A DNA stretch of 64,000 nucleotides, from positions 62,001 to 126,000 of the forward strand of contig JAIOYW010000011.1 of the NCBI GenBank assembly GCA_021740915.1, read 5' to 3'. This document shows, piece after piece, positions 1 to 64,000 of the stretch. This DNA is from Ignavibacteriales bacterium (GTDB lineage Bacteria; Bacteroidota; Ignavibacteria; Ignavibacteriales; Melioribacteraceae). The notes beneath the pieces are model-generated. The model saw only the letters and a program-made list of their open reading frames with translations. It searched no databases and had not been told where the DNA came from. Position numbers and translations under genes: made by a program. The first letter of the stretch is position 1, and each line of letters begins with the position of its first letter.

Positions 1-1129
1 ATGTGACACCATGGTCGGTGCTGCGCATAACCAGTCCATCATATCCTGCCGCATAAACCGAATTTCCCTTTGCCGTAATTGTATATAAACTCGTTCCGGG
101 GATATGTGTAAGCTGCTCCCAGGTATTCCCGAAATCAGAAGAATAGGCGGTTGTGCCACCATTCAATGAAACCCATACCCTATCTCCGATTCCATAAACG
201 GAATTACATGTGCCTCCGAATGGGGCATGAGTGGGTATCCAGTTCTGTCCACCATCGGTGGTCCTTACAATAACGCTTCCGTCATAAGCTGCGCCGCCAA
301 CTGAGATACCACTCATAGCGTCTCTCATATACATCGCGTTAAGATTCACATAAGTCCTGTTTTCTTCAGTCTGAGTGAGGAAAGTCCAGGTCGCACCGCT
401 ATCGGTTGATTTTAAATGGATTGACGGCTGAAGTCCGACAGAAGATCCCCATCCCGAAATATACACTGTGCTGGCATCTGCAAATCTGATAGCGCGGGCA
501 TCAGAGCGTGTATAATTAAATCCGCCAAGTGGCGGAACAGGGGCTTTTGCCCAAGTTGTACCATCGCTTGTAAACCAGAGATCAACAACGCCGACACCTC
601 CGCCACAGGCAACGCCATGGGAAGCATCATAAAAATCCATGTCTTCAAGATCGCTTGTAGTATTTGTAAATGCTAAAACCCAGGTTGAACCGCCATCGGT
701 AGTTTTATGAACTGTGGATGAACTCGAACTTGAGGAAAGCACCCATCCGGTATTCTCATCAATAAATTGAATGGCTTTAATATTTCCTAAAGCATCTGCA
801 ATTGTACTAACCTCCCAATTACCTCCGCCATTGGTGGTTTTAAGGATTGTAGCATTAGTGCCGCCCACAAAACCCAAATTCTCATTCACAAAGAAAACAG
901 CCGAAAAAGAATAAGAAATATCCTGATACTGATAATTAATACTCCAGGTGCGGGCTCCATCTGAGGTTTGAAAAACACTGCCGCTGCTTCCTACCTGCCA
1001 GCCATTGTTTTCATCAAGCATAAAATTGGCTGAAATTGAAGTGTTTGTCTGATGAACCGCGACACGCCACTGCGCAGAAGCTGTAATTGTAACAAATAAA
1101 AGAAACGATAACGTAAATAATCTTTTCAT
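1..1129 (-). CDS. Secreted Ycf48/BNR-type beta-propeller protein (3' end cut by window edge)
   Basis: An open frame of 376 codons runs off the left edge; its ATG is the complement of 1127-1129. The N-terminus is a signal peptide (hydrophobic stretch ending ASA-Q), so the product is exported. The body repeats the pattern K-T-T-[ND]-G-G-x-x-W followed by a G-W/G-x-V/A-G strand about every 45-50 residues, as in Ycf48-like/BNR beta-propellers. In this phylum such proteins often end in a T9SS sorting domain; the end is outside the window, so that cannot be checked. It lies 26 bp downstream of the barrel gene 1156-2619, as the probable last visible gene of the operon. The ligand is unknown. Confidence 0.85.
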   Translation of the reverse strand, partial: MKRLFTLSFLLFVTITASAQWRVAVHQTNTSISANFMLDENNGWQVGSSGSVFQTSDGARTWSINYQYQDISYSFSAVFFVNENLGFVGGTNATILKTTNGGGNWEVSTIADALGNIKAIQFIDENTGWVLSSSSSSSTVHKTTDGGSTWVLAFTNTTSDLEDMDFYDASHGVACGGGVGVVDLWFTSDGTTWAKAPVPPLGGFNYTRSDARAIRFADASTVYISGWGSSVGLQPSIHLKSTDSGATWTFLTQTEENRTYVNLNAMYMRDAMSGISVGGAAYDGSVIVRTTDGGQNWIPTHAPFGGTCNSVYGIGDRVWVSLNGGTTAYSSDFGNTWEQLTHIPGTSLYTITAKGNSVYAAGYDGLVMRSTDHGVT

Positions 1130-1155
1130 GACTACTCCCATGTATTTCTACTATA

Positions 1156-2619
1156 TTAAAAATTCAAAACTTTCAGAGCAAAAACAATATCGAACCATTC
1201 ACGGTTAATTGATCCTGATGATGGTTTTAAGCTGCTGAAACTGGAATAAAATTCTAGGTCATAACCATCCAGAATTTCGATTGATGCACCCACCGAGAAT
1301 AAATTAAATGTTGCATCCTTTCCCCCAAAAACAAAATCGTTTTCGATTTTCGAGAAATTATACCCGCATCTAACTGATATCCTCCTGCTTATTTCATACT
1401 CTGCACCGAATTTGAAATTATGATCGAAAGAGGTTGCAGAATAATAGCGGCTGTCGATATATTTGGAGGAATCACCGCTAAGCGATGCAATATTATAATC
1501 AGCCGAGAACAGCATGTCTGATGTAACATTATAAGACATACCCAATCCGGCAGTTAACTGATTAATATCCCACTCCCACAGAAGCAGATTTCGATAAGGG
1601 TTTTTTGACCATGATTTATTAAGCGCATATTCAGTATTCAGACCGAGAGTCAAATCCTGATAGGCATAATACTTAGCTGATGCACGCAGATCATAATGAT
1701 AAAGTCTGACTTCACCTTCCTCAAACTCCTTGAAGGATTGATTATCTTTGACATAAGGAATCAATATCATTTCAACTGCATTTCTAAGTGTTCCGGAAGC
1801 GGCAATTTCAAGTTTCTCAAAAGGAATTGCATGGAGCTGAAGACTGTAATGATCAATATCCCTTTGGATCTTATCGCTCACACTTCCCGATCTTTTCATG
1901 ATGGAATAAGTATCCCCGCGGTAATAAAAATTTTCAACATCAAGCAGATCTTCACTTTCCGCCACAATTTTTTCCTGGTAATCGATCAAGGCATAATTTG
2001 CCGCAAACGTAAAATCATCGGTTATCTGGTATGCAAGACCGGCATTAAATCCAACTTCACGAAGATGTGATTCTGAACGGGTATATATATTCTTCAATCC
2101 ATTCAAAATACCATAGCTTGCCGCAGCACCAGCCTGCAAACCCGGGAGTAATTCAAAACTGTACATAAAATTCACATAAGGTCCATCGTATTTTATGTCC
2201 CCTCTGGTTGTATCAGTGAAGAAAAAAGCTCCTCCAAAGTAAGGATCATGTGTCAGCGACCGGCTCACTCCTTTGCGATTTTCGAAACGGTAAATTGTTT
2301 CGCCTAAAAATGTGCCGTCAGTCCCGAGTGTTTTAATTCCTTTGAAAGCAAGATTATAATTATTCTCTCTTCCCGGTGAAAACCGCTTTTTATAATCTCC
2401 CCAGGAATTATTAGTCGAGGGGATCATCCGCAGCCAGGAAACTTTCTCATCATTATACAACCAAGCTGGATTGCCTGCATAATTGTACGGAGTCAAGTCA
2501 TTATCCTCATCAATCAATGCGTTTGAAACATTTCCCATCGATAAACTCCGAAGAGATTGACTAAAAGAGCTCTGCACAATAAGCAGGGATAATATAATGC
2601 CTGATACAATTTTTAACAT
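1156..2619 (-). CDS. Outer-membrane beta-barrel protein, DUF6850-like
   Basis: The 487-residue protein has a signal peptide (residues 1-20, ending SSFSQ) followed by the LRSLSMGN segment common at the start of small Bacteroidota outer-membrane barrels. Alternating aromatic/polar strands fill the rest (for example LTLGLNTEYAL, KFGAEYEI) and the protein ends in a terminal strand with a final F. No enzyme motif is visible. The length and the partners (TonB receptor, lamin-tail lipoprotein, DUF4857-like protein) match loci carrying the DUF6850 barrel family, but I assign that family by resemblance only. It is 18 bp downstream of the DUF4857-like gene and probably co-transcribed. Role inferred: outer-membrane channel or receptor partner. 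Confidence 0.75.
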   Translation of the reverse strand: MLKIVSGIILSLLIVQSSFSQSLRSLSMGNVSNALIDEDNDLTPYNYAGNPAWLYNDEKVSWLRMIPSTNNSWGDYKKRFSPGRENNYNLAFKGIKTLGTDGTFLGETIYRFENRKGVSRSLTHDPYFGGAFFFTDTTRGDIKYDGPYVNFMYSFELLPGLQAGAAASYGILNGLKNIYTRSESHLREVGFNAGLAYQITDDFTFAANYALIDYQEKIVAESEDLLDVENFYYRGDTYSIMKRSGSVSDKIQRDIDHYSLQLHAIPFEKLEIAASGTLRNAVEMILIPYVKDNQSFKEFEEGEVRLYHYDLRASAKYYAYQDLTLGLNTEYALNKSWSKNPYRNLLLWEWDINQLTAGLGMSYNVTSDMLFSADYNIASLSGDSSKYIDSRYYSATSFDHNFKFGAEYEISRRISVRCGYNFSKIENDFVFGGKDATFNLFSVGASIEILDGYDLEFYSSFSSLKPSSGSINREWFDIVFALKVLNF

Positions 2620-2637
2620 AATATTTGCAACTCCGGG

Positions 2638-3876
2638 TTACTCAACGTTTTTAATTAGTATTATTGCTATTAACCCATAGATTCCCGTAAACGCTGCGAT
2701 CAAAACATCGAAATAATTAAATCCATTTGCAGCTTTTCTTTTTCTTAATATAATAAAAGCGAGTACTGCCGATATTATGAGGCCCCAGACTGACTGAATT
2801 CCTGAGTGATTGAAGAAAATATCGAACACGCCGCTTTTGGGTTCTTCAAAACTCAAAGAAAACGGAAATATCAGATTAAATGCAGAGATCGCCGCATCCT
2901 TTGAACCATCATAAAACTTATAATCGATTGCTTTAATTAATTTGTTGTTTCTGTCAGTTGCATAATTGGCAGTTGCCGTATCATTCTCGATTATCAGATT
3001 TCTGACTAAATAATCCCCCATATATACGAATCTGTTCATAGTATGATCGTATTTGTCAATTGGCATCTCAAGAAATTTATAATCATCGTAGAGGATATAA
3101 TATATCTTGTTATCTGTAGAAATTGCGATACCATAAAAATTCCGGAGATTGTTCTCCATCATCATGATAAATTTAATATTTACCCCTTCCGGATTCTTAG
3201 TGTACTTCACGAAGGGTTTACCTTTAACCATTTTTAGCTGGAAAAGCTTATTATCAGAGTCGATGACAAAATATCCCTCATCGAATGGCTTCATTGTAGA
3301 TGGATTGCCTGCAATAAGTTTTGAAGGGAAATTGAATCCCGCTTTCAGCATCGCATCAGTAAAGATTTTACTTTTTGCAGCATCATTCTCATTGGTTTTT
3401 GAATCAATAAATGTTATTCCGTTCTCATCAATTCTAAAAAAATCATCGAGCATCGTCAGACGAACGCGGCCGGATTGTGATTCCATTAGAGGAAACAATT
3501 GAATCCACCGGGAGCTGATGACGTCGGGTCCCACCCTCAAAGAAATCCGGTGCAGGCGAAGTGAATCGAGGTCCATCTTTTCGCCGTTAATGCTGTCTGG
3601 TAATATATTTTCGTAAAGCAATTGGCGGTAATTGCTTGCGGGGAGGTATAATTCCCACTCGTTCCTCGAATAATTCCTGCCGGCTTCGTCTTTCCATGCG
3701 AAACCGTCAGCAGATTTACCTCCAATAAGAAACTGACTTAGAACCGGACTGTATCCAATTAATGGTTTGGAAACAGGCTTGTCAAATTTTAGCCAGTAAA
3801 AATCGGGGAGGTAATTCGCCAATACAAAAACAATAGAAACGAGAACTAAAATTCTTCCGAGTTTTGAGATTGTCAT
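2638..3876 (-). CDS. DUF4857-like membrane-anchored protein
   Basis: The protein is 412 residues. A single N-terminal membrane segment (residues 8-26) is followed by a large extracytoplasmic region with repeated short beta-strand patterns (GYFVIDSDNKLFQLK, IAISTDNKIYYILYDD) suggesting a propeller-like fold. Two more hydrophobic segments lie near the C-terminus (about 358-375 and 387-407). The layout and its position after an ABC permease resemble DUF4857 proteins of Bacteroidota. Its ATG overlaps the permease stop by four bases (ATGA), a sign of translational coupling. It is probably an accessory subunit of the ABC transporter; substrate unknown. Confidence 0.7.
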   Translation of the reverse strand: MTISKLGRILVLVSIVFVLANYLPDFYWLKFDKPVSKPLIGYSPVLSQFLIGGKSADGFAWKDEAGRNYSRNEWELYLPASNYRQLLYENILPDSINGEKMDLDSLRLHRISLRVGPDVISSRWIQLFPLMESQSGRVRLTMLDDFFRIDENGITFIDSKTNENDAAKSKIFTDAMLKAGFNFPSKLIAGNPSTMKPFDEGYFVIDSDNKLFQLKMVKGKPFVKYTKNPEGVNIKFIMMMENNLRNFYGIAISTDNKIYYILYDDYKFLEMPIDKYDHTMNRFVYMGDYLVRNLIIENDTATANYATDRNNKLIKAIDYKFYDGSKDAAISAFNLIFPFSLSFEEPKSGVFDIFFNHSGIQSVWGLIISAVLAFIILRKRKAANGFNYFDVLIAAFTGIYGLIAIILIKNVE

Positions 3877-4535
3877 TTTATTCCTCTCTTAAAATTGTAA
3901 CCGGTTAATATTGTCCAGAAAGGAATGATAAACGTTACAATTGTTAATAAAAGCAGTGCGGAAAAAGTAAAATCGCCGGTTGTAAATAAAATTGAGATCA
4001 AAGCGATTGAAGTAATAATCAATGTGATTCTTCTGGACCAGACTGGTTCTACAAAAATTGAACCAATTGCAAAGTAAACAGCGAATCCGGAGAGAATCCA
4101 GGGATAAATTGTCGTGAGCATATCTGAAACTATTTCAGAAGGGAAATAAATGCCTGTGATAATTGTGAGAAATATTTCGATGAAGAGAAAAAGCAGACCG
4201 ATCAGAACAAATCCTGCAAACAGCATCTGAATAAGGATTTTATTTTCTTTAACTGGCAGATGCAAAGTGAGTTTCAATCGTGACTGCAATGCTTCGGGTG
4301 CATACTGTGCAATTCCTACAATAAAACCAATAACCAGCGGGATATACTGCAGGTCGCTGAAAAACTTATATTTCCTGAAAATAATAACACTCCACATTGT
4401 CTTAGCTTCATTAAATTCAATCTGTTTGCTTACAGTCATCCAGATATAAACTAAAACAAGCAAACTGACCAGCAGCATGGCTATGTAAGCCCACCTGACC
4501 TTTAACCATTCTTTGTATAATATTGCCTTAAACAT
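3873..4535 (-). CDS. ABC transporter permease
   Basis: The product is about 220 residues with six hydrophobic segments (starting near residue 18, with others around 65-85, 110-135, 145-165, 175-190 and 195-212), typical of an ABC-2 type permease without an enzymatic domain. I start it at the ATG complementing 4533-4535 (MFKAILYKEWLKVRW), one base after the ATPase stop and preceded by AGGGAA. A longer frame to 4610 would run into the ATPase coding sequence. KEWxKxRW at the N-terminus is characteristic of this permease class. It pairs with the ATPase at 4537-5424. Confidence 0.85.
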   Translation of the reverse strand: MFKAILYKEWLKVRWAYIAMLLVSLLVLVYIWMTVSKQIEFNEAKTMWSVIIFRKYKFFSDLQYIPLVIGFIVGIAQYAPEALQSRLKLTLHLPVKENKILIQMLFAGFVLIGLLFLFIEIFLTIITGIYFPSEIVSDMLTTIYPWILSGFAVYFAIGSIFVEPVWSRRITLIITSIALISILFTTGDFTFSALLLLTIVTFIIPFWTILTGYNFKRGIK

Positions 4536-4536
4536 T

Positions 4537-5424
4537 TTAATATTTCCCTGTAATTCCAATGAAAGCATCTTCGAGCGACATGCTTTCAAGTTTAAGATTA
4601 GTAAATGCAATTCCTTTTTGAGTCAGATATTCACTTACCTCCGATTCGCTTGCAAAAGTATAAATCACACAGTGTCCTTTGATGTTTTCAAAGTTCCTGA
4701 CTAAATCATCTTTTTCAAGATTGAGATGAGCCTCCTGTGTGGTGAAATTAAACTGTCTGAAATTCTTCTGGAATTCCTTTACGGGCATTGTCAGCAGAAC
4801 AGAATTGTAATCGATTATTACGCAGTCATCAAGAAAATTTTCAAGATCCTGAATTATGTGGGAGGTTATAAAAATAGTTTTGCCTTCGGCTTTTGCATAT
4901 TCCGACAAATAATCAATAAAAAGCCTGCGATAACCTGCATCAAGTCCCATTGAATAATCATCAAGGATCAGCAAATCCGGATCCTGCGCAAGCAGCAGAC
5001 CAAGTGCAACCTGGGAACGCTGACCACACGACATTTTCGAAATTCTTTGCCCCTGAGTAACTTTTAATTTTGACATTAATTCCCAATATGGTTCTTTCTT
5101 CCATTTGGGATAAAACTGAGAATAAAATTTTTCGATCTGAACGATATTCATAAAATCGTATTGAATATGTCCCTCAATCAAAAATCCAACTCTTGCCTTT
5201 GTTTCAGGGCTGAGTTTGTAGGAATCCTCCCCGAACATAAGACACTGACCTGAAGCCGGTTTTAGAAAACCGTTCAGGATATTAATAGTGGTAGTTTTAC
5301 CCGTTCCATTTTTACCCAGTAAACCAAAAATGCTTCCCTTCTTAATACTGAAGTTCAGGTTTTCGTAAACGAGTTTCTTACCATAATAATGCGTAAGATT
5401 TTTTACTTCAACAACATTTTCCAT
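4537..5424 (-). CDS. ABC transporter ATP-binding protein
   Basis: A 295-residue ATPase. Walker A is GLLGKNGTGKTTT (about residues 34-46), the signature is a degenerate KMSCGQRSQ (about 135) rather than LSGGQ, Walker B is DLLILDDYSMGLDA, and the H-loop is TSHII. A C-terminal extension of about 80 residues follows the nucleotide-binding domain, as in ABC-2/NatA-type exporters. It is 12 bp downstream of the lamin-tail lipoprotein gene and one base upstream of its permease. It would energise transport by the 3873-4535 permease; direction is probably export, substrate unknown. The cysteine in the signature motif is unusual but occurs in this subgroup. Confidence 0.9.
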   Translation of the reverse strand: MENVVEVKNLTHYYGKKLVYENLNFSIKKGSIFGLLGKNGTGKTTTINILNGFLKPASGQCLMFGEDSYKLSPETKARVGFLIEGHIQYDFMNIVQIEKFYSQFYPKWKKEPYWELMSKLKVTQGQRISKMSCGQRSQVALGLLLAQDPDLLILDDYSMGLDAGYRRLFIDYLSEYAKAEGKTIFITSHIIQDLENFLDDCVIIDYNSVLLTMPVKEFQKNFRQFNFTTQEAHLNLEKDDLVRNFENIKGHCVIYTFASESEVSEYLTQKGIAFTNLKLESMSLEDAFIGITGKY

Positions 5425-5436
5425 TAAATATTCCCT

Positions 5437-6531
5437 TTATTTTTGTTTTCCGGGTGTTGGCGCCGGAATTATTTCCCAATCGAGAGAAGAGTCATTTGTA
5501 TCTTCACCCGGTTCGCGTCTCTGCATAGCTTGTCCGCCGTATCTTGGCGGACTTAAAGCAAATCCGCGGTCAATTCTGTCATCAAGTGTTTGAACGCTGG
5601 CTGGATTAGACTGATATTCAACGCCATCAATGATCGTTGAAATATCAATTCCATCCGTCCAGGAAGTATCAGCGCCGGATGCAACGACGATAACATCGGA
5701 GACAAGATTTATAAGAAAATCTACTGTCCTGTCCGACCTTAAGTTGATTAGATTCGAAACATTTGGATTATCAATATCAGTGGTTGAATACTGATTATAG
5801 AATTCCCAGTCAGACTGACTGAGATCAATACTGCTTGCAAGTGAGTTCTTATGATTTACTGCATCTGATGCGAGCACCATAAATTGACCTGGCTGAATCG
5901 GATGAGATTTTTCACCGGGACTTCCCGGAAATTTAAAGATATAAGTTACCCCATCCATGTCACCATCTGCACCTTCATCAGCTCCCGGTCCCATACCATC
6001 ACTATTTCCCGAGACGCGCATAACGATGAACCCGTCAAGATATTTGACGGAATCGCTCGAATTGTAAATCTCGATATACTGATCATAAAAGAAAAATATA
6101 TTATTTAGCGGACCGCTGGCATAAATCTCATTAATAGAAATGCCTGAACTTGAGATTGGTTTAGCATAAACAGTATCGCTGAAATCCATACCCGGGGAAA
6201 CTGTTATATTCTTTAAATTTGCTATTAAGAGGATATTAGGATCATCGGGATGGGGCATACGAACTGAGATATTATAATCGGAGGCGGGGAGTCCCGGACA
6301 ATATAAAAGTCCATTAATATCTGTGGCTTTTATCTGGATTCCATACTCGCTACTCAAAATAACTTTTGCATTACTGAGGGGTAAATAAGCGGGATTTAAA
6401 CTATCCGCAGACGAATTATATAATGCGGTAAAACTTATTACAGCATTCCCATCATGCATTGTCGGTGGCTTTTCTTCGCATCCGAATAATGCAATTAATA
6501 AAAAGATTGATATGAAAGCTTTTGTTTTCAT
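5437..6531 (-). CDS. Lipoprotein with lamin-tail domain (DUF4876-like)
   Basis: About 364 residues. The N-terminus MKTKAFISIFLLIALFGC is a lipoprotein signal with lipobox L-F-G-C, so the mature protein is lipid-anchored. A transthyretin-like segment (VRMPHPDD region) precedes a lamin-tail-like domain (INEIYASGPLNNIFFFYDQYIEI, followed by VKYLDGFIVMRV). The C-terminal WEIIPAPTPGKQK is a frequent lamin-tail ending. The family resembles DUF4876. A start at 6543 is possible (it overlaps the TonB receptor stop), but 6531 gives a standard lipoprotein signal. It sits directly after the TonB receptor, as expected for a surface lipoprotein cooperating with it. Confidence 0.75.
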   Translation of the reverse strand: MKTKAFISIFLLIALFGCEEKPPTMHDGNAVISFTALYNSSADSLNPAYLPLSNAKVILSSEYGIQIKATDINGLLYCPGLPASDYNISVRMPHPDDPNILLIANLKNITVSPGMDFSDTVYAKPISSSGISINEIYASGPLNNIFFFYDQYIEIYNSSDSVKYLDGFIVMRVSGNSDGMGPGADEGADGDMDGVTYIFKFPGSPGEKSHPIQPGQFMVLASDAVNHKNSLASSIDLSQSDWEFYNQYSTTDIDNPNVSNLINLRSDRTVDFLINLVSDVIVVASGADTSWTDGIDISTIIDGVEYQSNPASVQTLDDRIDRGFALSPPRYGGQAMQRREPGEDTNDSSLDWEIIPAPTPGKQK

Positions 6532-6542
6532 ATTCAACTCCA

Positions 6543-9503
6543 TTAAAAGAAATTATCTAAAATCATACTGAACTCAATACCATACGATAGCGATGGATTG
6601 CGTATTTCTTCGGCAGCCTGCGTCGGCGTACTCATGTAACGATATATAGCATCATCGTCGAGGAAATTATTAACATAGAATGAGATTTCGGCACCCGGGA
6701 ACAACGACTTGCTAATGTTAAGATTAAAAAGCCATTTATTTGGTCTGGTTTTAATAGCCCGGTCGAAATAATACGCCGTCAGTTCTGTTTCATTAAGCCT
6801 CGAAATATCGAGCGGTGTTTGTGAAAGTGACTGCCGCCTCTCTGAAACAAGCTGCTCAACTCTTAATGTAACCCAGATCCCCAGACGCTGATTTGTATAT
6901 TTCACATAATAGTTTAATTGAAATCTGTCGTTCCAGTTTGTACCGGCAGGATAAGTCCAGCCTAACAAAGTATCAACTCCAAGCGACTCAAGCGAGTAAT
7001 TAGGATACTGACCTCTTGAAGTATCAGGCAAATTTGAATAGTATCTGGCATTGTTTCCGTACTTCAGGAAGTTATAAGAACCAACCAATTGAAATTCCAT
7101 ATTGAGAGGTTTTATTCTCTTTGTACGAAGTGAAAACTCGACACCTTTGCTGAAATTATACCCCAGGTTTGCTGCAACTGTATATTCATCTATAAAATAC
7201 GCGACTTTACCTGAGTTGATCGAACCAATGTAAAAAACCGGCATATCAAGAGATTTCGGATCCTGGTTTCGTTTTTTATAATATGCTGATACTGATATCC
7301 CGAGAATATCCGATATTTTTTGGTCGTAAGCTATTTCATATTGAGTTTCCCGGTACCCTTTTAATTCAGTTGCCCTTTTATCGTAACGGAAATAATATGT
7401 CAGACTATCGATAGGACTTCTCCACTTTGTCACATCCTCAGGTGGATAAACCTGGCTCATCGATGGTGATTTACTGGTAGTTCCCGCACTAAGGCGAAGC
7501 TGATTATACTGAGAGAAATAAATCATCAGGTTAGCACGAGGATTAAAAAACGTACCCTGATGCGAATTGACAAGATCACCATCACCCCAGAGACCGGATA
7601 AATTGAACGCATACGGCCGGTACATTTCATATCTTAATCCGAGAGTTAGATTAAAATCGTAAAAGAAATTTCCGGTCAGTTTGTCCTCGGCATAAACACT
7701 CATTAAAAGTTGACCCGGAATATCGTTGAAGCTATAAGGTCTTCTGCCTGATTCCACACCATATATACTGAAGAGTGTGTCAAAAACGATTCCCTCTCCG
7801 GTATTAGCGTTATACTGAGGGTCCATCCCGAACATAAATTTATGAATAATATCGCCTGTATAGAATACCCTGCTCCATTCTACCCTGCCGCCGATAGTCC
7901 ATTCTATTCCTTTCGTTTCAACTTTTCCAAGGTATGTCGAAACTGTGTCGCCATTTGGAAGCACCCGTAAATCAGACTGAACAAGGCGCGATTTCATAGA
8001 ATTTTCGCGATGCATGGTTGCGAATAAATTAAAATCGAACAGCGAGACTCCATCCTCCGGTTTGAATTTTCCCCATGTAGCCAGCCCGAGAGTAAATCCG
8101 CGGTTATAGTTTTTTGTTTTTTGGACGTCACCCCGGGGTTCTTCTTCATCATAAATTGTCTGGAAATTAAATTTATGATTCAGGTTCAGGGCATTATCGA
8201 AGTAATTTCCCGAAAGCACTGTCTGCCCGGTAAGGCGCAGGTATTCATCCCCGGTTTTTCTGATATCCCTTTCGCTCTGTGCAAGGTTGAGATTATAGCT
8301 GAGTCCATAATCATTCAGCAAAAATCCCCCTCCAAGATTACCTTCACGGGTATCAGGATTATTTTTAAATTTAAACCTGTGGGGTGACTTCCCGATTTTT
8401 GTCTGTACATTAATAACGCCTGCGGTAACATCACCATAACGAACCGAAGGAAGTCCTGTTACAACTTCAATTGATTCGATATTGTCAGCCGGAATCCTTC
8501 TTAAATCGACTCCGGCGCCCATATTCGAAGATCCGAATTTGGAGCCGCTGAGTTTTTCAAACTGAAGATTAGCGTTATTGCTCATTGGTACGCCATCAAC
8601 AACCACCAAAGTACCAAAAGCCGATAGCTGATCGCCTTCATCTCCGCGAATCGCAATTTGCGAAGTTTTGCCGAGACCCGGATTATCAGTTTTTTGAACA
8701 CCCGGAACCAGATCAAGAACATCTTTCAGGCTCGATGCCTGATAATGTTCAATTTCTCCGCTGCTAATAATTGTCTTGGTGTTAACATCTTTAGGAAGCA
8801 GATCGGTTGTCCCGACAACTTCAATTCCACCAATCTGGAACGCTGACGATCTGATCGTGATATTAACTTCGACCTTCTTGCCCGGAAGAATTACTATTTT
8901 CTCAGAATATTTTTCGTAACAGACAAAAGAAACTTCAAGAGTATATGTTCCCGGCTTAACGTTCCTGATTGAATAATATCCTTTTGAATCAGAGGCTGTT
9001 CCTATACCGAGTTCTTTAATAATAATGTTTGCCCCTATCAGACATTCCCCAGTCTCATCTTTGATTTTCCCGAATACTTCGCCGGTCCTCTCATCAATTT
9101 TATTTTTGCGGGCTAAGGCTATTTTATTAGCCTGAAATTCAAAAAAACTGATCTGATGCGGTTCGAGCAGTCCGGTCAGTATTTCATGAACTGCCTTACC
9201 TTCAGCAAAATAGTTTATTCCGTCGATATCAAGCAGCTCATCATCGTAGATAAAGGTCAGATTGGACTTATGCTGTATTTCCTTTAGTACTTCAATTAAG
9301 TTGGCGCCTGCCACTGTGATGGAAATTTTAGCAGAAAGTCCCTGAATCCTCATATTGGATATTGTGATAGATTGCATCACCGGGAGAGCAAAACCTCTGG
9401 GTGAAGCTGATATCTCGGTGAGATAATAATCTTCCTGCTGCCCGTTAAGCGGTAAGGAAAATAGAAGAGTTAATACAACTGTCAGATAGTTTAAGTATTT
9501 CAT
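6543..9503 (-). CDS. TonB-dependent receptor with STN signalling domain
   Basis: The 986-residue protein has, in order, a signal peptide (1-21), an STN domain (about 55-120) that in FecA-type receptors contacts the FecR anti-sigma factor, a carboxypeptidase-like beta-sandwich (about 140-225), a plug domain (about 235-370; LKDVLDLVPGVQKTD, SIEVVTGLPSVRYGD) and a 22-strand-type barrel ending in F. Upstream genes encode FecR and an ECF sigma factor, so ligand binding is inferred to induce its own operon by cell-surface signalling. The downstream ABC transporter and lipoprotein suggest iron-complex, cofactor or peptide traffic, but the ligand cannot be read from sequence. Confidence 0.93.
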   Translation of the reverse strand: MKYLNYLTVVLTLLFSLPLNGQQEDYYLTEISASPRGFALPVMQSITISNMRIQGLSAKISITVAGANLIEVLKEIQHKSNLTFIYDDELLDIDGINYFAEGKAVHEILTGLLEPHQISFFEFQANKIALARKNKIDERTGEVFGKIKDETGECLIGANIIIKELGIGTASDSKGYYSIRNVKPGTYTLEVSFVCYEKYSEKIVILPGKKVEVNITIRSSAFQIGGIEVVGTTDLLPKDVNTKTIISSGEIEHYQASSLKDVLDLVPGVQKTDNPGLGKTSQIAIRGDEGDQLSAFGTLVVVDGVPMSNNANLQFEKLSGSKFGSSNMGAGVDLRRIPADNIESIEVVTGLPSVRYGDVTAGVINVQTKIGKSPHRFKFKNNPDTREGNLGGGFLLNDYGLSYNLNLAQSERDIRKTGDEYLRLTGQTVLSGNYFDNALNLNHKFNFQTIYDEEEPRGDVQKTKNYNRGFTLGLATWGKFKPEDGVSLFDFNLFATMHRENSMKSRLVQSDLRVLPNGDTVSTYLGKVETKGIEWTIGGRVEWSRVFYTGDIIHKFMFGMDPQYNANTGEGIVFDTLFSIYGVESGRRPYSFNDIPGQLLMSVYAEDKLTGNFFYDFNLTLGLRYEMYRPYAFNLSGLWGDGDLVNSHQGTFFNPRANLMIYFSQYNQLRLSAGTTSKSPSMSQVYPPEDVTKWRSPIDSLTYYFRYDKRATELKGYRETQYEIAYDQKISDILGISVSAYYKKRNQDPKSLDMPVFYIGSINSGKVAYFIDEYTVAANLGYNFSKGVEFSLRTKRIKPLNMEFQLVGSYNFLKYGNNARYYSNLPDTSRGQYPNYSLESLGVDTLLGWTYPAGTNWNDRFQLNYYVKYTNQRLGIWVTLRVEQLVSERRQSLSQTPLDISRLNETELTAYYFDRAIKTRPNKWLFNLNISKSLFPGAEISFYVNNFLDDDAIYRYMSTPTQAAEEIRNPSLSYGIEFSMILDNFF

Positions 9504-9574
9504 TTTTCTCTTCGCTGAATTTTCTGAACAAATGAAATTTGGCTATAGAATAAATTCGTTTTAACCAAGCGATT

Positions 9575-10684
9575 TTACTCGAGCTTTATCCCGTCAACAA
9601 TTAATCTGTTACCCATTCTCGTAATTTGCACATCAAGTGTCAGATTAATAATTGAAAGTATTTTATCTAAAGAATCCGTATTAAAAATGCCGGTCAGTTT
9701 TTTAAGCTGAACAGCTTTATCAAGATAAGTAACATCAAGATTATAATATCTCTGTAGTTCTTCAACTACTTCAGGCAAAGGAGTTTTGTCAAATGCCAGT
9801 TTTCCGTAACGCCAGGCAATTTGTCTCGGGAGATCAACACCAGATAAGAAATCTATTTTTTTATCTCCGGTGTAGGTTATCATGTCTCCCTTTTTGAGCG
9901 TATAATATTTTTGATTAAAAACAGAGGAGGTTTTAACTGACCCTTCGGCAACAACAACACTGATATGGTTCTTTCTGTTTTTGATATTGAATTCTGTACC
10001 GGTAACAGTCACTTTTGCCGATCCGCATATTACTTCGAAAGGACGATTTTCTGAATGTCTGACGTTGAAATAGGCTTCGCCTATTAATTCAACTTTTCTA
10101 AGTGAGTCATCAAAAAATGAAGGATAAATCAACTTGCTTCCGGAATTCAGATAAACAATGGTTCCATCTCCAAGCGGGAAAGTGACTTTTTCACCATTGT
10201 TGGCGATCAGAGTGTAAAGTTTAATTTCCTCGTCCATGTATGCGTTAACATCATCGGCAGGTATTTGTTTTATAGGACTGTAATTTTCAAAGACATAAAA
10301 AACACTGACAGAGATGATAAAAATGAATGCAATTCTGAGTAAAAAATTATTGAATGAATTATTGGTTTGTTGAATTTTATGGCGGGAAGAATTGCTTATA
10401 TTATTCCTGAAACGATCCTGCTGATGCCGCGCAGAAGCAAAAGAAGGCCGGGTTTGAAACTCGTTGTTCAGAGTCCCGGCAATTTTATCCCACATCTTTT
10501 CTTTATCAGGGGCAGAAGGTGCTTTTGATGTACCCGACTTATCCCATAGTAAAATTAAAGTGCTGAATTCTTCCTTATTGGCATCTGATTCTTTTAGCCA
10601 TTTTTCAAAGATATCCAGTTCTTCGGCACTTACCTTTTCCTGAATCACGCGTATTAAAAATTCTGAATCAACAATACCGTTCAT
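9575..10684 (-). CDS. FecR-type anti-sigma factor
   Basis: About 369 residues. An N-terminal cytoplasmic region (1-110) is followed by one membrane segment (about 118-138), a FecR domain (FPLGDGTIVYLNSGS, GEAYFNV, VTGTEFNI) and a C-terminal DUF4974-like segment (FDKTPLPEVVEELQRYYNL). Such proteins hold an ECF sigma factor inactive and release it when the STN domain of the partner receptor signals. I prefer the ATG at 10682-10684 (MNGIVDSEF) over a TTG nine bases upstream. It lies between the sigma gene and the TonB receptor, all on one strand, which is the standard order in Bacteroidota. Confidence 0.92.
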   Translation of the reverse strand: MNGIVDSEFLIRVIQEKVSAEELDIFEKWLKESDANKEEFSTLILLWDKSGTSKAPSAPDKEKMWDKIAGTLNNEFQTRPSFASARHQQDRFRNNISNSSRHKIQQTNNSFNNFLLRIAFIFIISVSVFYVFENYSPIKQIPADDVNAYMDEEIKLYTLIANNGEKVTFPLGDGTIVYLNSGSKLIYPSFFDDSLRKVELIGEAYFNVRHSENRPFEVICGSAKVTVTGTEFNIKNRKNHISVVVAEGSVKTSSVFNQKYYTLKKGDMITYTGDKKIDFLSGVDLPRQIAWRYGKLAFDKTPLPEVVEELQRYYNLDVTYLDKAVQLKKLTGIFNTDSLDKILSIINLTLDVQITRMGNRLIVDGIKLE

Positions 10685-11129
10685 TTTGCACAAAATAAAT
10701 TCATATTATAACAAGTAATACAAATATGAGAGATAAAAGTACTATGCAAGTAATTAATTAAATGTGAAAATTAATGAAATTAAATCCGAATGGATTCTTT
10801 ATTTAAACTTAATCTAAATACAAATAACATACAAGATTCTCTGGAAACAGGGGGCAAAAAGTGAGTTTTTATTTGGCACCGTGCCAGTCATTGGATTGGG
10901 GAATAAAGTTGAAAGTTGAAAGTTGAAAGTTGAAAGTTGAAAGTTGAAAGTTGAAAGTTATAACTAATATTTTTTTATTTACAAAATTTTGGGGGTATTG
11001 AATTCGCACTAATATCGGCTCATTGATGTACGATTGTTTAAGGGGTTCAATTGCGCAGGTTTGGAATTGGAGTAAATAAATTTGCTCAGGATTTTTATGT
11101 AATAAAGAGAAGGATGGTTGGCTTTGATG
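10685..11129. other. Intergenic region between sigma and fecR genes
   Basis: No gene seen in 445 bp. It holds an AT-rich stretch next to fecR and a run of 7-bp direct repeats (10905-10959, listed separately). A promoter for fecR and the receptor operon is expected here on the minus strand, but I cannot point to convincing boxes. Confidence 0.6.
10905..10959. repeat. 7-bp tandem repeat (AAAGTTG)x7.9
   Basis: Seven perfect copies of AAAGTTG, plus an eighth broken at its last base, run head to tail. The tract lies between the ECF sigma gene and fecR, upstream of the fecR/TonB operon. Short tandem tracts of this type can change copy number by slippage. Whether this one alters expression is not known. 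Confidence 0.97.
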
Positions 11130-11684
11130 TTAATTAATATACTCAGCTAAAAATTTCTTCAGTGTCGAAATTGCCTTATTCATTTGGTTTTTCACTGTCT
11201 GCAATGATACGCCCATAATTTCAGCGATTTCTGCGTAATCGAAACCTGAATACCGGCTGAGGACAAAAGTAGCCCTGCATCTTTCGGGTAATTTTTCAAC
11301 AGCTTTTTGAAATGCATCCATTAGAAAAACCCGGTCGTATTCCGCATAAGTACTTTCTTTCGAATTACCAATTAATGAATCCTCATCCTCCAGCCTTCGT
11401 GTCCGAAGATTTTTTACCGATTGGTTGATTGCAAAATTGCGGGCGATTTTGTAGAGGTATGCTATTGCATTTCGGGAAGAGTCGATTTTCTGACGGTTCT
11501 GCCAAAACCCAATAAAAGCTTCCTGGGTTAGGTCTTTGGCGTTATCTGAATCTGAAGTATATCGGAAAAGAAAATTAAAAACACCCGGCTGGTATAGATA
11601 AAAAAAATCTCTGAATGCATTTACATCATCTTTTTTTATTGATTCGAGTAAGCCAATCAGTATTTCATCGTTTTCCGTTAACAT
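11130..11684 (-). CDS. ECF-type RNA polymerase sigma-70 factor
   Basis: 184 residues, normal for the family. Region 2 (about residues 25-95) carries F-N-F-L-F-R-Y and DLTQEAFIGFWQNR; region 4 (about 125-180) carries LPERCRATFVLSRYSGFDYAEIAEIMGVSLQTVKN (quoted here only by its two ends: LPERCRATF and SLQTVKNQM), the helix-turn-helix that reads the -35 box. With fecR and the STN-type receptor it forms a trans-envelope signalling cascade. It is transcribed in the same direction as fecR but 445 bp upstream, so it may have its own promoter. Confidence 0.94.
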   Translation of the reverse strand: MLTENDEILIGLLESIKKDDVNAFRDFFYLYQPGVFNFLFRYTSDSDNAKDLTQEAFIGFWQNRQKIDSSRNAIAYLYKIARNFAINQSVKNLRTRRLEDEDSLIGNSKESTYAEYDRVFLMDAFQKAVEKLPERCRATFVLSRYSGFDYAEIAEIMGVSLQTVKNQMNKAISTLKKFLAEYIN

Positions 11685-12048
11685 TCCTTTCTGTATTCTG
11701 TATTGTAATCAACATTAAGAGGGGAACTCTCTAAAAATAATAAGTTAGACGGCAAATTAAAAAGTAGGATATTATTATGGATAAAACAAGGATTGACATC
11801 AAATAATTTGAACTTTAACTTCTTTCTCGTGCCTGAATTTATCTATTATTTGTCTGAATAATGAGAAATGCCGGATTTACTTTTTTGATGGATGGTAAAT
11901 AAATAAGTCGATCTCACCTGTATTAAAAAATGTGCCTAACTCCCTTTCCGCATCCAGTCGAATAAGATAATATGATTCCAGAGAGAGTAATCCTTTGGTC
12001 AGAATGATATTTCACAAAAGCCTTTCAACGAAGTTGGAAAGGGTGAGT
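11685..12048. other. Intergenic region without recognised gene
   Basis: No convincing reading frame, RNA or terminator seen. AT-rich next to the sigma gene. The stretch ends where the duplicated tRNA-Ser/GIY-YIG debris begins at 12049. Confidence 0.5.
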
Positions 12049-12123
12049 TCTGCCGGTTGGGATGCTGCGTAATATGTAAACCGTGAAGGACAAGTTTTTT
12101 TATGTCTTATTTTGCGGAGAGAG
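12049..12123. repeat. Truncated duplicate of the GIY-YIG 5' end and tRNA spacer
   Basis: This stretch is nearly identical to 12390-12465 (one base indel in a T/A run). It covers the first codons of the GIY-YIG gene, its TTG start region and the spacer to the tRNA 3' end. Beyond 12048 similarity stops, so the second gene copy is cut after about 16 codons. It is a partial tandem duplication. Confidence 0.9.
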
Positions 12124-12176
12124 TCCCGCGGGGCGGGACGAACCCCCGCCCCGCTTTGCGTGGGAACGGTTTTCAA
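12114..12176 (-). pseudogene. tRNA-Ser 3'-half remnant with inserted GC palindrome
   Basis: Read on the minus strand, it matches tRNA-Ser(UGA) from the anticodon loop (TTGAAAACCG) through a different variable arm, the T-arm start (GGGGGTTCG) and the 3' acceptor strand (CTCTCTCCGC). A 17-base perfect palindrome core (GTCCCGC CCC GCGGGAC, 12122-12138) sits where the T-loop should close. The 5' half is absent, so it cannot make a tRNA. Confidence 0.75.
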
Positions 12177-12188
12177 ATTCCCTGCAAT

Positions 12189-12434
12189 TCATTCCTCTAT
12201 AAGTGCTTTAAACTGAATGCCGCCCTTATATGACTTGATCTCGAGTTCTCGCCGCATGGCTGAACTCTTATCAGCAAATTCTTCCGTATATATCAATTCC
12301 CATGGTAAATAGGGCTTGCTTGAACGTACTAATCCCGCATTATGCCGTTCAAGTCTCTGATTTATTTCTGATGTGTAGCCAATGTAGTGTCTGCCGGTTG
12401 GGATGCTGCGTAATATGTAAACCGTGAAGGACAA
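12189..12434 (-). CDS. Small GIY-YIG nuclease-domain protein
   Basis: 81 residues forming one GIY-YIG domain: V-Y-I-L-R-S (GIY equivalent), H-Y-I-G-Y-T (YIG), the conserved arginine in INQRLERHN, and the glutamate in R-R-E-L-E-I-K. These short UvrC-N-like proteins are common in Bacteroidota and are often found next to tRNA or rRNA genes; their role is unsettled (structure-specific or homing-like nuclease). The start is TTG at 12432-12434, with no clear ribosome-binding site. It lies 22 bp downstream of tRNA-Ser, and its 5' end is duplicated at 12049-12123. Confidence 0.85.
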   Translation of the reverse strand: MSFTVYILRSIPTGRHYIGYTSEINQRLERHNAGLVRSSKPYLPWELIYTEEFADKSSAMRRELEIKSYKGGIQFKALIEE

Positions 12435-12456
12435 GTTTTTTTATGTCTTATTTTTG

Positions 12457-12542
12457 CGGAGAGAGAGGGATTCGAACCCCCGGTGAGCATAACCCACAAC
12501 GGTTTTCAAGACCGCCGCATTCAACCACTCTGCCATCTCTCC
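12457..12542 (-). tRNA. tRNA-Ser (anticodon UGA)
   Basis: On the minus strand a complete class II tRNA can be folded. Acceptor GGAGAGA pairs with TCTCTCC and the discriminator is G. The D-arm follows, then the anticodon stem GCGGT/ACCGT with loop CTTGAAA (anticodon TGA). A long variable arm and the T-arm GGGGGTTCGAATCCC complete it. CCA is not encoded. This is the only intact copy among the fragments at 12114-12176, 12592-12662 and 12712-12782. Confidence 0.95.
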
Positions 12543-12780
12543 GTATTACATTATTTCAAAACCTTAAGAACTCTATTGAAAGATGTGTCCTAAACCCCCG
12601 GCCCCGCTCAGCGGGGCAACGGTTTTCAAGACCGCCGCATTCAACCACTCTGCCATCTCTCCGTATTATATTATTTCAAAACCTTAAGAACTCTATTGAA
12701 AGATGTGTCCTGAACCCCCGGCCCCGCTCAGCGGGGCAACGGTTTTCAAGACCGCCGCATTCAACCACTCTGCCATCTCT
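12541..12780. repeat. Tandem duplication, two 120-bp units
   Basis: Units 12541-12660 and 12661-12780 are identical except for two substitutions. Each contains the 5' half of tRNA-Ser in minus orientation plus a GC-rich palindrome (GCCCCGCTCAGCGGGGC) in the variable-arm position. It fills the gap between the tRNA and the SGNH hydrolase gene. Confidence 0.95.
12592..12662 (-). pseudogene. tRNA-Ser 5'-half copy 1
   Basis: From 12662 downward it reads as tRNA-Ser acceptor strand, D-arm and anticodon arm, identical to 12457-12542. It then switches to a palindromic variable arm (GCCCCGCTGAGCGGGGC on the minus strand) and GGGGGTTTAGG in place of the T-arm. The 3' acceptor strand is missing, so it should not fold as a functional tRNA. 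Confidence 0.8.
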
Positions 12781-12782
12781 CC
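12712..12782 (-). pseudogene. tRNA-Ser 5'-half copy 2
   Basis: Second copy of the same truncated tRNA, in the second 120-bp unit. It differs by one base in the T-arm stub (GGGGGTTCAGG), and the 3' half is again missing. Confidence 0.8.
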
Positions 12783-12895
12783 GTTTTGCTTTTTAAGAAC
12801 ACTTTTCAAAAAGAGACTGTAAAAATAGTTATTCAGGAACAAAAAATAAAGTAAATTCTTTATTTTAGATTACTTTTAAATTTAATGTAAACTCC

Positions 12896-14833
12896 ATGTC
12901 GCGTAAAACATCAAAATCTACTAAAAAAAGTCAAAACGAGAAGCCCGAAACACCTGTTAAAACTGAAAATCGTGTCAATGGCAATTATCCGTTTTATTAT
13001 TATATAATTCTTCTTATGCTGCCTTTTCTGTTCTTAATGCTGCTGGAAGGAGCGCTAAGGATTTTTCAGTATGGTGCAGTATATGAGCAGTGGATACCGC
13101 TTAAAGATAAACAACTTGCATTAAATCCAGATATCGCCCGAAGATATTTTTATCAGACTAAAAGTACGCCATATGCAAACAAGGCAATATTTGATAAAGT
13201 CAAAGGAGAAAACTCATTCAGAGTTTTTGTTATGGGCGGAAGTTCAGCTGCTGGGTATCCATTTACGCCCGGCGGTTCTTTTGCCAAATACATTGAAAAA
13301 AACCTAGAGATTCTTCTTCCAGGAAAAAAAATTGAAGTCGTGAATACATCGATGTCTGCAATCAATTCTTATACACTAGCTGATCTGCTCCCGGGCATAA
13401 TAGAACAGCAGCCCGATGCAGTTCTCATTTATGCCGGTCACAATGAATATTATGGGGCTTTGGGGGTCGGATCTTCCGAAAGCATCGGAAAATCAAGGTG
13501 GATTGTTAAGTCCGTGCTTTATATGCAGGATTTTCGCACCTTCCAGCTCATGAGGAATATCATTAATTCTGTAAGATCTTTGTTTTCCGGCGATAAAAAA
13601 GCCTCAGGAACTCTGATGGCTAAAATGGTGGGCGATCAAAAAATCCTTTTCAAATCTGATGTTTATCAGGAAGGCATTGAGCAATTCAGGGGGAATCTGG
13701 ATGAAATGCTGGCTCAATTAAAGCAGTCCGGAGTGCCTGTAATAATCGGCACTCTTGCTTCGAACCTTAAAGATCAGAAACCTTTTATTTCTTTTGGAAA
13801 TTCAGATATCCCCGCTGCCGCCGAAGTTTACGATCAGGCGGTCAGTGAATATAATTCAGGCAATTTTCGCGCTGCCGACTCATTATTCCGGCTGGCAAAG
13901 GATCTTGACGCATTGAAATTCAGGGCACCTGAAGAAATTAATTCAACCATCATTTCGCTCGCTGCAAAATTCGGATATCCTGTTGTAAATATCGATTCAG
14001 TATTTTCTTACATTTCACCGAACGGAATTATCGGAGATAATCTGATGACCGATCATCTTCATCCTACGATTAATGGTTATCAGATCATTGGTAAAGCGTT
14101 TATGGATGAGATGATTACCCAAAGGATAACTCCGGATGACATTGATACGAGATACAACTCTGCTCAACGCGACAGTCTTGTAAGGCAAAAATTCTACTTT
14201 ACTTCGCTTGATTCAACTATTGGTGTATACCGAATAATTATTCTGAAAACTGACTGGCCATACGTCAAAGAGCAGGTGCCTGCCAGCGAAACGATGAAAC
14301 TATTTGCACCCAAAAATTATAAAGATACGCTTGCCCTATATGTAGTCGATAACAAAATCAGTTGGGAAGCGGCACACAGGGAGATGGCAAACCGTTATCT
14401 TGAGGAAGGGAATGTAGCGGGATTCCACGAAGAAATGTCCGTGATAATTGATCTTTTCCCGTTCATTTACGACTATTACAATATTGCAGCCGAACAATTG
14501 ATAAAACACAAATATTATAACGATGCCGTGCCCTATCTTAACCGGAAATATGAAATTGAGCCGGATGCCTTCACAGCAAAATGGCTCGGAATTATTTTTC
14601 TGAATAACAACAAAACCGATGAGTCGCTGAAATATTTTGAATCAGCTTATAACATGTCCTCCGGTGATGTACAATTATTATATAATTATGCGGGCGCATT
14701 TGTGAAAAAAAATCAGCATGAAAAAGCGCTTGAAATGCTTAATATGTGTCTGAGGCTCAATCCCGATTTCCCCGGAGCAAAAAAATTACAGGCACAATTG
14801 TTAAGTGTGATGAATATCAACGTTAAACATTAA
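12896..14833 (+). CDS. SGNH/GDSL-type hydrolase with TPR repeats, membrane-anchored
   Basis: 645 residues. A lysine-rich N-terminus precedes one membrane helix (about 33-56). The SGNH domain follows: block I V-F-V-M-G-G-S-S-A-A-G (nucleophile serine near 115), block III Y-A-G-H-N-E (near 181) and block V D-H-L-H-P (near 384) supply the Ser, Asn and Asp-His residues. The C-terminal third (about 520-640) has TPR-like helices (NYAGAFVKKNQHEKALEML). Similar proteins act on acyl groups of lipids or surface glycans, but the substrate here is unknown. It stands alone, with gaps on both sides. Confidence 0.85.
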   Translation: MSRKTSKSTKKSQNEKPETPVKTENRVNGNYPFYYYIILLMLPFLFLMLLEGALRIFQYGAVYEQWIPLKDKQLALNPDIARRYFYQTKSTPYANKAIFDKVKGENSFRVFVMGGSSAAGYPFTPGGSFAKYIEKNLEILLPGKKIEVVNTSMSAINSYTLADLLPGIIEQQPDAVLIYAGHNEYYGALGVGSSESIGKSRWIVKSVLYMQDFRTFQLMRNIINSVRSLFSGDKKASGTLMAKMVGDQKILFKSDVYQEGIEQFRGNLDEMLAQLKQSGVPVIIGTLASNLKDQKPFISFGNSDIPAAAEVYDQAVSEYNSGNFRAADSLFRLAKDLDALKFRAPEEINSTIISLAAKFGYPVVNIDSVFSYISPNGIIGDNLMTDHLHPTINGYQIIGKAFMDEMITQRITPDDIDTRYNSAQRDSLVRQKFYFTSLDSTIGVYRIIILKTDWPYVKEQVPASETMKLFAPKNYKDTLALYVVDNKISWEAAHREMANRYLEEGNVAGFHEEMSVIIDLFPFIYDYYNIAAEQLIKHKYYNDAVPYLNRKYEIEPDAFTAKWLGIIFLNNNKTDESLKYFESAYNMSSGDVQLLYNYAGAFVKKNQHEKALEMLNMCLRLNPDFPGAKKLQAQLLSVMNINVKH

Positions 14834-14925
14834 ACGATAACAATTATTTAAACCATTTCTTTATTTTAAGTATCTAATAATTGTTAATAATAAACTAAAC
14901 AATAAACCAATATTATTGAGGTGTT

Positions 14926-16785
14926 ATGAAACAACTCGGTTTTACAACCTTTTTCGCCGTTCTTTTAATGGCATTTGTATTAAAAGCTCAGCCTCAGGCT
15001 CCGATTGACCTGACTGCGACTGAATATGCAAGTTTTCATCATACATACGTTAAGTTGGTATGGGACGACACAAGCAATGTCCGGGTAAAATACAATGTCT
15101 ATAAAAAAGATGGCGCTGCAAGTGACAGCGGTGAATATAATAAGATAGCCAGCCGCATTCGGACAAAAAGTTTCTCCGATATGCATGCTCCGGCAGGAAA
15201 CACATATTCATATTATGTAACTGCAAGTGATTTATCCGGTGAAAGTGAAGCATCCAATATTGCGGAAATCACAGTTAATGGTCCTGTTCCTCCTGCCCAG
15301 GGTGTTATTTCGGGTTATGTAACAAATAGCGCCGACAATCAACCGGTTCCGTTTGCAGAGGTTAAGTTCATCCGTTCTTTCGGTGAACATCACAATTTCA
15401 CCAGAGCTGATTCAAACGGTTATTTCTCAAAAACTCTCGAAACCGGCGATTACTATATGTTCTTCTCAGCAAGAGACTATTATTTTGAGTATTATGACAA
15501 TGTAAGACACTTTAATGAAGCGGCTGCTGTTACAGTAAATGAAGATGATTTGCTGATTTTTAATATTGGCCTTGATCCGATTGTTCCTCCGGTGACCTTT
15601 ACCCTCAGCGGAAATGTAAATGCAGGTGAAAATTTGCCTCTTGGCGCTTCTGTATCAGTATATAAGGTGTTTACAAATTCCATGCACCATTTTGTTAAAA
15701 AAGCACGCACAGATTCGCTTGGAAATTATTCTGTCCAGTTGATTGAAGGCGATACTGTTGTTGTTTACGCTAAACCTCTGAACAGAGATTATCTGCCTGA
15801 ATTTTATAACGATAAGAGCAGCTTCGCAGAAGCCGACAGGATTTTCATAGGCGGAGATGTTACGGGAATCGATCTGACTCTTGACCCAAAACCGGTTTAT
15901 GCAAACTCAATCTCCGGTGCAGTCACAGACTCAGCAGGCACAGGAATCCTTTCCTACGTTAAAGCTATTAAAATGAGAACCTCTCATCACAGGAACTTTG
16001 TTTACACCACACAGTCTGATTCAATGGGTGTATATTCCATTGAGAATTTAGAGCCGGGTAATTATGTTCTTTTTGCAAAACCTTCCGGCGATTACAGACC
16101 GACATATTTCCGTTATGACGGAGCCCAGGCTTATCATTGGTATGAAGCTGACACAGTAGTTGCTACCGAGACCAGTATCCTTACCGATTATGATTTTACT
16201 GTTGTTCCAAGATTGAACCCGGGTGAATGCCTTATCACAGGCAGAGTTACCGGTACTGATGGTCAGCCCGTTGAAGGCGCTTATGTTTTTGCTCTTAACG
16301 ATAATTCCGAATCAGGTTCATTTGGCATCACCGATAAAAACGGTCGTTATGTTATCTCCGGTTTAACTCCTGCTACATATAACGTTTTTGCTGAAAAAGA
16401 ATCATTTGTTTCAGGTACAGTATCGGCAGCCGCTCTTGATTACAATGAAAATCTGAGCGCTGAAATTGCCCTCACACTTAATGGCGAAAGCACAACCGGA
16501 ATTCATGACGGGTCTTTGGTCAGTTCATTTGAATTAAATCAGAACTATCCTAATCCTTTCAACCCGTCAACAACAATCAGTTTCTCTGTTCCGGCAAGCG
16601 GAATGGTTAAATTGAGTGTGTTCGATATTCTTGGACGTGAAGTCAGCGTTCTGGTTAACCAGAATATGCAGGCAGGAATTCATACTGTTAATTTTAATGC
16701 ATCTGATCTGAGCAGCGGTCTCTATATCTATAGACTGCAGAGCAGTAACAATACACTTACCAAAAAAATGATGCTTATTAAATAA
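14926..16785 (+). CDS. Secreted T9SS cargo with FN3-like and carboxypeptidase-regulatory-like repeats
   Basis: 619 residues with a signal peptide (1-21, ending KAQ), a fibronectin-III-like domain (about 24-115) and four transthyretin/CarboxypepD_reg-like beta-sandwiches (about 122-215, 222-320, 330-425 and 430-515) with the repeated G-x-Y-x-[IV]-x-x-L/N-x-P/T-G/A-x-Y pattern. A C-terminal type A sorting domain (QNYPNPFNPSTTISFSV through LTKKMMLIK) directs export by type IX secretion and attachment to the surface. TTGAGGTG precedes the ATG. A clear terminator follows at 16807-16840, so it is probably a single-gene unit. No catalytic site seen. Confidence 0.92.
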   Translation: MKQLGFTTFFAVLLMAFVLKAQPQAPIDLTATEYASFHHTYVKLVWDDTSNVRVKYNVYKKDGAASDSGEYNKIASRIRTKSFSDMHAPAGNTYSYYVTASDLSGESEASNIAEITVNGPVPPAQGVISGYVTNSADNQPVPFAEVKFIRSFGEHHNFTRADSNGYFSKTLETGDYYMFFSARDYYFEYYDNVRHFNEAAAVTVNEDDLLIFNIGLDPIVPPVTFTLSGNVNAGENLPLGASVSVYKVFTNSMHHFVKKARTDSLGNYSVQLIEGDTVVVYAKPLNRDYLPEFYNDKSSFAEADRIFIGGDVTGIDLTLDPKPVYANSISGAVTDSAGTGILSYVKAIKMRTSHHRNFVYTTQSDSMGVYSIENLEPGNYVLFAKPSGDYRPTYFRYDGAQAYHWYEADTVVATETSILTDYDFTVVPRLNPGECLITGRVTGTDGQPVEGAYVFALNDNSESGSFGITDKNGRYVISGLTPATYNVFAEKESFVSGTVSAAALDYNENLSAEIALTLNGESTTGIHDGSLVSSFELNQNYPNPFNPSTTISFSVPASGMVKLSVFDILGREVSVLVNQNMQAGIHTVNFNASDLSSGLYIYRLQSSNNTLTKKMMLIK

Positions 16786-16806
16786 GACTGATTTTTTTAT
16801 CTAATT

Positions 16807-16840
16807 AAAAGGCTGCCCGGGAAACCAGGCAGCCTTTTTT
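16807..16840 (+). terminator. Rho-independent terminator
   Basis: A 7-bp GC-rich stem GGCTGCC/GGCAGCC (16811-16817 and 16828-16834), extended by A/T pairs, is followed by six Ts. It lies just downstream of the T9SS cargo gene ending at 16785. Confidence 0.9.
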
Positions 16841-16974
16841 ATTGCCTCTCCGATCTGCAAAATATATTCCTGCAATAAATTAACAGATATTGCACTTCTT
16901 TTATTAAGCTGTGTTTTGACAAATAACATTTCCCTTTTTTTTCTTATGTTAAAGGACTCACTTCCGGAATTGAT

Positions 16975-17451
16975 ATGAAATACTTCCGCTTTGTTTTATT
17001 GATATTTGTGCTAAACCCCTGCTTCTTTGCTCAGGACGAGATTATGGAAGAACTTGGGAAACATTTCACCGGCAAATGGACACGTAACATACAAGACGGT
17101 TCTATAGCAGAAAACTGGACATTCGAAAATGGAATACTCACAGGTACTGCTGATAAATTCACGCGGGAAATGACCATCATTAAGAATGTTGAAAATCTGA
17201 TGATCACCGTATTAGGTAAAAATATCTATTATATTGCTCATCCTTCTGAGAATAAATATCCCATTGCTTTTGAATTGACTGAGCGCCACAAAGGAAAATT
17301 CAGATTTGAGAATACGGAACATGACTTCCCTTCCTTCATCAAATATCATTTCTCAGGTGACAGTTTAAATGTAAGTATAGGTAATAAAGAGAAAGATTTT
17401 ATTTTTGTATATACTAAATCGGCTAACATAGAGAAGAAAACGGATGATTGA
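16975..17451 (+). CDS. DUF6265-like secreted protein
   Basis: 158 residues. A signal peptide (1-19, ending FFAQ) is followed by a small beta-rich domain with G-K-W-x-R near residue 33 and F-E-N-T-E-H-D-F-P-S near residue 114, the signature of the DUF6265 group, whose function is unknown. Its 3' end overlaps the next gene (ABC ATPase) by eight bases, so the two are probably translated together, although no functional link is known. Confidence 0.75.
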   Translation: MKYFRFVLLIFVLNPCFFAQDEIMEELGKHFTGKWTRNIQDGSIAENWTFENGILTGTADKFTREMTIIKNVENLMITVLGKNIYYIAHPSENKYPIAFELTERHKGKFRFENTEHDFPSFIKYHFSGDSLNVSIGNKEKDFIFVYTKSANIEKKTDD

Positions 17452-18175
17452 AATCAGAAGTCTTCACAAAGAATTTAAAGGGAAAAAAGTCCTCAGGGGA
17501 GTTGATCTTGATATCCACAAAGGCGAAGCGCTTGCAATAATAGGGCGGAGCGGCTGCGGAAAGAGCGTGCTCCTGAAGCATATAGTTGGTTTGCTTGCAC
17601 CGGATGAAGGATATGTTAAAGTTGAAGGGAAATTAGTTGGTGATCTCTCCCGGAAGGAACTTTATGAAATAAGACGAAAATTCGGCTTCCTCTTTCAGGG
17701 AGCTGCATTGTTCGATTCAATGTCTGTTGAAGAGAATATTGCCCTGCCTATTATGGAAAACAATTTTAATCTAAGCGTTGCCGAACTGGAAAAGCAAATT
17801 GCTGAAAAACTCGAACTCGTAGGGCTGCCTGGTATTCAAAAACTGAAGCCGGCAGAGTTATCGGGCGGGATGAGAAAACGTGTCGGGCTTGCAAGGGCAC
17901 TAATAACGAATCCCGATTATATTTTATATGATGAGCCGACGACTGGACTTGATCCGATCATGTCCGATTCGATTGACGATCTCATCCGCGAACTGAACTC
18001 CCGGCTGAAAGTAACAACTATTATGGTCACCCATGATATGTACAGCGTAAAAACTGTTGCAAGCAGAATAGCTATGGTACATGAAGGACAAATATATTTC
18101 AACGGAACACCGGATGAAATAATTAATTCAAAGGATGAAGTTATTAACAATTTCGTCCGGAGAACCGGCTTTTAA
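17444..18175 (+). CDS. mlaF: MlaF-like ABC transporter ATP-binding protein
   Basis: 243 residues. Walker A GRSGCGKSVLLKH (about 33-45), signature LSGGMRKRVGLARAL, Walker B YILYDEPTTGLDP and H-loop VTHDM are intact. The GxSGxGKSVLLKHI and GGMRKRV wording is typical of the MlaF/Ttg2A family, which drives phospholipid or sterol traffic between membranes with an MlaE permease and an MlaD MCE protein. No mlaE or mlaD is adjacent, so partners must be elsewhere if the assignment is right. Its stop overlaps the radA start (TAATG). Confidence 0.85.
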   Translation: MIEIRSLHKEFKGKKVLRGVDLDIHKGEALAIIGRSGCGKSVLLKHIVGLLAPDEGYVKVEGKLVGDLSRKELYEIRRKFGFLFQGAALFDSMSVEENIALPIMENNFNLSVAELEKQIAEKLELVGLPGIQKLKPAELSGGMRKRVGLARALITNPDYILYDEPTTGLDPIMSDSIDDLIRELNSRLKVTTIMVTHDMYSVKTVASRIAMVHEGQIYFNGTPDEIINSKDEVINNFVRRTGF

Positions 18176-19521
18176 TGGCCAAAAATAAAACTGTCTATGT
18201 ATGCGCAAATTGTGGTTTTGAATCCCTGAGGTGGGTGGGGAAATGCCCTTCCTGCGAAGCCTGGGATACTTTCTCCGAAGAGATTAAAAGTTCAGCAAAA
18301 AGCAAATCCCCCTCTGGTTCCAATACTGCTTTATTTCAGGATATAATTTCGATAACAGAAGAAACCGGTGAAAGATTTGATACAGGGTCTGAAGAATTAA
18401 ACCGCGTGCTCGGCGGCGGGTTAATGAATGGGTCGGTTGTTCTGATCGGCGGTGATCCCGGTATAGGTAAATCCACGCTGGTACTTCAGACTGCCGCGAA
18501 ACTGAACCGTAAAGTTCTTTATGTTACCGGCGAAGAATCCCTCTGGCAGATAAAATCCAGGGCGGTCAGATTAAATGCGCTGAATTCTTCGTTGATGATA
18601 TTGGCTGAAACCGATCTTCCAACCATTTTGGATGCTGCCGGCTCAAGCGGCGCTGAAATCGTGATCATTGATTCTATTCAGACTGTATCAAGCCCGGAGT
18701 TTGATAATCCTGCAGGCACCGTAACACAGATACGCGAATGCACTGCCGCCGTAATGAACTATTCAAAGAAAAACAATATCTCTTTTATTCTGATAGGGCA
18801 CGTAACAAAAGAAGGATTCCTTGCAGGTCCAAAAGTTCTTGAGCATATTGTTGATACGGTGCTTTACTTTGAAGGTGATTCGGGCGAAGGACTAAGAATG
18901 CTGCGCGCTCAAAAAAACCGTTTTGGGAGCACAAATGAACTCGGGATTTTTGAAATGACTTCGGGCGGGCTGCAAGAAGTTAAAGACGCAGCCTCAGTGT
19001 TCCTGACTCACCGGAATGAAAAGATATCCGGATCGGTGATCTCGGCGACAATGGAAGGCTCCAGAACTTTTCTTTTTGAAGTGCAGGCATTAGTTACTCC
19101 ATCATATTACGGAAATCCTCAGAGGGTGGCAACCGGTTTTGATTATAAACGGTTATCTATTCTGCTTGCTGTGCTTGAGAAAAGAGGCAGTATGAGACTC
19201 TCAGATAAAAATGTTTTCTTAAACATGTCCGGGGGGATAAGAATTACCGAGCCGGCAATAGACCTGGCTGTCTGCTGTGCAATTGCAGGCGCGTTGTCGG
19301 ATAAAACAATCAGCCCGGATCTTGTGATAACAGGAGAAGTCGGGTTGGGCGGTGAGATCAGAGGGATCAGCAATATCGAAAAACGAATCAGGGAAGCAGA
19401 AAAACTGGGCTTCACAGGAATAATAATACCTGCTGCCAACAAATCCAGAATCCCAAAAGAATGCCGCATTGAAGTAATACCTGCTTCAAATCTCCGTTTG
19501 GTTTTTGAAAATCTGTTCTGA
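18175..19521 (+). CDS. radA: DNA repair protein RadA
   Basis: 448 residues, the usual length. An N-terminal C4 zinc finger (C-A-N-C-G-F, C-P-S-C) is followed by a RecA-like ATPase with Walker A GGDPGIGKSTLV (about 97) and Walker B IVIIDSIQTV, then the RadA motif K-N-R-F-G and the C-terminal Lon-like domain (LNMSGGIRITEPAIDLAV, GEVGLGGEIRG). RadA promotes branch migration of recombination intermediates. The ATG overlaps the stop of the preceding ATPase gene by one base. Confidence 0.97.
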   Translation: MAKNKTVYVCANCGFESLRWVGKCPSCEAWDTFSEEIKSSAKSKSPSGSNTALFQDIISITEETGERFDTGSEELNRVLGGGLMNGSVVLIGGDPGIGKSTLVLQTAAKLNRKVLYVTGEESLWQIKSRAVRLNALNSSLMILAETDLPTILDAAGSSGAEIVIIDSIQTVSSPEFDNPAGTVTQIRECTAAVMNYSKKNNISFILIGHVTKEGFLAGPKVLEHIVDTVLYFEGDSGEGLRMLRAQKNRFGSTNELGIFEMTSGGLQEVKDAASVFLTHRNEKISGSVISATMEGSRTFLFEVQALVTPSYYGNPQRVATGFDYKRLSILLAVLEKRGSMRLSDKNVFLNMSGGIRITEPAIDLAVCCAIAGALSDKTISPDLVITGEVGLGGEIRGISNIEKRIREAEKLGFTGIIIPAANKSRIPKECRIEVIPASNLRLVFENLF

Positions 19522-19641
19522 TTCTTTCTGCATACCGGATACACTCACGATATTTATACAATTTTCAAATTATTTCTTATCACTGAAACTAATAAAAGCT
19601 ATTCGTGGTTCATCTAATAAATAATTTATAATGGTATTCTA

Positions 19642-21927
19642 ATGACTAACAGTTTTATTAAAATTTTATTGATCGGCATAGTTATTTTCAATATCACCTT
19701 TGCTCAGGAAAGAGGAGTAATCCGGGGTATTGTAATAGATAAGACCACAAAAGAACCGCTGCCCGGTGTGAATCTGATAATTCCCGACACTGACCTCGGC
19801 ACAAGCAGTGATGAAAACGGTGAATATGTAATCTCCGGACTTACCGCCGGTAATTATATCCTCAGGGCATCTTTTATTGGTTACGACAGCCAGATAAAAA
19901 GTGATATTATCGTAAACTCAGCGCGTCCTGCGTTCGTTGAGTTTCAATTAAATCAATCAGTTATTGAATTGGAAGGCGTCACAGTTACAACTGAATTTTT
20001 TGAGAAAAATCCCGATGAATTAATCAGCGTCAAAAAATTCAGCTATGAAGAGATCAGAAGGGCGCCGGGAGGTTTCGAAGATGTAATACGGGCTTTATCT
20101 GTCCTTCCGGGTGTTGCCGTTCAATCCGCCGGCAGAAACGATCTTGTCGTAAGAGGCGGTTCTCCGGCAGAAAACCTTTACGTCGTTGACGGATTTGTAG
20201 TTCCCAACATAAATCATTTTGGGAACCAGGGTGCAACCGGCGGACCTCTGAGTTATATCAACCTTGATTTCGTTAACGAAACAACGTTTTCCTCCGGAGG
20301 ATTTTCAACAGCCTATGGCGACAAACTTTCCTCAGTGCTTAAAATTGACCTGAGAGAAGGCAGAAAGGATAAAATCGGAGGGAAAGCCACAATATCGGCA
20401 TCTCAATTCGGATTAAATCTTGAGGGACCACTTTCCGAAAATTCCAATTTCCTTTTTTCGGCAAGAAGGAGCTACCTCGATTTTATTTTTAATGCTGCCG
20501 GATTCAATTTCGTTCCCGAATATTACGACGTGATTGCGAAGTTCAGCTATGACATAGATAAGCAGAGCAGGATAAGTTATCTTTTTGTCAGCGCCTTTGA
20601 TAATGTGAAATTTAACAATAACAACAGAGAAGATCTGATTGATAACAGCCAGATACTCGGCAGTGACCAGATATCTTATCTGACAGGTCTCTCATACCGA
20701 AGGCTAATAAAAAACGGTTTTTACACTGTATCACTCAGCAGAAATTTTACCGATTTCGATACTTTCCAGAAAGATACGCTGCTTAATCCAATTTTCAGCA
20801 ATATTTCGCGGGAAGGTGAAAATGAACTGAAAACCGACATCGTTTATAAAATTGGACAGAATGCCGAGATAAACGCGGGAGTTTCAGGAAAACTTATCAA
20901 ATTCAACGGGGATGTTTATTTTCCTGCAGGATTTGTTACAACTTACGGAGAATTACTGCCCAATAACCGGATACTTGCTTCCGAAAATTTCGTTAAAGCA
21001 GGATTTTATTTCCAGTATTCACGCGAGATGTTTCATCGTCTTAGATTTAACACAGGATTCAGAGTTGATTACTTTGACGGCATAAATAAAAACACCTACA
21101 TAAGTCCCAGAGCTTCTCTGGCATACTATGTCTCTCCGCTTACGACTATCAGTCTCAGCGCCGGTAATTACAGACAATTTCCGTCTTATATCTGGCTGAT
21201 TGCCGACAGCCGCAACAGAGATTTAACTGCTATTTCCGTTAACCAGTACATCGCCGGAATTGAGCAGCTTTTAAGGGAAGATGTCAGGGTTAAAGCCGAA
21301 TTCTTTTATAAGGATTATTCGGACTACCCGACAAGTATTCTGCGTCCGTACATTGTCCTTGCGAATACTGGCGGGGGATTCGGGGGCAGTCAGGAAAACT
21401 TTGCGTCTTTCGGACTTGAACCGCTAATAAGCGAAGGCATCGGATTTTCACGAGGGATTGAGTTATCAATGCAAAAAAAATCTTCGGGCATCCCTTACTA
21501 TGGAATACTCAGCGCCACTTTCAGTGAATCCTATTTCACATCGCTGGACGGGGTCAGCCGTCCCGGGCAGTTCGATCAGAAATGGATCGTAAACCTAAGC
21601 GGCGGGTACATTTTCGATAAACACTGGGAAGCATCTCTAAAATTCAGATTTGCAACCGGAAACCCATATACGCCGTATAATGACGACGGCACACAGAATG
21701 TTTCCGATTACCTTTCGGAGCGGTTTGATTCACAGCATGCACTTGATATCCGCGTTGACAGAAGATGGTATTTTTCAGGATGGTCGCTGATAACATACAT
21801 AGACATTCAGAATATCTACAACAGGAAAAACACGAACAGCATCCAGTGGGATCCGATTGAAAAAACTTCCGAAAAATCTTCATCAATTGGTATTCTGCCA
21901 TCGATCGGAATCAGCGTGGAATTTTAA
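19642..21927 (+). CDS. TonB-dependent receptor with carboxypeptidase-like N-domain
   Basis: 761 residues: signal peptide (1-21, FAQ), CarboxypepD_reg-like domain (about 24-105; DKTTKEPLPGVNLIIPDTDLG), plug (about 118-215; SVLPGVAVQSAGRNDLVVRGG) and a barrel ending in I-S-V-E-F. It lacks an STN domain, so it is not expected to signal through FecR. No binding lipoprotein or substrate-specific gene is adjacent, and the ligand is unknown. An inverted repeat that could end transcription follows at 21941-21988. Confidence 0.9.
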   Translation: MTNSFIKILLIGIVIFNITFAQERGVIRGIVIDKTTKEPLPGVNLIIPDTDLGTSSDENGEYVISGLTAGNYILRASFIGYDSQIKSDIIVNSARPAFVEFQLNQSVIELEGVTVTTEFFEKNPDELISVKKFSYEEIRRAPGGFEDVIRALSVLPGVAVQSAGRNDLVVRGGSPAENLYVVDGFVVPNINHFGNQGATGGPLSYINLDFVNETTFSSGGFSTAYGDKLSSVLKIDLREGRKDKIGGKATISASQFGLNLEGPLSENSNFLFSARRSYLDFIFNAAGFNFVPEYYDVIAKFSYDIDKQSRISYLFVSAFDNVKFNNNNREDLIDNSQILGSDQISYLTGLSYRRLIKNGFYTVSLSRNFTDFDTFQKDTLLNPIFSNISREGENELKTDIVYKIGQNAEINAGVSGKLIKFNGDVYFPAGFVTTYGELLPNNRILASENFVKAGFYFQYSREMFHRLRFNTGFRVDYFDGINKNTYISPRASLAYYVSPLTTISLSAGNYRQFPSYIWLIADSRNRDLTAISVNQYIAGIEQLLREDVRVKAEFFYKDYSDYPTSILRPYIVLANTGGGFGGSQENFASFGLEPLISEGIGFSRGIELSMQKKSSGIPYYGILSATFSESYFTSLDGVSRPGQFDQKWIVNLSGGYIFDKHWEASLKFRFATGNPYTPYNDDGTQNVSDYLSERFDSQHALDIRVDRRWYFSGWSLITYIDIQNIYNRKNTNSIQWDPIEKTSEKSSSIGILPSIGISVEF

Positions 21928-21940
21928 TCTGATAAACAAA

Positions 21941-21988
21941 ATTATTAACAGGATAAAAGCTTTTTTGCTGCTTCGTCCTGTTAATAAT
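21941..21988. terminator. 13-bp perfect inverted repeat, probable transcription stop hairpin
   Basis: ATTATTAACAGGA (21941-21953) is perfectly complementary to TCCTGTTAATAAT (21976-21988) with a 22-base loop, which itself contains AAAAGCTTTT. It sits 14 bp past the TonB receptor stop. Only a weak T tract follows, so it could be a bidirectional terminator or a protein-binding palindrome. Confidence 0.5.
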
Positions 21989-22024
21989 ATTTTACAGTAC
22001 GGTATTTTTAAGAAAAGGCACAAA

Positions 22025-22249
22025 ATGAAAAAACACACAAGGGAGATCAAAAAACTTAACGCTATCTACTCCGAAATGGTGGAGGCTATTGTTAATAAAC
22101 CAGGCACCGATGATTACGAAAGAGCAAGAATATATTTTGAAAATGTCGTTACAAGAATGAATGGCTGGGCGATTGATATTAAGGATGTTATCCAGGAGCT
22201 TGAGAATCAGCCTCTTGGAGATATGACTGCCGATAATAGACCGGCTTGA
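22025..22249 (+). CDS. Small conserved-looking protein of unknown function
   Basis: 74 residues, starting at the ATG at 22025 (MKKHTREIKKLNAIYSE). A longer frame from 21857 would run back through the TonB receptor gene and the palindrome and is unlikely. The product is charged, helical and soluble, with no recognised domain. It ends 14 bp before the transporter gene. Confidence 0.65.
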   Translation: MKKHTREIKKLNAIYSEMVEAIVNKPGTDDYERARIYFENVVTRMNGWAIDIKDVIQELENQPLGDMTADNRPA

Positions 22250-22263
22250 ATTAAGTCAGAGGA

Positions 22264-23478
22264 ATGACCTTTCTCTATTTGTTAATTATAGCCCTTACTC
22301 TTGCGGGAATAGCGGTTGGAAAACTGCCCGTTTTCAGGATGAACAGGACATCAATTTCCGTTATAGGGGTCACTCTGCTTCTTATTACGGGCGCAATTGA
22401 TTTAGACAGCGCCTGGGAGGCAATCGACAGCAACACAATAGTTTTACTTTTTGCCATGATGGTTCTGAACGCAAATATGCGTATTTCCGGTTTTTTCAAT
22501 ATTGTAACTTCCCGGATACGAAGATATGCTGATTCACCCGATAAATTATTAATCTATCTTGTATTTGCATCAGGAATTCTATCGGCTTTTTTCCTTAACG
22601 ATACTATAGTTCTCGTTTTTACTCCCGTAATCCTTTCCCTTCTGAAATCGCTTAACAGAAATCCGGTTCCATACCTGATTGCCCTTGCAACTTCTGCAAA
22701 TGTCGGATCAGCTGCCACAATAATCGGCAATCCGCAAAATATGCTTATTGGTATGGCTTCCGGAATTGATTTTGCCCGCTTCATGCTGCTTTTAAGTCCT
22801 GCCGCATTTGCAGGATTGCTGATAATTATCATCGTCATGCGCCTTCTTTTCAGGAACGAATTTGTCTCAGAAAAATTCGAGCCTGACAGAGAACTGCCGT
22901 TCTCTGTCTATAAGCCGTTGTTAATAAAAAGCCTTATAGCTGGTTTGGTGATGATTACGGGATTGCTCGGCGGTTTCTCCATACCCCTTTCCGCCCTGAC
23001 ATCCTCTGCAATACTTTTATTTACGCGCAGACTGAAACCTGAAAGAGTTTTTAAGGAAATTGATTTTTCACTGCTTGTGTTTTTCGCATGTCTTTTTATT
23101 CTCACTAACACACTCGGAACGCTTCTCAGTCCAGAGCAATTTCAGAAATCGGCATCTTTAATTAATTCATTGGGTATGCCGGGAGTAACTTTTATCAGCG
23201 CCGTTTTAAGCAATCTTATTTCGAATGTGCCGGCAGTTTTACTGCTTGGTGAATTCGCAGGTAATTTCAGCAACAGGGAATTATTCTGGTCAATTCTATC
23301 GATGAGCGCAACATTTGCAGGGAACCTTACAATTATGGGTTCAGTAGCAAATCTTATTGTCGCCGAATCTGCAAAAAAACAGAATGTACACCTCACTTTT
23401 TATGCGTATCTCATTCCGGGAGTCATAATTTCTGTTCTCACAATTACAACAGGCTATCTTTTACTGACTCTTTTTTAA
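22264..23478 (+). CDS. ArsB/NhaD/SLC13-superfamily anion transporter
   Basis: 404 residues and about eleven hydrophobic helices. Two inverted-topology repeats each carry an [NS]-x-x-x-x-x-P hairpin: F-F-L-N-D-T-I-V-L-V-F-T-P with S-A-A-T-I-I-G-N-P-Q-N in the first half, and N-L-I-S-N-V-P-A-V-L-L with A-G-N-L-T-I-M-G-S-V-A-N in the second. This is the hallmark of the ion-transporter superfamily that includes citrate, dicarboxylate and arsenite carriers. Substrate not determined; there is no ars gene nearby. The ATG follows GTCAGAGGA, a good ribosome-binding site. Confidence 0.85.
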   Translation: MTFLYLLIIALTLAGIAVGKLPVFRMNRTSISVIGVTLLLITGAIDLDSAWEAIDSNTIVLLFAMMVLNANMRISGFFNIVTSRIRRYADSPDKLLIYLVFASGILSAFFLNDTIVLVFTPVILSLLKSLNRNPVPYLIALATSANVGSAATIIGNPQNMLIGMASGIDFARFMLLLSPAAFAGLLIIIIVMRLLFRNEFVSEKFEPDRELPFSVYKPLLIKSLIAGLVMITGLLGGFSIPLSALTSSAILLFTRRLKPERVFKEIDFSLLVFFACLFILTNTLGTLLSPEQFQKSASLINSLGMPGVTFISAVLSNLISNVPAVLLLGEFAGNFSNRELFWSILSMSATFAGNLTIMGSVANLIVAESAKKQNVHLTFYAYLIPGVIISVLTITTGYLLLTLF

Positions 23479-23701
23479 GAACATTCTTATACTTGAATAA
23501 AGGAATACAAATCCTCAAATCTCCCCCGGGGGGATAGTCAGAATTCCAACCACTTTTTCTACTAATCTTTTAACGCGGTTTTCACAATTAATTTAATGTC
23601 TGAAAGAATAGTTTTATCGAGGAAAAGAAGTGGTTTATCGAAAAAAAACATCCGGGGCGGTCACAGCCTGTAAATTTGATCACATAAATTTTGAGGAAAT
23701 A

Positions 23702-24049
23702 ATGGCTGATATAATCAATATGCTTTTTACGGTTTTGGGTGTGTTACTGATAATGCTTGCAATCATAATACTGGTGACCTCCGTATCACAGAGAAAAAAA
23801 CTTGCTATGGCAGAAAATGAAGAGCCGGTAACATATTCAGCTCCGGTTATTGAAATGCCCGAACCTGAAAAAGAGATTTTTGAAGCAGCAAGACCGGAAG
23901 AAAAAAGAATTAAGCCGGTTTCTTCACGCAGACGCAGTTCAAGAAGCGCATCACCTTCGAATAGTTACACCCGCGGTGAAAGCAGGAATTATTACAGCAA
24001 CACATTTTCGGAAACCCCGAGAATGAAAGTTCTCAATAATTATATTTAA
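23702..24049 (+). CDS. Small single-pass membrane protein, unknown function
   Basis: About 115 residues, starting at the ATG at 23702 after GAGGAAAT; a longer frame from 23630 lacks such a site. One membrane helix (about residues 5-27, MLFTVLGVLLIMLAIIILV) is followed by an acidic then basic, Ser/Arg-rich disordered tail. No family recognised. It is the last gene before the attC-like site and insertion sequence. Confidence 0.65.
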   Translation: MADIINMLFTVLGVLLIMLAIIILVTSVSQRKKLAMAENEEPVTYSAPVIEMPEPEKEIFEAARPEEKRIKPVSSRRRSSRSASPSNSYTRGESRNYYSNTFSETPRMKVLNNYI

Positions 24050-24162
24050 TTTTTTTTATGTTATTAACTTTCCTATGATCGAAGTTAATAGCGCCCTCAG
24101 TCCTTAAGTTATATCCCGGTATAATAATTCATCCTACAATATTTGGAATTACTCAATTGATA

Positions 24163-24280
24163 AAATAACCGGAGTAATTTCAACATGTATTTAAGCAGAA
24201 GCCCGGAATGGGATTTTGGCTTAGAAAACCGCTGCCGATTAATTAAAATAATTTTTTTAACTGATCTGCCTTGAACAAGT
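24163..24280. repeat. Target-site duplication, left copy (about 118 bp)
   Basis: Identical to 25882-25999 with an offset of 1719 bases; one further matching base (24281/26000) may be chance. The two copies abut the two ends of the insertion sequence exactly. Long and variable target duplications are a known property of IS1634. The left part, AAATAACCGG, probably belongs to the outer arm of an attC-like site. Confidence 0.93.
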
Positions 24281-25881
24281 CCTGACTTGTACCTTTTAGT
24301 GCGGTGCGTTTAATTTGTGTAAAATATGAACCATTTTGTCAGTAGGCTTGGCTTTAATAATAATTTCTTTATTGGTTAAATGATTGAGTAATCTACCATC
24401 GGTAATTTTTTTAGATTCCGCAACAAATCTTTTTATTGAATCACCAGTTTTCAGCTCAATATGTTTCGATATTATAAGGGCTATAAAGCAAATTAAGATG
24501 TGTAGTTTAATTGGTTCTTCTTTATAATGGAAAATGGGCCTTGTCTGTAGATCAGATTTTGATATTCTGAAGGCCTGTTCTATCCGGTAGAGTTCGTGAT
24601 ATCGTTCCATAATGATTTGATTGCTTGCCCGGCTTTCTTCCAAGTCGGTGTAATATCCCTTTATACCGAGCAGTTTTTGGGTTTTGGCAATAAGTTTTTG
24701 ATTAAGTTCAATCTCTTCTCCTTTGGTTTTGGTAAACTTGAGTTTTTTGTGTTTACCAGGGTTTTGTACCACATATTTTGCTTTTTCAATTTGTTTTTCC
24801 ATCTCGTATTTATCTTTACGATAACGAACCGAAGAATAACTACAAATCAAATCACCGTCGTCTGTTACTATCCGAATACTTTTCCCATCTTCCCCGGATA
24901 AAGTTTTGTCAATATTTGCAATTATTTCCCCGGATAGATTCCCCATTCTTGCTCCTACAATATAATGGATATGGTTTTTCTTTAATTCTTTGATATTCTC
25001 AGCACTGATCATCGCTGCATCAGCTACAACGGTAAACTCTTTTACCTTGTTTTTACTTACAAAATCTTTGACAACAGGTATCATGGTATGCCCCTCAAAA
25101 GTATTACCGGAAAACACCTCGTAGGCTATCGGAAAGCCTTCTTTTGTTACCATCAATGCAACCAGTATTTGTGGTTGCCGGGATTTGTTGTCTTTGGAAA
25201 AACCGTTCCTGCGTAACTCATCTTCTGTAAATGTCTCAAAGTACAGCGTCGTTACATCATAAAACAATAAATCATAATTAAAACAGTATGAATTTTTGAC
25301 AAAAAGCAATGCCTTATTTTCCACTCTCTCTTTTATCGTTAAACATTCAGGCGTTAATTTGTAATAACTCTTTCTCTGATGTATAATACCGAAATACTGC
25401 TCTAATAATTCTAACGAACGAAGTTTTGATGCCGACTCAAATATCCTCATCGAAACTAAATCCCTTAACAACTCAGGTAGATCGCCAAAGCCTAATTCGT
25501 TTTGAATCCAGCCTGCTAACCTGTAATAAAAGTTGTAATAAACACCAATAAATGTACAATGATTGATGTGTAAAAGCAGATTAGGATTATCATCAGGGAA
25601 AATCGATAATTGTCCTGAAAAATCCTTTATCCATTCTTTGGCTGTTAGCAATAAATCGCCAAGTTCTTGCTCATTATGTGCAGAACCGAAATGTCTTACG
25701 ATGATCCTCTTGTTCTTTTGATATTGAACTGCTTGGACAGCTTTTGCTTTTGATGCGGTTTTTACCACCCTTATCTTCATAAATATTAACCCTTAGTGCG
25801 GTAAAATTAAATATTTTTATTCGTAAGTGCTTTGTTTTTCTATAGTTATTATTTTGCTGTGTTAATTTGGTACAAGTCAGG
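24281..25881 (-). mobile_element. IS1634-type insertion sequence
   Basis: A 1601-bp element bounded by perfect 13-bp terminal inverted repeats: CCTGACTTGTACC at 24281-24293 and its complement at 25869-25881. It holds one transposase gene (24296-25780) that ends two bases inside the left repeat. It is flanked by 118-bp direct repeats rather than the few bases made by most elements. It appears complete and potentially active. Confidence 0.93.
24296..25780 (-). CDS. IS1634-family transposase
   Basis: 494 residues, usual for the family. The DDE catalytic core is visible: first Asp in F-Y-D-V-T-T-L-Y-F-E, second in V-V-A-D-A-A-M-I-S, Glu in Y-R-I-E-Q-A-F-R. The segment G-F-S-K-D-N-K-S-R-Q-P-Q and G-F-P-I-A-Y-E-V-F-S-G-N are characteristic of IS1634-like enzymes. 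It is intact with no frameshift. It catalyses excision and insertion of the element 24281-25881. Confidence 0.95.
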   Translation of the reverse strand: MKIRVVKTASKAKAVQAVQYQKNKRIIVRHFGSAHNEQELGDLLLTAKEWIKDFSGQLSIFPDDNPNLLLHINHCTFIGVYYNFYYRLAGWIQNELGFGDLPELLRDLVSMRIFESASKLRSLELLEQYFGIIHQRKSYYKLTPECLTIKERVENKALLFVKNSYCFNYDLLFYDVTTLYFETFTEDELRRNGFSKDNKSRQPQILVALMVTKEGFPIAYEVFSGNTFEGHTMIPVVKDFVSKNKVKEFTVVADAAMISAENIKELKKNHIHYIVGARMGNLSGEIIANIDKTLSGEDGKSIRIVTDDGDLICSYSSVRYRKDKYEMEKQIEKAKYVVQNPGKHKKLKFTKTKGEEIELNQKLIAKTQKLLGIKGYYTDLEESRASNQIIMERYHELYRIEQAFRISKSDLQTRPIFHYKEEPIKLHILICFIALIISKHIELKTGDSIKRFVAESKKITDGRLLNHLTNKEIIIKAKPTDKMVHILHKLNAPH

Positions 25882-25999
25882 AAATAACCGGAGTAATTTC
25901 AACATGTATTTAAGCAGAAGCCCGGAATGGGATTTTGGCTTAGAAAACCGCTGCCGATTAATTAAAATAATTTTTTTAACTGATCTGCCTTGAACAAGT
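25882..25999. repeat. Target-site duplication, right copy (about 118 bp)
   Basis: Second copy of 24163-24280. On its right it continues without break into the repeat family member at 26001-26080, so this side preserves the original pre-insertion junction. Confidence 0.93.
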
Positions 26000-26000
26000 C

Positions 26001-26107
26001 AGCCGAAACGGAACGACCAACTCCAAAATTTGTAAATTGCCGAACCTGTCTGCCGGCATGCAGATGCGAAAACGCTGTCGGGTTGATTAGCTGGTTATAT
26101 GGCGTCC
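26001..26107 (-). repeat. attC-like site, proximal half, separated from its other arm by the IS
   Basis: Directly after the stop of the 26108-27628 gene the minus strand reads CCATATAACCAGCTAATC. The outer arm with matching ATAACCGG and TAAT elements is found at 24157-24185 and again in the right duplication at 25882-25904. Between lies a core also present at 27778-27858 and 29492-29565, containing CTGCCGGC. The structure, TATAAC arm next to a stop codon plus imperfect inverted arms, is that of long integron attC sites such as the Vibrio VCR family. Assignment by pattern only. Confidence 0.6.
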
Positions 26108-27628
26108 TTATCTTAGTAATATCATTTTCTTTATTTCAGAATAATTACCGCTAACTATTTTATAAAAATAAATTCCGCTTGCAATATTACTTGCATTAAA
26201 TTCTGCATTATGCGTTCCTGCTTGTCTGTGAGCATTTAACAATGTTGCTACTTCCATTCCAAGTACATTATATACTTTTATTTCCACATTATTATCCGAT
26301 GGAATTGAAAACTCTATTTTTGTTGTTGGATTAAACGGATTCGGAAAGTTTTGCGCTAACGAAAATTCTGTCGCTTTATTTAGGGTTACTTCTATTTCTT
26401 TGGAGTATTCATAACTCCCATCCGTATCAATCTGTTTTAAGCGGTAAGAGTATTTTTCGCTTGTTACATTTTTATCTGTAAATGAATAAGATTTTGGTGA
26501 ATTGCTATTACCATTTCCCTGCACAAATCCAATCTTCTCCCATTCTGACTTCTGCTCTCTGACCTCTGACCTCTGTCCTCCGCCCTCCAACCTCTGAACA
26601 TCAAATCCATAATTGTTTACTTCTGTTGCGGTATTCCATTTTAATTCCACATATTCTTGATTGATAACTGCGTAAAATGAGCGAAGTTCGACAGGTAAAG
26701 AACTATCATTTGTTCTTAGGATTGTTCCACCACCGCCAACAGTGATTCCTATATCTGCATCAATAAAGGAGACACTCAATAAGAAATTTGAAGTTCCGCT
26801 TGTTTGTGCCGACCAGCTTGTGCCACCATTCGTGGTCTTTAGGATTGTTCCATCAAAACCAACTACTGTTCCGTTATTAATATCTGTAAAGGAAACTCCC
26901 CATAAATTACTTGAAGTCCCACTGGCTTGTGCTGTCCAGTTTGTGCCCCCGTTTGTTGTTCTTAGGATTGTTCCATTGGCACCAACAGCAGTACCGTAAT
27001 TTGTAGAGGCAAAAAAGACTCCCCATAAATGTACCGCGGTTCCACTTGTTTGATTTGCCCAGTTTGCTCCACCATCTGTGCTTCTTAGTATTTTTCCGGT
27101 ATAACCCACGATGGTACCATTGTTTTCATCACTAAAATAGGGATTCCGTAAACGAGCTACAGTCCCGCTTGTTTGCGAATTCCAATTAGAGCCTCCGTTA
27201 GTGGTTTTTAGGATTCTTCCAATATCACCGACAGCCGTTCCGTTATTTATATCTGTAAAAAAGACTCCGTATAACGTGTTTGTTGTTCCGCTGGTTTGTA
27301 CCGCCCAGTTTGTCCCCCCGTTAACGGTTCTTAAAATTATTCCACCGGCACCAACAACAGTACCATTATTTGCATCTGTAAAAGAGACGCCTAATAAATC
27401 ATTTGTTGTTCCACTTGTTTGTGCCGACCAGCTTGTGCCGCCATTAGTGGTTCTTAGTATAGTTCCGCTTACTCCGACTGCTGTTCCGTTATTTTCATCT
27501 GTAAAAGAAACTCCGTACAAATCGTTTATCGTCCCGCTTACTTGAGATGTCCAAGTCTGTGCAAAGCTATTATTGAATGTTTCTAATAATATCAAAGCAA
27601 TTGACACCGATAGTAGTATTGCTTTCAA
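26108..27628 (-). CDS. Secreted Ycf48-like propeller protein with T9SS sorting domain
   Basis: 506 residues with a signal peptide (1-23, FAQ). Seven copies of a 42-residue repeat W-x-x-Q-x-S-G-T-x-x-x-L-x-x-V-x-F-x-D follow, each with N-G-T-x-V-G-x-x-G-x-I-L-R-T-T-N-G-G (about 25-310), forming a Ycf48/BNR propeller. Next come a linker domain (about 315-420) and a type A sorting domain (AQNFPNPFNPTTKIEF through KKMILLR). Residues around EGGGQRSEVREQKSEWEK are encoded by a short purine repeat inserted into the linker (see 26546-26595). An attC-like site directly follows the stop, so it may be a cassette gene. Function unknown; surface adhesion is a guess. Confidence 0.9.
   Translation of the reverse strand: MKAILLSVSIALILLETFNNSFAQTWTSQVSGTINDLYGVSFTDENNGTAVGVSGTILRTTNGGTSWSAQTSGTTNDLLGVSFTDANNGTVVGAGGIILRTVNGGTNWAVQTSGTTNTLYGVFFTDINNGTAVGDIGRILKTTNGGSNWNSQTSGTVARLRNPYFSDENNGTIVGYTGKILRSTDGGANWANQTSGTAVHLWGVFFASTNYGTAVGANGTILRTTNGGTNWTAQASGTSSNLWGVSFTDINNGTVVGFDGTILKTTNGGTSWSAQTSGTSNFLLSVSFIDADIGITVGGGGTILRTNDSSLPVELRSFYAVINQEYVELKWNTATEVNNYGFDVQRLEGGGQRSEVREQKSEWEKIGFVQGNGNSNSPKSYSFTDKNVTSEKYSYRLKQIDTDGSYEYSKEIEVTLNKATEFSLAQNFPNPFNPTTKIEFSIPSDNNVEIKVYNVLGMEVATLLNAHRQAGTHNAEFNASNIASGIYFYKIVSGNYSEIKKMILLR
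26546..26595 (-). repeat. Purine-rich near-tandem repeat inside coding sequence
   Basis: On the coding strand the gene contains successive imperfect units of AGAGGTCAG, giving the charged peptide GQRSEVREQKSE inside the linker domain of the secreted propeller protein. The reading frame is kept. Simple-repeat insertions at this linker look like replication-slippage or repeat-element additions tolerated in a loop. Confidence 0.75.
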
Positions 27629-27668
27629 GAATGACTCCTAATTTGTTGTAACCATATATTTTATTTTA

Positions 27669-27879
27669 GCATATAACGACGTTGTGCCTAAGCCGATGCC
27701 CAACACAAGAATGCCACATTTATTAAATAAATTTTTAATTAGAACAAACTTTCATTTACAAACTACGCTGAACAACAAGCCGAAACGGAACGACCAACTC
27801 CAAAATTTGTAAATTGCCGAACCTGTCTGCCGGCTGGCAGATGCGAAAAGGCTTTCGGCTTGAGGCACTTGTTATACGC
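27669..27879 (-). repeat. attC-like recombination site
   Basis: Imperfect inverted arms at 27669-27696 and 27855-27879 share GC-R-TATAAC, GTGCCT and AAGCCGA, with a few extra bases in one arm, the asymmetry typical of attC. The arm TATAACAAGTGCCTCAAG resembles the start of Vibrio cholerae VCR sites. The stop codon of the upstream gene (27872-27874) lies inside this arm, as is usual for cassettes. The interior carries the shared core 27778-27858. Confidence 0.75.
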
Positions 27880-28459
27880 AACTATATATCATCTGCCATC
27901 TTTCGTTTAATTTCCAAATACTAAAATCAATTCTACTACCTTTGTCCCAAGAATCTGGGTGACTAAATAATATTATATATACTATACCATTACATTTTTT
28001 TGCAGCAGGTAATAAAGCACTAATGAATGTATCGTTGACTGAATTCAATGGACCAATAAATAATTTGTATTTACTATTACCAATAACAAGTTTGTTGAAA
28101 TCCTTTAATGCTTCTCTCGTATTACGAGCAAATTCTGACTCAACGAGCCAAATGGCTTCCGTGATGAATGGTAATTTCTTTTGTTGTTTAGCTGAAATAA
28201 CTGAATCAACTTCACAGACTAAAACATCATACAAATACTCGTTAATACCAAATTCTTTTCTGTTACCATTAAAATGCTTAGTGAATATTTTTATATTGGA
28301 ATTATTTGAATAATGGTTACGAAATCCTTCTGCAAGTAATTCAACAAAATGTTTAGACCTCTCGTGATGCAATTTCTTTATTTCAGATTCATCAATGTCT
28401 AATAAAGAAACTTTAGCAGCAGTCTCCTTGAATAATTCAATTAATTTATCATCATTCAT
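27872..28459 (-). CDS. Cassette-like hypothetical protein, possible nuclease fold
   Basis: 195 residues with no signal or membrane segment. I do not recognise the family. Residues 75-150 contain V-L-V-C-E-V-D-S, then A-I-W-L-V-E-S-E-F-A-R, then D-F-N-K-L-V-I-G-N-S-K-Y-K-L-F-I-G, an acidic-strand arrangement reminiscent of PD-(D/E)XK proteins, although no clear E-x-K is present. Its stop lies inside an attC arm and the ATG is eight bases after a GTTATAG motif, so it fits one cassette. AT-rich relative to the genes at 13-24 kb. Confidence 0.6.
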   Translation of the reverse strand: MNDDKLIELFKETAAKVSLLDIDESEIKKLHHERSKHFVELLAEGFRNHYSNNSNIKIFTKHFNGNRKEFGINEYLYDVLVCEVDSVISAKQQKKLPFITEAIWLVESEFARNTREALKDFNKLVIGNSKYKLFIGPLNSVNDTFISALLPAAKKCNGIVYIILFSHPDSWDKGSRIDFSIWKLNERWQMIYSCV

Positions 28460-28530
28460 ATGTCTATAACTATTAATTATCCCGCCATTATTGCCTTATA
28501 GTATTCCGGCGAGGAGATTACTATGTTTTA

Positions 28531-28656
28531 AGGGCGTTGCGTTACCCGCGATGGGGCGAGCGGCGGAACGCCGTCCTACTGGGAAAATGCTGAGGCGTAG
28601 AAAAATGCTTGGAGTCGCGCCAGAATCCCCTGCGTCGGGTGCACGCTTTGTTGGGC
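28531..28656 (-). repeat. attC-like recombination site
   Basis: One arm ends in GTTGGGC (28650-28656; GCCCAAC on the gene strand, matching the RYYYAAC consensus), preceded by CCCCTGCGTCGGGTGCACGC. The opposing arm at 28537-28556 reads GCGTTACCCGCGATGGGG. The two arms pair imperfectly. The region is strikingly GC-rich compared with the neighbouring genes. It begins six bases after the stop of the gene at 28662. Confidence 0.75.
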
Positions 28657-28661
28657 AGTTT

Positions 28662-29324
28662 TCATTTTACACGAAACATTGTTTTTAGCCATTCAATTCT
28701 TGATTCGGTTTCGGACATTTTAAGAATTATTTTTTTCTTGCCAGATGACAACACATTACGAAGGTGTGCAGACATAGAAAAGACCAAAAGCCGAGAGAAG
28801 TTTTCATCTTTTATTGGGACCGAGAAAAAAGGCTCGTTTTTTCCACTTGGGTGCATAGAATCCCAAAAACAGATGAGAGGCTCAACTTTACTATTGTTTT
28901 CAATTGGCTTCATCGGTGTAAGAACTTTTCTTGCTTGCGGAGCGCGTAATGTTTCGCCATCCCAAAAATGATTCCATCGTTCGATTTTATATTCTGATAT
29001 TTCATTTGGCGTTGCATTGACTTTCAAAATTTTTCCGCCAATTGCATGGGCTGACCAATTTTTAATTTCTGTTTGATAGTAGACCTTTTTTCCATTTTTT
29101 GTTGCGAGTATCCATCTGTCAAGACGAACGCCTTTTTTCTTCCTTTGTGAACATTTTTCCGGCAGTATTTCAGCAGATACATTTTTCTGAGTAAGATAAT
29201 GCAAAATCAATCCAGCCCCCATATCTTCACCAGCAACCGCATTTATGGCAGTAGCATGATGTAGACTTGAAGGAACTTCTTCATCATAAAATTCCAAAAT
29301 TTTAATAACGTCAATTTCTATCAT
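28662..29324 (-). CDS. Predicted PD-(D/E)XK-type nuclease in a cassette
   Basis: About 220 residues, starting at the ATG complementing 29322-29324. A longer frame to 29348 would translate the attC core GTTGGGC and is less likely. The central segment G-V-R-L-D-R-W-I-L followed by Y-Y-Q-T-E-I-K-N-W-S gives a D...E-x-K pattern of PD-(D/E)XK nucleases (about residues 70-100). No known family recognised. It is flanked by GTTGGGC at 29343-29349 and GCCCAAC at 28650-28656, which would be the two ends of one cassette. Confidence 0.6.
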   Translation of the reverse strand: MIEIDVIKILEFYDEEVPSSLHHATAINAVAGEDMGAGLILHYLTQKNVSAEILPEKCSQRKKKGVRLDRWILATKNGKKVYYQTEIKNWSAHAIGGKILKVNATPNEISEYKIERWNHFWDGETLRAPQARKVLTPMKPIENNSKVEPLICFWDSMHPSGKNEPFFSVPIKDENFSRLLVFSMSAHLRNVLSSGKKKIILKMSETESRIEWLKTMFRVK

Positions 29325-29342
29325 ATGCTTTTGCTCGTTTTT

Positions 29343-29580
29343 GCCCAACGGCGTTGCTTTTCACCCGTCCGCCCATAACAGCAATACAGATTAAAACGAC
29401 AAAGCCAAAGATTTAGCAAACTGCACTTATCTTTCTTTGCAAGTGCAGTTTGCAACAATGTTATTTAATAGAACTACTTTGAACAACAAACTTAAAACGG
29501 AACAACCAACCCAAAAATTTAAAACTGTCGAACCTGTCTGCCGGCAGGCATATGCGAAAAGGTGTCCGCTTGAGTCCACA
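29343..29580 (-). repeat. attC-like end (GTTGGGC) with adjoining shared core and hairpin
   Basis: The minus strand reads GTTGGGC at 29349-29343, a perfect GTTRRRY core, just upstream of the nuclease gene. Farther out are a 13-bp perfect inverted repeat (29416-29428/29441-29453) and a diverged copy of the core found at 26001-26080 and 27778-27858 (here 29472-29565). The exact partner arm of GTTGGGC is not clear, so boundaries are approximate. Confidence 0.6.
29416..29453. repeat. 13-bp perfect inverted repeat
   Basis: GCAAACTGCACTT at 29416-29428 and AAGTGCAGTTTGC at 29441-29453, with a 12-base loop. It lies inside the attC-like spacer. No T tract follows, so it is probably a structural part of the spacer rather than a terminator. 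Confidence 0.9.
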
Positions 29581-29628
29581 ATAATGGCGTTGCCATAAAA
29601 TTTTTATTTAATGAACTTATCTCCATTC

Positions 29629-29693
29629 CTTAACAAGTAAGTGTGGCAGACCAGTGAATTGGTGCTCTTTTCTTCCGCTTACGTGCGTTAGGC
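29629..29693. repeat. Compact attC-like palindrome
   Basis: TTAACAAGTAAG at 29630-29641 pairs imperfectly with CTTACGTGCGTTAGGC at 29678-29693. GTTAGGC matches the classical GTTRRRY core. Total length about 65 bases, the size of a short attC. It could be read in either orientation. Confidence 0.6.
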
Positions 29694-29741
29694 TATCAAA
29701 TAATACGAAAAATAAATTATGAACGACAGTTAAAATATTTA

Positions 29742-29823
29742 CATAAACAAGCCCGGCGCTTCGGATTATCGCTAACACCGCTACCCGCTGCTTGAGTTCA
29801 TTAGCAGCATTGGCTTGTTATAT
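29742..29823 (-). repeat. attC-like palindrome at the stop of the 29818 gene
   Basis: Arms CATAAACAAGCC (29742-29753) and GGCTTGTTATAT (29812-29823) are complementary, with internal CCGCTACCCGCTGC/GCAGCA pairing. The outer arm overlaps the stop codon of the nuclease gene at 29818, as in other cassettes here. Confidence 0.6.
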
Positions 29824-30402
29824 TTTTATTCTTTGTATTGCTGATTCTAATCTCATTAAAAAGTAATCGTCTTTTGGAATTACACTATTAAGTACAGAAT
29901 ACAATTTTTCCCAGGTGATAACTACACAATCTGCAATATCATATTCGTAAGGCAAAATCAATATATGCAAATTGTTAATAAATGAATGCTGAGTTGTGTT
30001 TTTGATAATATCAAAAACATATTTCTGCTTCAAAATTTGTTGATGCAATTTATACTCAGATTCGTTCATAAAAACTTTACATTCAAAGATATATAGTGCT
30101 TGCTCACTTATAATAAGAATATCAGGTTTCGACTGAACATTCAATTTTTTCTCGAATGATGATGCTGGAATCTCAATCTTATAATATGGTAAGTCTCTTT
30201 CGATATAGATTTCAGTTAAAATTTGTATGCTATGATCAATGACAGATAAAGCAGAAATAAGATTTTGTGATTTAAGGTACTCTTCAAAAACAGATAAACC
30301 TTTGAAGTGATTATAAGCGAATAAATAAGGTAAAATTGTCGCTGAATAGTACCTTTCTTCACGAGTTAAATCGTCAAATCGAATCAACGCATTTTCTCCC
30401 AC
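29818..30402 (-). CDS. Predicted PD-(D/E)XK nuclease (REase-like), cassette gene
   Basis: 194 residues. Around residues 90-118 the sequence S-K-P-D-I-L-I-I-S then Y-I-F-E-C-K-V-F gives the P-D...E-x-K active-site pattern of the restriction-endonuclease-like fold, preceded by a helical N-terminus. No methyltransferase or helicase partner is adjacent. It overlaps the preceding small gene (30384-30647) by 19 bases, so the two form a unit. Small two-gene units with a nuclease in such arrays are often defence or addiction modules; that role is inferred. Confidence 0.7.
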   Translation of the reverse strand: MGENALIRFDDLTREERYYSATILPYLFAYNHFKGLSVFEEYLKSQNLISALSVIDHSIQILTEIYIERDLPYYKIEIPASSFEKKLNVQSKPDILIISEQALYIFECKVFMNESEYKLHQQILKQKYVFDIIKNTTQHSFINNLHILILPYEYDIADCVVITWEKLYSVLNSVIPKDDYFLMRLESAIQRIKI

Positions 30403-30647
30403 CGTGCTGGAGTCTCACTTCCAGGAGAGATTTGTTTAATAAGATTAGTTTCAATAGAAAATCTTTTAATGGCTTTGCCGATAACAGAACGCCAATTTCT
30501 TTCAGAATATGATTTAACACTACTAACATCATTGGGAAATGATTTAATCAATTCATCTATTACACGCAAAGTTGTAAAATTCTTTGAGGGTATAGCATTA
30601 ATACATTTTTCCAATATCTGATTTGAGATTTCATTGTGAAGTGCCAT
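30384..30647 (-). CDS. Small partner protein of the 29818 nuclease, unknown family
   Basis: 87 residues, helical, with a middle region (R-V-I-D-E-L-I-K-S-F through R-N-W-R-S-V-I-G-K-A-I-K-R-F) that could be a winged-helix or other helix-turn-helix. The ATG follows AGGAG. It is the first gene of its unit and overlaps the nuclease gene by 19 bases, which suggests a regulator or antidote, but nothing in the sequence proves that. Confidence 0.6.
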   Translation of the reverse strand: MALHNEISNQILEKCINAIPSKNFTTLRVIDELIKSFPNDVSSVKSYSERNWRSVIGKAIKRFSIETNLIKQISPGSETPARWEKMR

Positions 30648-31533
30648 TTTAACTCCTATTTATTTTAAAAATATAACTATTAATTAACCCGCAACAAAAT
30701 GTTGCAACCTGGAATGTTATCGAGCACATATTTGCCCGATAAAAAACCGTAAAATTTTGATTTATAACTATTAAATATATAAAAAAACAACATGTTATAA
30801 CCTTTACTAATTTTTTAAGAAAGTATGTTATCCTGCATTTGTTTGCAGCATAACATACCTAAACTTTTATCCGTCTAATGAACTTTTAATTCATGAGCCG
30901 TAATTTTAAATTTTGTATAAATCATCTTTGTTTTCAGTTTTTTTTAAAGGTTATAATAAAAGCCTGCTGAAAATAATTCCGGTGGTTCTTATTATTATTA
31001 TTGAAATCGCAGAGAGATTTCCCCGCACAATGTCGGAAGGCGCTCAATTTAATGAGCGATCGTGTAAACTGACCTGTTGTTAACGAAGAAAAATCCTGCA
31101 ATTAATATTCCTCTTTGTTAAGTTGAAATTAATAAATAAAGCATATGTTTCCAAAATGAGACATGATGTCTTTTGAATTTTTTTAAGATTGTTTTATGCA
31201 AAGGCTTCGCTAATTTAATCCGCCTATTTCCAGGGTTTTAGGTGAGAGAAGCTTTGAAGAACACTCCCTTTGAATTTGTGCAGGAACAGAATAATCCAAT
31301 AATATCAGCCCGGTAAGCGTAAGAATAGAATTTGTTTGTGCCGCTTTGTAACATTCGGTACAAAGTTAAACGGCTTGCTGATACCCGAAATTTATCGCTC
31401 AAAGACCTGAAAAATGACTATGCGGTCTCAGATGCACCGGGGAAAATCCCCTGATATTACTGAAGCGCAAATTTTTCCGGCGAATTTCTTTATAAAAAGC
31501 ATTATTATTCGGATATATTTTTAATACATAATA
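30648..31533. other. Long intergenic region with a strong palindrome
   Basis: 886 bp without a convincing gene. It holds the palindrome 30823-30858, AT-rich runs, and a small GC hairpin (CGGGG AAAAT CCCCTG near 31438-31453) upstream of the sensor kinase gene. No integrase gene and no recognisable riboswitch. It separates the minus-strand accessory array from the plus-strand regulatory genes, so promoters for both directions should lie here. Confidence 0.6.
30823..30858. repeat. 36-base palindrome in the divergent spacer
   Basis: GTATGTTAT-C-CTGCA (30823-30837) is complementary to TGCAG-C-ATAACATAC (30844-30858) except for one central C/C mismatch, with a six-base loop. No T tract follows on either strand. 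The GTTAT/ATAAC ends recall the attC cores nearby; it could be an operator, a folded integration site or a cruciform. Confidence 0.85.
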
Positions 31534-34500
31534 ATGCGTTTTCCAAAAAAAATAATTTGTTTACTGATAGCTGCTTTTATGTCCGGCGCTGATTTTTTGT
31601 CGGCACAAACTGACAGTTATTATTTTGAAAACATTAATATACAAGCCGGTTTATCGAGAAGTACGGTTTCAGCCATCCTGATGGATCAGGAAGGGTATCT
31701 CTGGATAGGTACGGCAAACGGACTGAATAAATACGACGGCTACACCTTTTCAGTTTTCCGGAGCTCCTCAAATGATCAGTTTTCGTTATCGGACAAAAGC
31801 ATAGGCGCACTTCTCGAAGATTCAGAAAAAACCCTCTGGATCGGCACCTCTGATGGAACTCTTCATAAATACAACAGATCAGCAGGAAATTTTATCAGGA
31901 TTCCGGTTTCTTCAAATTCCCCGGGATTAAATGCGGAGGCTCTCCCTTTGCAGGGACCTCTTGTTTTTTCACGAAACTCCCCATCCACTATCACTTCTCT
32001 CTGCGAAGACGTTTTTGGAAATATCTGGATTGGCACCTGGGCTGATGGACTTATCAGATTTAACAAAAAAACCGGTGAGATTGCCCATTACAATCATTCG
32101 GTAAAAGATCATTTCTCTATTAGCTCAGACAGAATATCGTGCCTGCTTGCTGCGGCAAACGGAGATCTCTGGATTGGCTCCCTCGGCGGCGGATTGATGC
32201 GGCTCCGCAAAGAAGAAATTAACTCCGGGAAAAATTCATTCATCCGCTATCCGGTTAATGCCGGTGAAAATAAATCTCAGATGCTCTACCTTACCTCAAT
32301 TTTCGGGGATGAATCCGGAAAGCTATGGATAGGGACTTTTAATTCCGGAATTTTTACTATCGAACCGGAATTTGCTTCCGCATCACCGGAATTAACTGAA
32401 ATTGAGCAATTGAGATCCAATTCGGATATCCTTAATGGAATTAATGTAATGGATATCTCTGCTGACAGAGAAAATAATCTCTGGATTGCGACTTTTGGAT
32501 CGGGAATTATTAAATACAACAAAACTGATAACAGTTATACAAGGTTTATCCCTGACCCGACCGGAAAAAGCGGCTTCGGCGATGATGAAATACTTACACT
32601 ATATTCAGACAGAAATGAAATCTTATGGGCAGGTAGTCATCTCGGTGCGGGACTTATTAAAATAATTCCGGCTAAACCAAAATTTAATATTATACGAAAA
32701 GATCCCTTCAATAAAAACTCGTTAAATGACGATGTGGTTTGGTCGATAAATAAGGACTCAAAGGGTCTTCTCTGGTTCGGAACTTACCGCGGCGGATTAA
32801 ACCGCTTTGACCCTGTTCTGAACAAATTCACCTATTTTTTGCCTGATAGAAACCGTAAAGGATCGATAAGCGATTCACACATCAGAGCGATAACCGAAGA
32901 CAGATTCAGCAATCTCTGGGTCGGCACTTTTTCGGGCGGACTAAATTTATATAGCCGGAAAACCGGGGTATTCAGGGTTTACAAAAACGATCCTGCAAAT
33001 TCCAGCTCAATCGGTTCTGACCAGGTCCTTGCAATTTATTTTGATTCAAAGGACAGGGCATGGATTGGAACCTACGGCGGCGGATTAAATACTTTTTCAC
33101 TCAATGATTATCCTGATCCGATTTTCAGAAATTACAGAAACATAAGAGGCGATTCCACTACGATTAGTGATGACAGGGTTTATACTGTCAGCGAGGAAAA
33201 TGATTCACTTTTATGGATAGGCACATTCGGGGGTGGTCTTAATCTGTTCAATAAAAACACCGGCAGATTTAAAAAATTCCTGACGGAAATTAATGCTTCC
33301 GGCAATATGTCCGATATAAAAGTTATCAGTATTTATAATACTCCCGGAGATTTACTCTGGGCAGGCACCTATGGAGCGGGACTTATTAAGTTTAATAAAA
33401 GCACTGCTGAAATATCTGTATTTAACGAAGAAAACGGACTCTACTCGAACGTGGTTTACGGAATTCTCTCCGGAAATGATAAAACACTCTGGCTTTCAAC
33501 AGATTATGGGATCATCCGCTTTGAGACTGATCACGGAATTTTCAGTTATTACGGAACAAGGGACGGAGTCCAGAATCTTGAATTCAGCGGCGGAGCATAT
33601 TTTAAGGATTCCTCCGGTTTTATGTATTTCGGCGGGATAAGCGGTCTTAATTATTTTCACCCTGATGATATAACTGAAAAAGATTATAACATTCCGGTTG
33701 CAATAACCAGGTTTAAAATTTTTAATGAAACGGTTCCCGGAACGGTAAAAGAAATTGAACTTTCTTATAACAAAAACTTCTTCTCATTCGAGTTTGCCGC
33801 TCTTAATTTTATTGATCCCGGACAGAATAAGTATGCATTTATAATGGAAGGGCTGGATAAAAAATGGAATTATGCCGACTCAAGAAACCGAAGCGTTAAT
33901 TATTCGAACCTCTCGCCGGGTACATATATCTTTAAGGTAAAAGCGGCTAATAAATACGGCAACTGGAGCAAAGAAGCCGCACAGATCAAAGTTATTATTC
34001 TGCCGCCTTTCTGGAAAAGCTGGTGGTTTATTTTGATCACTTTCACTCTCGGCATCTCAATAGTATGGTATTTTATCAAAATTCGTTTTGACCGCCTTAT
34101 TGCGATTGACCGTATAAAAACAAAACTTGCCGCCGATCTGCACGATAATATCGGTTCCGGACTCACTGAGATTGCAATCTTAAGTGAACTGACTGCAGCC
34201 GGCAATAAAAACTCGGAGAATAAAAACCTCATTCTGATAAGTGATACGGCACGAAAACTTATTGATACTATGGGTGATATAGTCTGGATGATAAATCCGA
34301 AACGCGATTCACTGAACGACCTTGTAATCAAACTCAAAGACTCGTATTCCGAAATACTGCACCAGATGGGCGTTTCCTTTAAAGTACTCAACACCGAAAA
34401 ACTGGATGATTTACGTCTTCCGATGGAGACAAGGCAGCAGCTATTCCTTATTCTAAAAGAAGGGATAAACAATGCAGTTAAGCACAGTAAATGCAAAAGG

Positions 34501-34755
34501 ATAACGCTTGAAGTTTCTTTCCGCGGTGATTCACTTGAAATCCGGATCAGCGATGATGGAATCGGAATGACAAACGATCCGGATAATCCGGGAAACGGAC
34601 TGCAAAATATGGCGGAAAGAGCGCGGGCTATAAGGGGAGAATTGCTCGTTGAATCGAATACCGGAGAAGGAACCCGGATATCATTTATCGGAAAATTAAA
34701 CCGTCTCACGGGTAGAAAAATGTTTTTCAGTAAATTTGGTAAAACGAATATTTAA
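31534..34755 (+). CDS. Beta-propeller sensor histidine kinase (Reg_prop/Y_Y_Y/HisKA_3)
   Basis: 1073 residues: signal peptide (1-25, SAQ), two seven-bladed propellers built from repeats of the L-W-I-G-T-x-x-x-G-L-x-x-[FY] type (about 30-690), a Y_Y_Y immunoglobulin-like domain (about 715-785), and one membrane helix (about 830-850). The kinase follows, with the HisKA_3 H-box D-L-H-D-N-I-G-S-G and a HATPase domain (E-G-I-N-N-A-V-K-H-S, D-D-G-I-G-M, G-N-G-L-Q-N-M). It senses an extracytoplasmic signal and phosphorylates the regulator encoded 15 bp downstream. In related bacteria many such sensors control polysaccharide use, but no such genes are adjacent here. Confidence 0.93.
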   Translation: MRFPKKIICLLIAAFMSGADFLSAQTDSYYFENINIQAGLSRSTVSAILMDQEGYLWIGTANGLNKYDGYTFSVFRSSSNDQFSLSDKSIGALLEDSEKTLWIGTSDGTLHKYNRSAGNFIRIPVSSNSPGLNAEALPLQGPLVFSRNSPSTITSLCEDVFGNIWIGTWADGLIRFNKKTGEIAHYNHSVKDHFSISSDRISCLLAAANGDLWIGSLGGGLMRLRKEEINSGKNSFIRYPVNAGENKSQMLYLTSIFGDESGKLWIGTFNSGIFTIEPEFASASPELTEIEQLRSNSDILNGINVMDISADRENNLWIATFGSGIIKYNKTDNSYTRFIPDPTGKSGFGDDEILTLYSDRNEILWAGSHLGAGLIKIIPAKPKFNIIRKDPFNKNSLNDDVVWSINKDSKGLLWFGTYRGGLNRFDPVLNKFTYFLPDRNRKGSISDSHIRAITEDRFSNLWVGTFSGGLNLYSRKTGVFRVYKNDPANSSSIGSDQVLAIYFDSKDRAWIGTYGGGLNTFSLNDYPDPIFRNYRNIRGDSTTISDDRVYTVSEENDSLLWIGTFGGGLNLFNKNTGRFKKFLTEINASGNMSDIKVISIYNTPGDLLWAGTYGAGLIKFNKSTAEISVFNEENGLYSNVVYGILSGNDKTLWLSTDYGIIRFETDHGIFSYYGTRDGVQNLEFSGGAYFKDSSGFMYFGGISGLNYFHPDDITEKDYNIPVAITRFKIFNETVPGTVKEIELSYNKNFFSFEFAALNFIDPGQNKYAFIMEGLDKKWNYADSRNRSVNYSNLSPGTYIFKVKAANKYGNWSKEAAQIKVIILPPFWKSWWFILITFTLGISIVWYFIKIRFDRLIAIDRIKTKLAADLHDNIGSGLTEIAILSELTAAGNKNSENKNLILISDTARKLIDTMGDIVWMINPKRDSLNDLVIKLKDSYSEILHQMGVSFKVLNTEKLDDLRLPMETRQQLFLILKEGINNAVKHSKCKRITLEVSFRGDSLEIRISDDGIGMTNDPDNPGNGLQNMAERARAIRGELLVESNTGEGTRISFIGKLNRLTGRKMFFSKFGKTNI

Positions 34756-34770
34756 TTAAAGCCGGACAAT

Positions 34771-35412
34771 TTGCCAGTAATAAAAGTAGCGATAGTAGAA
34801 GACAATAAGAATATCCGTGACGGACTCGCGGCACTGATCAATGGCACACATGGTTATTTATGTGTCGGGGCTTTTCCTGACTGTGAATCATTCCTTTATC
34901 AGCTTCCAGTCCTGGAAGTGAATGTGGTGCTCATGGATATTGCCCTTCCCGGAATCAACGGAATTGAGGGCGTGAAGAAGGCAAAAAAAATCAAACCCTC
35001 GCTGGATATTCTTATGCTTACTGTTTATGAAGAATCGAATACTGTATTTGAAGCTATATGTGCCGGAGCATGCGGATACCTCGTTAAAAAGACACCCCCG
35101 GCGCGGCTGCTGGAAGCGATACTTGAGGTATATGAAGGCGGTTCGCCAATGAGTTCACGAATTGCGAGGCAGGTCATAACCGTTTTCAGGCAGAACGAAT
35201 TCGATTCATCCCGGGAAGAATACCAGCTCTCCTCACGCGAGAAAGAAGTCCTGAATCTTCTTTCAGGCGGCAATAATTACCAGGAAATTGCATCCTCCCT
35301 TTTTATTTCTGTTGATACAGTCAGACATCATATAAGAAATATATACAAAAAACTGCATGTTCACTCTCAATCGGAAGCAGTAGCCAAAGCAATAAGGAAA
35401 GGGCTGATTTAA
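34771..35412 (+). CDS. NarL/LuxR-type response regulator
   Basis: 213 residues starting at TTG (34771). A receiver domain (1-120) has the acidic pair E-D near residue 9, phospho-acceptor Asp in V-V-L-M-D-I-A-L-P-G and Lys in V-K-K-T-P. A LuxR-type helix-turn-helix (about 148-210; LSSREKEVLNLLSGG, VDTVRHHIRNIYKKL) follows. It is the cognate regulator of the sensor kinase 15 bp upstream. Target genes not known. Confidence 0.94.
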   Translation: MPVIKVAIVEDNKNIRDGLAALINGTHGYLCVGAFPDCESFLYQLPVLEVNVVLMDIALPGINGIEGVKKAKKIKPSLDILMLTVYEESNTVFEAICAGACGYLVKKTPPARLLEAILEVYEGGSPMSSRIARQVITVFRQNEFDSSREEYQLSSREKEVLNLLSGGNNYQEIASSLFISVDTVRHHIRNIYKKLHVHSQSEAVAKAIRKGLI

Positions 35413-35552
35413 ATACCACATATTCCGGCACTCAAAACAATCTCTTCCGGATGCACTGCACAAAAACCGCATAAATATGCAGTTGAGACCCTCGCGGATT
35501 CTGTTAACTTGTATGTTAGAAATATTAACAAACAATATCCAGCGGAGGAATT

Positions 35553-35819
35553 ATGTCACAGAATAAATTCGATCAGTATATGGAAAATCCGATCCCGGAT
35601 TTGCTAAACGACGACGTATTCAATCTCCTGCTCTCAAAGGGTATCATCGATGAAAAATCTGTTCGTGATTATATAATCAGGAAACGTTTTCGTTCAATGC
35701 GGGAGGAGAAAATTGCAGCCGGGGATGCAATTGATAAACTCCGGCAATTATATCCTTATCTCCAATATGATACAATAAGAAAAATCGTTTACAATCCGAA
35801 GCGTACTGATTCAAATTGA
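35553..35819 (+). CDS. Small hypothetical protein
   Basis: 88 residues after a strong ribosome-binding site (AGCGGAGGAATT before the ATG). Soluble, charged and helical (YMENPIPDLLNDDVFNLL, EKSVRDYIIRKRFR). No recognised family. A 10-bp inverted repeat follows (35826-35874). Confidence 0.65.
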   Translation: MSQNKFDQYMENPIPDLLNDDVFNLLLSKGIIDEKSVRDYIIRKRFRSMREEKIAAGDAIDKLRQLYPYLQYDTIRKIVYNPKRTDSN

Positions 35820-35825
35820 TACCGA

Positions 35826-35874
35826 GGGGATGGTCGCAGAGTTTCAAGGGGAGAAAACACCTATGACCATCCCC
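35826..35874. terminator. Inverted repeat downstream of 35553-35819
   Basis: GGGGATGGTC (35826-35835) and GACCATCCCC (35865-35874) are perfect complements with a 29-base loop. It lies six bases past a stop codon. There is no T tract, so termination is possible but not certain. Confidence 0.45.
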
Positions 35875-36097
35875 ATCTTCAAAATCTCCCGGCTTTCTGC
35901 CGGACGGATCCACACCCAATTCTCATAGATATTTCTGCCTTTTAAAGTTATTTTAATGTGCGCGTTGTCTTATCCTGACTGTCTGATCACATTGTAAAGG
36001 AAAAGGCTTCAGCTTCCTGGGATTTTCCAGATAATAGTACTATTTATTGTGTTTCGATAATTACTTATTATACTTGCCGCATGATATTAAATTCGTT

Positions 36098-36568
36098 ATG
36101 AAAAGATTTTCAATAGTATTTGTTCAGGCAGTTATCCTGCTTACAGGCATTATGGCGCTCGCCATACTTATCGGATTTCCTTTAACCGAAGGGAGAGCCG
36201 CAGACTTAGACTTACTCAGCATCTACTCTGACCCGTTCATCCTGTATGGATACGCTGCCTCACTTGCATTTTTTGCTGCACTTTACAAGTTGTTTAAATT
36301 GCTTGGTTACATCGGACAGAATAAACTCATCTCATCAGACTCTGTTAAGACTCTAAGATGGATAAAGTATTCTGCAATCGTTTTTAGTGTTTTAATTGTG
36401 TCAGCCGGAATGTTCATAAAATTCTTCCACAATAAAGAAGACGATCCTGCAGGCTTTTTAGCCGTATGTTTCGTGACCTCTTCCCTTTCTGCCATTATTG
36501 GAATTGCTGCAGGGAAATTTGGAAAATACCTGCAGAATGCTTTAGCTAAAAAACCTGAAAATAGCTGA
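36098..36568 (+). CDS. DUF2975-like four-helix membrane protein
   Basis: About 156 residues from the ATG at 36098 (MKRFSIVFVQ); a frame extended to 36047 adds a poor N-terminus. Four hydrophobic helices (about 5-27, 50-70, 90-110 and 122-142), a proline after the first helix and a G-Y-I-G-Q-N-K loop resemble the DUF2975/YoaS group, whose role is unknown. In many genomes such genes sit with a small HTH regulator; none is seen here. Confidence 0.65.
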   Translation: MKRFSIVFVQAVILLTGIMALAILIGFPLTEGRAADLDLLSIYSDPFILYGYAASLAFFAALYKLFKLLGYIGQNKLISSDSVKTLRWIKYSAIVFSVLIVSAGMFIKFFHNKEDDPAGFLAVCFVTSSLSAIIGIAAGKFGKYLQNALAKKPENS

Positions 36569-36764
36569 ACAATTTAAACTGCGCGAATTATTTTGAATTC
36601 AGACGTGATCAGGCAGTGAGATAAATTTTATTGGCTTAGCTTTCTAAAAAAACAAATCTGAAAATATCAAACCTTTCTTTCTTCAGGGCGAGGGGGATAG
36701 CGGGAAGAATCCGTTTTTGCGCCACAGACGCAATTTGTAAAGCGGATGACAGCAGTATTAGTAT
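36569..36764. other. Intergenic, converging genes
   Basis: No gene seen between the stop of the DUF2975-like gene and the terminator of the minus-strand T9SS gene. A G-rich patch (GGGCGAGGGGGATAGCGGG, near 36686) has no recognised role. Confidence 0.4.
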
Positions 36765-36795
36765 AAAAAAAGGCTGCCCCTTTCGGAACAGCCTT
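36765..36795 (-). terminator. Rho-independent terminator of the 36821 gene
   Basis: On the minus strand, stem AAGGCTG/CAGCCTT (36789-36795 and 36770-36776) is followed by a run of seven Ts, 26 bases after the stop codon of the T9SS protein. Confidence 0.9.
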
Positions 36796-36820
36796 CTAAA
36801 AATGCTTATGATGCTAAGGA

Positions 36821-39800
36821 CTACTTAATAAGCATCATCTTTTTGGTCTGAACCATATTTCCGCTTCTGAGAACATAGAAATAGATTCCGGAACTGAGAT
36901 CAGATGCATCAAATTTAACTTCATAATTTTTACCGGGTTCGGCAGCCGCATTAAACAGCGTGCGTACTTCCTCACCAAGTGAATTAAATATTTTGAGTAC
37001 CGCCGTATTTGTTTCAGCAACGGTAAATTTAATTACTGTTGAAGGATTAAACGGATTCGGGAAATTTTGCGAAAGATTAAATGCTTCAGGAATTGTAACT
37101 GCACTTATTTCCAGATTCCCGCTGTTTTTCTCAATCACAAGAGATTCATTTTTCTTTAATTCATAGATAGCGCCGGCAGCGTCTTTAATTCTCAGGGCTA
37201 TATCATTTGAAGTGAGAGTTAAAGGATACACCGCTGAATTCAGGCTGACCTGTTTTGAAGATGAGAATATGTTCTCAGCTATCAAACCGCTTGCGAACCT
37301 TACATCAAAAATACCGGCAGGAGGAGCAGGAGGCATTTCATAAGCTAAGGAAGTCTGCGCCGTGAAATGAAGCTGTGACGAATGACCTGCAGCATCAGAG
37401 ATAAATAATCCCGGCATATCAGCAAGACTTTCAGTAATAGCAGATGTATTTCCATCTTTTTTAACAGCTCCGGAAAGATTAAGCGTTCCGGCCTGATTTA
37501 CTCTCACCCAGTAACCTTTACCCGGCTCAAGTGTTGTTGCAGTTGTGTAACCGCCATTAAATCCGAAAAATGCAGTCTGGATTATTCCGGAAGGATCGGT
37601 TGTGATATCAGCAACGGCTACAGGAGTGCTGAATGGTCCGATTATATTCCAGCCTGAATTCACAGGAACTGGATTAAGGACAGGCGCTCCGGTTAATAAG
37701 ATATTCTGTGATGAACCAAATTTCAGCCAATAGCCTTTCCCGGATACAAGTGTTGCAGCCTGGGTATATCCGTTATTATAAGAAAATGCATTCGAGGTGG
37801 CAGTCGGGAAAACAGCGGATACTGCCATGTTTTCAGTTTGGACCGGTGCGGAAATTATATTCCATTCATTCTGGACAGAAACAGTGGCATCCACCTGCTC
37901 TTTATAGATAACATTCAGAGAAGTAATTGAACTATTAGTAAGCGAATAGCTGTTCTGGGTTTTCATGTTTACATTGACTATAGAACCGCTTGCATCCTTC
38001 AGCATTACAAGTCCATCGGGGAGTGCACCGGAATCCCACGTAAAAGTAATGGGATAACCGGCAGAACCCGGCTGAAATTTCAGGTTCCAGTTAGCAATCA
38101 CCTCTTTATCGGAACGAAAATCCTTCAGTGAGCCGGTGCTTCCGCCCGGAAGAATAAATCTTGTATCGAAAGTGCCGGCAGGAGGTATCGAGCCTAAAGC
38201 GGCTTCTCCGAGCTGGGTATCAAGACCATCTGTTCCGTATGGTGCAAAACCAAAAGTGACGCCCTGTGAATTGGCTCCTGAAGCAACTGTAATAAGCGAC
38301 TGCCAGGTGATTGCCGAGGGATCGCGCGGAGGAATCTTAAGTCCGCCCATCCAGGTTCCCCAGATGTTTGTCGAGTTTACGAACTCACCATATATCCATA
38401 CATCTTCGTCATTTGAGGGATCGAACCAGGCTCCGTTATAATCGCCCCAGCGGTTTCTTGTTCCGCCAAAAGTCACGACATAATTACCTAATCCGGCTTT
38501 AAGCAGACGGCTGCCGAGAGGAACGTTTTCCCCTGCAAGCAGAACAGTATAAAATGCTCCGGCATATTCACTGGCAGAGGTACGGCTGTATGAAAATACT
38601 ATATCACCATTTCCATTGACGTCAAGCGCCGGATAGAAATGAAAATGGGATCCGGTGGTCATTGCAAAATCTTTAATTGTTGAATAGCTTGAAGGGTCAA
38701 TTCTAAGATATCTCAATGCAGAAACAGTTCCTGATCTTACGGTATGAGTCAGATGGAGAAAACCGTTTTGATAGACCGGCTCATTCCGTAAATTAGCGCC
38801 GCCGCCTTCGAGAAGCGGTGAACCGCCGCCAAGCTGCTGCGGATTCGGGGGTGAAGTATAAGTTGTAACTGCAACCTGAGCGCCTGTGAGTGAAGGTGTT
38901 GTAAGCGGATTGGTCAGTTTATAAACACCGAATGAAGTTCCGGTTGTATATGGGCTGTGAACAACCAGATAATATTCATCAGATGCATCTCTCATACGGA
39001 CAGGTCTGATACCGAATGCAGAGGCAGAAGAGGCAGAAGGATAGCTGATATTCCACAAGTCCGTCCAGTTAACTGTTCCGGCGCTGCCCTGATAAAGATT
39101 TGATTTTGGGATAATCTTTATTTTCGCACCAACGTAGCTGCCGGCAAATGAGAACTGATTGCTCGTAATATAAAGAGCTTTATCATCAAAACCGACTCCC
39201 TGATAATCTCCCCACGATCCTGATGGCGTAGTGCCGTTTGTTGTCGCAGTGACAGCCCAGTTGTACCATACACCGAGCGGGTTATCATCATCTGAAACGG
39301 AAATCATAAAATATGCCTGGCTTGCTGCGTCATTTACATGCAGCCAGACCATTATCCAGCGGCTTGAGAAATGATCATAAAGCACTTTGGGATCAAAACA
39401 AAAAGGTGAGGATACTACCCCGTTATACCAGCTATCAGCATTTATACTTTTGAGGGTTGTTCCGTTTTTATCAACAATCCTGAAATTGCTGTTGACTACC
39501 TGCATAACATGGTTGGGACCAACCGCGCAGTAAGGATCGGGAGGAATAGAATTTGAATAGCCGAGTCCCCTGAAATTCTTAAAAAGAATCAGCGTATCAA
39601 CCAATTCCGATGGCAGACTTGTATCATATACGAGGTTTGATCCTTCAGGAGCGAGAGCATCAATTGCGTATTTATCATTCTCAAGAGCTTTTGGTCCAAA
39701 GTGATTGAACAGACGGGGATGTTTGCTCCCTTCACCCATCAGTTCCGTAAAGTTATCGGTGTTTTTTACAACGCCGCTGGCAACACTGCCACTTGCAGGA

Positions 39801-39877
39801 CCGTTGTAAGCTACCTGTGCCTTTGAAATTGAGATACCTAAAAATATCATCAAAAAGGCGTAAAAAACATTTTTCAT
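36821..39877 (-). CDS. Large secreted T9SS cargo protein
   Basis: About 1018 residues. I start at the ATG complementing 39875-39877 (MKNVFYAFLMIFLGISISKAQ, a signal peptide); the frame extends farther up to 40015, but that part looks untranslated. The N-terminal half (about 80-560) resembles the propeller-like secreted proteins with N-S-N-F-R-I-V-D-K-N-G and S-W-G-D-Y-Q-G-V-G-F-D. Two W-N-I-I-[SG]-[AP] repeats with G-K-G-Y-W-[LV] follow (about 690-830), then a type A sorting domain (SQNFPNPFNPSTVIKF, KKMMLIK). No catalytic residues assigned. Confidence 0.88.
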   Translation of the reverse strand: MKNVFYAFLMIFLGISISKAQVAYNGPASGSVASGVVKNTDNFTELMGEGSKHPRLFNHFGPKALENDKYAIDALAPEGSNLVYDTSLPSELVDTLILFKNFRGLGYSNSIPPDPYCAVGPNHVMQVVNSNFRIVDKNGTTLKSINADSWYNGVVSSPFCFDPKVLYDHFSSRWIMVWLHVNDAASQAYFMISVSDDDNPLGVWYNWAVTATTNGTTPSGSWGDYQGVGFDDKALYITSNQFSFAGSYVGAKIKIIPKSNLYQGSAGTVNWTDLWNISYPSASSASAFGIRPVRMRDASDEYYLVVHSPYTTGTSFGVYKLTNPLTTPSLTGAQVAVTTYTSPPNPQQLGGGSPLLEGGGANLRNEPVYQNGFLHLTHTVRSGTVSALRYLRIDPSSYSTIKDFAMTTGSHFHFYPALDVNGNGDIVFSYSRTSASEYAGAFYTVLLAGENVPLGSRLLKAGLGNYVVTFGGTRNRWGDYNGAWFDPSNDEDVWIYGEFVNSTNIWGTWMGGLKIPPRDPSAITWQSLITVASGANSQGVTFGFAPYGTDGLDTQLGEAALGSIPPAGTFDTRFILPGGSTGSLKDFRSDKEVIANWNLKFQPGSAGYPITFTWDSGALPDGLVMLKDASGSIVNVNMKTQNSYSLTNSSITSLNVIYKEQVDATVSVQNEWNIISAPVQTENMAVSAVFPTATSNAFSYNNGYTQAATLVSGKGYWLKFGSSQNILLTGAPVLNPVPVNSGWNIIGPFSTPVAVADITTDPSGIIQTAFFGFNGGYTTATTLEPGKGYWVRVNQAGTLNLSGAVKKDGNTSAITESLADMPGLFISDAAGHSSQLHFTAQTSLAYEMPPAPPAGIFDVRFASGLIAENIFSSSKQVSLNSAVYPLTLTSNDIALRIKDAAGAIYELKKNESLVIEKNSGNLEISAVTIPEAFNLSQNFPNPFNPSTVIKFTVAETNTAVLKIFNSLGEEVRTLFNAAAEPGKNYEVKFDASDLSSGIYFYVLRSGNMVQTKKMMLIK

Positions 39878-40082
39878 TTGTGCACCATAATTATTAATAA
39901 AACTTCTGTCCCTATACCAAAAAATAAGGAAATAATTTGAAAGTTCCCTCCCGGAATCCATAATTGTGATAAGTATTACTCCGGACAATTCCTGCGGTTT
40001 GTCTCTGCTAATCAAAATCCTTTTTTATGCCTCAGGTACTACTGAGCAGCAGCAGACTGACATAAACATTAACTATGCCGCC

Positions 40083-41849
40083 TTACTTAAGGAGAATAAT
40101 TTTTCCACTGTTATTAATTTTTCTTCCGCCTGAAAATTCCGCGCTGATCACATAAAAGTATAAACCGCTTGGAAGATTTGCGGCTTCAAAATAAATAGTG
40201 TTCGTTCCGGCTTGCAGCCGATAATCCTGCATCGATATTTCTTCACCGATTGAATTGTAAATAAACAGCCTGACGTTTGAAGATTCAGTAATATTCACCG
40301 AGAAATTTGCTGCGGCATTAAATGGGTTTGGATAAACATCAACGCGTATTGATTTTTCCCCGGGCGAATCAGGCTGGTTTTTAATTCCTGTTAGCGGAGA
40401 ATACTTAAAATCAGCGATAAGCGGACAGTGGTCAGCCGCCGATGCTGTTGAAGCCGAGCTCATTCCATAAAACTGCAGGCTGTCCTCAGGTATTGAGGGA
40501 CTGAACATAACAAATTTATTTTGCAGTGTAAGTACTGAGCCTGAATAGATTATCACATCAAGCCTCCCCGGGCTGTAAGAGCTTCCCGTATCGTACCAGG
40601 TAAAAGCTGAGGGTTCGCCGGTTGCGCCGGGGACCGCGTCTTCAAAATCCGTTTCATCCCAGTCGGGATTGAAGTCGGGTCCATAACCCGATTCGTTTTT
40701 GATATTGCCTTTAACGAGCGTTTCGAGCTGTTCCGCATATCCGACAAGATTAAAATCGCCGGCAAGAATAACCGGAGTGCCAGTTTCTATATCCGGGGCT
40801 TCTTCAGGATCTTTTGCTTTCCTTATAAATGCCATTATCGCATCAATCTCATCCTGGCGGGCGGCATTATTCTGGCAGCAGGGCGTATGTGCCGAAACAA
40901 ATAGCAGATCGCCCCCGGTTTTTGCTGAGAGATCGAGTAAAAAAGCAGTATTGCCATGGGTGCCTGCGATTCCCTGAATCGGGAATACCTGCTTCACGGG
41001 ATACCTGCCGGCATACCAGGTATCGGCTCCGGCTCCCGAAACGTGCCACATCTCACCCGGTCCGGAAGGCAGAAATTCTTCGAGCAGGCTGCTTATCTGT
41101 GCCGCACCATTATTGTATATTTCCTGAAGTCCGATAATATCGGGATCGGCGGTTCTGAAAACCTGGCGGAAATATTCTTTTTTTGCGGGATCGAAAAGCC
41201 CGTCCAGTTCAATATTATAACTCATTACACGGATATGTGAAGAATCCTGTTTTTTGAGGGAATACTCAGCAAAAGGAAAATGCAGCGCATTGGTCATTGA
41301 ATACTCAATAAATCCGTTATCGGGCAGCCTGTCACCGCACGAGTTATTTTCGAGCAGGGCAATCCTGAGTGCGGAAGCCCATGGCACAGGAAAGCCTCCG
41401 GGCGCAGTGTTTTTTTTCAGAATTACTTCGAATACATCTGAGGAAATTGTCGGTCCCGAAACAAGCCCGATATCCTGATGCCGGATTGAACGTGAAGTCG
41501 AATTGTAATAATACCTTCCGCTCCTGCTGCCGAAATCGAATGTGATCTCTGCGCCCATTCCTTCATAAGCCAGTCCGGTTGTGGAATTCATATCTGTATC
41601 GAGCAGAATCCTGATTGAGTTATTTTCCTGGAGATTAAACTCACCGCCCACCTTAAAATATAGGTAAAGATAAGAATCATCATCGGTGATCTTCAGATCG
41701 GTGAAGTCGATAACGCCGCAATTCGGGTCGCCCCCGGGATCGCCGTAAAGAACCGGGATATCCTGCCAGTCATCGAAAAACCCGTCGATAACAATGTCCT
41801 GAGCTGAAAGAATTGTGAACGGAAATAATAATAGAAATAAAATTTTCAT
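40083..41849 (-). CDS. Secreted endonuclease/exonuclease/phosphatase-family protein with T9SS sorting domain
   Basis: 588 residues: signal peptide (1-16, SAQ), a beta-rich N-domain (about 20-195), then the EEP fold with V-M-S-Y-N-I-E (Asn), D-I-I-G-L-Q-E-I (metal-binding Glu), G-D-F-N-L (Asp/Asn) and A-D-H-C-P-L (catalytic Asp-His). A sorting domain ends the protein (VDVYPNPFNAAANF through GKIILLK). The family hydrolyses phosphodiesters; this one would act outside the cell on DNA, RNA or phosphorylated lipids. It has its own gap on both sides. Confidence 0.88.
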   Translation of the reverse strand: MKILFLLLFPFTILSAQDIVIDGFFDDWQDIPVLYGDPGGDPNCGVIDFTDLKITDDDSYLYLYFKVGGEFNLQENNSIRILLDTDMNSTTGLAYEGMGAEITFDFGSRSGRYYYNSTSRSIRHQDIGLVSGPTISSDVFEVILKKNTAPGGFPVPWASALRIALLENNSCGDRLPDNGFIEYSMTNALHFPFAEYSLKKQDSSHIRVMSYNIELDGLFDPAKKEYFRQVFRTADPDIIGLQEIYNNGAAQISSLLEEFLPSGPGEMWHVSGAGADTWYAGRYPVKQVFPIQGIAGTHGNTAFLLDLSAKTGGDLLFVSAHTPCCQNNAARQDEIDAIMAFIRKAKDPEEAPDIETGTPVILAGDFNLVGYAEQLETLVKGNIKNESGYGPDFNPDWDETDFEDAVPGATGEPSAFTWYDTGSSYSPGRLDVIIYSGSVLTLQNKFVMFSPSIPEDSLQFYGMSSASTASAADHCPLIADFKYSPLTGIKNQPDSPGEKSIRVDVYPNPFNAAANFSVNITESSNVRLFIYNSIGEEISMQDYRLQAGTNTIYFEAANLPSGLYFYVISAEFSGGRKINNSGKIILLK

Positions 41850-42190
41850 AATAGCCGGAAAAATATAATAATCTACAATTTACGGGAAAAGTGGGAGAAA
41901 CAGGCTCCGCGATCAGATTTTCACGGGATACATTCTGAACAAGCTGCCTGAAATCGGCAGTGAGGTATCAAATATAGTAAATCCCTCACGTCAAAGGTTA
42001 TTCTAATACGGTGTGTTTTTCTAAGAATTAATTGCGGTAAATTATTATTTTACAATTCGGCACAGAAACTAATTCAGGCAGATACAATAAACAGAAGGTT
42101 CTGTTTTTCGGTTCAATTACAACTCATATTCGTACTATATACAAAGGGTATAGCGGGATGTTATAGCGCATTATAAAGAGACAATAGACT
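41850..42190. other. Intergenic boundary of the second accessory array
   Basis: 341 bp without a gene between the minus-strand nuclease and the plus-strand DUF4932 gene. The right half contains the duplicated element 42026-42163. Confidence 0.6.
42026..42163 (+). repeat. Duplicated element, copy 1 (ends at G-TTA; attI- or attC-like junction)
   Basis: Shares with 52020-52195 the blocks ATTGCGG-TAATTATTATTTTA, CTGTT-TTCGGTT, and TTC-TACTATATA followed by GGGTATAGCGGGA. Similarity ends at GTTA (42160-42163), after which the two copies diverge into different genes. That is the pattern expected if a cassette were inserted at the G/TT point of an integration site. No integrase is near, so the attI idea is inference. 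Confidence 0.6.
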
Positions 42191-43297
42191 ATGAAAAAAT
42201 ATTTGCCTTTTTTTACTGTTTTCCTTTCCATTCTGATAATTGGTTGTGATAAAAAGCAAAATTCAAACCTATCAGACGAGCAGAATATTGATATTTCAGT
42301 AAATCCGACCGTGGAACTATTTAGTTTAATACATCATCTTGCCGGTGACAAGCAATACAATGAAAACCTGATTCCAGATTATCTTAAAAAAGTTGATAGA
42401 CATTTTGAACACCTGAAAAATCATTCCGCTATTAATTTTGCAAAAGAATGCAACAGTCTGTTTCAGATCAATGGCGATGCACCAATGGCTTTGGCAGTCT
42501 ATATCGGGCAGCCTCCACAATTAGAACCTAAAATAAACTTGTCAGCTTTGCCAAAAGACTTTGACCCCCGATGGGATTCAACACTTATCAGCAATTATCT
42601 CAAACATGCCAGAGAGTTTGCTGTTGAAAGTGAATTTATGAAATTTCACATTAAACAGAATGAGTTTCATAAAGAGTCAGTTGAAAACTTAAAAGAGATG
42701 TTTTTCAAAGAGAATATCATAGAACGGTTTTTCACATTCTTTGGATATTATCCGGACAACTTCAGGATAAATATTGCCCTGCTTAATGGCAGTTGTAACT
42801 ATGGTTATAAAACAGAATTGCCTGATGGTAAAATTGAATCGGTTTGTTTACTTGGAGCAAGAGACCCAAAATGGTTTCAAAGTACCCCTACTTATAGTAA
42901 AAAATGGTTTTTACCTGTAATTATCCATGAGTTTTGTCATTCATACATTAATCCCCTGATTATCAGCAAGCCCGAAGAATTTAAAGCTATCGGAGATACT
43001 ATTTTAAAATCACATTATGATGCAATGAGAAAAAAAGGATATGATGTCTGGAATGTCGTCCTCAATGAGTACCTGGTCCGAGCCTGTACTATTAAGTTTC
43101 TCAAAGAGCATGAGGGAATTGATGAGGCGGAAAGAAATATAAAAAATGATAAATTGAATGGGTTTGTAGAAATAGAAGGTTTGGTTCAATTACTGGAGGA
43201 GTATGAAAACCACCGAAATGAATACCCGGAAATAGAATCCTTTTTGCCGGAGATCAAAAAGTATTTTAAATCAAAAATTTTTAACAATGAAGAATAA
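42191..43297 (+). CDS. DUF4932-like lipoprotein, putative zinc metallopeptidase
   Basis: 368 residues. Lipoprotein signal with lipobox I-I-G-C (cysteine near residue 19). The central domain carries I-I-H-E-F-C-H-S-Y (about 251-259), the HExxH zinc-binding motif, with further acidic residues downstream (N-E-Y-L-V-R-A). Length and the G-Y-Y-P-D-N-F and G-A-R-D-P segments match DUF4932 proteins. Anchored outside the cytoplasmic membrane. First gene of the plus-strand array, starting 27 bases after the GTTA junction of the duplicated element. Confidence 0.8.
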   Translation: MKKYLPFFTVFLSILIIGCDKKQNSNLSDEQNIDISVNPTVELFSLIHHLAGDKQYNENLIPDYLKKVDRHFEHLKNHSAINFAKECNSLFQINGDAPMALAVYIGQPPQLEPKINLSALPKDFDPRWDSTLISNYLKHAREFAVESEFMKFHIKQNEFHKESVENLKEMFFKENIIERFFTFFGYYPDNFRINIALLNGSCNYGYKTELPDGKIESVCLLGARDPKWFQSTPTYSKKWFLPVIIHEFCHSYINPLIISKPEEFKAIGDTILKSHYDAMRKKGYDVWNVVLNEYLVRACTIKFLKEHEGIDEAERNIKNDKLNGFVEIEGLVQLLEEYENHRNEYPEIESFLPEIKKYFKSKIFNNEE

Positions 43298-43475
43298 TAA
43301 CACGCAAAAAAAACATAGGGCAAAAAGCGCTAAATTAGAACATCGTAACAATTAATAAACGGCTTGGTAACTTGACAGGCAGGCACTTCGAAATGCCAAA
43401 CGTTTCATATTGCCAATCCGTTAGCGGCAAGTTGATCACAGAAAATCAGAATAACTATTAAAAAAAGATGAAAGA
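43298..43475 (+). repeat. Spacer with attC-like arm
   Basis: Follows the DUF4932 stop at once with AATAACACGC and ends with GCCAATCCGTTAGCGGCAAG, a GTTAG core as in attC outer arms. The arms pair only partly (GCCAAACG and CGTTAGCGG elements), so this is the weakest of the plus-strand sites. Confidence 0.4.
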
Positions 43476-44684
43476 ATGAAATCTGAATTTGCTATTATTT
43501 TATTTTTGACCACCGTTATATTTTACAATAACAGCATAGGACATGTTACAAATAGTACAAAAACTTCAATTGACAGTCTAATTGAAGTAATAATGAAAGA
43601 AACTGGAATAGTTGGGATTGGAGCATCTCTCATCGTTGATAAAGAAGTGGTTTGGACAAAGGGTTATGGCTATGCGGATAATGAAAATAAAATACCTTTT
43701 ACGCCCACAACGATAATGAATATTGCTTCAATTAGTAAGACTTTTACAGGAGTATGTATAATGAAAGCAGTTGAAGATGGAAAAGTTTCGCTTGACGAAG
43801 ACATCAACAGATATTTGCCTTTCAAAGTAATTAATCCCAATTGTCCCAATGACAAAATAACATTACGGCATTTGGCAACTCATACTTCAGGGTTGGTTGA
43901 CAGACATCCAATTTATAGTGAGCACTATTTCTATGACGGTAAAAAGCCAGAACCTTTGGGCGAGTTCTTGAAAAGTTACTTTGTACAAGGTGGCAAAAAC
44001 TATTCAAACGACAATTTTTTAAATGCAAAGCCCGGTGAAAACAGAGCTTATTCAAATATTGGAGCAGGTTTAGCAGGATATATTGTTGAATTACAAACTG
44101 GTATGAAGTTAAATGACTATGCCAAAAAAAATATTTTCAAACCACTAAAAATGTCAAATACAGGCTGGGCTTTATCTGAAATAAAGATTGAAAATCATTC
44201 AAAGCTTTACAGAAAAAAAGGCGATAATATTGAACAAATCCAATTTTATGAATTAACAACCTATCCTGATGGCGGAGTAAGAACCTCTGTAAGTGAATTA
44301 TCTAAATTTTTCATTAGCCTTTTAAACGATGGGAAATATAAGAACACACGAATTTTGAAAAGTGAAACTGTTGAAGAAATGCTTCGTTTTCAATATACAG
44401 AGACCAATTCACCTGAAAATGTGAACATAAAAAAGCTTAATCAAGGTATTTTTTGGGCTACCAAATTAGGTGCAACCCGAATAGGGCATAACGGTTCTGA
44501 CCCGGGTGTCAGAACTTTTATGCTTTCGGATTTGACTAAAGAAATTGGGGTAATTATATTTTTCAATACAGAATTAAATGATGAAAATGAAGGTAAATTC
44601 TTTGATATTTATGAAGAACTGTACAAATATGGAGAAGGCTTAAAAACAAAACAACCAGCCGCTAACAGCGTGTATAAGAATTAG
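43476..44684 (+). CDS. Serine hydrolase of the class C beta-lactamase/PBP4* family
   Basis: 402 residues with an N-terminal signal (about 1-22). Active site S-I-S-K (SxxK, about residue 87), Y-S-N (about 191, after N-R-A) and a late I-G-H-N-G in the position of the third motif identify a serine beta-lactamase-like hydrolase (esterase, D-aminopeptidase or peptidase; not necessarily antibiotic resistance). Its C-terminal codons overlap the first arm of the next attC-like site (44658-44777). Accessory gene in a cassette-like position. Confidence 0.85.
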   Translation: MKSEFAIILFLTTVIFYNNSIGHVTNSTKTSIDSLIEVIMKETGIVGIGASLIVDKEVVWTKGYGYADNENKIPFTPTTIMNIASISKTFTGVCIMKAVEDGKVSLDEDINRYLPFKVINPNCPNDKITLRHLATHTSGLVDRHPIYSEHYFYDGKKPEPLGEFLKSYFVQGGKNYSNDNFLNAKPGENRAYSNIGAGLAGYIVELQTGMKLNDYAKKNIFKPLKMSNTGWALSEIKIENHSKLYRKKGDNIEQIQFYELTTYPDGGVRTSVSELSKFFISLLNDGKYKNTRILKSETVEEMLRFQYTETNSPENVNIKKLNQGIFWATKLGATRIGHNGSDPGVRTFMLSDLTKEIGVIIFFNTELNDENEGKFFDIYEELYKYGEGLKTKQPAANSVYKN

Positions 44685-44777
44685 CGACTTGAGTGCTAAA
44701 TAAAAGGTCAGTGCCAGGCTGAAAATCAAGTGCTTTTTAATCCGCTGCTGCTCATACAAGAGACCGTTATATGCCGC
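44658..44777 (+). repeat. attC-like recombination site
   Basis: First arm GCCGCTAACAGCGTGTATAAG (quoted 20: CCGCTAACAGCGTGTATAAG) begins at 44658 inside the 3' end of the hydrolase gene. The second arm CTGCTCATACAAGAGACC and GTTATATGC ends at 44774. TAAC, GTATA-AG and GC blocks pair with a few unpaired bases in the second arm. Length about 120. Confidence 0.7.
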
Positions 44778-44818
44778 ATGTTAAAAAAGCTGTTTCGCTG
44801 ATAAATCATGAGTTTAAA

Positions 44819-45526
44819 ATGGAAAATATCATAGATAAAATTCGAACCGAATTAGAACATAGTATTGACGAGAAAACTCAGGCGACAAGTCAAAATTTCT
44901 TCAAAGAAAAGATAGAGTTTTATGGTGTCAAGGTTCCAATTGTAAACAAGATTAGTAAGGAGTATTTTAAACTGATTGATTTTAAAACTAAATCAGAAAT
45001 ATTTAACCTCTGCGAGATTTTATGGCAATCGGGATTTATAGAAGAATCATTTATTGCCTGTAATTGGTCATATTATATTCATAAAAAATACGAGCCGGGA
45101 GATTTTCAAATATTTGAGAAATGGATTAATACTTACGTAAATAATTGGGCTTCGTGTGATACATTATGTAATCATACGATAGGTGAATTTATTGAGATGT
45201 ATCCTGAGTATTCAATAAGGTTAAAAGATTTTGCTAAATCGGATAACAGATGGCTGCGCCGTGCTTCATCAGTAACTTTGATTATACCAGCCAGAAAGGG
45301 AAAATTTCTCAATGAGATACTCGAAATTGCAGATATTTTGCTGCTCGATAAAGATGATTTGGTTCAAAAAGGGTATGGATGGATGTTAAAAGCTGCCAGC
45401 GAAAAGAACCAACGTGAAATCTTTGATTATGTAATAAAAAACAAATTCACTATGCCTCGTACAGCATTACGATATGCGATTGAAAAAATGCCAAAGGACT
45501 TGAAAAGCAAGGCTATGGAGAGATAA
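44819..45526 (+). CDS. DNA alkylation repair protein, AlkD-like
   Basis: About 235 residues from the ATG at 44819 (MENIIDKIRTELEHS). A frame reaching 44771 would start inside the attC arm and is less likely. Helical HEAT-like repeats with F-Y-G-V-K-V-P, N-W-A-S-C-D (the W-D region), R-W-L-R-R-A-S and Q-K-G-Y-G-W-M-L-K match the AlkD/DNA alkylation repair family, glycosylases removing bulky or charged alkylated bases. Flanked by attC-like sites on both sides, consistent with a one-gene cassette. Confidence 0.85.
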   Translation: MENIIDKIRTELEHSIDEKTQATSQNFFKEKIEFYGVKVPIVNKISKEYFKLIDFKTKSEIFNLCEILWQSGFIEESFIACNWSYYIHKKYEPGDFQIFEKWINTYVNNWASCDTLCNHTIGEFIEMYPEYSIRLKDFAKSDNRWLRRASSVTLIIPARKGKFLNEILEIADILLLDKDDLVQKGYGWMLKAASEKNQREIFDYVIKNKFTMPRTALRYAIEKMPKDLKSKAMER

Positions 45527-45576
45527 GTCTGACAAATAAAAAATGACTGAAATGATATTACAAATGCACGATGGCA

Positions 45577-45712
45577 CAGCAAGCAGTTATAAAACATTGG
45601 GGGCGAAGTTGTTATTCACGCCTCGGTTCTCTCGTCATAGTTCATTATACTTTTATTGTGAAGCAGCTCCGAAAACCACCGCTGCTCATACATGCAACCG
45701 TTGTACCTGACC
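45577..45712 (+). repeat. attC-like recombination site
   Basis: First arm AGCAGTTATAAAACATTGGGGG shares GTNATAAAACATTGGGGG with the site at 59807. The far arm CTGCTCATACATGCAACCGTTGTACC resembles the far arm at 44750-44774. Quoted segments are limited; arms lie at 45581-45602 and 45682-45708. Length about 135. Confidence 0.65.
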
Positions 45713-45759
45713 CTGAAAAAAAGACAACATAAGATTAAACCTTCGAAAAAAGTTGAAAC

Positions 45760-46416
45760 ATGATTACAAAACCAAGAGTAAAAATCTGCTGCATAAAGAG
45801 TATTGAAGAAGCGAAAATGGCAATTGAATACGGCGCTTCTGCATTAGGTTTGGTTGGTCATATGCCAAGCGGACCAGGTATAATAGGAGATGAACTCATT
45901 TATCAAATTGCCAAAGCAGCGCCGCCGCCTATTTCAACATTTTTACTGACGAGTGAAACGAAACCACAGGATATTATACTGCATTATCGAAGGGTAAACA
46001 CTACGACAATTCAGATTGTGGACGAGTTAGAAAACCGGGAGTATAAATTGCTCAGGAACGAATTACCTAACGTTAAATTGGTGCAGGTCATTCACGTAAT
46101 TGACGAAAATTCAGTAAAAGAAGCCATTGAAATATCTGATTTTGTTGATGCAATTTTATTGGACAGCGGAAACCCTAATTTAGCGGTCAAAGAATTGGGC
46201 GGAACAGGAAGAACTCACAATTGGGAACTGAGCCGGGAAATAAGAAAATCAATTCCAATTCCTTTGTTTCTTGCCGGCGGACTTAACAAAGACAATGTAA
46301 GCCTGGCAATTAAAACAGTTGAGCCTTTTGGACTTGACCTTTGCAGCGGCGTTAGGACAGATGGAAAACTTGACCGCCAAAAACTTAAAGACTTTTTTAA
46401 TGCAATTGGATACTGA
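45760..46416 (+). CDS. trpF: Phosphoribosylanthranilate isomerase-like protein (orphan TrpF)
   Basis: 218 residues, a TIM barrel. V-K-I-C-C-I starts strand 1 (usual V-K-I-C-G, catalytic Cys present), D-A-I-L-L-D-S-G carries the catalytic Asp, and G-G-T-G-R-T-H-N-W plus F-L-A-G-G-L form the phosphate-binding loops. The enzyme isomerises phosphoribosylanthranilate in tryptophan synthesis. No other trp gene is nearby and it sits between attC-like sites, so it may be a paralogue with a different substrate. G to C in the first motif and the M-P-S-G-P loop in place of the usual S-P-R are deviations. Confidence 0.8.
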   Translation: MITKPRVKICCIKSIEEAKMAIEYGASALGLVGHMPSGPGIIGDELIYQIAKAAPPPISTFLLTSETKPQDIILHYRRVNTTTIQIVDELENREYKLLRNELPNVKLVQVIHVIDENSVKEAIEISDFVDAILLDSGNPNLAVKELGGTGRTHNWELSREIRKSIPIPLFLAGGLNKDNVSLAIKTVEPFGLDLCSGVRTDGKLDRQKLKDFFNAIGY

Positions 46417-46439
46417 AACAAACGGCAAAAAGAAGGGTG

Positions 46440-46525
46440 AAGGCACAACATTGTATAGGCGATAATGCTCCCTATCAGCCGCACCCGGCTTATATTAAAC
46501 ATTACGCAGCAGGCTTTACTAATAA
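46440..46525 (+). repeat. Possible attC-like spacer
   Basis: Contains GCACAACATTGTATAGGCG near 46443 and TTAAACATTACGCAGCAGG near 46497. ACATTGTATA recurs in the far arm of the next spacer (47477-47486). Pairing between arms is weak, so the call is tentative. Confidence 0.35.
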
Positions 46526-46560
46526 ACAGGTCGAAATTTTAATTTATTTTTGGAATAATT

Positions 46561-47352
46561 ATGAATCAACTATTATCAATTTTTATGCTTTTATTATTAT
46601 CCTTTCATAATATGGAATTAACGGCTCAGAAATATGAATTGGTGTGGTCAGAAGAATTTGACACACCGGGCAATGTAAACCCGGAATTTTGGGCTTTCGA
46701 AGAAGGATATGTGCGCAATAATGAGAAGCAGTACTACACCGAAAATCGTGCTGAAAATTGTCGTGTTGAGAATGGTATATTGGTCATAGAAGCCAGAAAG
46801 GAGAATTACAAAAATTCCGACTACTCTTCAGCCAGCATCACAACACAGAACCTTAAAGAGTTTCTTTACGGAAGAATTGAAGTGAAAGCAAAACTTCCCT
46901 CCGGCAGAGGTATGTGGCCCGCTATATGGACCTTGGGGAGCAATATTGAGAAGGCGGGCTGGCCTTTATGCGGAGAAATTGATATAATGGAAAATGTTGG
47001 TTACGATCCCAATAAAGTCCATGGAAATATCCATACAAAATCGTTCAATCATAACCTTGGTACGAATAAAGGCAGCTTTGTAAAAGATGAAAGTCTTAGC
47101 GAAGAATATCACATATATGCTATAGACTGGACTCCCGAAAAAATTGATTTTTTTCTGGATGACAAGAAATATTTTACTTTTAATAATGATAAGAATGGGG
47201 ATCAGGATTCATGGCCCTTCGATAAACCGCAATATTTGATTTTAAACCTTGCTGTCGGAGGATTTTGGGGAGGCAGGGAGGGCATAGATGACAATATCTT
47301 TCCTCAATTTTTCAAAATTGATTATGTCCGATATTACAAAATTGTGGAATAG
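46561..47352 (+). CDS. Glycoside hydrolase family 16 protein
   Basis: 263 residues, with a signal peptide (about 1-22) and a single GH16 domain. The catalytic motif E-I-D-I-M-E (about 140-145) contains nucleophile and acid/base glutamates, with upstream L-V-W-S-E-E-F and P-S-G-R-G-M-W-P-A-I-W-T-L and downstream L-I-L-N-L-A-V-G-G. The family cleaves beta-1,3/1,4-glucans, laminarin and galactans; substrate is unassigned. A secreted enzyme with no sorting domain, in a cassette-like position. Confidence 0.92.
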   Translation: MNQLLSIFMLLLLSFHNMELTAQKYELVWSEEFDTPGNVNPEFWAFEEGYVRNNEKQYYTENRAENCRVENGILVIEARKENYKNSDYSSASITTQNLKEFLYGRIEVKAKLPSGRGMWPAIWTLGSNIEKAGWPLCGEIDIMENVGYDPNKVHGNIHTKSFNHNLGTNKGSFVKDESLSEEYHIYAIDWTPEKIDFFLDDKKYFTFNNDKNGDQDSWPFDKPQYLILNLAVGGFWGGREGIDDNIFPQFFKIDYVRYYKIVE

Positions 47353-47383
47353 AATCAACACTGTGCAACTATATTTAAGGTGC

Positions 47384-47495
47384 ATGTCCGCCCAACACTC
47401 GGTATAAAAAGATGCAGGGATAGCAGGTTATTCACGGATTGCAGCCCCAAATCCCTTTCCGGGCATATTGTCAAACATTGTATATCTGCTAAATA
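47384..47495 (+). repeat. attC-like recombination site
   Basis: First arm CGCCCAACACTCGGTATAAA contains GCCCAAC, matching RYYYAAC. The last arm ends in CAAACATTGTATATCTGC. Inner pairing AGGGAT/ATCCCT (near 47416 and 47455) is present. About 110 bases, just after the GH16 gene. Confidence 0.55.
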
Positions 47496-47526
47496 AGAAT
47501 GTGCATATAATTAAACAGGAAATAAT

Positions 47527-48096
47527 ATTAAGAACGAATTAACAACCAAATATTTCATTGATAGAAAAGAAAGGAGAACATGGCTCGAAACTAATTTTGA
47601 GACAGAAGATGAAATTTGGCTGGAGTATCCGGTTAAGAAGACAGGTAATAAACGAATCTTATACAATGATGCGGTTGAAGAAGCTCTTTGTTTTGGATGG
47701 ATTGATAGTACTATTAAATCACTTAACAAAGATACCATTATTCAAAGATTTTGTAAGAGAAGAGAAAACTCCACATTCTCACAACCAAACATTGAACGAT
47801 TGAAATGGCTCTTTGAAAAAAATTTGATTCACAATTCTATTAGGAAAGAAGTATTTAAAATAATTCAACAAAAATTCGTTTTTCCGGAAGATATAATAAA
47901 GAAATTGGAAGTAGATAAGGTTGTTTGGGAAAATTATAAAGCCTTTTCAGAACCATATAAACGAATCAGGATTGCATATATTGATAGTGCAAGAAAAAGG
48001 TCTGATGAATTCGACAAACGATTGAACAACTTCATTAAAAAGACAAAAGAGAATCATCTCATTAAAGGATTCGGGGGAATTGATAAATACTATTAA
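47527..48096 (+). CDS. YdeI/OmpD-associated family protein, probable ATT start
   Basis: Reading in one frame from 47515 (after a TAA at 47512) gives about 189 residues: F-I-D-R-K-E-R-R-T-W-L-E, E-I-W-L-E-Y, D-A-V-E-E-A-L-C-F-G-W-I-D-S and R-F-C-K-R-R are hallmarks of the YdeI family, linked to resistance to antimicrobial peptides. There is no ATG, GTG or TTG at the expected N-terminus. ATT at 47527 lies six bases after ACAGGA and would give the family-typical length. The next usual start is TTG at 47800, which loses half the domain. Either a rare ATT start is used or the gene lost its ATG. Confidence 0.75.
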   Translation: MKNELTTKYFIDRKERRTWLETNFETEDEIWLEYPVKKTGNKRILYNDAVEEALCFGWIDSTIKSLNKDTIIQRFCKRRENSTFSQPNIERLKWLFEKNLIHNSIRKEVFKIIQQKFVFPEDIIKKLEVDKVVWENYKAFSEPYKRIRIAYIDSARKRSDEFDKRLNNFIKKTKENHLIKGFGGIDKYY

Positions 48097-48180
48097 CGGT
48101 AGAACTGCTGTCAAAATTTTGCTTATTTCGTTGTTTGTCAGCCAAGAAAAAACTGCACACAATCTTAAAAAGGAAATACT

Positions 48181-48390
48181 ATGAAGAAAAAAATATGTGT
48201 GTTTCTATTTGATGGGTATTCTGATTGGGAAATATCTTATTTGACTCCGGAGATTATTAAAGATGAACGGTTTGATTTGGTTTATTTCTCTGAGACTGGA
48301 AATGAAGTAACTTCAATGGGCGGCTTACATGTGATTCCAACTACATCACTCGATAATTTGAAAATTGAAGAGGTGCATTTGTTAATATAC
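48181..48390 (+). pseudogene. DJ-1/PfpI family gene, 3'-truncated
   Basis: The first 70 or so residues (K-K-I-C-V-F-L-F-D-G-Y-S-D-W-E and the E-T-G-N-E-V-T-S-M-G-G region) match the N-terminus of DJ-1/PfpI glutamine-amidotransferase-like proteins. After L-L-I-Y-C the similarity stops and the frame ends at 48423. The nucleophile-elbow cysteine half of the domain is missing. Downstream sequence belongs to a different gene remnant (48391-48843), so the two were joined by recombination. Confidence 0.75.
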
Positions 48391-48843
48391 TGCTTCACAG
48401 ATTCGGAAAAAATGGTTTTATAAATATTGATCATGTTTATAAGAATCACGATATTGTTAGTTCATGGAAAATTTTTGTACCGTATTCAAGTCCGGGAGAC
48501 GATTCATATCCACATTTAATTCTTAGTAGACCAATTGTCGCTGGACCAAATACTTGTTGGACTGAAACTTTTCTAGTTGTAGGCCCATTTACAAATGAAA
48601 ATATTGCTAAAAATGTGGCAGGTTATATGACTACGTCGTTTTTACGTTTTATGATTTTACTTGCAAAAAGCACACAACATATCACAAAAAAACTATGTAT
48701 TCGTTCCACAACAGGATTTTACCGAAACCTGGACAGACGAAAAACTTTACGCCAAATACGGCTTAACATCCGAAGAAATTGCATTTATCGAGAGTATGAT
48801 CCGCCCGATGGATATAGCGAAAAATGGCAGCGAAAATGAATAA
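48391..48843 (+). pseudogene. C-terminal remnant of an Eco57I-type restriction-modification protein
   Basis: From about 48391 the frame reads R-F-G-K-N-G-F-I-N-I-D, then W-K-I-F-V-P-Y-S, T-C-W-T-E-T-F-L-V-V-G-P-F and S-T-Q-H-I-T-K-K. It then continues in another frame as Y-V-F-V-P-Q-Q-D-F, T-W-T-D-E-K-L-Y-A-K-Y-G-L and I-E-S-M-I-R-P-M-D. This is the end of Eco57I-like methylase/endonuclease subunits. The frame break lies in a run of seven As near 48688-48694. The catalytic N-terminal part is absent. Its stop overlaps the start of the DUF1016 gene, the order found in intact loci. Confidence 0.75.
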
Positions 48844-49915
48844 TAAAAACCTGTCTCTGTCTCCGGCGGATACAAATTCATTATATGGCGAAATTAAAGA
48901 ATTAATTGAGCAGAGCCGTCAGCAAGTTGCAGTAACGGTTAATTCTGCTTTATCAATGCTTTACTGGCAGGTGGGAAAATGCATCAACGATCATATTTTA
49001 GGGTACCGGCGCGCAGGTTACGGGGAACAGATCGTACAAACTCTTTCCGTTCAATTGAGTGTTGAATATGGAAAGGGCTGGAGCGAAAAGCATCTCCGGC
49101 ATTGTCTTCGCGCTGCGGAGACTTTCCCCGACCGGCAAATTTTCTACGCACTGAGTAGAGAATTGAGCTGGACTCATTTACGTTCATTTATTTATATCGA
49201 CAGTCCGGTAAAAAGAGAATTTTACATTGAAATTTGCAAGCTTGAAAAGTGGAGCACAAGAACATTGCAGGACCGGATTAATTCAATGCTTTTTGAGCGC
49301 ACAGCCATCAGCAAAAAACCCGAACTTACAATTCAGAACGATCTGGCAAAGCTCAAAAAGGAGAGACAATTATCGCCGGACCTTGTATTCAGAGACCCAT
49401 ATCTTCTTGATTTCCTGGGATTGAAGGATACCTATTCCGAAAAAGATCTGGAAACTGCCATACTAGTGGAATTACAAAAATTTATTATAGAAATAGGTTC
49501 CGATTTTGCTTTTATGGCACGTCAGAAAAGAATAATAATTGACAATACAGATTATTATATCGATTTGCTTTTCTTCCACCGTCGGTTGAAATGCCTGGTG
49601 GCAATAGAGTTAAAACTGGAAAAATTTGAGGCTGCACACAAAGGTCAGATGGAATTGTATCTCCGCTGGCTCGAAAAACACGAAAAGATGCCGGATGAAA
49701 ACCTTCCTGTTGGTTTAATACTTTGTGCAGCAAAAAACGAGGAACATATAGAACTTATGCAATTGGAGAAAAGCAATATAAAAGTTGCAGAATTCCTTAC
49801 AAAATTGCCTGAAATGAAAATCCTTGAGCAAAAACTTCAAATTGCAATTGAAATTGCAAGGAATAGAACAAAGCAAACCGATGAGCAAAAAAGAATTTTC
49901 CCACACCGGCAGTAA
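48836..49915 (+). CDS. PDDEXK nuclease-domain protein, YhcG/DUF1016 family
   Basis: About 359 residues from the ATG at 48836. The N-terminal DUF1016 helical domain (about 15-150; Y-W-Q-V-G-K-C-I, G-W-S-E-K-H-L-R-H, L-S-W-T-H-L-R) is followed by a PD-(D/E)XK nuclease domain (about 185-340) with Y-Y-I-D-L-L-F-F-H-R-R and L-V-A-I-E-L-K-L. The family occurs next to restriction-modification genes and is regarded as defence-related. Here the partner upstream is only a remnant of an Eco57I-type gene. Confidence 0.9.
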   Translation: MNNKNLSLSPADTNSLYGEIKELIEQSRQQVAVTVNSALSMLYWQVGKCINDHILGYRRAGYGEQIVQTLSVQLSVEYGKGWSEKHLRHCLRAAETFPDRQIFYALSRELSWTHLRSFIYIDSPVKREFYIEICKLEKWSTRTLQDRINSMLFERTAISKKPELTIQNDLAKLKKERQLSPDLVFRDPYLLDFLGLKDTYSEKDLETAILVELQKFIIEIGSDFAFMARQKRIIIDNTDYYIDLLFFHRRLKCLVAIELKLEKFEAAHKGQMELYLRWLEKHEKMPDENLPVGLILCAAKNEEHIELMQLEKSNIKVAEFLTKLPEMKILEQKLQIAIEIARNRTKQTDEQKRIFPHRQ

Positions 49916-49959
49916 ATTATCTGTATCATGATTTTTGGGATTAAAAGATTTGCAGGATT

Positions 49960-51609
49960 ATGGCAAAAATAACAGTTGAAAAAGCGGAGATAAGCATAAT
50001 AACGGTAGCAGAGCGCGATTACATTTCGCTCACAGATATGGCCAACGCCAGGGAAAGCGGGAGCCGTGCCGCTGATATAATTAAAAATTGGCTGAGGACA
50101 CGCTACACACTTGAATTTTTGGGCACCTGGGAGCTAATCCACAATCCCGATTTTAAAGTGGTGGAATTTAACCACTTTAAAATGCAAGCCGGTTTACCCG
50201 GCTTTGTGATGAGTGTTTCAGAATGGATCGATAAAACCAATGCTATCGGTATTATCGTAAAAAAAGGAAAGTACGGCGGCACTTATGCCCATAAAGACAT
50301 TGCATTTGAATTTATGTCAATCCAAAAAATAGAAATTTTAAAAAGCCTCGTTTATAACGGGGCAAAAAAGAAAAAACTTGAAATAACAGACCTGGTTTTA
50401 GATAGGATTTCTCTTGAGCTTTCTATAATTGAGAATAAAGGTTTTGCAGATTATTTTATACTTTACTCTCGAATAATTGAAATTTGCAATGAGCTTAATT
50501 TAGTGCGATCTCCTGGAAGAGGTAGTGCCGCAGGTTCTTTAATTAATTATTGTTTAGACATAACAAAGCTTAATCCTCTAAATCATAGTTTAATCTTTGA
50601 AAGATTTATTAATTACAAAAGAACCAAATCACCTGATATTGACATAGACATACCTAAAGGATACCAAAACAAAGTAATCAACATACTAAAGCAAAAATAT
50701 CAAGAATATAATACTTATTTTATTGCTTTTACACCTCAAAGGGAATCAGACTACGAAGACATTTTTTATAATAATATTTCATATAAAAAACACCCTTGCG
50801 GTATTGTTATCATAAATGAAACACTGACAGATTCAGTTATTAATTATAAAAATCAAGAATACTATCTTGTTTCAGACATTTCAAAAGATAGAGTATATTC
50901 CAATAAAATAGATATTTTAGAACTTGGTTATTTAAATAGGCTTCAGCTAATTGTTGAGCAAATTGGGAAGGAATACCATCCATTCAACATACCTACTAAT
51001 GATAAATCGGTTTTTGCTTTATTGTCGCGCGGTGAAAATGAAAATATCTTTCAGTTTAATACTCCACCAATGTGTAGGATTTTGAGTGATTTTAAGCCAG
51101 AAAATATAAATGACTTATCCGTATTAAATGCAACTTATAGACCTGGTCTGTTAGAATTAATACCAAAGCTAATTGAAAGCAAGAATTATAATTATGAGCG
51201 TTTCCGAAATCCTTTAATAAATAAGCTATTGGAAGAAACATATGGAATTTTAGTTTACCAAGAGACATTCCTAGAATTGCTAAACCAAATAGCCGGTTTT
51301 TCATATGAAGTTGCTGATATTTGGAGAGTAAAACTTTTTAAGTCAAAATCTAATGATACTACAAATTTATTGAGTGATTTTTTTGAAATCTTCACAAAGA
51401 AAATCAATTATTTATGTAAAAAAGATGTCATTAGATTACTGGATATGATTGAGAATAATCTTAATAGGACCTTTCTAAAATCACATTCATTAAGCTATTC
51501 ATTAATTGGATATTGGGGAGCCTTCTACAAAATTCATTTTAATTCAGTTTTTGAAAAAATATTTAGTCAAGATATAAACTATGAAACCTTTGAATTTTAT
51601 AAAAGTTAA
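49960..51609 (+). CDS. KilA-N domain fused to a minimal DnaE-type DNA polymerase core
   Basis: 549 residues. Residues 1-117 are a KilA-N DNA-binding domain (Y-I-S-L-T-D-M-A, W-L-R-T-R-Y-T-L-E-F-L-G, G-G-T-Y-A-H-K-D-I-A) that stops short of its usual end. From about 120 the sequence is C-family polymerase III alpha: S-P-G-R-G-S-A-A-G-S (about 184), the catalytic P-D-I-D-I-D (about 225), third Asp in K-I-D-I-L-E-L-G (about 315), I-F-Q-F-N, Y-R-P-G-L, E-T-Y-G-I-L-V-Y-Q-E, K-S-H-S-L-S-Y-S-L-I. PHP, OB and clamp-binding parts are absent and the finger region is shortened. An in-frame ATG at 50314 could start the polymerase part alone. Composition shifts to AT-rich at about 50300. Not a known family to me. 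Confidence 0.75.
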   Translation: MAKITVEKAEISIITVAERDYISLTDMANARESGSRAADIIKNWLRTRYTLEFLGTWELIHNPDFKVVEFNHFKMQAGLPGFVMSVSEWIDKTNAIGIIVKKGKYGGTYAHKDIAFEFMSIQKIEILKSLVYNGAKKKKLEITDLVLDRISLELSIIENKGFADYFILYSRIIEICNELNLVRSPGRGSAAGSLINYCLDITKLNPLNHSLIFERFINYKRTKSPDIDIDIPKGYQNKVINILKQKYQEYNTYFIAFTPQRESDYEDIFYNNISYKKHPCGIVIINETLTDSVINYKNQEYYLVSDISKDRVYSNKIDILELGYLNRLQLIVEQIGKEYHPFNIPTNDKSVFALLSRGENENIFQFNTPPMCRILSDFKPENINDLSVLNATYRPGLLELIPKLIESKNYNYERFRNPLINKLLEETYGILVYQETFLELLNQIAGFSYEVADIWRVKLFKSKSNDTTNLLSDFFEIFTKKINYLCKKDVIRLLDMIENNLNRTFLKSHSLSYSLIGYWGAFYKIHFNSVFEKIFSQDINYETFEFYKS

Positions 51610-51642
51610 AGAAGAATTGATAAATAGCCAGCCTAAAAGCCA

Positions 51643-51697
51643 TACATATTTGCAATTCGCACAAGCCTACACATTGACCAAAAATTGCAAAAGAGCC
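51643..51697 (+). repeat. 55-bp dispersed repeat, copy A
   Basis: Pattern CATATTTGCAATTCGCACAA then GCC, a variable middle, and AAAATTGCAAAAGAGCC. Four plus-oriented copies (A-D) occur only around the mini-DnaE, Zorya and DUF2130 genes. TTGCAA at both ends gives weak dyad symmetry. Confidence 0.8.
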
Positions 51698-51772
51698 ACC
51701 AAAGTCAACGCACGGCAGACAGAAACGAAGTAGCAAATTGAAAGGTATAAATGACAGAAAAACAGAACACCA

Positions 51773-51852
51773 GTTGCCAACACGCGGTATAGTTAATTGT
51801 CGGTGCAGTGCGTATTCAAGCGGCACAGCTTGTATCAAAGGCACTTGTAACC
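51773..51852 (+). repeat. attC-like recombination site
   Basis: Starts CACCAGTTGCCAACACGCGG, almost the same as CACCAGTTGCTAACAAGCGG at 59801-59820 on the far side of Zorya. The far arm CTTGTATCAAAGGCACTTGT (to 51849) pairs imperfectly. It marks a likely cassette boundary. Confidence 0.55.
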
Positions 51853-52019
51853 TGAAAGGAAAGTGCTTCGAAACCTGCCGGCAGAGGAATAAAACCACCG
51901 TGCTGCACAGAGCAAAAAAAACTCCGCGATAAAATTCAGTCAAGCCGCTATTTTGATATAATAAGCTGCTGCAAAACCAATCTTTAACGAGGCTTCTCAG
52001 CCCTAAAATATTTTGTGAA

Positions 52020-52195
52020 TAAATTGCGGATAATTATTATTTTAAGACACGGTGAAGAAAATTGTTAAGGCATTAATAATAACCGTGAAACGCTGTTATT
52101 CGGTTTTTATGTAGTTTTGCAGGTTTTTCCCGTAATATATATGATATTTTATAACTTATATTCCTACTATATATAATGGGTATAGCGGGAAGTTA
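52020..52195 (+). repeat. Duplicated element, copy 2 (ends at G-TTA)
   Basis: Second copy of the element at 42026-42163, slightly longer. Conserved blocks include GCGGATAATTATTATTTTA and GGGTATAGCGGGA; similarity ends at GTTA (52192-52195). In this copy the sequence after the junction leads to the Zorya operon. Confidence 0.6.
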
Positions 52196-52332
52196 CCAAC
52201 AAGGCGAAGAAAAAAAGAAAACGTCACTGAAATGACTGAAAAAATGGTTTGAGAAAAAAAATGAGAATGAAAGAAAAAGATTTAGTTTTTTGCCGACCCG
52301 CAGAAAAGAAAAGGAAAGCCGACACACATTGC

Positions 52333-52387
52333 ACACATTTGCAAATCGTACAAGCCGTCTCACAAGCCAAAATTTGCAAAAGAGTGC
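52333..52387 (+). repeat. 55-bp dispersed repeat, copy B
   Basis: CACACATTTGCAAATCGTAC then AAGCC and AAAATTTGCAAAAGAG. It ends 32 bases before the zorA start, so it may lie in the zorA leader. Confidence 0.8.
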
Positions 52388-52419
52388 AACTTTTCCCAAC
52401 CCACTAAAAAGAATAGTAT

Positions 52420-54210
52420 ATGAAATTTATAGACAGATTAATACCATTCTTAAACAATGAAGTTTTTGAAGAAAATATGCTCACTGCATATTGGGTAATT
52501 GTGTTGATTGTAATATTTATTGTAGCATTAGTTTACTTGCAAATTCATTTCTTTAAAATCAAAAAGAATATAAATCTATTACAATCTTCAAAAAGTAAGA
52601 AATTACAAAAAATATGGGATGCATATCAAGGAACATTTTGTGATTATGGAAACAACCGTAAAACTATTGAGTTCTCTGAAACATATTTTAATGAGCAGAA
52701 TATCTTATATTTTTGTTTGAATCTACGTGTTGTTAACAACGTTTCCAATTCTCTTATTGGATTTGGAATTTTAGGAACTTTTGTCGGTTTGACTTATGGA
52801 ATTGCGGATTCAAATTTTGAAACCACAGAAGCAATCAAAGGTAGTATAAATAATCTTCTTGCAGGAATGGGTACTGCTTTTGTCTCCTCAATTTGGGGTA
52901 TGGGGCTTTCATTAGTATTTGCCAATATATTTAAAATTTGGCAGTCTAAGATTACGAAAAGCATACAAAAATTATGTTTGCAATTAGATGAAGAATATAA
53001 AATAAAACAACACGACCTAGAAATTTTTCATCAAAACAACCAAAGAAAAATAATTAATGAAATTTTCAACGAATATCTTGTCGCTGAGACAGATGAGGGA
53101 AAACAATTACCTAAGAATGTATTTCGTCAATTGTTAGATGAATCAGTTAAACAGACAGCTTCATTGCAAACGTTTTCTGACGACTTAGGTGAGAGTATTA
53201 ATTTGGCAATGGAAAAACTTGTTGCAGATAATAATGAACAAATAAGCCAGTTAATTGAACAAAAGCTTGTTCCTGTACTTGAAGATTTAAAACAAATAAA
53301 GCAAGATTCAGGTACGCAAGTAATTGAAAATGCAGTTGATAGATTGGCAAATTCGATGAAATCAATGATGGAAGAGTTTAAAAGTACTGTGACAAGTGAC
53401 ACTAAGAATGAAATGGAAGGACTTATTAAGAGGCTAACAGTTGTCTCCGAATCTCTCTCAGGAATTCCAGATTCAATGACAGATATAACACTTCAGGTTA
53501 CTGAAGTCATTGAAGCATTAAAAGAAACAGTTATTGAGAATATAAATCAATCACGGACACAAGCACAAGAAATTAGTAAGCAAAATCAAGAAACATTCTC
53601 TGCAGCTACTAATGAATATAAATCAACAGTTGAAGATATACAAGCACATATGGAATTGTTACTTTCAACACAAAAAGACAATATAAAGCAGGTTTCTGAA
53701 TTAACTGATGAAATTAAAGCCACTCTTACTCAAAACAGTCAGGTAAATCAGCAATTTGACTCAATGATTCAGAAATCCAAAATCGTTGCTCAATTGATTG
53801 AAGATGTATCAAATAAATTTGAAAACAACTCTAATTCCCTTTCTGAAGCTTCAAATAATCTAAAGTCTTCAATTTCTCATTTTGGTGAAAGTATAAATAC
53901 GTACATCGATAGAAATGAAAATCTGCTTATTGAGCAGGAAGAAACATTATTGAAAACTAAGGACATTGCAGCGGAATACGGCAGTCGGTTTGAAACTATT
54001 GAAAGTGGTTTATCAAGTATCTTTGACCAAATTCAATCAGGACTTAAAGATTATCAAAAAACTACCGCAGAAAACTTAAATAAATATTTAACAGAATTTT
54101 CCACTACTCTATCAAAGGCTCATGAAGGTTTAGAAAGTACTGTGGCAGGTTTAACTGAAATAAATGAAGAATTAACTGAGCAAATAGATAAACTGGTTGC
54201 CATCAAATGA
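52420..54210 (+). CDS. zorA: Zorya protein ZorA, MotA-like proton-channel subunit
   Basis: 596 residues. Three membrane helices are clear (about 20-45, 107-130 and 145-170) and the G-I-L-G-T-F-V-G-L-T and G-M-G-T-A-F-V-S-S-I-W-G-M segments are the MotA/ExbB-like signature. Residues 200-596 form a long predicted coiled coil (Q-E-I-S-K-Q-N-Q-E-T-F repeats), the tail characteristic of ZorA. With ZorB it forms a membrane motor that detects phage infection and passes the signal to the cytoplasmic effectors. The stop overlaps the zorB start by four bases. Confidence 0.9.
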   Translation: MKFIDRLIPFLNNEVFEENMLTAYWVIVLIVIFIVALVYLQIHFFKIKKNINLLQSSKSKKLQKIWDAYQGTFCDYGNNRKTIEFSETYFNEQNILYFCLNLRVVNNVSNSLIGFGILGTFVGLTYGIADSNFETTEAIKGSINNLLAGMGTAFVSSIWGMGLSLVFANIFKIWQSKITKSIQKLCLQLDEEYKIKQHDLEIFHQNNQRKIINEIFNEYLVAETDEGKQLPKNVFRQLLDESVKQTASLQTFSDDLGESINLAMEKLVADNNEQISQLIEQKLVPVLEDLKQIKQDSGTQVIENAVDRLANSMKSMMEEFKSTVTSDTKNEMEGLIKRLTVVSESLSGIPDSMTDITLQVTEVIEALKETVIENINQSRTQAQEISKQNQETFSAATNEYKSTVEDIQAHMELLLSTQKDNIKQVSELTDEIKATLTQNSQVNQQFDSMIQKSKIVAQLIEDVSNKFENNSNSLSEASNNLKSSISHFGESINTYIDRNENLLIEQEETLLKTKDIAAEYGSRFETIESGLSSIFDQIQSGLKDYQKTTAENLNKYLTEFSTTLSKAHEGLESTVAGLTEINEELTEQIDKLVAIK

Positions 54211-54911
54211 GTAAGAAAATAATTGAAATAGAAGATGACAATCAATTCAGCCTTTCTACAGGAGACCTAATGGCTGCATTATTATTAATCTTTGTTCTCT
54301 TATTGATTGGAACAATGTTAAGATTACAGGAAGAATTTGATAGTAAAAGTGATATTGCTGAGAGATATAAAGAACTTCAGATAGAACTTTATAATGATCT
54401 GTACAATGAATTTGAAAAAGATCTTGTGAAATGGGACGCAGAAATTGATTCAACACTTACAATTAGATTTAAAGAACCTGATGTGCTTTTTGATGCAGGT
54501 AGTTCTAATCTCCAAAATTCATTTTCTGATATTTTGAATGATTTTTTCCCTATGTATATTAAAGTCCTACAAAATCAAAAATATATAGCCCACATTGAAG
54601 AAATTAGAATTGAAGGGCATACTTCAATAGAAGGACGATATGGCATGGATGAACAAGAAGCATATTTCTACAATATGGAATTATCACAAGATAGAACACG
54701 TTCAGTTTTACAATATTGCTTAACCCTTTTAGATAATGACAAAGAACTATGGACAAGAAAAAGAGCAACAGCAAATGGTTTATCTTCGGTAAAACCAATT
54801 GCCGAAAATGAAACAGAGGCAGGAAGAAAGCAAAATCGAAGAGTTGAATTTAGAATAAAAACCGATGCAGAAGAGCAAATAAGAGAAATGCTAAGATATG
54901 CAGAAAATTAA
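54207..54911 (+). CDS. zorB: Zorya protein ZorB, MotB-like with OmpA domain
   Basis: 234 residues. A short cytoplasmic N-terminus, then S-T-G-D-L-M-A-A-L-L-L-I-F: the Asp at residue 20 at the start of the only membrane helix (20-42) is in the position of the essential ion-carrying Asp of ZorB/MotB. Residues about 130-230 are an OmpA-type peptidoglycan-binding domain (I-R-I-E-G-H-T-S, L-S-Q-D-R-T-R-S-V, N-R-R-V-E-F-R-I). It anchors the ZorA motor to the wall. Overlaps zorA by four and zorC by 14 bases. Confidence 0.92.
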   Translation: MSKKIIEIEDDNQFSLSTGDLMAALLLIFVLLLIGTMLRLQEEFDSKSDIAERYKELQIELYNDLYNEFEKDLVKWDAEIDSTLTIRFKEPDVLFDAGSSNLQNSFSDILNDFFPMYIKVLQNQKYIAHIEEIRIEGHTSIEGRYGMDEQEAYFYNMELSQDRTRSVLQYCLTLLDNDKELWTRKRATANGLSSVKPIAENETEAGRKQNRRVEFRIKTDAEEQIREMLRYAEN

Positions 54912-56301
54912 AGAAATATTAAATTGGCATTTTAACACAGGGGATTTTAAATACACTGCTGAACATCTTTTCTCTGAACATACTAAAAAGAAGATCAATG
55001 AAACAATAATCTCATTAAACAAATTGACAGACAGACTAAAAGATGGCAGTGAACTTCCTGAAAAAAAATTAATTAAAGATGTATATGATTTATTTTTAGG
55101 AAATTATCAAAACCCATCATTTTCCATTAGTAAAAGAGATGTTCGTGCCTTAATTTGGGCATTAGATTTTCAACCAAGTTCAGATAATGAGATAATATTG
55201 TTTTCAAATAAATTGGATTCGGCTATATACTTAATTTCTCACAATTGGAAAGATTCTTTTATTATAAGCCTATGGCATATTCTATTAAAGAATTGGTCTA
55301 ATTTGTTGATTTTTGAAGACCAACGTATAACTTTAATACGATTACTTGAAGAAAAATGCAAGAGATATAATAAAGGAAGAAAAGATATTTTAAAAATCTC
55401 AACCCAAATAGACTTGTTCTTACAAAATGATTCTCCCCATAAATTTGCAACATTGCTCTTTAAGAGGAATATTCTGATAAGTTATGCTTACGAGCTATTA
55501 AATCAGAAAGAACATATAATTAATTACGATTATTTTGCTTCTGTAGTAAATGAATATATTATCCTAATTGGAAATAAGAATAATAATTCTGAGCTAATCT
55601 CAGGAGTATATATGTTTTTGCATAAGCATAACAATAAGAAAACCAGCTTGATAATTTGTTCTCAAATTATAAATCAAGAAAAATTCAATAACAATGAAGA
55701 AATAATAAAGAATGAAACTGTAAAGCTTATTGGAGACCCGGTTAAGGTATATGAATGGAGATATAGTGAGCTTAAAGAAAAAGAACAACAAGAAGTTGAA
55801 CAAGCAAGAAAAAAATTAAATATTCTTCTAAATAAACATTTCATTGATGTTTTCTTCGAAAGATTAGTCCAAGATGACAGACGAAAAAAATATTGGACAA
55901 AATTTATTAATAAAATAGATGATATAAAATTTAGTGGAAATAAAGCCAATTATCGATATTTAAAGACCATTGAAAGCGTGTCTAAATATGTTGATTATAG
56001 GTATAAAATTACCTCACGTAATCAGAGTACTTGTGCTTTAATAATTTATTCAAAAAATTTCGTCTTTGTAGAGTTCACTGATACAGGAGCTTTATATATC
56101 TACAAAAAACAAAATTTTAATGTTAATCTCAACGCAATTGATTCCATGGAAGACTTAAAAACATGGTCAGCCTATAAGTATGCCTGTAAAAATGCGGAAC
56201 AAAGCGGATACATATATTTAAATGAAGAAGGACGAATTACACATCAAGGTTATTGGGAATCAAGATTTGATGCATGGATGAGAAAATACTATTATGATTA
56301 A
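54898..56301 (+). CDS. zorC: Zorya type I protein ZorC
   Basis: 467 residues, cytoplasmic, helical, AT-rich. By itself it has few recognisable motifs. W-T-K-F-I-N-K-I-D-D-I-K-F and C-A-L-I-I-Y-S-K-N-F-V-F-V-E-F near residues 340-395 are consistent with the EH-signature domain of ZorC, a DNA-binding effector. The assignment rests mainly on position: between zorB and zorD, overlapping both (14 and eight bases). Somewhat shorter than the E. coli protein. Confidence 0.78.
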   Translation: MQKIKEILNWHFNTGDFKYTAEHLFSEHTKKKINETIISLNKLTDRLKDGSELPEKKLIKDVYDLFLGNYQNPSFSISKRDVRALIWALDFQPSSDNEIILFSNKLDSAIYLISHNWKDSFIISLWHILLKNWSNLLIFEDQRITLIRLLEEKCKRYNKGRKDILKISTQIDLFLQNDSPHKFATLLFKRNILISYAYELLNQKEHIINYDYFASVVNEYIILIGNKNNNSELISGVYMFLHKHNNKKTSLIICSQIINQEKFNNNEEIIKNETVKLIGDPVKVYEWRYSELKEKEQQEVEQARKKLNILLNKHFIDVFFERLVQDDRRKKYWTKFINKIDDIKFSGNKANYRYLKTIESVSKYVDYRYKITSRNQSTCALIIYSKNFVFVEFTDTGALYIYKKQNFNVNLNAIDSMEDLKTWSAYKYACKNAEQSGYIYLNEEGRITHQGYWESRFDAWMRKYYYD

Positions 56302-59300
56302 AATTAATTATCATAACGACTACTTAGAACTGTATTATGAAACTCCGCAAGGAGATATAGTGGAATTCGAGCACTGGTTATCTGTAATGGATAATCCAAT
56401 ATATTTCAATGTTCTTAATGATTTAATTGTAAACGGCATTGCAAATTTTATTGACCCAAAACGCATTTCAATTTATTATGAGGACATATCTCAGATTGAT
56501 AGTTTTGAGTATAAAGCATTGGGCTTCCCGGAACAATACCCTTATGATATATTTTTAGATATATCAGGTGGTGGGTTAAGAGATATTAATTTGAAAATAC
56601 GCTTCTATTTTCAGGATTTTGCTCATGGCAATGGATCCGGAGAAAATCTCTTTTTTGATAAGCATAGAATCGGAGCCTATCTTAAAAATGAACTCGAATT
56701 TTTGTTAAGTTCAAAACAATTTGTCCTATTAAGTGAGATTAAAAGATTTAATCAAATCCAATTTTTAAATTCAACTTCTGTTCTGAAAGAGTTATCGAAA
56801 ATTCAAGAACTTGCAGTACAGGCAAATGCAGTACTTTCAAAAATTCTAATTGACACTTCAATCATTGCTCCCCAAAAAATAAAATTTGAAATATCATCAA
56901 TTGGTAATGATAGATATAAACTGTCTCCAATTATTGAGAATATTGATACTAAGAAATTTCAAAATTCATTCGAATTATTTCCAAAAGTAAAATCAGAATA
57001 CAGTATCAAGGATAACAACAAGAAAGTAAGAATTGTAATTAATGAAGAAGAAAATGAAGAATCCCAAAGCTTAAAGAAAGAACTTCAGAAACTAAAACAA
57101 CAAAACAAATTCACTGGAGACGAATTAAACGATGTTTACAATAATCTGACTAAGTTTTGGGATGCAGACATTATTGATTTAGATGATTTTAGCAAGAGAG
57201 TTTTGGAACTTGGGATCTACAAGCCTCGTTTCTATCCCTTTATTAGCCCATATAAATCAGAATGGATTCCCGGTATTGTGATTGAAGATAAGAAAGAAGG
57301 AACCAGACACGTTACAATTAAAAATATTAAAGAACTTGAAGAACTAAAACTATTAGTAAATGTAAGCAAAAATGAAGGACGCAATTCGGTTTCATTCAAA
57401 GGGGAGGATATCGATTTAACTCATATTGATTCTATAATAGAAAATGCACAAAATCAACTAAAGAATACTAAGACACCAATTACAACATTAGAAAAGGAAA
57501 GAGACAAGCCTGATTCTCAAACAAAGGTGCTTATTATAAAAGAAAATGCTGAAGAAAATGAATATACAGAAGCAAGTAACTTTTTTGAAGATGTTAGTTA
57601 TAAATTTCATGAAGTAAATAATTTGTCAACTGACATTCAACTTAAAGAGCATCAAAAAAATGGTATTGCATGGCTTCAAACTCTTTCGACTGAGCCATAT
57701 TTATTACCCGGAGTTCTTCTCGCTGATGACATGGGGCTAGGTAAAACTTTACAAGTTCTTTATTTTATTGAGTGGTATTGTCAAATTCATAAAAATAAAC
57801 CAGTATTGATTGTTGCTCCTGTATCTTTATTAGAGAATTGGCAAAATGAATATGAAAAGTTTTTCCCTGTACCAAGTTTAAAAACTTTCACTTTGTGGGG
57901 TAGCAATGTCAAAAACTATATAATTCCTAACAATAAACAACACACGATAAGTAACCTTAGCGATTCAGCTATTTATCTTACAACTTATGAAACACTTCGA
58001 AAACAACAAATTCCATTGGGGCTTATTGACTGGGGTGTTGTTGTTCTTGATGAAGCACAAAAAGTCAAAACTCCTGGAACATTTGTAACGAATGCCGCAA
58101 AAGCATTAAAAGCAGGTTTTAAGATTGCAATGACGGGAACACCAGTTGAAAATTCGTTAATGGACTTGTGGTGTATAATTGACTTTTGTAGTCCAGGATT
58201 ACTTGAAAATGCTAAATTGTTTTCAAAACAGTTTCAAAAACCGCTTAATAATGAGAACGTTAATTTAGAAGAGTTATCAGAAATCCTAAGAAATCGTATT
58301 GGCGCAACACTTTTGAGAAGAATGAAATTTGATGTAGCAAAAGATTTACCTTCAATTGAGTATTTTAAACATAATGAAGCTATGCCTAAAATACAATTTG
58401 ATTCCTATTTGAATGAATTGAATTGCATTGAAGAATTAAAAAAGAAGAACGAATCATCAAGCCCAGTTTTGCAAGGTATTTTTAATTTAAGAAGTATTTC
58501 TGACCATCCTTATTTAAAACATTACCAAATAGAAAATATTGAGATTGAGAAATTAATTAATAGTTCAGCTAAACTAAAGAAAGTAGTTTCGATATTATCA
58601 GAAATAAAGCAAAAAGAAGAGAAAGCGATTGTTTTTACTGAAAATAAGTCAATGCAAAGAGTTTTAAGAAAAACAATTACTGAATATTTCAAGATAATTC
58701 CATCTATCATAAATGGTGAAACACCTACAAATAAATCAAAATTTGATAAATCAAAACTAACACGACAGCAAGAAATTGATAAATATCAAAAAGTTAAAGG
58801 TTTTAATGTCATTATAATATCTCCGGTAGCTGCAGGTTTTGGCTTAAATATTACCGAAGCTAATCATGTAATTCATTATACACGCCATTGGAATCCTGCA
58901 AAAGAACAACAAGCTACAGATAGGGCATATCGGATAGGACAAAAGAAGCCTGTTAAAGTTTATTATCCTTTTGCAATAGCTCCTAACAACAAATTAAAGA
59001 CCTTTGATATTATCTTGGATGAATTGTTGCATAGGAAATCGCATCTTGCAACTAGCACATTATTTCCAACTGAACAAATTGAAATTAGTAAAGATGATTT
59101 TATTAATTCCATGAATTTTGATTCATCACAAAGAAAAGCTTTAGAAATTACTAATATAGAAGATTTAGACCGTTTAACACCGTTATCATTTGAAGCAGCA
59201 ATTGCAATACTGTTTGAAAAAAAATTCGATGGAAAATCCTATCTAACTCCTATCTCTAACGACAAGGGTGCAGATATTATATTTTTTGGAGATACAACAA

Positions 59301-59569
59301 ATTTTTTGATTCAGGTTAAGCAGAGTAGTTTTAATCTTGGTATTAGTTCTGGTCAGGAAATTAAATATGCAATTCCAGATTATAAGAATAAATATGAACG
59401 AGAATTTATACCTAAGGTAATTACCAACAGTTTTTTTACTAATAATGCTATTGATTTAGCACATCAAAACGATATTGAATTAATTGATAGAGAAACACTT
59501 AAAAAGTGGATTAAAGAAAATAATTTAAACATTAATGATATTGATAAAAAACTTAATGAAAGAATATAA
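56294..59569 (+). CDS. zorD: Zorya type I protein ZorD, SNF2-type helicase with Mrr-like nuclease domain
   Basis: 1091 residues. The N-terminal 440 residues lack known motifs. The SNF2/DEAD-like ATPase spans about 450-930: D-D-M-G-L-G-K-T (Walker A, about 477), V-V-L-D-E-A-Q (Walker B, about 585), T-G-T-P-V-E-N (motif III) and Q-A-T-D-R-A-Y-R-I-G-Q (motif VI, about 873). The last 130 residues are an Mrr-type PD-(D/E)XK fold with K-G-A-D-I-I-F-F (about 992) and L-I-Q-V-K-Q (about 1005). This is the effector that degrades phage DNA after the ZorAB signal. Intact, no frameshift. Confidence 0.92.
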   Translation: MIKINYHNDYLELYYETPQGDIVEFEHWLSVMDNPIYFNVLNDLIVNGIANFIDPKRISIYYEDISQIDSFEYKALGFPEQYPYDIFLDISGGGLRDINLKIRFYFQDFAHGNGSGENLFFDKHRIGAYLKNELEFLLSSKQFVLLSEIKRFNQIQFLNSTSVLKELSKIQELAVQANAVLSKILIDTSIIAPQKIKFEISSIGNDRYKLSPIIENIDTKKFQNSFELFPKVKSEYSIKDNNKKVRIVINEEENEESQSLKKELQKLKQQNKFTGDELNDVYNNLTKFWDADIIDLDDFSKRVLELGIYKPRFYPFISPYKSEWIPGIVIEDKKEGTRHVTIKNIKELEELKLLVNVSKNEGRNSVSFKGEDIDLTHIDSIIENAQNQLKNTKTPITTLEKERDKPDSQTKVLIIKENAEENEYTEASNFFEDVSYKFHEVNNLSTDIQLKEHQKNGIAWLQTLSTEPYLLPGVLLADDMGLGKTLQVLYFIEWYCQIHKNKPVLIVAPVSLLENWQNEYEKFFPVPSLKTFTLWGSNVKNYIIPNNKQHTISNLSDSAIYLTTYETLRKQQIPLGLIDWGVVVLDEAQKVKTPGTFVTNAAKALKAGFKIAMTGTPVENSLMDLWCIIDFCSPGLLENAKLFSKQFQKPLNNENVNLEELSEILRNRIGATLLRRMKFDVAKDLPSIEYFKHNEAMPKIQFDSYLNELNCIEELKKKNESSSPVLQGIFNLRSISDHPYLKHYQIENIEIEKLINSSAKLKKVVSILSEIKQKEEKAIVFTENKSMQRVLRKTITEYFKIIPSIINGETPTNKSKFDKSKLTRQQEIDKYQKVKGFNVIIISPVAAGFGLNITEANHVIHYTRHWNPAKEQQATDRAYRIGQKKPVKVYYPFAIAPNNKLKTFDIILDELLHRKSHLATSTLFPTEQIEISKDDFINSMNFDSSQRKALEITNIEDLDRLTPLSFEAAIAILFEKKFDGKSYLTPISNDKGADIIFFGDTTNFLIQVKQSSFNLGISSGQEIKYAIPDYKNKYEREFIPKVITNSFFTNNAIDLAHQNDIELIDRETLKKWIKENNLNINDIDKKLNERI

Positions 59570-59588
59570 GCCACCGCACTCAGCCAAG

Positions 59589-59642
59589 CACATTTGCAAT
59601 TCTCACGAGCCAACGCTCAAACCAAAGGCTTGCAAAAGAGCT
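59589..59642 (+). repeat. 55-bp dispersed repeat, copy C
   Basis: CACATTTGCAATTCTCACGA then GCCAACGCTCAAACCAAAGG and CTTGCAAAAGAGC. It begins 20 bases after the zorD stop codon. Confidence 0.8.
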
Positions 59643-59800
59643 TCCGCCTCTCCAGCCCACGTAACCGCCTTTCAGGTCGGTTTTAGGGTTGCCCACGCTC
59701 AAAAAAACAAAATAAATTTGTGCTTCGTGGATACAGTAGTGCTTTTTGATAAGATTTATGAGAGCTAAATATAAGATAATTAATAAGATAAAATAAAACA

Positions 59801-59942
59801 CCAGTTGCTAACAAGCGGTCATAAAACATTGGGGGTTAAGTGGTTAGGCAAGCGTTCTGCCTCGCATCAAGGTTTGGTATCGGGTGATACAGACGCAGCT
59901 CCGATATCCCCAACGTTTCATACACGCAAACGTTGTCTGCAA
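59801..59942 (+). repeat. attC-like recombination site
   Basis: First arm (59811-59838) holds GCTAACAAGCGGTCATAAAA then CATTGGGGG. The far arm (59907-59940) holds CCCCAACGTTTCATACACGC and AACGTTGTCTGC. ATAAAACATTGGGG pairs with CCCCAACGTTTCAT, and the far arm has unpaired extra bases, the asymmetry used by integron integrases. Length about 135. Best-formed site of the plus-strand array. Confidence 0.75.
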
Positions 59943-60098
59943 GGGTAAAAAGACTGACAACCAGACAGATACGATAGTGATAAATTGAAAATAGAAAGGA
60001 TATAGCTTTTTGACAGGACAGTGCAAATTTGATGGAGATTTATTTTGTTTTTTCTTCCCCCCGCAAAAAAAGAAGAAAGAAACCCCACTCACATTTGG

Positions 60099-60135
60099 CA
60101 CATTTGCAAGACCACACGAGCCAGCGCTCAACCGC
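60099..60135 (+). repeat. 55-bp dispersed repeat, copy D (partial)
   Basis: GCACATTTGCAAGACCACAC then GAGCCAGCGCTCAA; the 3' TTGCAAAAGAG block is lost. It lies 50 bases before the DUF2130 gene. Confidence 0.7.
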
Positions 60136-60184
60136 CCAACGCGGGAGCGGCATTTGAAAAATGATAATAAAAAAGTTAAAAATT

Positions 60185-61468
60185 ATGAATGAAATTATTT
60201 GCCCAAACTGCAAAAAGGCTTTCAGAGTTGACGAAGCCGGATTCGCCGACATTCTCAAACAGGTGAGAGATCATCAATTTGAAGAAGAATTGCAAAATCG
60301 TTTAAGTCTTGCTGAAAAAGACAAAGAAAGCGCTGTTAAACTCGCCGAAGCAAACCTGAAAAATTCACTGCAGGGAGACCTTGCAAAAAAAGACAAAGAA
60401 ATAATAGAACTAAAAGCAAAAAGTGAGCAGATACTTGCTGAACAGATTGCAAAGAAAGAAGCTCAGATCTCTGAAATGAAATTGAAGATTGAAAGTGCGG
60501 ATCTTCAAAAAAGAATATCAGTTACAGAAGCTGTCCTGAAAATTGAAAAGGAACGAGACGAGTTAGCTAATGATCTTAAAAGTAAAGAAACCGAGAAACA
60601 ATTGCTTGAAAAATCATTAAATGAAAAATTTGCAGCGGAACTGAAGACTAAGGATGATATTATCAAAATGAAAGATGAGGAGATAGCTCTTCGTAAAGAT
60701 ATGAAGCTAAAACTCTCAACAAAAATGCTTGGCGAAACACTTGAACAGCATTGCGAAATTGAATTTAATAAGCTTCGGGCAACGGCTTTTCAAAAAGCCT
60801 ATTTTGAAAAGGATAACGACGCCAAATCCGGAAGTAAGGGTGATTACGTATATAAGGAAACAGATGACGCCGGAAATGAAATTATTTCAATAATGTTTGA
60901 AATGAAAAATGAAGGGGACGAGACCACCACAAAGAAAAGGAACGAGGATTTTTTTAAGGAATTGGACAAAGACCGTTCGGAAAAGAATTGTGAATACGCT
61001 GTTCTTGTTACACTTCTGGAGTCAGAGAGCGAACTCTATAATTCAGGCATTGTAGATGTATCTCATAAATATCCTAAAATGTATGTTATCCGTCCTCAAT
61101 TTTTCATTCCTATTATTACGCTCCTGCGCAATGCGGCAATGAATTCATTGAAATACAGGGCGGAACTTGCATTGGTAAAAAATCAGAACATTGATATTAC
61201 TAATTTTGAAGACAGCATCAATTCTTTTAAAGAAGGCTTTGCCCGAAATTATGATTTAGCAAGTCGTAAATTTAAGACGGCGATTGAGGAAATTGACAAA
61301 ACAATTGATCATCTCCAAAAGACAAAAGACGCATTACTGTCTTCGGAAAACAATTTACGCTTAGCCAACAACAAAGCTGAAGATTTAACAATAAAAAAAT
61401 TGACATTCGGCAACCCTACTATGACTGCAAAATTCGAAGAATTATCCAAAAAGAAAGACAAAGGTTAG
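60185..61468 (+). CDS. DUF2130 domain protein with coiled coil
   Basis: About 427 residues from the ATG at 60185 ([19 protein letters not shown]). An N-terminal I-C-P-N-C-K zinc-ribbon-like start, a long coiled coil (about 30-175) and a C-terminal DUF2130 domain with [15 protein letters not shown] and I-M-F-E-M-K-N-E (an E-x-K pattern as in nuclease folds) are visible. The family is of unknown function and often found in accessory DNA. Situated after the Zorya operon, behind repeat copy D. Confidence 0.85.
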
Positions 61469-61531
61469 ATATAAGAATGTGCTGTATAACATACAATAAA
61501 GCTTCCGGCAATAATTATTAATGACAAGAAA

Positions 61532-62125
61532 ATGACTTTAAAAGAATTCATAAGACAGTTTGATAAAGAAAATTCGATTGTACTTCTTGAAGGTAAAAGA
61601 AATGTTTTAGAGGCAGATAAAGAAAAATTAACGGCGCTTGGAAAAATACTGGCATCAAAAACAGAAAAAATGATATTTAGAAGCGGTAATGCCGAAGGTG
61701 CGGATCAATTATTCTCTGAAGGTGTAATTGCAGTTGACGGCAAAAGACTGCAGGTTATCACTCCGTATTACGGACACAGACAAAAAACCAATAAAGCGTA
61801 TGAGACAATTTCTTTAGACGACATAAATATCGCCGCTGAGCCCGAAGTATTATATCAGTCAAAAAGTAATAAGAAAACTGAATCGCTTATCAGCAAATTT
61901 GTCTCCGGCGACAAAAACCGGCTTACAATAAAAGCAGCTTATATAATTCGGGATACTATAAAAGCAATTGGAGCGGACGAAATAAAACCTGCCGCTTTTG
62001 GTATATTCTATGACGATTTGGAAAACCCTGGAGCAGGAGGGACGGGTCATACTATGAATGTTTGCAGACATAACAATATCCCGATTATTGACCAAAAAAC
62101 CTGGTTCAAATGGCTGGAAGAATAA
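61532..62125 (+). CDS. SLOG-superfamily (LOG/DprA-like) nucleotide-binding protein
   Basis: 197 residues. F-R-S-G-N-A-E-G-A-D (about 49-58) and P-G-A-G-G-T-G-H-T (about 168-177) form the Rossmann-like nucleotide loops of the SLOG fold, with V-I-T-P-Y-Y-G-H between. SLOG proteins sense or cleave nucleotide-derived ligands and recur in defence and stress loci. It lies 64 bases after the DUF2130 gene and 78 before the phosphoesterase gene, possibly one operon. Role not assigned. Confidence 0.75.
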   Translation: MTLKEFIRQFDKENSIVLLEGKRNVLEADKEKLTALGKILASKTEKMIFRSGNAEGADQLFSEGVIAVDGKRLQVITPYYGHRQKTNKAYETISLDDINIAAEPEVLYQSKSNKKTESLISKFVSGDKNRLTIKAAYIIRDTIKAIGADEIKPAAFGIFYDDLENPGAGGTGHTMNVCRHNNIPIIDQKTWFKWLEE

Positions 62126-62202
62126 TACATCTTTCTGCTTATCTCAGATCCTGTGGGTAGCGCAAACCTTTATTTTATAAATTTAACTGAGGCCGAAAAA
62201 TT

Positions 62203-63114
62203 ATGACAGACTTTATTGGTGACATTCACGGACATGCAGATAAACTGGAAGAACTGCTGAAAAAATTGGGTTATACAATTGTCAATGGTTCATATAAACA
62301 TCCTGAAAGGAAAGCCTTATTTGTCGGCGACTATATTGACAGGGGACCACAAATCCGGGAAACACTTCAAATTGTTAAAGCAATGGTAGATAGTGAAAGT
62401 GCCGTTGCATTAATGGGCAACCATGAATATAATGCTCTGTGCTTCCATTTCCAGGACAGTAAAGGCGGACACCTCAGAAAACATTCAATCAAAAATATTT
62501 TACAGCATTATGAAACACTTAAACAATTTCAAAACAAACAGAAAGAATATGAAAAATATTTAGAATGGTTTATGACGTTGCCGCTTTATTACGAAACTGA
62601 CACATTCAGAGCTGTTCACGCTTGCTGGGATTACAACAACATTGAATACTTAAGGCTGACACTGGTTGAGGACAGATTGACGGACGATCTTATTTATGAA
62701 TCAGTAAAAAAGGGAACTGAGTTATACGAAGCTATTGATCAGACATTAAAAGGGAAAGAGATAATAATGCCGAAGGGAGGATCCTTTGTGGATAAGGACG
62801 GGAATGAAAGAAACGAAATTAGAATAAAATGGTGGGAAAACCCTCTCGAGATGACCTATAAATCAATCAGTATTTTACCTATTGAGCAGTTGCCGGAACA
62901 GCCTGTTAAAGCTTCAGAATTGAAATCAAACAACTACTACCAGCGTGAGGATAAAAAAATATTCTTCGGTCATTATTGGCTTGATGGGGAACCATCCTTA
63001 TATAGGGAGAATATTTGTTGTTTGGATTATAGTGTGGCAAAACGCGGAAAACTTGTAGCTTACCGCTTTGATGGAGAAAAAAATTTGGACAAAAGAAATT
63101 TGATATATGTTTGA
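62203..63114 (+). CDS. Calcineurin-like metallophosphoesterase (PrpA/ApaH type)
   Basis: 303 residues. Metal-binding motifs are complete: F-I-G-D-I-H-G-H (residue 4 on), F-V-G-D-Y-I-D-R-G-P (about 45), L-M-G-N-H-E-Y (about 73), A-V-H-A-C-W (about 140) and late F-G-H-Y-W. This is the PPP/ApaH group, acting on phosphoproteins or dinucleoside polyphosphates. It could process nucleotides together with the adjacent SLOG protein; that link is inference only. Confidence 0.88.
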   Translation: MTDFIGDIHGHADKLEELLKKLGYTIVNGSYKHPERKALFVGDYIDRGPQIRETLQIVKAMVDSESAVALMGNHEYNALCFHFQDSKGGHLRKHSIKNILQHYETLKQFQNKQKEYEKYLEWFMTLPLYYETDTFRAVHACWDYNNIEYLRLTLVEDRLTDDLIYESVKKGTELYEAIDQTLKGKEIIMPKGGSFVDKDGNERNEIRIKWWENPLEMTYKSISILPIEQLPEQPVKASELKSNNYYQREDKKIFFGHYWLDGEPSLYRENICCLDYSVAKRGKLVAYRFDGEKNLDKRNLIYV

Positions 63115-63288
63115 GAAAATTGCAGGATATTGGCAATAGGCCGGATATAATACTCCGCCGACAATTTTCGGGGTTCAAGATAATACATTGCTCAGGATGA
63201 ACATTTGTGATACTGCCCCGCCAGATGCTAATTTGTAATCCATTGAAAAAGAATCTATCTTGAAAAACTGAAGAACACATTATAGATT

Positions 63289-63595
63289 ATTATAGAAAAA
63301 TTATTAGTTACGGGAGCAACCGGCTATTTAGGAAAGTATTTTACAGCAGAACGTCTTTCTGGAAATTATCGTAATACGCTCATCGTCCTGGATAAAGGCA
63401 GGAAAAATCTGCGTAATGATAAGGCGGAAATAAGTGAGGCTGAGTTAACAATGTCAGAAGCGCTGGAAGATATCTGCGTTGTTATAAGCAATTAAGGCGG
63501 CCTGAAATACTTGGACGTTGATTACAAGGCAAATGCGAATCTGATTGACTTAGCTAAAAAAATGCGTGATTAAAATGTAAAAATATTAACTGGAT
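63289..63595 (+). pseudogene. NAD(P)-binding short-chain dehydrogenase/NmrA-like remnant
   Basis: The frame reads K-L-L-V-T-G-A-T-G-Y-L-G-K (the GxxGxxG dinucleotide loop), then V-V-I-S-N followed by a stop (63493-63495), and continues in frame as Y-L-D-V-D-Y-K-A-N-A-N-L-I-D-L-A-K-K-M-R-D before a second stop. Parts between are shorter than in intact relatives and no start codon is present, so it is a decayed gene. Confidence 0.75.
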
Positions 63596-63599
63596 AAAG

Positions 63600-64000
63600 A
63601 TGCAGATACCACTTAACCACTTCGTGCAATATATAGACGAAACCATATTAAATCGCGGTTATTCGTATTACAAAAACAAACATGTTTACGAACTTGAAGA
63701 ACTTAGCGCAGGCAAATTTAGCGCCATAGTCGAAGGGACTCAGGATTATACCGTACAATTAACTATTAATAACGGAATAATAACTGAGCATGTCTGCGAT
63801 TGTCCCTATGATATGGGACCGGTTTGCAAACACATAGCTGCCGTTATATTTTACCTGCAACAAGATGAGTTAGAACTAAATAAAAGAACAAAAAGATTAA
63901 AAACAAACCAAGCTTCTGAACCTGTTAAACGAAAATCTGTTGCCCGACAAATTGATGAACTACTCGAAAAAACCACTCACGAAGAACTTAAACAATTTAT
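63600..64000 (+). CDS. SWIM zinc-finger protein (3' end cut by window edge)
   Basis: 133 codons from the ATG at 63600 to the window edge. Residues 80-95 contain C-D-C-P-Y-D-M-G-P-V-C-K-H, the CxCx(n)CxH SWIM finger, followed by A-A-V-I-F-Y-L-Q and a charged linker (K-R-T-K-R-L-K). In bacteria such proteins may be small SWIM proteins or N-termini of SNF2 helicases; which one applies cannot be seen here. Confidence 0.85.
   Translation, partial: MQIPLNHFVQYIDETILNRGYSYYKNKHVYELEELSAGKFSAIVEGTQDYTVQLTINNGIITEHVCDCPYDMGPVCKHIAAVIFYLQQDELELNKRTKRLKTNQASEPVKRKSVARQIDELLEKTTHEELKQF

Follow-up and report, generated by a model that had tools for sequence, protein, structure and literature searches.

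A thumbless mini-DnaE gene joined to a truncated KilA-N gene beside a Zorya-like operon in an Ignavibacteriales genome

The stretch of Ignavibacteriales DNA analyzed here (64,000 nucleotides; the window) contains, at 49960-51609 on the forward strand, a single open frame encoding a protein of 549 aa in which a KilA-N piece (residues 1-118) is followed by a DnaE-like core (residues 119-549) (Table 1). Pfam placed KilA-N (PF04383) at residues 13-120 of this protein, the NTPase (palm) domain of the Pol III alpha subunit (PF07733) at residues 126-256 (E 1.8e-42), and the finger domain (PF17657) at residues 328-476 (E 4.4e-29). A Zorya type I-like operon, zorA to zorD, was recognized by PADLOC downstream of the polymerase part (52420-59569, forward strand); in NCBIfam, all four of its genes fall below, or are without, the curated cut-offs. 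For the ZorB protein, the PADLOC ZorB2 model gave a better score (256.4 bits) than the best ZorB1 model (201.1), though zorC and zorD are of the type I kind. Proteins encoded in the window carry T9SS-type sorting signals, which would fit an Ignavibacteria-like member of Bacteroidota. Within the open frame, GC drops from 0.378 (50000-50499) to 0.28-0.30 beyond, and third-position GC differs between the KilA-N part (0.449) and the polymerase part (0.218). The corresponding values are 0.391 for the YhcG gene upstream and 0.188-0.229 for zorA to zorD, and because those of the polymerase part and the Zorya genes are alike, these genes may have come from one type of donor. A first-pass annotation made from the sequence had described a KilA-N domain joined in one frame to a C-family replicase core, with a shift in composition near 50300 and a defense system alongside, and each of these observations was borne out.

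Table 1. Features of the KilA-N/mini-DnaE locus and the adjoining Zorya genes (window coordinates)
Feature	Position	Strand	Basis and remarks
Decayed Eco57I-type methylase remnant (C-terminal part)	48464..48791	+	69% DNA identity to L073 6347-6676; frames broken
YhcG/DUF1016 nuclease gene	48824..49915	+	PF06250, PF17761; between methylase remnant and KilA-N fragment; absent there in L073
KilA-N gene fragment, codons 1-118	49960..50313	+	Cut within the KilA-N domain; in frame with mini-DnaE
Mini-DnaE gene	50314..51609	+	431 aa; palm and fingers, without PHP, thumb, and C-terminal domains; Pfam, homologues, clade, model
Catalytic Asp codons 1 and 2 (PDIDID motif; mini residues 108, 110)	50635..50643	+	Sequence, aligned catalytic columns
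Short low-confidence loop at the thumb site of other C-family enzymes (mini residues 140-161)	50731..50796	+	pLDDT <50; Asp2-Asp3 spacing
Catalytic Asp codon 3 (KIDIL motif; mini residue 200)	50911..50913	+	Sequence, aligned catalytic columns
Codon of His 391 (mini numbering), in the column of the putative steric gate, E. coli H760	51484..51486	+	Kept in 3/3 minis
zorA	52420-54210	+	PADLOC ZorA, 95.8 bits
zorB	54207-54911	+	PADLOC ZorB, 256.4 bits
zorC	54898-56301	+	PADLOC ZorC, 58.8 bits
zorD	56294-59569	+	PADLOC ZorD, 1020.9 bits

Two stand-alone homologues of the polymerase part were found in 375 genomes of another class of the same phylum, namely L183 in genome G942 (E 9e-140; 428 aa, 52% identical to the window protein) and L184 in genome G938 (E 3.6e-98; 426 aa, 43% identical). 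Both begin in the same alignment column as the in-frame ATG at 50314, which the first-pass annotation had proposed as a start for the polymerase alone, and the ends of the three proteins (here called minis) agree within a few residues. There are no internal stops in their 431, 428, and 426 codons; a TAG seen at first look in a wider G942 alignment fell on the stop-codon side and was absent from the later search. In a tree of 33 rows, comprising the three minis, nine DnaE1 proteins of related genomes, six DnaE2, 11 phage or viral DnaE, and four other DnaE1, the minis formed one group with support of 100/100 on a long stem, and the six DnaE2 rows formed a group of their own (99/97) with the minis outside it. 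An earlier tree with the window sequence as the sole mini gave this protein the longest end branch (5.43). The minis have in common 35 residues that are invariant among them and are each present in fewer than 10% of the other rows. The annotation had recommended a search for a clade of stand-alone cores of about 430 residues; such a clade exists, although it numbers just three known members. The two homologues are complete genes that stand alone and not the frameshifted dnaE debris that the annotation had considered as the contrary outcome.

The codons of the three catalytic aspartates begin at 50635, 50641, and 50911, and the core also carries a GRGS motif and a KSH motif; among solved structures, its sequence is closest to Pol III alpha subunits (2hpi, E 2.3e-50). 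The spacing between the second and third aspartates is 89 residues in all three minis versus 131-161 in 30/30 other C-family rows of the 33-row alignment; it is 153-154 in the DnaE1 of nine related genomes and 144-156 both in 35 other rows of an earlier alignment and in the best 80 of 588 viral loci. Relative to those nine DnaE1 proteins, about 65 residues are gone between the two aspartates, a segment that we take to be the thumb by E. coli numbering, and the core begins at the first palm helix and stops just past the conserved block before the lost region. No Pfam match to PHP, helix-hairpin-helix (HhH), or OB was obtained in the window protein. The PHP domain (PF02811) was likewise without a match in L183 and L184, both of which start at the palm, and HhH and OB were without a match in all three minis; the two halves of a split DnaE in the same genome do match (L004 to PF02811, L005 to HHH_6). 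The annotation was right about the three aspartates and the absent PHP and OB parts, as well as about a loss of some 60 residues between the catalytic motifs, the lost part being the thumb.

An AlphaFold model of the 431-aa mini, built on a 36-row alignment (pLDDT 82.3, pTM 0.85), contains the palm and fingers, with residues 140-161 forming a disordered loop at the thumb site. The superposition on DnaE palm and fingers that the annotation had suggested found the palm intact, the model aligning with Pol III alpha structure 4iqj at Z 39.9 (2.8 A over 407 residues, reaching 4iqj residue 848), with 2hnh at Z 36.5, and with PolC entries at Z 24.6-27.4. Foldseek returned the same families, the named viral models being mostly phage DnaE. 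Of the C-family features, then, the window protein has the three-Asp palm and the finger domain and lacks the thumb, PHP, and HhH/OB. Lacking the latter features, the minis are filed as a thumbless offshoot rather than as a DnaE polymerase, one that is C-family by descent and fold. The mini-DnaE gene of 431 aa, starting at 50314, is most likely the functional unit at the locus; it belongs to a rare, AT-rich, presumably accessory branch of the C family that consists of palm and fingers only, the clamp-binding part being gone along with PHP, thumb, HhH, and OB.

The window protein retains 35/36 of the columns that are invariant in 30 other polymerases and 59/78 of those conserved at 90% or more. 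By the same leave-one-out measure, DnaE2 rows retain 54/75 and 54/69, and phage and replicative rows retain from 58/69 to 65/67, so that for the 90% columns the constraint on the window protein falls in the DnaE2 range, under the phage and replicative rows. Conservation of at least 96% in the 30 others defines 44 columns, of which the window protein retains 40, L183 36, and L184 32. Differences between the window gene and L183 at codon positions 1, 2, and 3 are 0.357, 0.246, and 0.612, and in all three pairs of minis position 2 differs least and position 3 most, a pattern indicative of selection at the protein level. The genes are AT-rich, with GC of 0.278 in the window (0.376 for the window as a whole), 0.343 in L183 (0.422 in 5-20 kb of its contig), and 0.340 in L184 (0.348 for its 4.6-kb contig).

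The active site is not equally preserved among the minis. The window protein and L183 keep D108, D110, and D200, and L184 has Val, Asp, and Asn at these positions and probably lacks classical activity. The Val and Asn at positions 108 and 200 suggest that catalysis may not be what selection maintains in the family. E. coli H760 has been proposed as a steric gate from structural modeling (PMC8485763). The aligned His is kept in all three minis, preceded by Ser in the window protein and by Ala in L183 and L184. All three minis carry Gln at position 118, where the 30 other rows have an invariant Arg, and L183 and L184 also have an altered GRGSxAGS loop. The window protein is therefore the most canonical mini and the best candidate for activity.

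The minis are rare in every collection that was searched. Among 196 relatives, 194 gave matches at E 0.001 or better, yet except for the window's own the best was E 1.8e-37 or weaker, and none was a mini. At thresholds of E 1e-40 for the phylum (395 genomes) and E 1e-38 for the class (391 genomes), only the window's own mini was found, and no minis beyond those already known came from the family members of G942 (9) and G938 (10); these genome sets overlap, and where a list was long, scoring was confined to the top few candidates from the first look, so that very divergent members could escape. A search with a fingers fragment matched 101/395 genomes, and among the matches listed the open frames were at least 766 aa except for the window's own. 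Single-sequence scans of viral contigs found no mini, and profile scans found thumbed polymerases only (the best 80 of 588 loci, and 4 loci in another scan); a scan of genome contigs gave one match, an ordinary DnaE. In tblastn searches with the window protein, the top identity among the matches listed was 33.3% for plasmids (40 of 2021) and 33.7% for phages (30 of 1296), and with L183 it was 31.5% for plasmids and 32.3% for phages (six matches listed in each). The window gene had no blastn match in plasmids, and a 113-aa fragment spanning the thumb junction had one weak match in phages and none in plasmids. A literature search, with limited coverage of subscription papers and supplements, did not find such a protein described.

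DnaE1 of the same genome (L002) and Pol III alpha have in common with the mini the palm and finger folds, the PDxDxD, KxD, and GRGS motifs, and the steric-gate His, at 33-35% identity over the common part. The mini differs from them in its size (431 aa versus about 1150 aa), in lacking PHP, thumb, HhH, OB, and C-terminal domain, and in belonging to a separate clade. PMC3919608 gives the conserved core of the C family as PHP-Pol3-(HhH)2, with PHP and (HhH)2 nearly universal across 1590 nonredundant sequences and the three catalytic aspartates (E. coli D401, D403, and D555) absolutely conserved, and describes thumbs that are reduced, not absent, in Thermotogae DnaE3, PolC, and Bacteroidetes DnaE2; four C-family groups are listed in PMC12926913. 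Bacteroidetes DnaE2 resembles the minis in its reduced thumb (PMC3919608) and in having accessory and plasmid-borne examples. However, the three examples compared here have a merely shortened thumb (spacing 131-132), are 983-1018 aa long, and lie beside dinB, and the minis do not group with them in the tree. PolX2 of the X family, as presented in PMC12926913, kept its polymerase core and lost PHP, which is an analogy of domain loss in a different family.

The KilA-N half of the frame has its closest counterpart in a related genome (G048), which carries a whole KilA-N gene of 270 aa (L073 6892-7704) in a locus that reads as restriction-modification-like, with an Eco57I-type methylase (PF07669, E 3e-37) on one side and a helicase matching T5orf172 and ResIII on the other. 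Codons 1-118 of the window frame (354 bases) are 83% identical to L073 at the DNA level, and homology stops at 50313, with none beyond. The window domain matches positions 9-87 of the 107 in the PF04383 model, and two whole genes reach positions 105 and 106 (L073, 2-106), the window domain being short by about 20 final model positions. Residues 3-121 of the window protein align with the PADLOC PDC-S22 profile (281 positions) as far as position 123 (from position 6; 172.6 bits). A KilA-N protein of the PDC-S22 type consists of a whole KilA-N domain and a C-terminal half; the window piece corresponds to the front of the profile, and the remainder is missing, the gene being joined instead to the polymerase core. 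Lineage-specific changes, counted with L074 as the outgroup and with sites dropped where the outgroup matches neither sequence, are 14 synonymous and 10 nonsynonymous in the window versus 17 and 2 in L073, counts that are small (Fisher p 0.039). In a model of the whole fusion, for which the alignment included only three KilA-N rows, KilA-N residues 55-121 have a pLDDT of <50. A second, whole KilA-N gene is present in the same genome (L075 499-4699, contig C13) directly after a PLD-SNF2 helicase gene, the two forming a defense-like pair.

These comparisons indicate that the KilA-N piece is a truncated gene and that the two halves of the frame have different histories. One of the readings offered by the first-pass annotation, in which recombination joined a mini-dnaE cassette to a KilA-N gene, is supported by the end of homology, the cut domain, and the change in composition. 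The join is most likely a recombination scar in a site of turnover of defense genes, and the fusion accidental; the mini-dnaE gene would have landed in a decaying restriction-modification-like locus right after KilA-N codon 118, and its translation could begin at the KilA-N start, giving a fusion, at its own ATG, or at both. Under this reading, the exact, in-frame agreement of the join with the native start codon of the mini is a coincidence; one possibility is that selection favored a mini gene expressed from the KilA-N leader. A real family of thumbless mini-DnaE proteins together with a chance KilA-N fusion is, overall, the probable explanation of the locus.

That the fusion is instead a functional protein, in which KilA-N is a DNA-binding module that stands in for the thumb and tethers the polymerase, is quite improbable. 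KilA-N domains bind DNA, a tether would benefit a thumbless core, and the 549 codons are open across a join that has no spacer or stop before the native ATG; however, the KilA-N domain lacks its last 20 or so model positions, the nonsynonymous changes are in excess in the window lineage, L183 and L184 are both without KilA-N, and none of the 30 other KilA-N genes with the motif continues into a polymerase (31 loci were inspected, of which L053 is motif-less, and L030 is not tabulated). With the gene cut inside its domain and no parallel among those 30, the suggestion that the fusion is purposeful was not supported. It is still less probable that the join at 50313/50314 was created in assembly and does not exist in the organism. 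The draft genome is in 35 contigs, and composition and homology both shift at one base, but the join is in frame, lies inside a 184-kb contig, and is not at a detected repeat. Decay of an ordinary dnaE, to which the missing N-terminal, internal, and C-terminal parts, the fast divergence (the long end branch noted above), and the degraded active site of L184 might point, is scarcely credible, as the start, the thumb excision, and the end are common to three genomes, 35 residues set the clade apart, codon position 2 is the most conserved in 3/3 pairs, and all three genes are stop-free. The idea of dnaE debris was rejected once the two stand-alone homologues turned up.

A further alternative to the chance fusion of a mini polymerase is that the family consists of nucleotide-binding pseudo-polymerases, serving as a sensor, a scaffold, or some other nucleotidyltransferase, perhaps in conflicts that involve phages or mobile elements. 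L184 has lost two of the three catalytic aspartates and retains the fold and the steric-gate His, every DNA-handling domain is gone in 3/3 minis, the distribution of these AT-rich genes is patchy, and the window mini adjoins Zorya. We nevertheless consider this reading rather unlikely, as all three aspartates are kept in the window protein and L183, PADLOC had no match for L183, L184, or the polymerase part of the window protein, and the readable parts of the mini loci have no neighbors in common. The fold of a non-polymerase nucleotidyltransferase was not favored, the matches of the model to OAS, Cid1, CCA enzymes, and DncV being weak (Z about 3 to 3.5).

Zorya adjoins one of the three mini loci, the other two being only partly assembled: L183 lies 178 bases from a contig end, and L184 is on a 4.6-kb contig. 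In the readable parts (4.6 kb of L184 and 20 kb on one side of L183), neither Zorya nor KilA-N nor any other shared neighbor was present, and the link to the neighboring defense system that the first-pass annotation had raised is not supported by these two homologous loci. Nor were imuA, imuB, or dinB found among the open reading frames read in the window, L183, and L184, the last two cut by contig ends. A defense role for mini-DnaE is unlikely. Upstream of both homologues (L183 1631-4379, L184 1377-4569) are strings of small genes with no gene in common, and the neighbors gave only weak matches to DUF6621, BrxB, and GRDP-like families, none of them informative.

If the mini is an enzyme, its palm residues Asp 108, 110, and 200 would bind two metal ions, in L183 as well as in the window protein, and the fingers would bind the incoming dNTP, with His 391 excluding ribonucleotides. 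A protein of this construction should transfer deoxynucleotides, and we regard the chances that the window protein does so as even. Because the thumb is absent, the grip on a primer-template duplex would be poor, which would favor distributive work, action on short gaps or single-stranded ends, or dependence on a partner that holds the DNA, in what would presumably be an accessory role. Somewhat against the balance of probability, we tentatively propose that the clade, devoid of thumb, PHP, and clamp contact, has left replication and translesion synthesis altogether for dNTP transfer that is partner dependent or template independent, as a horizontally spread gene of defense or mobile elements with at least one pseudo-enzyme among its members. 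A clade without PHP and the whole thumb that bears the marks of protein-level selection is a natural minimal C-family core. The minis make it testable what palm and fingers do alone, and whether the thumb serves catalysis or merely the holding of DNA, and they bear on whether replicase cores, like Pol-beta-like and reverse-transcriptase cores, have been recruited outside replication. The case also illustrates how a junction scar can present itself as a striking "fusion protein," the mini-DnaE half being the discovery and the KilA-N half most likely accidental.

The same genome contains a DnaE2-like polymerase split over contigs C26 and C31 and divided between palm and fingers. One half (L004 955-2652, reverse strand; 565 aa) comprises PHP and palm and lies beside a Y-family gene with IMS_C; the other (L005 1378-3051, forward strand; 557 aa) comprises fingers, HHH, and a weak OB. 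Many relatives give four matches per genome in the search for minis, so the split may be widespread. Another split C-family polymerase was seen on the environmental plasmid p_ACL01CRY2 (L160 2116-5911), where DnaE-like pieces extend across annotated hypothetical proteins.

Repeats are frequent around the locus. Members of a 52-base family occur after mini-dnaE (51644-51695), before zorA (52333-52384), and after zorD (59588-59639), so that direct repeats lie on both sides of the Zorya operon. A second repeat, with the core GGGTATAGCGGGAWGTT, has seven copies in the genome and none in a reversed-pattern control; two are in the window (42117-42163 and 52149-52195), and the others are on contigs C10, C13, C14, C22, and C35. 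Tyrosine-integrase matches, of which that on C35 is broken, are present within about 0.3 kb of the repeat on C22 and C35, and the sequence diverges directly after the core, as at an attI-like site. An integron is not claimed, because no integrase scored above the integron cut-off, and 14/14 control genomes also had matches below it. From about 42190 to 50310 there is a run of forward-strand genes of mostly unrelated functions, some of them broken, with short repeat-bearing spacers; presumably they encode, among others, proteins with a beta-lactamase-like fold and AlkD-like, TrpF-like, and GH16-like proteins, and the run looks like an acquired gene array.
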